From the NCBI GenBank assembly GCA_003599625.1, contig QZIU01000024.1, positions 1 to 32,972 on the forward strand: a DNA stretch of 32,972 nucleotides, read 5' to 3'. The position numbers and the translations under genes are program-made. Source of the DNA: Candidatus Parcubacteria bacterium (GTDB lineage Bacteria > Patescibacteriota > Minisyncoccia > UBA9983). Position 1 is the first letter of the stretch. Each line of letters begins with the position of its first letter. Under the pieces are notes generated by a model, which searched no databases, was not told the DNA's origin, and saw only the letters and a program-made list of their open reading frames with translations. This document shows positions 1 through 32,972 of the stretch, one piece after another.

Positions 1-7
1 ATTAAAA

Positions 8-34
8 ATGGCGCCGAAAAAATTTGCGCGCCAT
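8..34. other. Short perfect inverted repeat
   Basis: The arms ATGGCGC (8-14) and GCGCCAT (28-34) are perfect reverse complements around a 13-nt AT-rich loop. The repeat lies just beyond the broken end of the PIG-V-like gene. It has no U-tract typical of an intrinsic terminator. It could be a remnant of whatever truncated that gene, or chance. Confidence 0.4.
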
Positions 35-94
35 TACGAAACAAATTACAATCTTATTCAAGAGAGACTGGCTGTCTAGGAAAAGGGGTACAGG

Positions 95-592
95 TCAGGA
101 TTCGCTATACGGCAAAGAAAAGAAAAAGCTTGTCGGAAAAAGTAACAACAAGATCAGGCTTTCCTTTGCCACCGTTTCGTTAAAATCGTTTTTTAAAATT
201 TTAAACAAAAAACAGCTGCCGACTAAAGTAAACAAATTCGACAGCAATAAACCCGACAAAAAAGAATTTTTTGCAATAAAGTTCAAAAGTTTTATCGCCG
301 CCGGATAAAGAGGATAAAAAGCTGAACTCATCGCGTTGCCATAGCCGTTCTCGGCAATAAAAAAGTACCACTTGGCATCCCAAGCAGAAAAAGCGCTTTT
401 TAAAGATACCGGTTCTTTTTCCGGATAAATAAAATTAACAGCATATGTTCCTTGATTAAAATCAAAAAAAAGATAGGAAAAAAATATTACAAAAAAAACA
501 AATCCCAACTTTGCAAGGACCAAAAAGATCACCCATTTATTTTCTTGGAAAATTTGTTTGAGGTCGATCTTTTTCTTAATGAAGCGATTCAT
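95..592 (-). pseudogene. Truncated PIG-V-like mannosyltransferase (N-terminal part)
   Basis: This is the N-terminal 165 residues of a membrane protein resembling PIG-V-type (GT-C) mannosyltransferases, which use a lipid-linked sugar donor outside the cytoplasmic membrane. The support is an N-terminal transmembrane helix, then the loop motif WDAKWYFFIAENGY and AFYPLYP, further hydrophobic helices, and TSFFFSLPYSES, which in the family continues directly into LFLLL. Here a TGA stop follows at once. I read all three frames through the remaining 94 nt and saw no PIG-V-like continuation, so a simple one-base frameshift does not explain the break. Full family members are about 400 residues. The start at 592 (MNRFIKKK) puts a basic segment before the first helix; an upstream ATG at 649 is possible. 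The gene is divergent from the glycosyltransferase operon beginning at 688. It may be a decayed gene, or the break may be an assembly join. Confidence 0.6.
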
Positions 593-687
593 TAAACCAT
601 TAAATGTGTTAAAATAAACAAGCAATCTTAATTCTAAGGCAAAACCCAACTGATTGCCAATTGATTTTAAAGATTATAGCTTTCATA

Positions 688-2625
688 ATGCGAAAATTTT
701 CTCAATTTGCCGGAAGATATCTTAAAGAAAACTATCCGGCCATATTTATTTGTCTGCTGTTTGCCGGGCTGGCTTTTTTTTCAGCGTCCGGTTTTGATTT
801 TTCCAACCTCAAGCAAAGCGGCAATTCGATCACCAGCGATGAGCTGCCGCACATTCAAAGCGGTTACTACTATTTAAAAACGGGCAGATTCTTTTTAAAT
901 CCGGAACATCCCCCTCTGGCCAAGGACATATCGGCCGTTTTGCCTCTCCTGATCCTGAATCCTGTTTTTCCGGAAGTCTCCGCCGATTATTCAGAGACGA
1001 CCGAACCGGCTGAAAAATTATTTTCCAAAGATCTCGTGTTTCCTCGGATCCTCGAGGTGGAGAACTACCAATGGGATAATCGGCTTTTTATTTTTAACGA
1101 AAACAACAACCCTGACCTCATTCTTCTTTTCTCGCGGCTTTCGGTGATTATCGCCAACACTTTTTTCCTCTATCTTTTATATTCGGTCCTCAAAAAACTT
1201 TGGTCGAAGAGAACGGCTTCTTTGGGTCTGGCGTTGATCGCCTTCTCTCCGCTTAGCTTGATACACGCTTCGCTGGTGACAAACGATTTCATGGCAGCTG
1301 TCTTGTCCATGCTGGCTGTCGGCTCTTTCGCGCTTTTAATAAGAACAAAGAATTCGGAACAAAAAAACGATCCTGCGGGACAATTTGCCACGAGGTTTAA
1401 CCTTGCCGCAAGGTTAAACCTCGTGGCGGGTCTCTTTCTTGCCTCAGCTTTCCTCTCTCTCGCTTTGCTGTCCAAATTTTCCGCCCTAATCTTGATTCCC
1501 GGTCTTTTCGCCGGCGGACTTTTTTACGCGGTCTTTCTCGCGAGGAACGGCAAAAAAGTATGGGTAAATATTTTGATTTTTTTGGCTAAATACGCCGCGG
1601 TCATGATCCTGGCTTTATCCTTCACGTTGCTGTCATATTCCTTTCACGCGAAGAATGCTGACAGCTACGGGATCAAAAGACAGCTCGGATTCAACTACTC
1701 CAAGCGTCTGCCGGATTCCGGCAAGCACATTATGATGAAGATGGCGGAAGGCGGACGATTCGGGAAGGCGGCGGCCTCGTACGCCATAGGCTTATCCATG
1801 GTATTGAACCGAATTGACGGCGCCGGTCAGGCTACATATTTTCTCGGAGAAGTTCACGGCTCCGAGGGAGCCGGGATCCTGTACTTCCCGATATTGACCG
1901 TCACTAAAATACCGGCCGCGACCGTCATCCTAACCCTTTTGGCTATAATTCTTATTCTAAGAAGCCTGCTGACGAGCTCCTCGAAAAATCTTCTTGTCAA
2001 AATTAGAAAACTGGGCGCGGGAAGCGTATTATTTGTTTCTTTTGCCTTATTCTACGCGCAAAACGCGGTAAGCAGCGAACTAAACATCGGAGTAAGACAT
2101 TTTATGCCCGCGATTCTTGCCGCCGCGATACTGACAGCCAGGGTTGTGGACTTATATTGGGGTAGGACTGTTTTAAGGCTAAAAACGGGTTATGTTTCCG
2201 GAGGAGCCGTTTTCCTGGCCGCGCTCGCGACGATTCTGTCCTTCCCTCATTATTTGAGTTACTATAATATATTGGGAGGCGGAACGAACAACGGCTACAA
2301 GATAGCCACCGATTCTAACTACGACTGGGGTCAGGATATAAAGAGGCTGGCAAAATGGGTGGACGAGAATGATGTTGATAAAATTTACACTCATTTATTC
2401 ACGGTAAACCCGCTGGATCACTATATAGGAAAAGAAAGATATGAATGGTTCAATATCAAGGACGGCAAACTGCCTCCGCCCGGTTCCTATATAGCGGTCT
2501 CAGCAATGGAATACCAAAACAATGTTTACGATGAAAATCTTCCCGAAAACAAGAAATACACAATGCTGCGGGATAACTTGATCGGACGGGCCGGGAAATC
2601 GATCTTCATATTCCAAATCCCATAA
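688..2625 (+). CDS. GT-C (PMT/GT39-like) membrane glycosyltransferase
   Basis: A multi-pass membrane protein of about 645 aa that resembles phospholipid carrier-dependent (dolichyl-phosphate-mannose-protein type) glycosyltransferases. These move a sugar from a polyprenyl phosphate to an acceptor on the outer face of the membrane. Visible marks are the first external loop with the acidic pair in SDELPHIQSGYYYL, then NPEHPPLAK, about ten hydrophobic helices, and a C-terminal soluble part with DSNYDWGQDIK, a motif common in this group. ATG 688 is preferred because it starts with a basic MRKF before the first helix; an in-frame TTG at 661 would add nine hydrophobic residues. A 41-bp perfect palindrome is inserted in frame at about residues 234-247. 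The next genes are a polyprenyl-phosphate sugar synthase (24-nt gap) and a second GT-C enzyme, so the three probably form one operon. The acceptor is unknown. Confidence 0.8.
   Translation: MRKFSQFAGRYLKENYPAIFICLLFAGLAFFSASGFDFSNLKQSGNSITSDELPHIQSGYYYLKTGRFFLNPEHPPLAKDISAVLPLLILNPVFPEVSADYSETTEPAEKLFSKDLVFPRILEVENYQWDNRLFIFNENNNPDLILLFSRLSVIIANTFFLYLLYSVLKKLWSKRTASLGLALIAFSPLSLIHASLVTNDFMAAVLSMLAVGSFALLIRTKNSEQKNDPAGQFATRFNLAARLNLVAGLFLASAFLSLALLSKFSALILIPGLFAGGLFYAVFLARNGKKVWVNILIFLAKYAAVMILALSFTLLSYSFHAKNADSYGIKRQLGFNYSKRLPDSGKHIMMKMAEGGRFGKAAASYAIGLSMVLNRIDGAGQATYFLGEVHGSEGAGILYFPILTVTKIPAATVILTLLAIILILRSLLTSSSKNLLVKIRKLGAGSVLFVSFALFYAQNAVSSELNIGVRHFMPAILAAAILTARVVDLYWGRTVLRLKTGYVSGGAVFLAALATILSFPHYLSYYNILGGGTNNGYKIATDSNYDWGQDIKRLAKWVDENDVDKIYTHLFTVNPLDHYIGKERYEWFNIKDGKLPPPGSYIAVSAMEYQNNVYDENLPENKKYTMLRDNLIGRAGKSIFIFQIP
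1387..1427. repeat. In-frame 41-bp palindromic element
   Basis: GCCACGAGGTTTAACCTTGC (1387-1406) is followed by one base and its exact 20-base reverse complement (1408-1427). It lies inside the glycosyltransferase gene without breaking the frame, between a polar stretch and the helix LVAGLFLASAF. Because it is palindromic, the plus frame and one minus frame encode the same peptide, ATRFNLAARLNLVA. It resembles in behaviour the Rickettsia palindromic elements; common descent is not claimed. Confidence 0.85.
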
Positions 2626-2649
2626 TCGCGCGGTCGTCCAAAATAATCA

Positions 2650-3390
2650 ATGAATAAAGCCAATAAGAATTTGAAGGTGCTGATCAGCCTCCCCGCCTAT
2701 AACGAGGAAGTTTTAATCCGCCAATCAGCCGAGCTGCTGAAAAGTTTTTGCGAAGAAAATTTAAAAAACTACGCCTGGAAGATAGTCGTGGCCGACAACG
2801 GCTCGACCGACAAGACGGCGGAAATAGCAAAAGAGCTGGAAACGGAAAACCCCGGAAAAATAAAATATCAGCTTATATCAAAAAAAGGAAAAGGCAGAGC
2901 CATAAGGGAAAGCTGGCTTGAGAACGACGCTGACATTTACGCCTTCATGGATGCCGACATGGCAACCGATCTGTCCGCCTTGCCGGATCTTATAAGCTCG
3001 ATAGAAGACGGTTTCGAAGTGTCGGCAGGCTCAAGATTCCTGAAGAGATCCCGGGCCATCCGAACCTTCAAACGGAAAATAACTTCGTTGGGCTACAGCT
3101 GGCTGGTCCGGATGAAATTCGGGTTAAAAATAAAGGACTACCCGTGCGGTTTTAAAGCGGTTTCAAGAAGGGCAATGGACGAAATTCTTCCGCAAATAAA
3201 AAATGACACATGGTTCTTCGACACCGAGTTTCTGATCCGGGCGGCTCGGAAAAATTTCAATATTAAAGAAATTCCTGTAAAATGGCAGGACAAGGAGAGG
3301 GACAGCAAAGTCAATATATTGAAGCTTATTGGCGAATATATGTCCGAGCTGAACAGGCTTAAAAAAGATCTGACTTCAACAAGCAATTAA
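2650..3390 (+). CDS. GT2 polyprenyl-phosphate sugar synthase (DPM1-like)
   Basis: A 246-residue family 2 glycosyltransferase like dolichyl-phosphate mannose or glucose synthases. It would transfer a nucleotide-linked sugar to polyprenyl phosphate on the cytoplasmic face, giving the donor used by GT-C enzymes. Visible motifs are SLPAYNEE near the N-terminus, ADNGSTDKT, the KKGKGRA segment, the metal-binding region DADMATD, then CGFKAVSRRA, WFFDTEFLIRA and WQDKERDSKVN, all in the family order. There are no C-terminal membrane helices, so it is the soluble, peripheral form. It sits between two GT-C genes, with 24 nt before it and 3 nt after it, which fits donor synthesis for its neighbours. The sugar cannot be read from the sequence. 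Confidence 0.85.
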   Translation: MNKANKNLKVLISLPAYNEEVLIRQSAELLKSFCEENLKNYAWKIVVADNGSTDKTAEIAKELETENPGKIKYQLISKKGKGRAIRESWLENDADIYAFMDADMATDLSALPDLISSIEDGFEVSAGSRFLKRSRAIRTFKRKITSLGYSWLVRMKFGLKIKDYPCGFKAVSRRAMDEILPQIKNDTWFFDTEFLIRAARKNFNIKEIPVKWQDKERDSKVNILKLIGEYMSELNRLKKDLTSTSN

Positions 3391-3393
3391 AAT

Positions 3394-4953
3394 ATGACTT
3401 TTTTGAAAAGTTTTTTTTCAAAAAGAAGCAACTTGCTGCTGGTCTACACGGCCATCGTTTTCATCGCTTCTTATTTGACCTACTTCAAAGGGTACGATTA
3501 TCCGCCCTCCGTTTTTTGGGACGAGAATTACCATATAGCTTCCGGGCAAAAATATGTGGAAGGAGTGATGTTCATGGAGCCTCATCCGCCTCTCGGCAAA
3601 TTGTTTGTCGCGCTGGGTGAGAAGATATTCCAACCCAATTCCGATCTTGATCTGACGGATTTTACCAAAACGGATTATATAAAAGATTTCCCCGCCGGAT
3701 ATTCTTTCCTGGGAGTGCGGTTTTTTTCCGCTTTATTCGCCTGGCTTTCAGGAGTGGTGTTTTTTTATATTCTCTATTTTATCTCAAGAAATCCGCATAC
3801 TTCTCTCGCCTTTTCCTCTTTGTATGTTTTTGAAAACGCGTTGATCACGCACAGCCGCGCCGCCATGCTTGAAGGCAGTCTCTTGTTCTTTATTCTTTTG
3901 ACTGTTCTATACTTCGTTTACCTGCTTCAAAAAAAGAAGGTCCATTGGTCTAATCACCTTTTTCTGGGCTTATTGTCCGGATTGCCGATTTCCATCAAAG
4001 CCACGGGAGGAATCGTGTTTTTGCTGTTTCCGTTTTTGTTGGCATATAAGTTGAGCGCGGGGAAAGAATTGTCTGAAAAAAGTCCTCGGTTCTCCGAGCC
4101 CCGCTTTCAGCGGGACTCGGCCAGACTGTTTTTCATCCAATTCTTTCCCCGCGCTCTTTCATTATTTAAAAATTTTATTACAAAAGGTTTGATTTTTTCC
4201 GCCGGAATTTTGATTGTCTTTTTCTCCGTCTGGTATGTCCATTTCACGCTCGGCAAAACGGCCCAAGAAGAAAAATATTATAAAGCGTCAGATCAATATA
4301 AAATGATCATGGAGAATGGTCTCACCGGCAGTCCCAAATATTTCTTCACCATGCTTGGCGACAACTTGGCTTACATGGCCAACTACAATAAGGGGGTTCC
4401 GAAACTTGATGTCTGTAAACCTGATGAAAACGGCAGCCACCCCATGACTTGGCCATTGGGTGACAAGAGCATCAATTACAGATGGGAGAAAAACAGCGAA
4501 GGTGTCCGATACATGTATCTTCAAGGCAACCCAATTATTTGGCTTATGGGTCTGGCCGGGGTCATTCTCTCACTGATCCTTATCATCGGAAGATTGATCT
4601 TTAAAATGCCGATAAAAAATCGCCGGTTATTTTTTCTGATTGTCGCTTTCTCATCCCTCTACCTTGCCTATATGGCGATGATGCTGCAAATAGAACGAGT
4701 GATGTATCTGTACCATTACTTCATACCCCTGCTTTTTTCATTCATCCTCACCTTTCTCGTTTTTAGTTACATTTTCGAAGAACGAATCGCATCCAAATCA
4801 AAAGTCCTTTTTGCAAGCCTGATCGCGATGGTCATCATCATTGCCCTGACATACAATTTCTTCAGCCCGCTGTCTTATTACCAACCCCTCACCACCGATC
4901 AATTCGAAAAACGCGTCTGGTTCGACTTCTGGAAACTCAAACCAGTGAAGTAA
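3394..4953 (+). CDS. GT-C (PMT_2-like) membrane glycosyltransferase
   Basis: A 519-residue multi-pass membrane protein. The first external loop has SVFWDENYHIASGQKY and EPHPPLGKLF, the acidic pair and HPPLGK signature of protein O-mannosyltransferase-like GT-C enzymes. About nine hydrophobic helices follow, with HSRAAMLEG after the second or third. The start lies 3 nt after the preceding stop, so translation is probably coupled. A 104-bp imperfect palindrome is inserted in frame at about residues 221-254, in a polar loop between two helices. It shares the D-E-x-x-H-I-x-S-G and HPPLxK pattern with the GT-C enzyme two genes upstream, but the rest is diverged. It probably uses the polyprenyl-phosphate sugar made by the gene before it. 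Acceptor and sugar are unknown. The next feature is a palindromic repeat, with no clear terminator. Confidence 0.8.
   Translation: MTFLKSFFSKRSNLLLVYTAIVFIASYLTYFKGYDYPPSVFWDENYHIASGQKYVEGVMFMEPHPPLGKLFVALGEKIFQPNSDLDLTDFTKTDYIKDFPAGYSFLGVRFFSALFAWLSGVVFFYILYFISRNPHTSLAFSSLYVFENALITHSRAAMLEGSLLFFILLTVLYFVYLLQKKKVHWSNHLFLGLLSGLPISIKATGGIVFLLFPFLLAYKLSAGKELSEKSPRFSEPRFQRDSARLFFIQFFPRALSLFKNFITKGLIFSAGILIVFFSVWYVHFTLGKTAQEEKYYKASDQYKMIMENGLTGSPKYFFTMLGDNLAYMANYNKGVPKLDVCKPDENGSHPMTWPLGDKSINYRWEKNSEGVRYMYLQGNPIIWLMGLAGVILSLILIIGRLIFKMPIKNRRLFFLIVAFSSLYLAYMAMMLQIERVMYLYHYFIPLLFSFILTFLVFSYIFEERIASKSKVLFASLIAMVIIIALTYNFFSPLSYYQPLTTDQFEKRVWFDFWKLKPVK
4053..4156. repeat. In-frame 104-bp nested palindrome
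   Basis: The outer arms GAGCGCGGGGAAAGAATTG (4053-4071) and its exact 19-base reverse complement (4138-4156) enclose a shorter inverted stretch (TGAAAAA with TTTTTCA, one bulge). The core hairpin CCGAG-c-CCCGCT-ttc-AGCGGG-a-CTCGG lies at 4094-4120, and an extra CTCGG at 4085-4089 could pair alternatively with CCGAG. All of it is translated in frame as a polar loop of about 35 residues. Confidence 0.8.
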
Positions 4954-5015
4954 TTCCACATTTTTTCACTTAAATTATTTGTTCTCAGCAACAATTTTTC
5001 ATCACCCCATACCCC

Positions 5016-5047
5016 CGACCTATTTTAGCGATAGAAAAAATAGGTCG
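5016..5047. repeat. Palindromic repeat, copy A
   Basis: An 11-bp stem, CGACCTATTTT with AAAATAGGTCG, around a 10-nt loop. It differs from copy B by three bases, all in the loop region, in either orientation. It lies between the convergent ends of the GT-C gene and the Cas2-like gene. No U-tract follows the stem on either strand, so it is not a typical intrinsic terminator. Confidence 0.8.
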
Positions 5048-5091
5048 CACCATAGAATTATGGATAGATAACGATTTGTGGAGCAGTCAGG

Positions 5092-5676
5092 TTAGAGATT
5101 ATAATAACTTCTCATAAGCTCGTCATTTTCGATTTCTTTGGCCAAAATATGCTTTATGCATTTTTTTACTCGAAAGAATTCGGCCACAAAATCTATTTCA
5201 TTCTTGCATTCAAATGGGCACACAAAAACACTCTTTTGCAGAGGATACAATTCCATTTCATTTAATTTCAGGCTTAGAGCCATTCGAGCTTTCTTGTTTT
5301 TCTCTGGTATGTCGAAAATAATTATTCGCCAATAGCCATCCCATTTTTTGGGTCTGGTTAATTTTATTTTTTGTAAGTCATATGAGAGTATTTTCTTTCT
5401 GCCTAATTCGGTTATCTCGACAATATCTCGGTCATTTTTCTGATAAATTTTGACTAATTTCTTTTTCTTCATATTATCGACAGATCTCAGGAGCTTTCTT
5501 CGTTCAGCCGAATTTGTCGCTCCGAAAAAATCAAGCAATTGCACGGTGTTAGGCAGAGCAAGACCGGCTATCAAAACTCCGCCAATCGCCAGTTTTTTAA
5601 GAATTTCCCTGGCAAGCTCGCCTTTAATATGCCTTTCTCTGATTGATTTTATATTTTTGTCCTCTTCTGATTTCAT
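5092..5676 (-). CDS. PaaX/Cas2-like protein (winged helix plus Cas2-type ferredoxin fold)
   Basis: A 194-residue protein. Residues about 20-100 look like a winged-helix DNA-binding region with SAERRKLLRSVDNMKKKKLV and EITELGRKKIL. Residues about 110-194 resemble the ferredoxin-like C-terminal domain shared by PaaX-type regulators and Cas2: WDGYWRIIIFDIPEKNKKAR, then LNEMELYPLQKSVFVCPFEC. The Asp after the first beta strand (IIFDI) is at the place of the Cas2 metal-binding Asp. No cas1, other cas gene or CRISPR array is present, so a role in CRISPR adaptation is not supported. It could be a repressor acting on the flanking palindromes (one begins 27 nt upstream of its start), a nuclease, or part of a mobile element. 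The odd hydrophobic segment IGGVLIAGLALP lies in the N-terminal part. Function beyond the fold is inference. Confidence 0.7.
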   Translation of the reverse strand: MKSEEDKNIKSIRERHIKGELAREILKKLAIGGVLIAGLALPNTVQLLDFFGATNSAERRKLLRSVDNMKKKKLVKIYQKNDRDIVEITELGRKKILSYDLQKIKLTRPKKWDGYWRIIIFDIPEKNKKARMALSLKLNEMELYPLQKSVFVCPFECKNEIDFVAEFFRVKKCIKHILAKEIENDELMRSYYNL

Positions 5677-5702
5677 ATCCGGAGATTTTTTGTTTTTTAA
5701 TC

Positions 5703-5734
5703 CGACCTATTTTTGCTATCGAAAAAATAGGTCG
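5703..5734. repeat. Palindromic repeat, copy B
   Basis: A 12-bp stem, CGACCTATTTTT with AAAAATAGGTCG, around the loop GCTATCGA. It lies between the Cas2-like gene start (5676) and the methyltransferase stop (5757). Its loop and inner stem are identical to copy C, and the sequence after both stems is CAGGTG. The place just upstream of the Cas2-like start would suit an operator. Confidence 0.85.
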
Positions 5735-5756
5735 CAGGTGATTTAGTTATTGTATA

Positions 5757-6677
5757 TTACTTCTTTATTTTAGGCTGAGAAACAAAAATTGGTCCGGTAA
5801 ACTCAATCTCTGTTTCAACGCCCTTGAAGTCTATGTCCTCAATGTTCTTTCCCCTGGAGAAACTCTCCAAAATTCCTTTGCATTTTTCTACATATGAATC
5901 TCTTTTTTTGAAATACTCTTCTTTTTCCTTTTCACTAAATACACTTAGATCTTCTACTCCCTGCGCTTCGGCCTTTTTAGGATAAGTCCTCCAAAACATT
6001 TCTTTAAGCGTCCATTTCCCAGCAGGAGCATCACCAGCAAATTTTGTATCAAATCCGGCTTCCTCACAAAGTTTCAAATAATCTCCTTTGGTTAAATAGT
6101 TAGTTCCCCTGCCAAGCGCCTCTTTGCTTAAAATTTTATTTATAAATTCCACATGATATTGATCTTTTCCCGATATAACTTGGTTAACGAAGTAACCTTC
6201 CGGCTTCAACGAATCTTTTATATTTCTCAAAATTTTCTTTATGTCTTCAATGGAATTGTAATGAAGAACATTTCTCATGATGGCAAGATCTATTCTTTCA
6301 ATGGGAACTTTATCTACCAGGTTTAATTCAAAAACACCAAAGCCCCTTTTTTCCGCTTCCTCTAGGAATTTTTTATTGACATCTACAATGGAAAAGTCGC
6401 TGTTTTTCCCCTCCCCTTCTAAAATCTTTTTTACAGATTCCGCTAAGCGCCCGCCAGCACCACCAAGCTGTACGGCTTTTATTTTACTTGGCAATTTTTC
6501 AATAATTCCACTTAAGCCAATCTCTATAAAAGCTTTCAAATTTTCTGGCTTTTTTGAATAATCTCCGCCGAATTTTTCCCGTTCGTGTTCTCTGATCTTA
6601 GCCTCTCGCTCTTTTTTTATGGCCTTAAAATCATTACTTGGCACCTCTCCAATTTTCTCCTGTTTAAAAGACTCCAT
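5757..6677 (-). CDS. Class I SAM-dependent methyltransferase
   Basis: A 306-residue protein with a Rossmann-type methyltransferase core in its middle. KAVQLGGAGGRLAES is motif I (SAM-binding glycine loop), FSIVDVNKKFLEEAEKRG gives the acidic residue after the second strand, IDLAIMRNVLHYNSIEDI is motif IV, and LKPEGYFVNQV is motif VI. The N-terminal 65 residues are highly charged and possibly helical. The C-terminal part contains WRTYPKKAEAQG and a charged helix. The substrate cannot be told; no DNA-methyltransferase NPPY-type motif is seen. It is bounded by palindrome copies B and C. The 23-nt gap from its stop to copy B and the nearby Cas2-like gene on the same strand suggest that the two genes travelled or are controlled together. 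Confidence 0.75.
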   Translation of the reverse strand: MESFKQEKIGEVPSNDFKAIKKEREAKIREHEREKFGGDYSKKPENLKAFIEIGLSGIIEKLPSKIKAVQLGGAGGRLAESVKKILEGEGKNSDFSIVDVNKKFLEEAEKRGFGVFELNLVDKVPIERIDLAIMRNVLHYNSIEDIKKILRNIKDSLKPEGYFVNQVISGKDQYHVEFINKILSKEALGRGTNYLTKGDYLKLCEEAGFDTKFAGDAPAGKWTLKEMFWRTYPKKAEAQGVEDLSVFSEKEKEEYFKKRDSYVEKCKGILESFSRGKNIEDIDFKGVETEIEFTGPIFVSQPKIKK

Positions 6678-6734
6678 AAAGCTTTAAATTGTTCTTAATA
6701 CCTTATTTATTTAAAAAATAGCACATTTAATTTT

Positions 6735-6770
6735 TGAGACCTATTTTTGCTATCGAAAAAATAGGTCTCA
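6735..6770. repeat. Palindromic repeat, copy C
   Basis: A 14-bp stem, TGAGACCTATTTTT with AAAAATAGGTCTCA, and the same loop as copy B. Relative to copy B one C-G pair has become A-T with both partners changed, and the stem is two further pairs longer. This points to selection on the paired structure or dyad. It lies between the alaS stop (6832) and the methyltransferase start (6677). No U-tract follows it. Confidence 0.85.
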
Positions 6771-6831
6771 GGTGTGGTTGAACTGTTTGGTAAAATCTTG
6801 TCTTATCGACCCCGCAGGAGTCCATTCGGCG

Positions 6832-8703
6832 TTACTCCAAGATTGCCTTTATTCTTCGGATGCCTGCCGAGACGGCTTCTTCCTTGACGATCTTGAAGCG
6901 GCCGAGTTGGCCGGTGGATGGGACATGGGGGCCCATGCAGATCTCCTTAGAGAAGAATTTGTCGGCTTCGCCGATAGTATAGACTTTTACTTTGTCTTCG
7001 TATTTATGCCCGAATAAACCGATAGCGCCGGATTTTCTGGCTTCTTCCAAATCCATCTCTGTCCAGGAAACGGGGAGATTTTCTTTTATCCGCTCGTTCA
7101 CCAATCCTTCGACTTTTTCTATTTGTTCCTTCGTCACTTTTTCGGGATATGAAAAATCGAATCGCAATCTCTCGGAATTTATATTGCTGCCTTTTTGCGC
7201 CACCGACTCTCCGAGAACGAGTTTTAAAGCTTGATGAAGCAAATGGGTGGCGGTATGATATTTTACCGTCTTCTCCTCAGCGTCCGCCAAACCGCCCTTA
7301 AACATTCCCGCCGCGGCTGTGCGGGAAATTTTCTGGTGATCTTCAAATTCTTTATCAAATTCCGTTTTATTAACTTTTATTCCCTGTTCTTTTGCCATCT
7401 CAAGAGTGATCTCGACGGGAAATCCGAATGTTGAAAACAAAATGAAAGCGTCTTTGCCGGAAATCATTTCCTCGCCAGCCCTTGAAACTATTTTCTTGAA
7501 CTCCCTCAGGCCTTTTTCCAAAGTTTTATTAAACTTAGTTTCTTCTTCCTGAATAACTCCTAAAATCATATCTTTTTTCTGCAGAAACTCCGGATAAAAT
7601 TCTTTATAAATCTCAAAAACAGGCAGCGCTATTTCACTCAAAAACAACCCTTCAATTCCCAGCACCCTGCCATATCGAACGGCTCTCCTGATCAATCTTC
7701 TTAGTATGTATCCCCTGCCTACATTTGATGGCGCGACTTCGTCACCGATAATAAGCACACTGGCTTTTATATGGTCCGCAATAATCCTTTCAGCTCTCTC
7801 TTTTTCTTCCAGTTTTAAGTTTTTAGCTGTGGTTTTGAGTTTTGATCCTGCCTGTCTCTGCCTACCGGACAGGCAGGCGGTAGGCAGGCTTTGAGCTTTG
7901 AGCTTTTCCAGTATCGGAACAAACAAATCAGTCTCATAAACATTATCTTTCTCTTGCATCACCATGGCCATCCTCTCCAAACCCATTCCCGTGTCCACGT
8001 TTTTTTGGGCAAGCGGATAATATTTGCCGTCCAAGCCTTTGTTGTACTGCATGAAGACATTGTTCCAAATCTCCACCCAAAGATCATTGTCATCGTTGAA
8101 ACTTTCCGGGGTCTCGTTCGGCTCGCCCGTCCAGTAGAATATTTCGGTATCCGGGCCGCACGGACCGGTAACCCCGGCCGGACCCCACCAATTGTTCTTC
8201 TTGGGCAGCCGGGCTATTCTATTTTCCGCCACCCCCAATTTTCTCCAAGCGTTAAAAGCCTCCTCGTCAAAGGGAGCGTCATCATCTCCGGCGAAAACGG
8301 AAACTGCCAGTCTGCTTTTATCCAGACCCAGCCATTTTTTATCGGTCAAAAATTCCCAGCTCCATTCTATCGCTTCTTTTTTGAAATAACCGGAACCGAT
8401 GCCATCATGAGAATTCGGATCGCCGAAAGACCAGTTTCCCATCATCTCGAAAAAGGTGAGATGCCTTGGATCCCCCACCTCCTCTATATCAACGGTTCTG
8501 ACGCATTTCTGAACATTGGCCACCCTGCGCCCGCCCGGATGATCAGCCCCGAGCAGATACGGAACAAGCGGCTGCATTCCAGCAGTGGTAAATAAAACGG
8601 TCGGATCGGTTTCCGAAGGCACGAGAGAAGCGGAAGGGATGATCGAATGATCCTTGGTTTTAAAAAAATCCAAAAATTTTTTCCTTATGTCGGATGAATT
8701 CAT
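6832..8703 (-). CDS. alaS: Alanyl-tRNA synthetase, short form
   Basis: AlaRS charges tRNA-Ala with alanine in the cytoplasm. The catalytic core is at the N-terminus: FTTAGMQPLVPYLLG (motif 1 region), HLTFFEMMGNWSFGD (motif 2) and GMGLERMAMVMQ (motif 3). Next come the tRNA-recognition region GRGYILRRLIRRAVRYG and an editing domain with HTATH and C-x3-H (ICMGPHV; usual form CGGTH). The chain ends at 623 residues, just after AGIRRIKAILE. Bacterial AlaRS is usually about 870 residues, so the C-terminal linker and C-Ala domain are missing and editing or tRNA binding may differ. A 42-nt palindromic element is inserted in frame at about residues 272-286. The start at 8703 (MNSSDIRKKF) is chosen because an upstream in-frame ATG at 8763 lies inside the tRNA gene. 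The start is 2 nt after the tRNA 3' end, so tRNA processing would yield a nearly leaderless message. Confidence 0.95.
   Translation of the reverse strand: MNSSDIRKKFLDFFKTKDHSIIPSASLVPSETDPTVLFTTAGMQPLVPYLLGADHPGGRRVANVQKCVRTVDIEEVGDPRHLTFFEMMGNWSFGDPNSHDGIGSGYFKKEAIEWSWEFLTDKKWLGLDKSRLAVSVFAGDDDAPFDEEAFNAWRKLGVAENRIARLPKKNNWWGPAGVTGPCGPDTEIFYWTGEPNETPESFNDDNDLWVEIWNNVFMQYNKGLDGKYYPLAQKNVDTGMGLERMAMVMQEKDNVYETDLFVPILEKLKAQSLPTACLSGRQRQAGSKLKTTAKNLKLEEKERAERIIADHIKASVLIIGDEVAPSNVGRGYILRRLIRRAVRYGRVLGIEGLFLSEIALPVFEIYKEFYPEFLQKKDMILGVIQEEETKFNKTLEKGLREFKKIVSRAGEEMISGKDAFILFSTFGFPVEITLEMAKEQGIKVNKTEFDKEFEDHQKISRTAAAGMFKGGLADAEEKTVKYHTATHLLHQALKLVLGESVAQKGSNINSERLRFDFSYPEKVTKEQIEKVEGLVNERIKENLPVSWTEMDLEEARKSGAIGLFGHKYEDKVKVYTIGEADKFFSKEICMGPHVPSTGQLGRFKIVKEEAVSAGIRRIKAILE
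7847..7888. repeat. In-frame interleaved palindromic element in alaS
   Basis: Two 10-base inverted repeats are interleaved in the order a-b-a'-b'. CCTGCCTGTC (7847-7856) matches GACAGGCAGG (7868-7877); CTGCCTACCG (7858-7867) matches CGGTAGGCAG (7878-7887). The 42 nt add about 14 residues rich in Arg, Gln, Gly and Ala (on the coding strand LPTACLSGRQRQAG) in a loop between the catalytic and tRNA-binding parts. The order allows two alternative hairpins or a pseudoknot. Confidence 0.85.
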
Positions 8704-8705
8704 GA

Positions 8706-8777
8706 AGCCAGAGAGAGGAGTCGAACCTCCAACCTTCGCTTTACAAAAGCGCTGCTCTGCCATTGAGCTACTCTGGC
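8706..8777 (-). tRNA. tRNA-Thr(UGU)
   Basis: The reverse strand folds as a 72-nt cloverleaf: acceptor GCCAGAG/CTCTGGC fully paired, D-stem GCTC/GAGC, anticodon stem GCGCT/AGCGA with one mismatch at 27-43, loop TTTGTAA with anticodon TGT, variable AGGTT, T-stem GGAGG/CCTCT with loop TTCGACT. TGT reads ACA, a threonine codon. The discriminator is T, and no CCA is encoded; the next bases are TC followed by the alaS ATG. It sits between the small membrane protein gene (20 nt upstream) and alaS. Confidence 0.92.
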
Positions 8778-8797
8778 AAATGCTCCTGTGTCCTGGT

Positions 8798-9172
8798 TTA
8801 TTCCTCCTTCTTACCTTTGGATTCCGTCAAACTATTCCAATAAGGATGATAACCGCCCACTTTGACCTCCCGCTTCCCCCTTATATAGTGAACAAGTTGC
8901 AAAAGGAGCCTTTCTGTTCTGAGAACCATCAATCTGATCTTGGAAACGATTATCTCAAATTCTTTATATATCTTAGGCGCGAAAAAAACATAAACAAAAG
9001 AAAACAAGGGAAACAAGACCTTGAGCTTCACGTCATGGAATATGGGTTTTGATCCGGTCAATTCGATGACCAGTTTTTCCCTTGAAATGGATCTGGCCGC
9101 GTAAACGCCTTTGGAGATAAAAGCTATAAGACAGATAGAGGAGATTATAACGGTGTAGATCAAAATAGCCAT
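8798..9172 (-). CDS. Small membrane protein of unknown function
   Basis: A 124-residue protein that I do not recognise. Residues 2-24 form a strongly hydrophobic helix, and a second hydrophobic stretch, KVLFPLFSFVYVFFAP, lies at about 49-64. The segment IVSKIRLMVLRTERLLLQL is amphipathic and basic, and the C-terminus is charged. It starts 12 nt after the tsf stop and ends 20 nt before tRNA-Thr on the same strand, so it is very probably cotranscribed with rpsB and tsf. The context suggests only coexpression with translation genes; no enzymatic motif is seen. Confidence 0.65.
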   Translation of the reverse strand: MAILIYTVIISSICLIAFISKGVYAARSISREKLVIELTGSKPIFHDVKLKVLFPLFSFVYVFFAPKIYKEFEIIVSKIRLMVLRTERLLLQLVHYIRGKREVKVGGYHPYWNSLTESKGKKEE

Positions 9173-9184
9173 AAAAGATATGAA

Positions 9185-9637
9185 CTACGACAGACTGTAC
9201 CTTGTAAACTTCGAGATTTCTACTTTTTCTCCAAATTTCTGGATTGCCTGATTTAACAATTCTTTAATTGTCAGGCTTGGAAGTTTGATGTAATTTTGGC
9301 TTAGCAATTCCTGAAGCTCATTTGCCCCCGTGGCGGCAATATGCATGGCGATATCTTTCGCAAGCGCCCTGAATTCTTCATTGCCTGACACAAAATCCGT
9401 TTCGCACATAAGCTCGAGAAGAACTCCGACTTTCTTGTTGTTGTGGACATAAGCCTCGACGACTCCCGCCCCCAACATTCTGTCCGCCTTCTTCTCAGCC
9501 GATCTGGCGCTCTCTCTCTGGAGAACCGCCAAGGCCTTTTCCATATCCCCGCCCGCTTCTTCGAGAGCCTTTTTGCAGGCAGACATGGAAACTCCGGTCT
9601 TGTCTCTTAATTCTTTGATTTGTTGGGATGTTATCAT
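9185..9637 (-). CDS. tsf: Elongation factor Ts, short form
   Basis: EF-Ts exchanges GDP for GTP on EF-Tu in the cytoplasm. The N-terminal UBA-like part has IKELRDKTGVSMSACKKALE and the core has CETDFVSGNEEF, which holds the TDFV contact motif. At 150 residues it is about half the E. coli length (283) and shorter than the roughly 200-residue single-core form of Thermus, so only one core subdomain is present. The helix usually written TGAGMMDCKKAL reads TGVSMSACKKAL here. A GGGAG lies about 10 nt before the ATG and may serve as a ribosome binding site. It follows rpsB in the classic rpsB-tsf order, with an inverted repeat in the 70-nt gap. Confidence 0.93.
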   Translation of the reverse strand: MITSQQIKELRDKTGVSMSACKKALEEAGGDMEKALAVLQRESARSAEKKADRMLGAGVVEAYVHNNKKVGVLLELMCETDFVSGNEEFRALAKDIAMHIAATGANELQELLSQNYIKLPSLTIKELLNQAIQKFGEKVEISKFTRYSLS

Positions 9638-9653
9638 AGTCTTTTATCTCCCT

Positions 9654-9699
9654 GTGGAAACTCGCGCTTCTAACGAGGAAAGGTGAGCAAAGTTTCCAC
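9654..9699. other. Inverted repeat between rpsB and tsf
   Basis: GTGGAAACT (9654-9662) and AGTTTCCAC (9691-9699) are exact reverse complements around 28 nt. The repeat fills most of the gap between the rpsB stop and the tsf start. It could fold in the rpsB-tsf message and affect tsf translation or mRNA stability. It has no U-tract, so a full terminator is unlikely. Confidence 0.5.
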
Positions 9700-9707
9700 C
9701 GAAATGG

Positions 9708-10484
9708 CTATTTGCCAGTTGCCACTTCTTCCTGAGCCGCAGCCAATCCTTCTTTATAAGCCTTGCTTACTTCTGAAAGAAAATATGAAATACTGGTCAG
9801 AGAATTGTCATTTCCCGGAACTGGTTGGGATACAAGACTTGGATCGCAATCAGTGTTAAGAAGGGCGATCACGGGAAGGCCGACTTGAGTCGCCTCCTTA
9901 ACGGCAATCTTCTCGTGCTTCGAATCGATCACCAATACGGCGGCTGGCAACCCTTTGAAAGTGACGGCCAAGCCGCCAAAATAGGTTTCCATTTTTTCTA
10001 TCTTTCTTGTTATGTCGAGTCTTTCTTTTTTGGTGTATTTTTCCAACTCCCCGGTGTCTCGCTTTTTCTTCATGTCGTTGAGGAAATCGATCCTGGATCT
10101 TATTTGCTTGATATTGGTAAGTGTTCCTCCGATCCATCTTTCTTTGACATAAGGCATCCCCAGTTCGACAGCGATCTTTTGCGTCATTTCCTTGGCTTCT
10201 TTTTTGGTGCCGACAAAGAGGATCTGCTTCTTCTCCTTTCCCAGTTTTTTGACGAATTCCTTCGCGCCATTCAGGATATTTTTCGTCTTTTCGAGGTCGA
10301 ATATCTCCACGCCGTTTCGCAGCCCGAAAATAAACGGCTCCATCTTTGGATTGCGGCTTGTGACCGAATAGCCCAGATGCATTCCGGCCTCGAACATTTC
10401 TTTGACCATGGAGTCAACTTCGACTGGCGCTTCCTGCGCCTCGACTTCTTCTGTTTGTTGTGTTTTTTCTTCTGTCATTAACAT
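9708..10484 (-). CDS. rpsB: Small ribosomal subunit protein uS2
   Basis: Ribosomal protein S2, which binds the small subunit near the head. Typical blocks are FEAGMHLGYSVTSRNPKMEPFIF, IDLEKT-like IFDLEKTKNILNGA, ILFVGTKKEAKEM, ERWIGGTLTNIKQI, GLPAAVLVIDSKHEKIAVKEA and the C-terminal PVIALLNTDCDPSLV. The 258-aa length is near the bacterial norm, with an acidic, Glu/Gln-rich N-terminal extension of about 25 residues. The usual GRRTHxG-type sequence after HxG is changed to a shorter form. ATG 10484 is taken as the start because the promoter -10 box ends 7 nt before it; ATG 10478 is an alternative. It heads the translation operon. Confidence 0.95.
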   Translation of the reverse strand: MLMTEEKTQQTEEVEAQEAPVEVDSMVKEMFEAGMHLGYSVTSRNPKMEPFIFGLRNGVEIFDLEKTKNILNGAKEFVKKLGKEKKQILFVGTKKEAKEMTQKIAVELGMPYVKERWIGGTLTNIKQIRSRIDFLNDMKKKRDTGELEKYTKKERLDITRKIEKMETYFGGLAVTFKGLPAAVLVIDSKHEKIAVKEATQVGLPVIALLNTDCDPSLVSQPVPGNDNSLTSISYFLSEVSKAYKEGLAAAQEEVATGK

Positions 10485-10491
10485 AGGCTAA

Positions 10492-10519
10492 ATGATAACA
10501 AAAATCCCGCAAAATGCAA
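10492..10519 (-). promoter_or_regulatory. Promoter of rpsB operon
   Basis: On the minus strand TTGCAT (10514-10519) is followed after 16 nt by TATCAT (10492-10497). The -10 box ends 7 nt before the rpsB ATG, so transcription would begin at or next to the start codon and the message would be leaderless. There is no Shine-Dalgarno site. The promoter begins 3 bp outside the 1640-aa gene's stop (10523), which lies upstream on the same strand. Confidence 0.6.
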
Positions 10520-10522
10520 GCT

Positions 10523-13500
10523 TCAGAATTCTTCCCACCCTTCGGAATTTACTTTTTCCACCCTTAAGTTGACATTCAGGTTCTTCGTCTTGGAATTATC
10601 TTCTGCCGATATAGGCACATTATAATTCCCGGCGGAGATCGAACCGGGAACATTTTTTACCCTTACTTTGAAATCAGCCGATTCACCGGACAAATCCAAG
10701 GAAGCGGTGTCGCTCCAAGTTGAGCCGCCATTGGTGGAAAACTGGACTTTGGCGGCGCCCAGGGAAGAAGGAAGGCTGCTCGAAAGATTGACGTTTCCGA
10801 TTGCCGAACCTTCAAGTTTAAGATTGACAGAGGTGGAGTTTGCCGGCTGATTCTCTACGATAGTAGCCAGCATGCTTCCATCCGGATTGGATATGGTGAA
10901 ATCCGAGACGGGAACGCCTACGGCAATTGTTGTTTTTCCTTTAATTTCCGTCCAATTACCTCCATTATAAGCTTTGCATTTCAACTCATATTCCGTGTTT
11001 GAAGCGAGCTTTCCGGTTTTTTGCCCGGTTGAATTGTTGATGCTCACGCCTTTCGCGTAACTTCCAAAATTGCCAAACCAGGTTAGATAACCGTCCATTG
11101 AATCATTTTTGGAATAAAGAACGCAGGAAGATATATTGCTTGTGAGCCATTTAATTAATGAAGTTTTCTTATAGCTGACAGACTGCGGATCGCCCCAAAT
11201 TTCAACAGAGGGAGAGCCTGAAAAATTCGACCCGACCCCGATGGTAACCGAAGCGCTATCGGAAGATCCGGCATCGTTTGAGCAAGTAATCGTGTATGTC
11301 CTGGCGCCTCCGTTGTCGGTAAAATTGACGGTGGTATAGCTTCCGGAAGTTGTGTTGCCAGCAGTTAACCATCCGGTGTCTTTATAACTTCCCGAACCAA
11401 GGCCGCTGTCCGGATGCGAGCAGGAAGTCGCGTTGTCGGAAGCCCAGCTGATGGTTGTGGAATTGCCATCGGTCACCGTCGTCCATCTGGCCGATATGTA
11501 AGCCTTCACGGAACTTCCGCCCCCGCCTCCGCCCCCGGGACCCGATTCGCTTGTAAATCTCGCCGTGACAGTTTTATCATCTCCGGGATAAGGATTTTTT
11601 TCCAAAATACATTCGTTGTCAGAGTTAACCGAACTGCAACCGGACCAACTGGAAAAGTATGATCCGGAATCTGCTTTGGGGACTAATTTAAATTTCCAAT
11701 CCCGCCCCACTCCATCGGTATCGCCGTTGTTCATGACATCAGAGTTTCCCCAGCCTTCCCAACTCTCATTCCAAGCGTATCTTGTCGCGTTTCCGGATCC
11801 AGTTCCCGATGTTTTAAATGTCAAGTTATACCAATCGGGAGTGCTGACACTGGCGCTGCAAGAAGCGTCACTCCCCCCGTTTGAACCATAACAAGACCAA
11901 TTCCAAGGACCATCCCCGCCAATGGAAGAGGGAGAACCGGCAGAACATAACTCACCGCCGGTTGGCGAAGAAGTCCTGGACGACCCGTTGGCCGAGCCGC
12001 AAATTCCGTTCACTGCTGAGTTTCCAGGATCACTAGGATCGCCAGGATCACCATTACAAGGACCGCTGGTGGGCGTGGCACTGACCTCATTTGTAAAAGC
12101 GGAACATTTATTGCCAGGATCAGTATTGTCATTGCATGCCCTTATTTTATATGAATATTTTTTGCCTCCTGAAAGCCCGGTGTCCGAATGGGAGTTGTTG
12201 CTCCGCTCAGGCCTGTTAATATTCATTTCCTTTTTAAAAATGAAACTCCCATCTCTGTAAATATCGTAATATTGCACAACCTTCGAGCCATTATTGGTCA
12301 GGCTGTCATATTTACCGTTACTGTCCTTATTCCACTCCAAATTAACCGCTTGACAAATTCCCGTCGCGGAAAGCCCGGTCGGCATATCCGGCGGAGTCAA
12401 GACATCGGCATCGGCAGTATCGCTTGCCATTCCGGATGAATTTGAACATTGAAGTTCATAGTGTTTAAAACTCTGGAGATTTGATAATTTTTCGGTTCCC
12501 GTCGTCCCGTCGCTTATCTCCGCTTTTGTAAATGTTTTATCTATGCCCCCGGATTGACTCGGATCATTTGACTTTAACGAGCAAGAATCGGCGTTAGACA
12601 CCTTCCATTGCAAGTCAATGCTTTCGCCTTTATTTATTTGCACGGTTCCATCTTGGTAAGATCCCGTTCCTGATTTGCGAATCTTTAAATCGGCTGAAGG
12701 CTTGCCAATGGCAGATGAACAATTCGCGCAAGTTACATTAACCGTGTCGGTTGGCATAAAACAGGAAGCTTGGCCGCCGCGACACTCTACGTAGTAGATC
12801 TTATTGGATTGAATGTTATCTATCGTTTTGGAGCCGTTGACCGCCAGATTATTCCACTGATTGGAAACAGTGTTCTTATTTGAACCGGAGTATTCGTTCA
12901 AGAAACAATAACTAGGTCCGGAAGCGGACCATTTTAGCGTCACACTGTCTCCTTTGTTGACGCTAAGATTTCCGCTATTGGAAACATTCTCTCCCGTCCA
13001 GCTTGTCGGATTGCCGCCTTTGCCAATCTTCAAATCCGCCGCGGGCTTGGAGTTTACGCTTATTTTAACGCTGTCCTTGGCAGTGGTCGTGTTTGAAGAT
13101 ATTTTTTTAGCGCATTGGAGTCCGTATGTTCCGGTTTGAGTCACATTGAAGCTTCTGATTCCGGACTTGTCTATGGACTGAGTTATTCCATCATAATTCC
13201 AGTCGGAAGTCTTGGAACACGAATCAACATCCTCGCTTGTCCAGGTCAAATCCGCCTTGCAGTTATAATCGGCGGTGACAGGTCCGTCGCCGGAGCTGAC
13301 AAGGGTATTGCCGAATGAATCCTTGATGGCGGCTTTCAAGTCAACGGAAGGATCGGGAAGGTTAAGCGGGATCTTCACCCGGATCATTTCTCCTTTTTCC
13401 AACGCTTCGGATGCGTCTTTGTAGTATGTTTTGTCGAGATCTTCATTGAATCCGGCCCGATAATATCCGTCCTTATGAGTGTCATGCCCTGCCTGCCTGA

Positions 13501-15445
13501 ACTCGACGAACAAATATGGATTCTTCCTTAACTTCAACTGGCCGTCTATCGTTTCGTAAAATGAGAGTATGTCATCTGGGTCAATGGCAAAAGAGCGGTC
13601 GACTATTTTAGCCGAAGAAGAATTGTATTCTTGCGTAAAGCTTTTCTTGTAATCCCTCGAACCGATCTTGGCAAAACCGACATATTTTTCCAAACCATCA
13701 GCCTTTATGGACATTTTTATTTTCACTACCATGCTTGAATTACTGCAAGCGCCATCATCCGCCATATAATTGGCATTCACCTTCAACTGACCTCCGCTTT
13801 GGCTGAAATACTTGCTGAAATCGGCCCTTATCGAATATCCGTAATCACCCGAGGAAGGATTATCCTCCTTTTTAACCCTGAATTTATTAATATTGGAACT
13901 ATCCCTGCCGCCCCAATAAGAATACAAAATATCGCTGCTTTTTTTCCAACCGCCGCCGTAATTCTCTCCACTGAACGCCTCAGCTCCGTCGTCATATGTC
14001 TTCGCCTCTCCCGAATTAAGAGTCCCGGCAAAAACCAAAAAAATTGCCAGGAAAAGACCCATGGCGGCTACGGCCTTATTTTTCTTTAAAAAATAGGCAG
14101 CGACCAAAGCTAATATCACTATAAGTCCTGCCATTAGCCAATAGAAATAACTTGGTCTCTCTTCGACCTTCGGCAAGACAACGGATTCTTTGGCCAACTC
14201 CTCCCCTGAAGAAGCCAGGAAGACTTCATAAGAAGCATTGGCGCATTTTTTATCCATTTTAACCTTAACAGTCCCGCTATTCAGTCCGCCGCCTTGAATA
14301 TTATCAACTGGAACTTCCGCCTGACCGCAAATATTTCCCTCCCCATCCCTGACTTCAGCTTGGATTTTTACATCGTTTAATTCGGAAATGTTTTCCCTTG
14401 TACCGCTCCAAAAAAGATCCGCCGAGCCGTAATAATTCACCAACAAAGAAAGCTCTTCCCCTTTTCCGTAGACCGACTTGACCGGGCTGATCAACGAAGA
14501 AGAATCTATCCTGCCTGATGCCCCCTCTATAATCCAGCGAAAAAACATATTGAATGAAGCTGCGAGATTATTTTTAGCATCGGCAAAACTGACAAAAGCC
14601 TGATAAGCCTGGGACTTATCAGCCGCAGGCAATAATAATGATACCTGTTTCGTTTCTCCGGGTTTAAAAATAATATTTTGATCTGTTCTTTGAGTCTGCT
14701 TCTTGCCGCTTGACGGCTTGCCGTAAACATAGAACTCTTTCCATTCGATCTGAGGGTGTGCTTCTATCTGCTCAGAGCCGATATTTTTCACCGAACAACG
14801 GATCTCCGGCCTCTCCCCGGATCTAAAAACAGGCCCCGCGTTATTGCCATATTCTTTGCCGTCTGGACCAAGCATAACGCAATTTTCCCTGTCAAAAGCT
14901 AAAAATCCTTTTTCAACGAGATTTCCTTTGGATTTATTCCCGCCCAGATCATAAATAACATCTTCATACATTCCCAAGACCAAACCATCGGCTCGGATCA
15001 TTCTTAAGTAGAGATAATAGTTATTATAGGGAAGATTTTGCGGAAGAGTAAGCGTGTAAGAGACCCTTTTTTCCTCGAGTGGCTTTAAAGAAAAAAAAGG
15101 CTCCCCCTCCTGGGCGGCAACCGTAAGAGAAGCCAAAGAAAGTTCCGGGGTCCTTGGTTTAATCAAAGGATCGATTTCATTCAAAAGAACAAGATGCGTA
15201 AAAGGCGATGTCTCGATATCCTTGACCGGATTAAAAAGCGTGGCTGAAACTTCCAATCTGTCTTCTTTCGCTTCGATTTTTACATCGCGAATTTCTATCT
15301 GTATTATTTCCTCGTTTATATTTTCTTCATTAGCTTCTTGAGCTTTAAGACTGCCGCCCAAGAACTGCGGTAAAATCGCGGCGAATGCAAAAACAGCAAT
15401 ACAAAAAGCGGCCTTTTTGCTTATGCTGGATTTTAATTTTATCAT
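10523..15445 (-). CDS. Giant surface protein with internal membrane hairpin (1640 aa)
   Basis: No exact family is recognised for the whole chain. Residues 1-36 are a signal peptide. Residues 40-430 form an ectodomain homologous to two units of the 1705-aa protein (shared EKGFLAFDRENC, PEIRCSVKNIG, IEWKEFYVYG). At 432-480 two helices surround a KKNK loop; the second resembles a signal peptide ending near SGEA. A second large exported part follows: a unit with PYLFVEFRQAG, several PKD/Ig-like modules with paired Trp and Cys, an FN3-like domain (about 1015-1125), a Gly/Pro/Ser hinge, one divergent InlB-like repeat (about 1205-1300), a Gly-rich linker, two more Ig-like modules, and a C-terminal domain shared with the 1705-aa protein and ending in VEKVNSEGWEEF. 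No sortase motif is seen. It is probably a cell-surface adhesin or fibre subunit. The stop is TGA. A TATAAT lies 15 nt before the start. Confidence 0.75.
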   Translation of the reverse strand: MIKLKSSISKKAAFCIAVFAFAAILPQFLGGSLKAQEANEENINEEIIQIEIRDVKIEAKEDRLEVSATLFNPVKDIETSPFTHLVLLNEIDPLIKPRTPELSLASLTVAAQEGEPFFSLKPLEEKRVSYTLTLPQNLPYNNYYLYLRMIRADGLVLGMYEDVIYDLGGNKSKGNLVEKGFLAFDRENCVMLGPDGKEYGNNAGPVFRSGERPEIRCSVKNIGSEQIEAHPQIEWKEFYVYGKPSSGKKQTQRTDQNIIFKPGETKQVSLLLPAADKSQAYQAFVSFADAKNNLAASFNMFFRWIIEGASGRIDSSSLISPVKSVYGKGEELSLLVNYYGSADLFWSGTRENISELNDVKIQAEVRDGEGNICGQAEVPVDNIQGGGLNSGTVKVKMDKKCANASYEVFLASSGEELAKESVVLPKVEERPSYFYWLMAGLIVILALVAAYFLKKNKAVAAMGLFLAIFLVFAGTLNSGEAKTYDDGAEAFSGENYGGGWKKSSDILYSYWGGRDSSNINKFRVKKEDNPSSGDYGYSIRADFSKYFSQSGGQLKVNANYMADDGACSNSSMVVKIKMSIKADGLEKYVGFAKIGSRDYKKSFTQEYNSSSAKIVDRSFAIDPDDILSFYETIDGQLKLRKNPYLFVEFRQAGHDTHKDGYYRAGFNEDLDKTYYKDASEALEKGEMIRVKIPLNLPDPSVDLKAAIKDSFGNTLVSSGDGPVTADYNCKADLTWTSEDVDSCSKTSDWNYDGITQSIDKSGIRSFNVTQTGTYGLQCAKKISSNTTTAKDSVKISVNSKPAADLKIGKGGNPTSWTGENVSNSGNLSVNKGDSVTLKWSASGPSYCFLNEYSGSNKNTVSNQWNNLAVNGSKTIDNIQSNKIYYVECRGGQASCFMPTDTVNVTCANCSSAIGKPSADLKIRKSGTGSYQDGTVQINKGESIDLQWKVSNADSCSLKSNDPSQSGGIDKTFTKAEISDGTTGTEKLSNLQSFKHYELQCSNSSGMASDTADADVLTPPDMPTGLSATGICQAVNLEWNKDSNGKYDSLTNNGSKVVQYYDIYRDGSFIFKKEMNINRPERSNNSHSDTGLSGGKKYSYKIRACNDNTDPGNKCSAFTNEVSATPTSGPCNGDPGDPSDPGNSAVNGICGSANGSSRTSSPTGGELCSAGSPSSIGGDGPWNWSCYGSNGGSDASCSASVSTPDWYNLTFKTSGTGSGNATRYAWNESWEGWGNSDVMNNGDTDGVGRDWKFKLVPKADSGSYFSSWSGCSSVNSDNECILEKNPYPGDDKTVTARFTSESGPGGGGGGGSSVKAYISARWTTVTDGNSTTISWASDNATSCSHPDSGLGSGSYKDTGWLTAGNTTSGSYTTVNFTDNGGARTYTITCSNDAGSSDSASVTIGVGSNFSGSPSVEIWGDPQSVSYKKTSLIKWLTSNISSCVLYSKNDSMDGYLTWFGNFGSYAKGVSINNSTGQKTGKLASNTEYELKCKAYNGGNWTEIKGKTTIAVGVPVSDFTISNPDGSMLATIVENQPANSTSVNLKLEGSAIGNVNLSSSLPSSLGAAKVQFSTNGGSTWSDTASLDLSGESADFKVRVKNVPGSISAGNYNVPISAEDNSKTKNLNVNLRVEKVNSEGWEEF

Positions 15446-15460
15446 CTAATTTTTATTTTA

Positions 15461-15466
15461 ATTATA
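15461..15466 (-). promoter_or_regulatory. Candidate -10 box for the 1640-aa surface protein
   Basis: TATAAT on the minus strand, 15 nt before the ATG at 15445. The only -35-like hexamer is TTAAGA (15482-15487) at a short 15-nt spacing, so the call rests mainly on the perfect -10. It is divergent from the rpmE promoter. Confidence 0.35.
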
Positions 15467-15525
15467 ATTAACTAACAGGTGTCTTAACTCTTATTTTACC
15501 ATATTAAAAATTTAGTCAAAGAGGC

Positions 15526-15556
15526 TTGCGAAAAATCCAATCTATGTTAGTATAAC
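15526..15556 (+). promoter_or_regulatory. Candidate promoter of rpmE
   Basis: TTGCGA (15526-15531) and TATAAC (15551-15556) are separated by 19 nt, somewhat long. The -10 ends 8 nt before the rpmE ATG, again suggesting a nearly leaderless message. Confidence 0.45.
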
Positions 15557-15564
15557 AACCACCT

Positions 15565-15777
15565 ATGAAAAAAGACATACATCCCAAATATTACCCCGAA
15601 GCCGTCGTATCTTGCGCTTGCGGCAATAAGATCAAGGCGGGATCTACCAAAGAATCAATGCAGGTGGAAATATGCTCCGCCTGCCATCCCTTCTTTACCG
15701 GAACCAAGAAGATAATCGACACCGCCGGCCGAGTCGAGAAATTCCAGGCCAAAAGAGCCAAAGCGAAAAAGAGCTAG
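15565..15777 (+). CDS. rpmE: Large ribosomal subunit protein bL31 (zinc form)
   Basis: A 70-residue ribosomal protein L31 that binds at the central protuberance and contacts the small subunit. It begins [20 protein letters not shown] and contains [12 protein letters not shown]. The four cysteines (17, 19, 37, 40) are the zinc ligands of the C+ form. The C-terminus is basic ([11 protein letters not shown]), and the length is normal. It lies alone on the plus strand between two giant, paralogous minus-strand surface-protein genes, with its own promoter and a strong terminator downstream, so it is a single-gene unit. Confidence 0.95.
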
Positions 15778-15800
15778 GAATTAGCGCGGCGAGGAATTTA

Positions 15801-15836
15801 AAAATAACCCAAAGATCGCAATCTTTGGGTTATTTT
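15801..15836. terminator. Bidirectional terminator between rpmE and the 1705-aa gene
   Basis: A 16-bp perfect stem, AAAATAACCCAAAGAT with ATCTTTGGGTTATTTT, around the loop CGCA. A-rich and T-rich ends serve as U-tracts on both strands. It lies 23 nt after the rpmE stop and 34 nt after the stop of the convergent gene. Confidence 0.85.
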
Positions 15837-15870
15837 ATTCCCGACTTGGACTTTATGACTTTATGGACTA

Positions 15871-18800
15871 TCAATATTCCCACCAACTCGAGGTCACTTT
15901 TTCCACGTTTAATTCTATGTTTACGGGGTTTGGGTTGACGGAATAACGGTTTGCGCTTTCTATACTGATCGGTATGACATGACTGCCAACCGAAGCGGCG
16001 CTCCCGACATTGTGAATCTTGAACCAAACTTGCATCGGACTGCCTTTTTCCAACTTTTTCGAACCAAGATCTTCAGACCAATTTGCCCCATCGTCGATCG
16101 AATACCAAGCCGTTGTTTTTTTGCTCGGATCAGTTTCCGGATCTGCTCCAATCAGAGAAACGGGCAAGGAGGCTCTTAATCGTATAGAATCGCTCGTGAG
16201 ATCCCCAACAGTGTTATTCAGGGTCAATGTAATAATAGACACGGTGGAATCAGCCGGGAGTTTATTCACCACTTTGGTTGAAATAGAAGGCGTATAGCTT
16301 ACCGAAATATCTCCCGCACCCGCGCTAGCGGAAGAGCTTGAACTGCTGTTTGGATCCAACTTAAATAGATCTTCCGAGGAAGAACTGCTGGAAGAAGAGC
16401 TGCATTCCGGACAACCCCCGCCGCCCGCAGATGACGATGATGAAGAGGAAGACGATGAAGAGGAGGAGGAAGATGATGAAGAGGATGAGGAAGGAGGAGG
16501 ATCACCGGTTGTTGTTTCTGTTTGACAAGCGGAAGAGCAACCATCTCCATCCGTTTTATTGCCGTCGTCACAAGTTTCGTTTCCTTCTGTTTCTATCACT
16601 CCGTTTCCGCAAACCGGGTCTCCGCTGCAACTTCCAACACAACCGCAACTTCCTCCCGTACAGCCACCGGAAGTATAATCGAAATAAGCAGTGACCGTCT
16701 TATTGCTACCCATGGCAATATTGCAATATATCGCGTTGTTGCCGCTGTCTTTTTCCGTACTGTCACAACCCGTCCAGCCATTTATAAAAGTATTATTGCC
16801 TCCGGCCGTTCCGGCTTTAAGCTTCACCTGCGTCCCGTCGCCATAATCAACAGAGCAATTATTATTCGCGCCGCTCGCTTTTTGGCAAATAATATTGCTT
16901 CCAGTCGTCGCGGGAGACTCCTGCCAGACAGTACCGGCGCCCGGACCTGTCACCTTCACCGCAAGATTTCTTGTCTCTGAAACGGGGCATCCTTTAAAGG
17001 TTGCCGCCACATTTTTATTGGAACCCATTGCCAGGTTGCAATCGCTTCCGGCAGAGACGCTCAGGCAATCCGATCCCCAAGACTCCAATGTTCCGGAAGA
17101 AACAGTCAGAGTAACCGTTTCCCCTTCCTTGTAGCCCGACTTGCTGCACGTTGCCCCGTCGGAACAGGAAAAACTGCCGCTTTCTCCGCCGCTTTTGGCG
17201 GTAATCGTTCCGACGCACTGAGTTTGGATGGAGAGGTTGTAATTCGAAGAAGTAACCTGTTCTTCCTTTACAGAAACCGTATCGTAATAACCATAGCAAG
17301 CGTTCCTATTCGAACCACTGGAGTCATAATTTGAACAGTTTATTGTGAATGTTTCATTCCCGGTCATCTCTACAGTCTTGCTGCCGGGATCCGAGCCGCT
17401 ACTTAAACCGTCCGAAACGCCATACGACATGGAACCGCTGCTTAAGACACACCTGTATCGGGATGGCTTATTCGTGTGAGTCCAAGAAAGATTAAGGGTG
17501 TCTCCCTTTTTAGCGATCGCGGCATCGGCCCCGTTGATCTTCAATTCGATCGCGGGCTTCCCTTTCACTCCGACGGTAAGGTCGTCGGAGAGGGAAACAT
17601 CCAATAAATTATTATTGCACTGCAATTTATAATAGTTCTGAGTTATTATCCCTGAGGAAAAAGTCTCCGTGTATGCGCCGTTCGGCTTTGCGGTTTTTGT
17701 TCCCTGCCAATCTTCCAGGGCAGTACAAGTATCTACATCTTTTACGGTCCAAGATAACGCGGGCTTGCAATTGTAATCCATGGTGGAACCGGCCATGTTT
17801 ACCGCTCCATTCAAGAGACTTAATTCCGCGTTCGGGTCCGTCATTCTGAGCGGAACGATCACCCGCAATCTATCCCCCTTTTCAAAAGCCCCGGCATAAG
17901 TTCTTCCTGTCGATGAATCCGGGCTTGTATACTGCACCCCGTCCTGACTCTCGTTATTATCAAAAAATCCTCTGAAATATGGCGTTTCCGTCCCCTCGTG
18001 GTTCTTGCCTATTTGCTGCAAGTAAAAGACAATCTGGGGAGAGTTAATCTTCAACAGGCCATCGGCATCATAAAAAGCATCTTTGATATCCTGATATTTG
18101 ATATAGACATCCTTGCCCCAATTGGAATAAGCCGCGTCGCCGAAACCGCCGCTGATTTTATCCGAGTATGATGACTGCCCCCCAAATCTGATCTTGAGCG
18201 CGGTTTCAGCGCCGGTCACTCCGTCTCTGGCGGTCATCCAAATCCTGAATTTGGCGGATTCGTTCGCGCAACTGAATTCATGACGTCCTTCCAGCCCGAA
18301 ATTGACCCAGCCATCTTTCTTCGAATTAAAATAATCATTAAGATCAACCTGCAAGAAATCTATTTTGGCGCTGTTAAATCCGGCGCTCAAACTGCCTCCT
18401 TCCGAATAAAAAGAATATAATTTCCTGGAAGAGCTGCCGTCATCGAAGGCCTTTCCGCCCCATCCGGCGAGATACGCTTTCCCCGTGTAAGTCTTGGTGT
18501 CTATCGTATCCGCTCCTCCGTCAAGCAAATCTCCATAACTGGTATTCTCGCTCTCTCTGGTTGTGGCGGCAAAAGAATCGGCGCTAAAACCCGCCAAAAA
18601 AAACAAAACGAAGAACATGACCATCAAAGCCTTTTTCTTTTTGGCAAAGAAAATGAGTGACAAAATCGCAGCCAAAACAATTCCCGCCGCCAAAAAATCG
18701 ATCCATTGATTTTGATTTCTTAATTTGGGGAAAGAGCCGGCCTGTTCGCTTAATTTTTCATCTGCCGCAAAAACGGCAACCTCGTAATTCGGATCGTCGC

Positions 18801-20988
18801 ACTTTTCTTTCAGAAGAATATCTATTTGGGTTGTCCGCAAAAGCCCATCCGATATATCTTCGACCGTTTCGGTCTTTTGTCCACATTCCGAACCGTCGGT
18901 ATTTGTAATGGCGGCGCGTATATTGATATTACCTAGATTTTTTACCTTGGAATCCAACCCCCGCCAATACAAATCCATGGATCCAAAGTAATCCACCTTC
19001 AAGGAGATCGCTTCTCCGGATTTATATGAATCCTTTAGCGGGCTGGCTAAAGAAACTCGCTCAACTCTTGCTGACGAGCCTCCGATGGTCCAGCGAAAAG
19101 GAGCATAAAAAGAAACCTTTTCCGAGTTTTGATCAACAAATCCCAACAAAGCTTGGTAAACTTGGGGTTTGGCCGCCCGCGGAAGAATGATCTCCACATT
19201 CCTTGATTCTCCGACATTGAAACTGATCGGATCATAATTTTGGGTTGCCACTTGGCCATCGTCAGGCCGTCCATACACATAGAATTCTTTCCATAACACT
19301 TCCGGCGAAGCGGTGATGCCCTCTTTTCCGATATTCGTAACCTTGCAACCGATCTTTGGTTCCCTTTCAAGGTCAAAAACGGGACCGCTGTTGCCGGAGA
19401 GCCTTTTTCCTTCTTGATTGATCATGTAGCAACTTTCTTGATCAAAGACAAGAAACGGTTGTTCGTAATACTCGCCTGCCAGAGGGTTTGCAAAGCCAAG
19501 TTCGGAAATCTCCCGGCTGAATTTTCCCAAAATCGATCCATCGGATCTTATCAATCCCAACCGTAAAACATAAAGGATTTTAGGCAAATTGGAAGATAAA
19601 TTCAGTTCATAATGAATCTTTCTTTCCTCCAAAGGCTTCAGTGTCTCATAAACCTTGCCCTCATCGGCCAAAACGATCCAGGCCGGACTCAGCGTATCTG
19701 ATTGTTTTATTATCGGACTTGGAATTTCTTGATTTTCCAGAATCAACAGACGCGTGAACGGCGATGTTTCTATATTTTTGCTTGGATTAAAAATCGTGGC
19801 GGAGATTTCCAGCCGGTCTTCTTTTGTTTCTATCTTTATATCCCGGATCTCGACATTATCGATATTTTGGGCCGACATTTCTTCTTGGCCGGCAACCGAA
19901 TTCGCGCCAAACGCGAACACGGACAAAACAAAGATCATCGCAAAGAATTTTCTGCTTATCATGTTCTTTTTTCTAATTATATAAAAAGCGACGATAAATA
20001 TGCCGGCTGTTTCCAGCGCGATTATCAGATAACCGAACCTGTCTTTGAAAGACCCCGGTTCTTCGGACGAACTGCCGCCTTCTCCGCTCAAACTTCCCGC
20101 CTCTTCGGGAGCGGCCGCTTGGCCGCTATCGTCGATTACCCAATTATACTCCATATTGAACGACTTTAATGAACCGTCCTTATCCACAAAGGAAAGCATG
20201 GCCTGATAATTCTGCGATTTATCGCTTGGCATATCCACTCCGACAAACTTCATTTCTCCGGGGGCGAAAGAAACGGCCTGGTCGTAAGTTTTAGATATTT
20301 TTTTCCCTGACAAAGAGCCGTCTGAACGAGAAAACTCTTGCCATTCAATTTTAGGATAAACGTTTAGGGCTTCCATGCCCGCGTTCTTAACCAGGCAGGA
20401 TATTTCCGGCATCTCTGACGAAGAAAAGATTGCCGCTTCGTTTAGGCCGTATTTCCTTCCATCCATCCCGACCATGAAGCAATGCGACCTGTAAAAATCC
20501 AAGAAACCCTTTTCATAAAGTTCTCCTTTTCTAACATTCCAACCGACATTGTAAAATGTTTGTTCATATTCAGCTGCCAATTCCCCGCCGATTTGACGCG
20601 CTTCGAATCTGAACATGTAATTTCCTTGGGGCAAAGCAAGGCTTATCGGCAGCAAAAAAGAAAGTTTTTTTTCTTCTCCGGCTTTCAGCGAGAAATGATC
20701 CTCGCTTTTAATTTCCGCGACGGAAAAATCGGTTAAATCTTCTCCGGGTTGTTTTATGGCATCTTTCGCGAAAGGCTCAATCGGACGCAAAGAGGCAAAA
20801 TAGCTAAGGCCCGGCGTTTCTTTGGAACCGGAATTTAAGATCGCCGCTTCTATTTTAATTTGCTCGGGCAAAACGCTGAATTCCAAATTATTGACGGTCA
20901 AATCCGCGGCGGCAAAGGAAAGGACGGGCAAGAAGACCGGAAGCAAAAGCAAGACGGAGAAAATTTTGACGATTTTATTTTTGCTCAT
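15871..20988 (-). CDS. Giant surface polyprotein-like protein with two internal membrane hairpins (1705 aa)
   Basis: Residues 1-26 are a signal peptide. Three exported parts follow. Unit 1 (about 27-315) and unit 2 (about 366-755) are homologous to each other and to the first ectodomain of the 1640-aa protein (EKGFLDFYRSHC, YEQPFLVFDQESC, EWQEF, WKEFYVYGRP). They are separated by membrane hairpins at about 318-362 and 760-808, each a helix, a basic loop (IRKKNMISRK; AKKKKALM) and a second helix like a signal peptide ending in small residues. Unit 3 has a domain shared with the 1640-aa protein (YNCKPALSWTVKDVDTC), PKD/Ig-like modules, two divergent InlB-like repeats (about 1249-1436), a DUF4215-like Cys-rich module (CGNGVIETEG, ETCDDGN), a Ser/Gly-rich linker (about 1490-1555) and the shared C-terminal domain ending VEKVTSSWWEY. 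It starts 2 nt after the preceding gene's stop, so it is the last gene of a three-gene operon. Stop TGA. Confidence 0.75.
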   Translation of the reverse strand: MSKNKIVKIFSVLLLLPVFLPVLSFAAADLTVNNLEFSVLPEQIKIEAAILNSGSKETPGLSYFASLRPIEPFAKDAIKQPGEDLTDFSVAEIKSEDHFSLKAGEEKKLSFLLPISLALPQGNYMFRFEARQIGGELAAEYEQTFYNVGWNVRKGELYEKGFLDFYRSHCFMVGMDGRKYGLNEAAIFSSSEMPEISCLVKNAGMEALNVYPKIEWQEFSRSDGSLSGKKISKTYDQAVSFAPGEMKFVGVDMPSDKSQNYQAMLSFVDKDGSLKSFNMEYNWVIDDSGQAAAPEEAGSLSGEGGSSSEEPGSFKDRFGYLIIALETAGIFIVAFYIIRKKNMISRKFFAMIFVLSVFAFGANSVAGQEEMSAQNIDNVEIRDIKIETKEDRLEISATIFNPSKNIETSPFTRLLILENQEIPSPIIKQSDTLSPAWIVLADEGKVYETLKPLEERKIHYELNLSSNLPKILYVLRLGLIRSDGSILGKFSREISELGFANPLAGEYYEQPFLVFDQESCYMINQEGKRLSGNSGPVFDLEREPKIGCKVTNIGKEGITASPEVLWKEFYVYGRPDDGQVATQNYDPISFNVGESRNVEIILPRAAKPQVYQALLGFVDQNSEKVSFYAPFRWTIGGSSARVERVSLASPLKDSYKSGEAISLKVDYFGSMDLYWRGLDSKVKNLGNINIRAAITNTDGSECGQKTETVEDISDGLLRTTQIDILLKEKCDDPNYEVAVFAADEKLSEQAGSFPKLRNQNQWIDFLAAGIVLAAILSLIFFAKKKKALMVMFFVLFFLAGFSADSFAATTRESENTSYGDLLDGGADTIDTKTYTGKAYLAGWGGKAFDDGSSSRKLYSFYSEGGSLSAGFNSAKIDFLQVDLNDYFNSKKDGWVNFGLEGRHEFSCANESAKFRIWMTARDGVTGAETALKIRFGGQSSYSDKISGGFGDAAYSNWGKDVYIKYQDIKDAFYDADGLLKINSPQIVFYLQQIGKNHEGTETPYFRGFFDNNESQDGVQYTSPDSSTGRTYAGAFEKGDRLRVIVPLRMTDPNAELSLLNGAVNMAGSTMDYNCKPALSWTVKDVDTCTALEDWQGTKTAKPNGAYTETFSSGIITQNYYKLQCNNNLLDVSLSDDLTVGVKGKPAIELKINGADAAIAKKGDTLNLSWTHTNKPSRYRCVLSSGSMSYGVSDGLSSGSDPGSKTVEMTGNETFTINCSNYDSSGSNRNACYGYYDTVSVKEEQVTSSNYNLSIQTQCVGTITAKSGGESGSFSCSDGATCSKSGYKEGETVTLTVSSGTLESWGSDCLSVSAGSDCNLAMGSNKNVAATFKGCPVSETRNLAVKVTGPGAGTVWQESPATTGSNIICQKASGANNNCSVDYGDGTQVKLKAGTAGGNNTFINGWTGCDSTEKDSGNNAIYCNIAMGSNKTVTAYFDYTSGGCTGGSCGCVGSCSGDPVCGNGVIETEGNETCDDGNKTDGDGCSSACQTETTTGDPPPSSSSSSSSSSSSSSSSSSSSSAGGGGCPECSSSSSSSSSEDLFKLDPNSSSSSSASAGAGDISVSYTPSISTKVVNKLPADSTVSIITLTLNNTVGDLTSDSIRLRASLPVSLIGADPETDPSKKTTAWYSIDDGANWSEDLGSKKLEKGSPMQVWFKIHNVGSAASVGSHVIPISIESANRYSVNPNPVNIELNVEKVTSSWWEY

Positions 20989-20990
20989 TG

Positions 20991-23015
20991 TTATTGCTTT
21001 TTAAAATTAGCCGTAATATTTTTACCCGATGATATGCCGTTTATGGAGCAAGGGCCGGTGCCGGAACAGGCGCCCCCCCACCCGGCAAAGACCGAACCTG
21101 TGGATGCTGTCGCGCTCACGATAAAATTACTCCCCTTCAGATAGGAATTTGAGCAGGCCGGAACAGTTCCTGAAGCAAGGCTGCCGAAATAACACGATAT
21201 ATCTTTGATCAAAGGATCGGAACTGACCACCCTTACCGTCCCATGACCATCGCCCTTTTTCTCAACTTTGACGCTGAACAAATTATCTTCGTTTATAAAT
21301 AAAGCGAATCTGCTGGTGGTGGCCACGCTGCCGGACTGGCCGGTTACGGTAATCGGATAAATACCGGCAGGAGCGTTCGGAGAAACGGATATATTTACGG
21401 AACTTGAGCATGGCGCGACACAATTATTATTGCTAACCGTCGCTGTTGCCCCCGTTGGGAGGCCGGAAACAGAAAGCGATACCGGCTTTGGCTCTCCCGA
21501 GAGCGGCGCCTGGGGAACAGGATTAAAAACTGTCGCGTTTGAGGAAATTTTCTTTGTGGTGTAAAGATTCGGCAGAATGTCAGGCATCTTGAAAAGATAA
21601 GGCAAAATATCAAAAACAGCCGTGATAGACCTTGGAGCCGACATTTGAACAAGGCAGACATTATCTTTGCTTGCCGCGCAATTTCCCTGCCAACCGGCGA
21701 AATAAGAATTGATGAATGGATTTGCCAGTATCGGTATGGAGAATCCGTCAGGATAATATTCCGAACAGTCGCTTCCGCATTCCACCCCCGGGCTGACCAC
21801 GACGCCACTACCGGGTCCCGCTTTTCCCGCAGAAAACAGAACTTCAAAAATAGCCACCGTAGCCTTTGGAACCGATCCGTTCATCGTTATGACGCAAGGA
21901 CCGGATCCCCTGAAGTCGCAAGCGCCACGCCATCCCGCCAACCTGTACCCTTGAGATGGAGCGGCAATTAGAGTAACCGTGGAATTCACAGGGAAGCCCG
22001 CTTCAATGTTTTTACAAGTTGTCCCGCAAGAAATGCCCGCCGGATTGCTTGTGACGACCCCCGCCCCGGGAGAAGATTTATCCAAAATCAAGATCATGTT
22101 GAATTGTGCCGTTACCGACTTTGCTGCGTTCATGGTCACGACACAAGAGCCAGTCCCCGAGCAAGCCGCGCCACTCCATCCGGCAAAGACATAACCCGGC
22201 GCGGCGGTAGCGGTGAGACTGATTGAAGAATTCAAACTAAAAGCGGCGCTGGCGGTCCCGCAAGTTGTCCCGCAAGAGATGCCGGCGGGACTGCTGACAA
22301 CCGCCCCCGCGGCTACAATATTTTTGTTAACATAAAGAACCGGATTAAATCTTGCCATTACTGATTTAGCCGCGTTCATCACAAAAGAACACGAGCCTAA
22401 TCCGGTACAGGCCCCCTCCCATCCGGCAAAAAGATACCCTGAAGATGAAGAAGGGGAAAGGCTAACGCTTGTGTTCAAATTATAAGATTCATTACAATCT
22501 CCGCCGCAATTTACACCAGGGCCGGTTACAGAACCGGATCCTGTTTTACTGACAGAAAGAGGACAAATATCGGGACTATAGCTTCCACAGGCAGTACTGG
22601 TGCAAACGAAAGGCGGGTCATAGACTTGTGTGCAAACGAAAGGCGGGTCATAGACTTGTGTGCAAACGAAAGGCGGGTCATAGGCTCGCGTGCAAATAAA
22701 CCCAAACCTGGGATGGAAGAAACCTCCGACGCAATATGGACCAGGATCGTAACCTCCGACGCAATATGGACCAGGATCGTAACCTCCGACGCAATATGGA
22801 CCAGGATCGTAACCGCTTGCGCAGTAGGTCGAAAGACAGGATCCGGCGGTACAGCCGGGAGCAACAGCCAAAGCTCTCTTTAAAAAAGACACCTTGTGTC
22901 CGAAAATATTATAACTCTCGCTTGCCTTATTCGCGGAAAAATAAAGAAAACCAATTAGAAGAGCAAAAAATGCTAATGAAAAAATTAAATATTTTTTCCC
23001 TGCGAAATAAATCAT
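20991..23015 (-). CDS. Cysteine-rich surface protein with five InlB-like repeats and decapeptide repeats (674 aa)
   Basis: The N-terminal helix at about 7-28 is a signal peptide or anchor. Residues about 67-142 hold two blocks of ten-residue repeats, GYDPGPYCVG three times and VYDPPFVCTQ about three times, each with one Cys. Then come four divergent InlB-like repeats (about 153-470), marked by ISCGTTC, FAGWSGA, a C-x(4,5)-C pair and MNAAKSVTAQF. An Ig-like segment with LSGEPKPVSLSVSGLP follows, and a fifth repeat ends the chain at ITANFKKQ. The paired Cys in each repeat would suit disulfides outside the cell. The gene is the middle of a tight operon: 1 nt between it and the 152-aa gene, 2 nt to the 1705-aa gene. 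Ligand and role are unknown; a surface adhesin or stalk is plausible. Confidence 0.75.
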   Translation of the reverse strand: MIYFAGKKYLIFSLAFFALLIGFLYFSANKASESYNIFGHKVSFLKRALAVAPGCTAGSCLSTYCASGYDPGPYCVGGYDPGPYCVGGYDPGPYCVGGFFHPRFGFICTRAYDPPFVCTQVYDPPFVCTQVYDPPFVCTSTACGSYSPDICPLSVSKTGSGSVTGPGVNCGGDCNESYNLNTSVSLSPSSSSGYLFAGWEGACTGLGSCSFVMNAAKSVMARFNPVLYVNKNIVAAGAVVSSPAGISCGTTCGTASAAFSLNSSISLTATAAPGYVFAGWSGAACSGTGSCVVTMNAAKSVTAQFNMILILDKSSPGAGVVTSNPAGISCGTTCKNIEAGFPVNSTVTLIAAPSQGYRLAGWRGACDFRGSGPCVITMNGSVPKATVAIFEVLFSAGKAGPGSGVVVSPGVECGSDCSEYYPDGFSIPILANPFINSYFAGWQGNCAASKDNVCLVQMSAPRSITAVFDILPYLFKMPDILPNLYTTKKISSNATVFNPVPQAPLSGEPKPVSLSVSGLPTGATATVSNNNCVAPCSSSVNISVSPNAPAGIYPITVTGQSGSVATTSRFALFINEDNLFSVKVEKKGDGHGTVRVVSSDPLIKDISCYFGSLASGTVPACSNSYLKGSNFIVSATASTGSVFAGWGGACSGTGPCSINGISSGKNITANFKKQ
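22601..22690 (-). repeat. 30-bp tandem repeat encoding VYDPPFVCTQ
   Basis: Three consecutive 30-bp units. The first two are identical over 30 bp and the third is identical over its first 23, diverging at its end. A fourth, degenerate unit follows. Being a multiple of three, each unit adds ten residues in frame. There are no spacers, so this is not a CRISPR array. Confidence 0.9.
22723..22812 (-). repeat. 30-bp tandem repeat encoding GYDPGPYCVG
   Basis: Three identical, uninterrupted 30-bp units, different in sequence from the neighbouring 22601-22690 block but encoding a peptide with the same YDP...C spacing idea. Identity at synonymous sites points to recent expansion by slippage or recombination. 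Confidence 0.9.
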
Positions 23016-23016
23016 T

Positions 23017-23475
23017 TTAAATTTTCGTAAATTTAATTTCGGTTATTTTATCCGAATCCCTAACTTGAATTTCACAGGTATCTCCCTCTTCCGTTGTTGT
23101 CGTTATGCTATCGCAGCCGTTAATCCAGCCGTCAAAAATGGATGCTTCTATGGGACTGGCTATTATCTTAATTATTGAATCTACATCTACGGGACTGCTG
23201 CATCCATTGTCATCAACAAGAAGACAAGCCGGACTTTCGCTTTTTTGCAAAATTACCGAGCCAAAACCGGTGCTATCCGAAGATCTTTTAGTTGTTAGGG
23301 TGACTTTTATCTTTGTTTCAGGCTTATTGTCGACATCATTTAATGCAACTTCATCGTTATAATTAACACTATCGTTGCTTTGAAAGAAGTTGCCGACTGC
23401 GTAATAACTAAACAGTCCCGCGATAATAACTAAGACAAAAACAAACAAGGAAATTGTCAGAAATTTATTTTTCAT
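23017..23475 (-). CDS. Small anchored protein with one InlB-like repeat (152 aa)
   Basis: Residues 1-28 form a basic N-terminus and one hydrophobic helix (FLTISLFVFVLVIIAGLFSYYAV), a signal anchor or uncleaved signal. After an acidic linker, residues about 55-152 form one degenerate copy of the Cys-containing repeat: PACLLVDDNGCSSP, IFDGWINGCDSI, DTCEIQV, ending in ITEIKFTKI. It is the first gene of the operon with the 674-aa and 1705-aa proteins. It may be a minimal subunit or a membrane partner of the larger proteins; that is inference. Confidence 0.7.
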   Translation of the reverse strand: MKNKFLTISLFVFVLVIIAGLFSYYAVGNFFQSNDSVNYNDEVALNDVDNKPETKIKVTLTTKRSSDSTGFGSVILQKSESPACLLVDDNGCSSPVDVDSIIKIIASPIEASIFDGWINGCDSITTTTEEGDTCEIQVRDSDKITEIKFTKI

Positions 23476-23532
23476 AAAATTAAATTTTGCTTAAATATTT
23501 TTATAGCGAATGATTCCAAAATCGCTTTCATA

Positions 23533-23558
23533 ATTTTATCACACTTCGCGAAAGTCAA
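23533..23558 (-). promoter_or_regulatory. Candidate promoter of the three-gene surface operon
   Basis: TTGACT (23553-23558) is followed by TAAAAT (23533-23538) with an extended -10 TG just before it. The 14-nt spacing is short, which lowers confidence. The predicted leader is about 50 nt before the start at 23475. Confidence 0.35.
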
Positions 23559-23570
23559 CCATAAACCGTC

Positions 23571-23579
23571 TGTGGATAA
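23571..23579. promoter_or_regulatory. DnaA-box-like 9-mer
   Basis: TGTGGATAA, the exact reverse complement of the DnaA consensus TTATCCACA, in the divergent intergenic region between the surface operon and prfA. It lies inside the longer string CTGTGGATAACTT, which also occurs at the 30587-30654 hairpin. Binding is not shown. Confidence 0.35.
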
Positions 23580-23601
23580 CTTAAAAACTCGAGGACTGCA
23601 T

Positions 23602-23630
23602 TTGCCCGTCTTGCTTTTTTATGCTATGGT
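23602..23630 (+). promoter_or_regulatory. Promoter of prfA
   Basis: TTGCCC (23602-23607) and TATGGT (23625-23630) with a 17-nt spacer. The -10 overlaps an upstream in-frame ATG (23621), which argues for the later start at 23648. Confidence 0.5.
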
Positions 23631-23647
23631 TTAATCGTCAAAAAATT

Positions 23648-24385
23648 ATGAACAATCTGAATACCAACAAAATAATATTGGAAATTCGCGCCGGAGTGGG
23701 TGGAAACGAAGCGGCTATATTCGCGGCAGACTTGGCTAACATGTATTCAAAATTCGCCGCCAAAGAAGGTTGGGGGGTCATCATAATGGACGAATCCAAA
23801 AGCGATCTGGGAGGATATAAGGAAGTGGTGATGGAAATTTCCGGCCTTGGGGTCTACGATAAACTCAAGCAGGAAAGCGGCGTCCACAGAGTCCAGCGAG
23901 TTCCGGCTACGGAAAAGTCGGGGCGGGTTCATACCTCTACCGCCTCGGTCGCCGTTCTTCCGATGAAAGAAACTGAGACGGTGAACATCAAGCCTCAGGA
24001 TTTGGAAGTCGCGTTTACGCGTTCCGGGGGAGCGGGCGGACAGAATGTAAACAAAGTTGAAACAGCCGTCAGGATCACTCATAAGCCCACCGGTATCGTC
24101 GTCAAATGCACCAGCGAAAGATCCCAGCAGAGAAACAGAGAAAAAGCTCTGGCTATTTTGGCCGCCAAACTGGAAGAAATGCAAAGCGCCCAAGGGCAAA
24201 ACCAGTTGGCCGCGGAAAGAAAGCAGCAGATCGGAACACAAGACAGGTCGGAAAAAATAAGGACATACAATTTCCTTCAGGACAGGATAACCGACCATCG
24301 CGTCAAAAAATCATTCCACGACATAGAAAGAATAATGGAAGGGAATCTCGACAAAATAGTCAAAGCTTTTCAAGAAAATAAATAA
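23648..24385 (+). CDS. prfA: Peptide chain release factor 1, short form
   Basis: RF1 reads UAA and UAG in the ribosomal A site and triggers peptide release. [22 protein letters not shown] opens domain 2, [16 protein letters not shown] contains the PAT tripeptide that distinguishes RF1 from RF2, and [21 protein letters not shown] contains the catalytic GGQ. The protein has about 245 residues against about 360 in E. coli; the N-terminal domain 1 is absent, while domains 2-4 are complete. This is a reduced form, not a fragment, since the start is intact and a promoter precedes it. Start 23648 ([13 protein letters not shown]) is preferred; ATG 23621 overlaps the -10 box. It is a single plus-strand gene between surface-protein genes and ends in a shared terminator. 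Confidence 0.93.
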
Positions 24386-24407
24386 TCCCGCTTTAAGCGG
24401 GATTATT
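24381..24407. terminator. Bidirectional terminator after prfA
   Basis: An 11-bp stem, AATAATCCCGC with GCGGGATTATT, and loop TTTAA. The prfA TAA lies within the left arm. It is followed by TTATT on the plus strand and lies 23 nt past the stop of the convergent 544-aa gene. Confidence 0.8.
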
Positions 24408-24430
24408 TATTACTATCGCCATCTTAAATC

Positions 24431-26065
24431 CTACAACTGGCATGCCGTGCCTTCCCCATAAAGGTTGGTCGCTTCGGAATTTGTCAGATCGATGTTGTAT
24501 ATCTTCACATCGTCTATGACTCCGTTGAAGTATCCGTTATCCGCAATGGAATGTCCAATTCTCAGCTCGGATAAACTTTCTGGCTGAACTACGATATTTC
24601 CGGAGGGATGATTTGCGGTAACCTGCAATTCGCCGTCAACATACAAACTCTGCTTGCCTGTGGATTTTTCATAAATACCAACTATGTGATGCCACCCGCC
24701 GGTGGAAGAATCGAAAGCGTGCCTCAATTCGCCTGATGTTTTTTCGCCCGAAGAATCTTTGGTTACGAGAATAAAGATCAGTTCATTGGGAGTGCTGGAA
24801 TTGAAACGCAGCGAATATCCTTCCTGATCGGACACATCTCCATTTCCTTTTTTCCAGCCGTCGAAAATCGCGTCGGCATTCGAATTGTCATTTGAATTCT
24901 TATAGAACCAGGCCGATATTGTCAGCTCTTCCCCTTCCATCTTCGGGATGGAGACATAATCATCTACGCCATCGAAGCTCAACGTCGGCCCAAGCCTGTC
25001 CATTGTCCACTTCGCCGCCCCCTTTATTTCTCCGCTGTTTCCCTGCCCTGAAGTGTCATTTACCGCCGTGCCGGCTCCTTCGCTAAAAAGGTATGAACCC
25101 ACCAAACCGGTGAAGCCGGAGAAGGAACTGGCTGAACTGGCTGAACTGGCGCTACTTACGCTCGACTGACTGGAAGCGGACGACGCGCTGCTGCTTACCG
25201 AGCTTGAAGATTGAGGCAATGAACTGGAGTTGGCTGCCGAAGAAGAAGCGCTCGCCGCGGAAGAAACAGACGAGGCGGCCATCGAAGAAACCGCGCTGCT
25301 CGCCGATGAAGCGGACAGCGAACTTGCGCTTGAAGCGCTTGAAACAGAACTTGAACTTGAAGCCCGGACTTTGCCTTCCTTGAAAGCTACATTTACCGTT
25401 TTATTTTTATCCAAAGTCAATCCGCATTGCAGCTTGACTCCCGTACAATCCGCCGACCACTTGATCAGGCCTTCGCTGTTTTCCAAAACCGCCACGAGGT
25501 CTATCTCTGCCCCTTTCGGATATTCAAAAACGCAAGACATATCATGTTTCAAATCGCACACCGTTCGCGAATTCTTCGTGCTGTAAAAGTTTTTCACATT
25601 GGCCTCCACGCTTCCGCCTCTCTGGCTGTCGGCCGTTCTGATAATTGTGAGAGTGGCCGCCGGTTTAAAATTCGCCGTCACGGTTCTCTGCTTGTTCATT
25701 TGTACCACGCATTCCCCCGAGCCGTTTTCCGAATTGATTTCATTTCTGAAGCATTCGCCACCATCCCAACCGGAAAGAACATTATTCCCCCTGGGCTCCG
25801 CTTTCAGAGTAACCACTTCCCCATCCGAATATCTTCCCGCGCAATCATTGCCGCAAGTTATTTTCTCGTCCTCCGTGGAAACCATCCCCGATCCGTTCCT
25901 GTTGATCGTCAGCAAAAAAGTTTTGTCTTCATTATCAATTTGAGCGTTCGCGTTGTTGAAGTAAATAACTTTGACCGTATCCGTTATTATTGTCGCGACA
26001 AGACCGATCAAAAGCGCCCCAGTAATCCCCATTGACAGTTGTTTTTTTAGCTTTTGCGTAAACAT
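24431..26065 (-). CDS. Surface protein: InlB-like repeats, Ser/Ala stalk, LamG-like domain (544 aa)
   Basis: Residues about 12-42 hold a hydrophobic signal segment ending in NANAQ. Two divergent InlB-like repeats follow (about 48-133 and 136-230), with ITCGNDC, SGWDGG and VTANFKP in the first and WSADCTG in the second. A low-complexity Ser/Ala stalk of roughly 85 residues (about 235-320) leads to a C-terminal LamG-like jelly-roll domain of about 210 residues: GLVGSYLFSEGAG, LSFDGVDDYVSIP, TISAWFYK, GGWHHIVGIYE, QSLYVDGE, GVIDDVKIYNI. LamG-type domains usually bind sugars or proteins. The domain is closely similar to that of the next gene upstream (71 nt away, same strand), so the pair arose by duplication. 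A C-terminal Cys is present (TACQL). Confidence 0.8.
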   Translation of the reverse strand: MFTQKLKKQLSMGITGALLIGLVATIITDTVKVIYFNNANAQIDNEDKTFLLTINRNGSGMVSTEDEKITCGNDCAGRYSDGEVVTLKAEPRGNNVLSGWDGGECFRNEINSENGSGECVVQMNKQRTVTANFKPAATLTIIRTADSQRGGSVEANVKNFYSTKNSRTVCDLKHDMSCVFEYPKGAEIDLVAVLENSEGLIKWSADCTGVKLQCGLTLDKNKTVNVAFKEGKVRASSSSSVSSASSASSLSASSASSAVSSMAASSVSSAASASSSAANSSSLPQSSSSVSSSASSASSQSSVSSASSASSASSFSGFTGLVGSYLFSEGAGTAVNDTSGQGNSGEIKGAAKWTMDRLGPTLSFDGVDDYVSIPKMEGEELTISAWFYKNSNDNSNADAIFDGWKKGNGDVSDQEGYSLRFNSSTPNELIFILVTKDSSGEKTSGELRHAFDSSTGGWHHIVGIYEKSTGKQSLYVDGELQVTANHPSGNIVVQPESLSELRIGHSIADNGYFNGVIDDVKIYNIDLTNSEATNLYGEGTACQL

Positions 26066-26136
26066 AAAATTATTTTTTCAAATTCTCTTATAATTGGAAT
26101 TCATTGCAATATAACTCTTTGTCCAAAAGTTTGGCT

Positions 26137-27120
26137 TCAAAAACTATGCCCGTTTTCGTATAAACTTTCGGCTTCCTCTTCGGAAATAACCCTGTCGTAA
26201 ATCTTTACATCGTCAATTGATCCTATAAAATATCCTCCTCCGCCTCCCGGCCTTGCCCCAATGGCAGCTTCGTCTTCGGCCAAAGGAACGAATTTGTTTC
26301 CCGCCGGATGAGATTTTCTTTCAACGGCAACCCCATCTATATACAAGATCTGTTCTCCCTCTTCGCTGTCGAAAATCGCCACGGCGTGATGCCAACCTTC
26401 CGACAAATTTCCGCGCGCCTTGTTTATCCTTTGGGATTTTCTTACGCCTTCCCCGTTAGCCGTGGTGACTATAAAGCTAAGATTTTCCGGGTCGTTCCAG
26501 TAAAAACCCAATTCGAAGCCTTCCTGCCCGCTTGGCGTTTCCGCGTTTTTGAAATAGCTGAAAAGCGTATCGCTGTCGTTATTCGACCCGCCGTCTTCCC
26601 TCTTAAACCAAACTGAGACTGAAAATTCTTCCAAGTCTTCCGGCATCGGGACCTCGACATAATCGTAATGATTGTCGAATCTTAACGCGGAGCCATTGTT
26701 TCCGTTGACCCATACTGTTTCATAAAGCTCGCCATCTCTGCCGTTTCCCGATAAGTCTTCAAGATTTACGCCTTGCCCTTCATCGAAAGAATAATCCGCG
26801 ATAAGACCTCCGCCAACTTGCCCGTTTCCCCCTGAGCTTGAAGATGAACTTGAACTGGCGCAATCTTCGTTACTCCTGCTCACTTTCTTATCCGTTTCGC
26901 CGGATGAAGGCAAATTCGTTACTTTGACATTGCCGTTTTCATTCTTCACGACGGCGCTGTTTTTGGCATTACCTGATGCTCGCTCCTCTATTATTGCCCT
27001 TGATTTACTTACCCCAAAAGCAAGCAAAGCAGTCAAGCCAGTCAAGCCAAAAAATACCCAAAACAAAAGGGCCTTCCCGTTTTGCCGTGTTATTTGCCGA
27101 TTAAAACCATCTTTTGTCAT
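26137..27120 (-). CDS. Membrane-anchored LamG-like protein (327 aa)
   Basis: A basic N-terminus and one helix (FWVFFGLTGLTALLAFGV, about 20-37) form a signal anchor. A polar spacer with a short Ser run (SSSSSSSG) follows, then a LamG-like domain (about 105-327): GGLIADYSFDEGQG, LRFDNHYDYVEVP, SVSVWFKRE, GWHHAVAIFD, LYIDGVAVE, GSIDDVKIYD. It has no InlB-like repeat, unlike the rest of the cluster. It is one of the few genes here with a clear Shine-Dalgarno site (AGGAG, 6 nt before the ATG). A terminator for the previous gene lies upstream, so it begins a separate transcript and may continue into the 544-aa gene. Stop TGA. Confidence 0.78.
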   Translation of the reverse strand: MTKDGFNRQITRQNGKALLFWVFFGLTGLTALLAFGVSKSRAIIEERASGNAKNSAVVKNENGNVKVTNLPSSGETDKKVSRSNEDCASSSSSSSSGGNGQVGGGLIADYSFDEGQGVNLEDLSGNGRDGELYETVWVNGNNGSALRFDNHYDYVEVPMPEDLEEFSVSVWFKREDGGSNNDSDTLFSYFKNAETPSGQEGFELGFYWNDPENLSFIVTTANGEGVRKSQRINKARGNLSEGWHHAVAIFDSEEGEQILYIDGVAVERKSHPAGNKFVPLAEDEAAIGARPGGGGGYFIGSIDDVKIYDRVISEEEAESLYENGHSF

Positions 27121-27126
27121 AAACTT

Positions 27127-27131
27127 CTCCT
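27127..27131 (-). promoter_or_regulatory. Shine-Dalgarno site of the 327-aa LamG gene
   Basis: AGGAG with a 6-nt spacer to the ATG at 27120. It stands out because most starts in this window have no such site. Confidence 0.7.
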
Positions 27132-27168
27132 AAGGTATAACTGTCGATAGATCAAAAAGACATCCACA

Positions 27169-27200
27169 CGAAAAAGCCCCCGGCAAAGGGGGCTTTTTCG
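27169..27200 (-). terminator. Terminator of the 684-aa surface protein gene
   Basis: A 13-bp perfect stem, CGAAAAAGCCCCC with GGGGGCTTTTTCG, loop of 6 nt and T-run on the minus strand, 15 nt after the stop at 27216. Confidence 0.85.
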
Positions 27201-27215
27201 TTCTGTCTTACTTCT

Positions 27216-29270
27216 CTAGTATGTTACCGTGGCGGTATCCTTACTTTCTCTGCCGCTGCCATCCTTGCATGTCAATGTATATGTTGCCGTCTGTCTTGAA
27301 GAAGTATTTATCGTGTAATCTTCGGTATTATGTCTTTTGTTTGTTCCCGAGTCGCCAATGATGTCGCTTGATCCAACCGAACTTCTAAGGGCCTTGGCGT
27401 TTGAGTCATGACCCAGCGAACAACTTGACGCGCCCGACACTGTCCAAGTCAGATCCACGGAATTGTTTCCGCTTAATGTCGCGGAATCGGCCCAACTTCC
27501 GAAGCTGCTTCCGGGAAGCACTTCCCTGACCTTCAAGTCAACCGATGCGGCGCCGGCGGAAGCCGAGCTCGACGAACTCGATGAACTGCCGGATGTTTTG
27601 AAGCTTCGGCTGGTGACCGCGGTAATAACACCTGTTGTCTTGCCCTTCAAACTCATCGAATAATAATATGTTGTTCCCGGCGACAGTCCGGAGATGTCAA
27701 CACTGACCGTTGTCTGCCCTGAACCTTTTGATAATGTTCTCGTCGAGGTTTTAGCATAGTTCTTGACATCATTGTCATTTTCTACATGATAAGTGAAATA
27801 ATACTCCACGTCTTCTCCTTCCGGATTGATCGTGCCGTTCAATGTGGCTGAATTTGAAGTTACATTCGTAGCTGTGCCGTAGTTGTATTTATATTTGGCC
27901 GCTGCCCTGGAACTTGACGATGAGCTTGAGCTTGAGCTGCTTGATTGCGTTTTTTCAAATGTTACGTCAAAAAGCTTGTTGCTATCCATTTTTACTCTAC
28001 ACTTGTTGCCGCTGATCATGTTGTCGCACTCCTGCCCCCAGTTATTAGAAGTATTTTTGAAGGTATATCCGCTATCCGCCTCGGCATAGAGCACGACCGT
28101 TTTCTTGTTTTTGTAATCATGAGAACAAGACGATCCTCCCGTTCCGCAATTTATTTTTTTATCGGTGCTCTTCACCGCGCCGCCGATCGGCTTGTTTACC
28201 GTCAATCTGTAATAGCCTTTTTGGGCTGCCGAATCGCTTTTCTCTTTGTTGAACTTGGCGATTATGGACTTGTCTCCTTCCGTATTGATATAGCATTGAT
28301 CCTTGGCTCCTTTGTCCGAGTAAAGCGAGCAGTCTCCGCTCCAGCCGGCAAAAACTGAACCTTTTTCCGGTATGGCCTTGAGGTATATCATCCCGCACTT
28401 CCTAGTGGTTCCGTCTCCGCTGCAGGCCAATTTATAATTCTCGCTGCAATCGTTTCCGCAATTGATCTTTCCATCTTCTTTGTTTCCAGTCAAAGTTACC
28501 ACTTTTCCGGCGCCCTCTCCTGTTCGCCTGACGGAAATGTTGTCTCCTTTATTGTCTTGATTGAACGTGACGGTAACCTGTTTATCCTGACCCATCGTGA
28601 TAACGCAACTCTTATCGGTATCGCTTATCCTGGCGCAATCGCCCTCCCAAGCGCCGAAAATATAACCGGGAGACGCGTTGGCCTGAAGAGTCACGGAATC
28701 TCCTTTTTTGAACTTGGCATTGCAATCATCCCCGCAGCTTATCCCCTTGGGGTTGCTTTTAATGGTCCCTTTTCCTGCTTTCTTGATCTTGAGCGTTTGC
28801 ATTTGCGCCGAAGAAGCAGCGCTGGAGGCTATTGAGCCGACGGAAGAGGACGAATTGGAAACGGAACTTCCCGAACTTTCCGTTACGACATTCTTTTTGA
28901 AACTAGCTTTGACGCTAGTAGTCCTTTTTATCGTCAGCTTGCAATCTCCGGTTCCTTTGCATGCTCCGCTCCAGCCGATAAAGGAGCTTCCTTCATCCGC
29001 TTTGGCGGAGAGGGTCACTTTCGAGCCTGAAGAGTACTTCTCCTGGCATTTGCCGCGACAATCAACTTTGTCGTCATCGGAAGTGACGATGCCTGACCCG
29101 TAAACATTGACTTTTAAAGTGTACTTTTTCGCGCTTTGGGCGGCGGCCACGGAGTCGTCGCTCCTTCCCCTGAACCAGTCCCAAAAGCCCGCTTCGGCCG
29201 AAGCGCCGCCAAGCATGAAGAATCCCATGCCCGCGAAAAGCGCCGCAGCGATCAAACCTTTTTTGAACAT
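27216..29270 (-). CDS. Secreted protein with four InlB-like repeats, FN3-like and Ig-like domains (684 aa)
   Basis: The signal peptide is about 1-25 (ending GGASA). The mature N-terminus EAGFWDWFRG resembles that of the 364-aa protein. Four divergent InlB-like repeats are at about 50-127, 158-240, 242-343 and 350-440, with VDCRGKCQEKY, ISCGDDCNAKF, INCGNDCSENY and INCGTGGSSC, each followed by a GW or AW and a second Cys pair. Ser-rich linkers separate blocks (about 128-157 and 441-455). An FN3-like domain follows (ATNVTSNSATLNGTINPEG, SGLSPGTTYYYSM), then another Ser run and a C-terminal Ig/PKD-like module (VDLTWTVSGASSCSLG, YTLTCKDGSG) of the same kind as in the giant proteins. There is no anchor at the C-terminus. 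It has its own promoter and terminator. Confidence 0.8.
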   Translation of the reverse strand: MFKKGLIAAALFAGMGFFMLGGASAEAGFWDWFRGRSDDSVAAAQSAKKYTLKVNVYGSGIVTSDDDKVDCRGKCQEKYSSGSKVTLSAKADEGSSFIGWSGACKGTGDCKLTIKRTTSVKASFKKNVVTESSGSSVSNSSSSVGSIASSAASSAQMQTLKIKKAGKGTIKSNPKGISCGDDCNAKFKKGDSVTLQANASPGYIFGAWEGDCARISDTDKSCVITMGQDKQVTVTFNQDNKGDNISVRRTGEGAGKVVTLTGNKEDGKINCGNDCSENYKLACSGDGTTRKCGMIYLKAIPEKGSVFAGWSGDCSLYSDKGAKDQCYINTEGDKSIIAKFNKEKSDSAAQKGYYRLTVNKPIGGAVKSTDKKINCGTGGSSCSHDYKNKKTVVLYAEADSGYTFKNTSNNWGQECDNMISGNKCRVKMDSNKLFDVTFEKTQSSSSSSSSSSSSRAAAKYKYNYGTATNVTSNSATLNGTINPEGEDVEYYFTYHVENDNDVKNYAKTSTRTLSKGSGQTTVSVDISGLSPGTTYYYSMSLKGKTTGVITAVTSRSFKTSGSSSSSSSSASAGAASVDLKVREVLPGSSFGSWADSATLSGNNSVDLTWTVSGASSCSLGHDSNAKALRSSVGSSDIIGDSGTNKRHNTEDYTINTSSRQTATYTLTCKDGSGRESKDTATVTY

Positions 29271-29320
29271 AAGTTTTTGATTATCTTCTTATAATAAAAT
29301 CGACTATCCGATTTATCTTC

Positions 29321-29329
29321 ATTATACCA
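29321..29329 (-). promoter_or_regulatory. Extended -10 promoter of the 684-aa gene
   Basis: The minus strand reads TGGTATAAT, a perfect extended -10 box, 50 nt before the start at 29270, giving a leader of roughly 43 nt. No good -35 at 17 nt was seen. Confidence 0.5.
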
Positions 29330-29351
29330 TAACTTCAGGAAAGCAATAATG

Positions 29352-29379
29352 AAAAAGCCCCGCTTGCGCGGGGCTTTTT
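29352..29379 (-). terminator. Terminator of the 364-aa surface protein gene
   Basis: A 12-bp perfect stem, AAAAAGCCCCGC with GCGGGGCTTTTT, and loop of 4 nt, ending 10 nt beyond the stop at 29389. It has the same GC-core and A5/T5 design as the terminator at 27169. Confidence 0.85.
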
Positions 29380-29388
29380 GTCGAATCT

Positions 29389-30483
29389 TTATTTGCTGGC
29401 AAAATTTACCGTGATGGTCTTGTTTCCCGTCATCTTTATGTAGCAATCTTGCTTGGTATCGTTGCTTTTATTGCTTTCAACCGTGCATTCTTTATTTTTG
29501 CTGTTACCGGAATTAGCCACACCTCCTGAGATGCTCACAACCTTTGAATCGCTATTAGGCGTAATCAACAAGAAAACATTCTTGCCCGCCTTGAAGCTGT
29601 AACTGCATGTGCTCGACAGATCGCAAGTAACCTCCTCGGATTTATCGTCCATGATCACTGTTCCTGATCCATTTCCGTTTTTCGAAATATTCAGCGTAAC
29701 TGTTTTAGCGCCTCCTCCCGATTGGGTAATCTTGTTGAACACGGCCGTTATCAACTTATGATTCTTATTTTTGCTGACGCTGCAAACATTTGTTTTAACA
29801 TTATTACATTCCGCGTCTCCTTGCCATTTGCTGAAAACCGATCCGGAATCCGGCGTGGCTGTCAAGATTATCTTTCCAGAGTTATCGTAAACTATATTCG
29901 ACTCGAAACAATCGTTGCCGCAATTTATTATTTCGCTGTCTCCATTTTTGCCAATAAGGGTTCCCGACCCGTTGCCTGTTTTACCGACTGTGATCGAATA
30001 ATTCGCCGATGAACAATTCGCCGCGGGATTAACGGCATTCGATCCGACGAGATCGGAGCAATAACCGTCGCTGCAAGCGGCGATATAGAATTTATGCCAA
30101 ACACTTCCGGCAACTCCGCTTACGGTGTAAGACGAACTGCCTTTCTTTACCTGGTAACTGGCGGAATTCTTTCCTGAAAGCGCTCCCCCCGCCCTGACAA
30201 CGACGAAATGAGCCGAACCGCCGCTGTTGTCCGTCCAGGATAACCCAACAGTTCCCGAACCGCATTCCCCAGCCGTGGCAGCAAGACTGCTTGGAGCCGA
30301 CGGGGGCGTTGGCGCGGTGGTCAGATCCGCAGCCGCGTTTACCGTGGCAGCCTCATTATTCTTGCCGCCATTCATCCAATCAAAGAAACCGGCTTGAACC
30401 GAACCGGAATACAAAAAAACAGCCGCAAGGGCCGCAAAAAAACCGAATACAAAAATTTTTTTGAACGTGAAGATATTCTTCAT
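29389..30483 (-). CDS. Secreted protein with FN3-like domain and two InlB-like repeats (364 aa)
   Basis: The signal peptide is about 1-31 (FGFFAALAAVFLYSGSVQA). The mature start GFFDWMNGG echoes the 684-aa paralogue. An FN3-like domain spans about 58-148 (PSAPSSLAATAGECGSG, VGLSWTDNSGG, WHKFYIAACSDGYCSD). Two divergent InlB-like repeats fill about 153-252 (INCGNDCFESN, FSKWQGDAEC, ITAVFNK) and 258-364 (VTCDLSSTCSYSF, CYIKMTGNKTITVNF). There is no Ser-rich stalk and no C-terminal anchor, so it may be released or held by other surface proteins. It is a single transcription unit with its own terminator. Confidence 0.8.
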   Translation of the reverse strand: MKNIFTFKKIFVFGFFAALAAVFLYSGSVQAGFFDWMNGGKNNEAATVNAAADLTTAPTPPSAPSSLAATAGECGSGTVGLSWTDNSGGSAHFVVVRAGGALSGKNSASYQVKKGSSSYTVSGVAGSVWHKFYIAACSDGYCSDLVGSNAVNPAANCSSANYSITVGKTGNGSGTLIGKNGDSEIINCGNDCFESNIVYDNSGKIILTATPDSGSVFSKWQGDAECNNVKTNVCSVSKNKNHKLITAVFNKITQSGGGAKTVTLNISKNGNGSGTVIMDDKSEEVTCDLSSTCSYSFKAGKNVFLLITPNSDSKVVSISGGVANSGNSKNKECTVESNKSNDTKQDCYIKMTGNKTITVNFASK

Positions 30484-30557
30484 GTTTACAATTATTCTTA
30501 AATAAAATTTATAATAGCGACCAATAAGAATTCGAGTTTCTTATTATGCTTCCTTTC

Positions 30558-30563
30558 ATTATA
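30558..30563 (-). promoter_or_regulatory. Candidate -10 box of the 364-aa gene
   Basis: TATAAT on the minus strand, 75 nt before the start at 30483, with no convincing -35. A second AT-rich candidate (TATTAT) lies nearer the start. The choice is uncertain. Confidence 0.3.
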
Positions 30564-30586
30564 CAGGTGCTTTTTAAAAAATGAAA

Positions 30587-30654
30587 CCTGTGGATAACTT
30601 TGATCTCCTGCCTGGTTGCCTTCAACCTGGAAGGAGATCAAAGTTATCCACAGG
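30587..30654. other. Long hairpin with two inverted DnaA-box-like 9-mers
   Basis: Two 23-base arms (30587-30609 and 30632-30654) are perfect reverse complements. The 22-nt centre continues the pairing with CC/GG and GGTTG/CAACC around the loop CCTT, with two mismatches. The outer ends hold TGTGGATAA (30589-30597) and TTATCCACA (30644-30652), both exact DnaA consensus boxes in inverted order. It lies 8 nt after the stop of the lytic transglycosylase gene, so it may end or stabilise that transcript, but no U-tract follows. Function in replication is only a possibility. Confidence 0.7.
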
Positions 30655-30661
30655 CGCAATT

Positions 30662-32023
30662 TTAATACAAATTCAATGGATCGATCATCTTCTCCTGAAT
30701 ATTTTGCGCGTGCTTCATGACGCTGGAACCATAATTCTGTCCGGAGGCTTTATACCAATTCCCTCCCGCGTAATAACGGGCGGCGGCTTCGTGTTCGGCG
30801 GCGTAAGAGCCATTATCCGCTCCCAGATCGGCCAAATATATGGCCGAGGCGAAAAAAGCGTCTCGCGGAATCCACGGGTCGGGTATCGCAGCGCCGGTTG
30901 CCGCGCTGATCCTTCTCTCATAACTATTCCAGGTTGAAGGTATGAATTGCGACGGACCCATGGCCCCGCCGTAACCTCCCGCCTGCGGGCAAGATACCGG
31001 CTTTGTTTTGGGGTCAAAACCCAAGCGACTGGCAAGGTCAAGAAAAGGAGATATGTCTCGCGAAGGCTTCATGATGCCTTTAAAAAAAGTTCCCGTGTTC
31101 TTGCCTACGCCATCGCCGGTTTGGAAATTAGTAACGAGGCATTGTCCCGTGTTTTCGCCAAGGTTCGATTCCTGAGTCAAGATGGCTAGCAGGAAAGCCG
31201 GTCTTACGCCTGTCTTTTTTTGCGCCTCAATGGCGTAGCCGTAAGCCTCCCCGAACGGAATGGCGGCCGTATCCCTCAAAGCGAATAAGGCGCTTCGTAT
31301 CTTGGCAGCTTCTTTATGTTTCTCGGCCAGTATGCCTTTATAATTCTTTTCCAAGCCTTTCGTCACCCTTAAAATCTCTTTCTTCTCAGCCTCATTGGCT
31401 GCCAGCTTTTTCCTCTCCAATTCTTGGGCGGCTTTTAATCGGGTTTCCTCGGCCTGCTTCTCTTCCAGTTTGCCTTTCTCTTTTTCCAATTGGCTCTTCG
31501 CTCTTCTCGCCTCGTCGAGAGATTCCTTGATCTTTTCCTGCACCGGTTCAAGACTTTCTCCTATTACCAAAAAATCAGATATCTTCTCATAACCTAGTAT
31601 GATTTCAGCAAGACTGGCCGAATCCATCTCATTGTTTTTCCTTAAAAGCTCGGCCAACGAATCCTTTTGTTTTTCACTCTTGTCTGAAAGGACTTCGATT
31701 TCGCCTGTCTTTTTTGATATTCCGGCTTTCGCTTTCGAGATCTCCACCTCTCGCTTTTGTATTTCCAGTTTTGCTTTGCCGATCTTGGCGTTTAAAATGG
31801 CGATATCTCTTTCCAAGCTGGCCGACTCGTTTTGCTTTTGTTTTATGACCGTTTCATATCCGCTGATCTGAACCTCAAGGTTGTCTAATTGTCTCTGAAG
31901 TTCTTCTTTGCGTTGATTTACCGCGTCTTGTCCTTCTTCAGCCAACAGCGGCGAAACTGCTGGAAAAATCGAAAAAAACACAATAAGCAGGGCAAAAATT
32001 TTGTATAATTTCGCTCGGTTCAT
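30662..32023 (-). CDS. Secreted coiled-coil lytic transglycosylase-like protein
   Basis: A 453-residue protein. Residues 1-29 are a signal peptide. About 33-265 form a long coiled coil rich in Lys, Glu and Gln, like the EnvC/PcsB-type helical arms that control cell-wall enzymes. The C-terminal 180 residues are a lysozyme-fold transglycosylase. FLLAILTQESNLGENTG holds the likely catalytic Glu, and GGYGGAMGPSQFIPSTWNSY is the GAMGPSQF-PSTW motif of GH23/GH103 enzymes. Then come DPWIPRDAFFASAIYLADLGA and AARYYAGGNWY. It would cut peptidoglycan without water, giving anhydro-muramyl ends, in envelope growth, division or assembly of the neighbouring surface proteins. The start has a promoter with TATAAT 10 nt before the ATG. 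Confidence 0.88.
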   Translation of the reverse strand: MNRAKLYKIFALLIVFFSIFPAVSPLLAEEGQDAVNQRKEELQRQLDNLEVQISGYETVIKQKQNESASLERDIAILNAKIGKAKLEIQKREVEISKAKAGISKKTGEIEVLSDKSEKQKDSLAELLRKNNEMDSASLAEIILGYEKISDFLVIGESLEPVQEKIKESLDEARRAKSQLEKEKGKLEEKQAEETRLKAAQELERKKLAANEAEKKEILRVTKGLEKNYKGILAEKHKEAAKIRSALFALRDTAAIPFGEAYGYAIEAQKKTGVRPAFLLAILTQESNLGENTGQCLVTNFQTGDGVGKNTGTFFKGIMKPSRDISPFLDLASRLGFDPKTKPVSCPQAGGYGGAMGPSQFIPSTWNSYERRISAATGAAIPDPWIPRDAFFASAIYLADLGADNGSYAAEHEAAARYYAGGNWYKASGQNYGSSVMKHAQNIQEKMIDPLNLY

Positions 32024-32032
32024 CTAGAGGTT

Positions 32033-32078
32033 AATTATAACAAAACAGGAGGCAATTGTCTCCTGTTTTGTTATAATT
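32033..32078. terminator. Perfect hairpin downstream of rplY overlapping the next promoter
   Basis: A 19-bp perfect stem (AATTATAACAAAACAGGAG and its complement) around an 8-nt loop. It may be the terminator for rplY, reading minus, with TTTTGTTATAATT on the 3' side. The same arm carries the TATAAT of the transglycosylase promoter, and the opposite arm carries a mirror TATAAT on the plus strand. Confidence 0.6.
32034..32062 (-). promoter_or_regulatory. Promoter of the lytic transglycosylase gene
   Basis: GAGACA (32057-32062) and TATAAT (32034-32039) with a 17-nt spacer. The -10 ends 10 nt before the ATG at 32023, giving a leader of only a few bases. Confidence 0.55.
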
Positions 32079-32083
32079 GGTTC

Positions 32084-32183
32084 AAAACCAAAAAATCCGA
32101 AAACCTTGATTTCCTGCAAGAGCCAAACGACAAGGGAAAGTTTTCGGAAATCAAGTTTTCTGATTTTTTTGGCTTTTGGTTTT
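32084..32183. repeat. Imperfect long inverted repeat after rplY
   Basis: Left arm 32084-32114 and right arm about 32146-32183 pair over roughly 28 positions with one bulge, a few mismatches and an unpaired CTTTT. The inner part GGAAATCAAG (32146-32155) matches CTTGATTTCC exactly. It ends just before the rplY stop at 32188 and may help end or protect the rplY message. Confidence 0.55.
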
Positions 32184-32187
32184 TCGC

Positions 32188-32841
32188 TTACTTCTTTTCC
32201 TCTCCGGCTCCTTCCTCACCCTCTTCTTCCTTCTTGCCCTTCTTCTGAACCTCGATATCTTCAAGATTTACAGGAGCGGCTTCTTCAGCTTTTTCTTCCT
32301 CGTGCGGTTTGGCCAAAACAACAATTTGATCTTCTTTGGCGTTCACTTTGATGTTCTTTGGCAAATCAAGGTCTTTCACCGCGATTTTGTCCCCTATATT
32401 GGCCAACTTCGCGACATTCACCTTAATCTCGTGGGGAAAGTCTTTGGGCAGAGCCTCTATCTCCAACTCATGCAAAACTTTTACCAGTACACCTCCGTGT
32501 TCTTTAACAGCCGCGGAAACACCATCAAATTCGATAGGAACATTGGCAGTTATAGGCTTGTCCACGTCCAAGGCATAGAAATCCACATGAAGAAATTCTC
32601 CTTTGACCGGCTCTTTGGCCGCGTCATATATCAAAACATCCTGCGTGTCGCCTCCCTGCAACTTAACGATCGTTGATTCGTCCACTTTATTCCATAACTT
32701 TTTAAATTCGTTCAAATCAACGAACAAGGCTTTTGGCTCTTTGCCCTTTCCATAAACAATAGCCGGAAGTTTGCCTTCCTTGCGGGCTTTTTTAAGGTTT
32801 TTGCCGAAAATAGAGCGCTTTTCCGTATTTATATTTAACAT
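32188..32841 (-). CDS. rplY: Large ribosomal subunit protein bL25 (Ctc form)
   Basis: A 217-residue L25/Ctc protein that binds 5S rRNA. The N-terminal RNA-binding domain (about 1-95) has GKNLKKARKEGKLPAIVYGKG and HVDFYALDVDKPI. The C-terminal Ctc domain (about 100-185) has VPIEFDGVSAAVKEHGGVL, EIEALPKDFPHEIKVNV and DLPKNIKV. The tail is a Lys/Glu-rich acidic extension (about 186-217). The length is that of two-domain Ctc forms. The promoter lies 7 nt before the ATG, so the message is probably leaderless. Two inverted repeats follow the stop. Confidence 0.94.
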   Translation of the reverse strand: MLNINTEKRSIFGKNLKKARKEGKLPAIVYGKGKEPKALFVDLNEFKKLWNKVDESTIVKLQGGDTQDVLIYDAAKEPVKGEFLHVDFYALDVDKPITANVPIEFDGVSAAVKEHGGVLVKVLHELEIEALPKDFPHEIKVNVAKLANIGDKIAVKDLDLPKNIKVNAKEDQIVVLAKPHEEEKAEEAAPVNLEDIEVQKKGKKEEEGEEGAGEEKK

Positions 32842-32848
32842 GGGAATG

Positions 32849-32876
32849 AGTATAGCAATTTTTATGATTTAATCAA
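32849..32876 (-). promoter_or_regulatory. Promoter of rplY
   Basis: TTGATT (32871-32876) and TATACT (32849-32854) with a 16-nt spacer. Seven nt separate the -10 from the ATG at 32841, the same geometry as the rpsB promoter. The -35 overlaps the stop codon of the upstream partial gene. Confidence 0.65.
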
Positions 32877-32971
32877 GGCCGAGTCTCCTCCCATACATAA
32901 TGAGCCCCAAATGACTCCCCCGTCTCAGGGAAATGAGCCTCAAGGTCGATCTCTTCCCTAAGGCTGCGGAT
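32873..32971 (-). CDS. C-terminal end of an unidentified protein (partial)
   Basis: The minus strand is open from the window edge to a TGA at 32873-32875 for 32 codons: IRSLREEIDLEAHFPETG then ESFGAHYVWEETRP. The composition looks like a real protein end, and the other frames have early stops. I do not recognise the family. The gene begins outside the window, on the same strand as rplY, and its stop codon lies inside the rplY -35 box. Confidence 0.5.
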   Translation of the reverse strand: MRSLREEIDLEAHFPETGESFGAHYVWEETRP

Positions 32972-32972
32972 A

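Follow-up and report, generated by a model that had tools for sequence, protein, structure and literature searches.

Long hairpin-forming palindromes and a family of genes for winged-helix/Cas2-fold proteins occur together in Patescibacteria-type genomes, and we put at roughly two in three the probability that they form a mobile palindrome system akin to REP sequences and their RAYT transposases, run by a protein that is not an HUH tyrosine transposase. The palindromes and the gene family are associated with each other, dispersed, and polymorphic for insertion. Among bacteria, no pairing of dispersed palindromes with a dedicated gene is better described than that of REP repeats and their transposases, and the way in which REPs spread has yet to be settled. 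If our reading is true, palindrome-based mobility has evolved more than once, here with an unrelated protein of a type not known for such a mobile partnership. Moreover, the Cas2 fold would gain a transposition-like role, which may bear on the origin of Cas2, and a function would be found for a highly expanded orphan gene family of reduced genomes, the gene being present in about one third of the sampled genomes of a phylum with tiny genomes.

The window, the whole stretch of 32,972 nucleotides that was analysed, holds three copies (A, B and C) of one palindrome at the positions that a preliminary description had given for them. The unit reads C, methyltransferase gene, B, Cas2-fold gene, A, with alaS and a glycosyltransferase gene on either side (Table 1), and the inner sequence GACCTATTTT...AAAATAGGTC is common to all three copies. 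As described earlier, B and C differ by a change from C-G to A-T made on both sides, just outside GACC...GGTC, and no T-tract follows any copy; nor does a terminator-like site fall on one. The preliminary description noticed the palindrome nowhere else in the window, and A, B and C are indeed the only copies there; the genome carries three more. Together these six make up the family ACCTATTTTTGC...GCAAAAATAGGT. The exact pattern GACCTATTTT-N4-14-AAAATAGGTC is found at 4 places in the 906 kb genome and the reversed control pattern at 0, and on shuffled sequence the palindrome model returned 0 matches of at least 15 bits in 3.2 Mb; the window palindromes are not due to chance. Past the shared inner part, the copies in this genome extend by a further 14, 8, 7, 4, 2 and 2 bp, the sequence being different each time, and the extensions of 14, 8 and 7 bp are likewise not chance. 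Such copy-specific outer arms suggest either that insertion favours short inverted repeats or that the flank is copied in inverted form during insertion.

Table 1. The palindromes of the window with the two genes that they bracket, and the solo copies in the same genome.
Feature	Position	Strand	Description
Palindrome copy A	5016-5047	no strand	CGACCTATTTTAGCGATAGAAAAAATAGGTCG; between the glycosyltransferase gene and the Cas2-fold gene, whose 3' ends converge (read from ORFs)
Cas2-fold gene	5092-5676	minus	194-aa winged-helix and Cas2-fold (PaaX_M) protein; marker gene of the family
Palindrome copy B	5703-5734	no strand	CGACCTATTTTTGCTATCGAAAAAATAGGTCG; 26 bp upstream of the Cas2-fold start, just past the methyltransferase stop
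Methyltransferase gene	5757-6677	minus	class I SAM-dependent (Methyltransf_12/_23); bracketed by copies B and C
Palindrome copy C	6735-6770	no strand	TGAGACCTATTTTTGCTATCGAAAAAATAGGTCTCA; flanked by the alaS stop and the methyltransferase start
Solo	C17:126		window's genome
Solo	C34:7765		window's genome; upstream of a sua5-like gene (name from translated flank)
Solo	C1:21582		window's genome; upstream of a lon-like gene (name from translated flank)

In the 194-residue protein of the window, a winged helix at the N-terminus is followed by a Cas2-like ferredoxin domain at the C-terminus. The earlier label of an orphan Cas2-like gene was therefore right but imprecise, since Pfam assigns the protein to PaaX_M (PF20803, E=2.7e-17) as well as to CRISPR_Cas2 (E=6e-5); PF20803 matches 23/23 aligned family members and the CRISPR_Cas2 profile 18/23. 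Conserved residues of the family are W112, D113, W116, R117, F121, D122, Q147, S149 and P154, with W112, W116, D122 and S149 essentially invariant (n=120 family members). A low-confidence model (three sequences, pLDDT 53) has a secondary structure that agrees with a winged helix plus PaaX_M, and a comparison of the family profile with solved structures gave no convincing match. Three syntenic orthologue pairs have dN/dS values of 0.04-0.13, and the protein is therefore maintained by purifying selection. The family is present in 57/93 related genomes at 1-13 copies each, the 13 copies being those of a 0.5 Mb genome, and in 79/240 genomes across the phylum. Paralogues within a genome reach 75% identity among the sampled copies, with no pair above this, and a search of viral contigs found one distant homologue only, without palindromes. 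The closest named relative of the family is PaaX, a transcriptional repressor; we know of no activity for the family itself.

To see how the palindromes are distributed around this gene, 122 family loci were scanned, a palindrome being near when within 200 bp of the gene and far when more than 1 kb away. Palindromes of any core numbered 84 near (47.6 kb) against 95 far (816 kb). Where the central six bases are CKRYMG, that is CTATAG, CGATCG and mixtures of these, the counts over the same two spaces were 57 and 7, and the density of such palindromes within 200 bp of family genes is some 140 times that elsewhere. The core rule was then applied to a held-out set of 28 new loci, drawn almost entirely from other classes of the phylum and with one viral contig among them; 14 palindromes lay near (11 kb) and 0 far (69 kb). 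Upstream and downstream arms at one locus agree with a median of 0.89, compared with 0.43 between loci, and arm identity is at least 70% in 85% of the 20 loci where both palindromes pass the threshold. The arms differ between loci even where the genes are ~75% identical, and in gene pairs of that identity from different contexts the similarity of the DNA stops at the coding sequence. The type of core changes 12 times over the protein tree, compared with 13.1 times when shuffled, and so does not track it, and between genomes the similarity of the arms is hardly related to that of the proteins (rho 0.10); therefore direct recognition by the protein is not proved. The preliminary description had counted homologous genes lacking nearby palindromes against a pairing of the two, and half of this objection stands, 82 of 147 family genes being without a palindrome of at least 18 bits nearby. 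Palindrome presence at family genes carries no phylogenetic signal. Palindromes are often seen at contig ends (e.g. L091, L136, L151, L220 and L222), where they have probably broken the assemblies, and palindrome copy numbers are therefore lower bounds. At L151, the middle of the downstream palindrome, which lies at a contig end, is occupied by another palindrome unrelated to it (CCTCACTTGCTCGCAAGTGAGG), as though the core had served as the site of insertion.

The arms are 16-28 bp long and hairpin-forming around the conserved core C-K-R-Y-M-G. An alignment of 38 palindromes has 608 pair cells, of which 97% are paired, and shows 299 double changes; shuffled controls give 49% and 100. The stem covariation score is 1.155 vs 0.22 when shuffled. 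With positions counted from the centre, pairing among 56 non-redundant palindromes is at least 93% over positions 8-17, weaker over 5-7 and down to background near 22; the 5' arm is G-poor, and the C found at position 3 in every case is imposed by the selection rule. Between copies of the same palindrome family in one genome, changes to both arms outnumber changes to one arm (27 vs 14), an excess that fits the copying of one arm from the other and does not prove it.

We searched 86 genomes, 53 with the gene and 33 without, using a covariance model of the palindromes. Matches occurred in 34/53 genomes with the gene and 5/33 without it (p=8e-6), the latter having one or two matches each, and at least 6 strand-hits, equal to three or more palindromes, were reached in 16 genomes with the gene and 0 without (p=3e-4). 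The worry raised beforehand, that the palindrome might be common where the gene is missing, is thus not borne out. G067 is the genome with the highest number of matches (29 strand-hits); some matches of the model are ordinary terminators, as at L206 (AAAAAACCCGCGATCGCGGGTTTTTT). We found 73 distinct solos, that is copies away from the gene, and for 37 of the 64 testable ones a matching palindrome flanks a family gene in the same genome; the control, with flanking palindromes of other genomes, gives 4%. Near-identical intergenic solos number ~8-9 in G020 and five or more in each of G032 and G085, with further sets in G075 and G067; in G067 three different genes (L089, L091 and L101) each have cognate solos elsewhere. 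Taken together with the lack of gene paralogues above 75% identity, these near-identical solos indicate that palindromes spread without the gene. At least three palindrome families occur together in G020, including CACTCACYYAACTCACGATCGTGAGTTRRGTGAGTG (L213, L215, L218, L221 and L265), and two or three palindromes sometimes share one intergenic space there, like BIME clusters.

An empty-site comparison in sister genomes had been proposed at the outset, and it yielded both filled and empty sites. Between ftsX and tRNA-Gln, the arrangement palindrome-gene-palindrome is found in G067 and G042, and neither gene nor palindrome in five family members. The ftsA|ftsZ and murJ|lepA sites are filled in G013 and empty in its sister G096 (~85% identical), where the junctions measure 9-23 bp; the filled sites also hold a small extra ORF, i.e. 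material beyond the palindromes. One solo palindrome of G013 is likewise missing in G096. In the space between murA and the neighbouring gene, G096 has a short spacer, and G013 carries the series palindrome, gene X, palindrome, Cas2-fold gene, palindrome. This unit shares the architecture of the window, with its two genes and three palindromes. At L081 the palindromes bracket a YraN-like gene, and at L125 a second ORF separates a third palindrome from the others. These units show that palindromes can bracket passenger genes, like the methyltransferase gene in the window, itself a probable passenger with no counterpart at the related locus L003. There, in the closest relative, the glycosyltransferase neighbour is kept, the methyltransferase is missing and only decayed palindromes with GCGACCTATTTT...CTATCG are seen. 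No base-exact junction or target duplication was seen between filled sites and empty-site sisters, which are ~76-87% identical. A base-exact empty site for the window's family was sought in its genus, where the only match, in which cysS and sua5 abut without a palindrome, is 72% identical and too diverged for a junction; G032 is the only sampled genome of its own family. At L097 and L103, small ORFs, one of them zinc-ribbon-like, lie upstream of the Cas2-fold gene with a strong ribosome-binding site before them, inside the insertion relative to G096 and outside the palindromes.

Given the kinship with PaaX, the protein could instead be an autoregulator that binds the palindromes and represses its own gene together with a small regulon, the solos being the operators of that regulon. 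The repressors of the PaaX family do have palindromic sites (TTHA0973: AACnAACGTTnGTT, PMC6651687), the upstream palindromes often stand 10-60 bp before the start beside a TATAAT-like box, and the gene is under purifying selection. However, palindromes are equally common downstream and upstream of the gene. The 57 classifiable solos comprise 32 tandem, 13 convergent and 12 divergent cases, and the convergent share of 22.8% exceeds the 12.9% expected from intergenic bases (p=0.04); operators should be depleted in convergent space, and the over-representation of solos there therefore argues that they are not operators. Moreover, arms of 16-28 bp that covary throughout, with copy-specific outer parts, go far beyond what a winged-helix dimer usually reads, and gene and palindrome are missing together in sister genomes. 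We regard autoregulation as unlikely, and the earlier suggestion that the repeats are operators of the winged-helix protein is unsupported as the main explanation. The strong stem covariation might also reflect selection on RNA pairing, if the hairpins acted in the transcript, through its stability or as substrates that a Cas2-like RNase processes; ribonucleases are found among Cas2/VapD relatives. Yet G-T is not in excess of A-C among the mismatches in the stems (10 vs 8) and G-U pairs are rare in the 38 aligned palindromes, which is suggestive of DNA over RNA in a search that itself favoured Watson-Crick stems. The solos occur in every orientation, some of them between convergent genes, and no Rfam family reached its curated score at the palindromes; a role in RNA seems to us very improbable.

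Two further accounts concern how the solos arose. They could be scars comparable to solo LTRs, left where a whole unit had moved and recombination between its palindromes later deleted the gene. The flanking palindromes are near-identical, such a deletion would leave exactly one, and whole units are polymorphic; nevertheless, near-identical sets of solos in G020, G032 and G085 stand against the lack of near-identical gene copies (75% at most), and make this origin quite unlikely. Alternatively, a classical Y1 (RAYT/IS200) transposase encoded elsewhere would have moved the palindromes, which would then be ordinary REP-like repeats with the Cas2-fold gene a mere neighbour. Y1 transposase domains do occur in 53/86 genomes, but we found no Y1 match in G067, the genome richest in strand-hits, nor in G080, G060, G047 and G012, all with gene-flanking palindromes, these being genomes with missing parts. 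The GTAG and CGTC tags of known REPs were present in 2 and 2 of 282 flanks, GTAG falling below the ~7 expected by chance, and the palindromes track the Cas2-fold gene. A Y1 transposase was accordingly rejected as the mover, and we give such an explanation very little credence. Cas1 was set aside as a mover because it is found in just 5/86 genomes, while 53/86 carry the Cas2-fold gene. Within the family, an HUH motif occurs in only 4/122 proteins and Pfam gives no Y1_Tnp. With Cas1, Y1, REP tags and HUH all wanting, the Cas2-fold protein is the best candidate partner of the palindromes, and we infer for it a biochemical role in their movement. Proteins with Y1 transposase domains, of ~220-250 aa, are multi-copy (up to 14 per genome) in G003, G007, G009, G050 and other genomes of this class.

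Our literature search returned no paper describing the Cas2-fold gene/palindrome system, none naming both PaaX and Cas2, and none on PaaX-like proteins in Patescibacteria. In REPtrons, a gene is bordered by two palindromes and cognate palindromes are dispersed intergenically in the same genome; several protein-palindrome pairs coexist and the gene is under purifying selection (PMC2817692, PMC8266576). Flanking cognate palindromes, intergenic dispersal, coexisting pairs and purifying selection are all found here. In contrast to REPtrons, the protein combines a winged helix with a Cas2 fold and lacks the HUH motif, the palindromes have a symmetric core (CKRYMG) and no GTAG tag, and their copies number ~2-15 rather than the hundreds of REPs. 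TnpA_REP is mostly found in one copy and shows no sign of being mobile, whereas the Cas2-fold gene is multi-copy, insertion-polymorphic, sometimes accompanied by a second bracketed gene, and appears to be mobile itself, which is not reported for TnpA_REP. Since two defining features, the HUH/Y1 enzyme and the GTAG tag, are lacking, we do not file the system as a REPtron.

The PaaX repressors (PF20803) share with the family a winged helix followed by a Cas2-like PaaX_M domain, and also palindromic DNA sites. The family protein is shorter, at ~185-195 aa, and its palindromes are long hairpins with copy-specific arms, placed on both sides of the gene and dispersed regardless of promoters; a confinement of sites to promoters, as in PaaX, is not seen, given that 13/57 solos and also window copy A are convergent. 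The Cas1-Cas2 pair of CRISPR systems resembles it in the Cas2-like ferredoxin domain, a conserved Asp (D122) and a Q-x-S-V motif, and differs in that here there is no Cas1 partner, a winged helix is added and the palindromes are not a CRISPR array. In IS200/IS605 elements, structured palindromes at the ends are recognised by their fold, and integron attC sites are variable palindromes that bracket gene cassettes. Structured palindromes bracket the unit here too, but it encodes no Y1 or tyrosine recombinase, and the palindrome is conserved in its middle instead of at its foot.

The idea first put forward from the window, that the palindromes are the ends of a small mobile unit with the logic of REP sequences and RAYTs, is well supported by matched flanks across the phylum, cognate dispersed solos and empty sites in sisters. 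In the mechanism that we envisage, the protein (winged helix plus Cas2/PaaX_M ferredoxin fold) is encoded between two long hairpin-forming copies of the palindrome, and its dimer would recognise the palindrome through a half-site plus the core, probably as an extruded or single-stranded hairpin. The Cas2-fold protein may itself move or cut hairpins, with a cut or nick near the core; palindromes would then be inserted in trans, and the protein's own bracketed gene in cis. More tentatively, and with the odds rather against it, the system could be a new class of mobile element, in which a winged-helix/Cas2-fold protein without Cas1, HUH or DDE processes hairpins at their central core, mobilises palindromes in trans and cassettes in cis, and rebuilds each palindrome by copying one arm from the other.

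Elsewhere in the window, positions 10523-30483 of the minus strand are occupied by a run of large proteins, probably secreted, with serine tracts and repeated Cys/Gly-rich modules. Lastly, the genome that contains the window is one of the five of 86 with Cas1. A fragment of Cas1 lies there at a contig end beside a gene for a true Cas2 (E=3e-14; G000:C17:20072-20786, on the contig of locus L039), apparently as part of a CRISPR locus.
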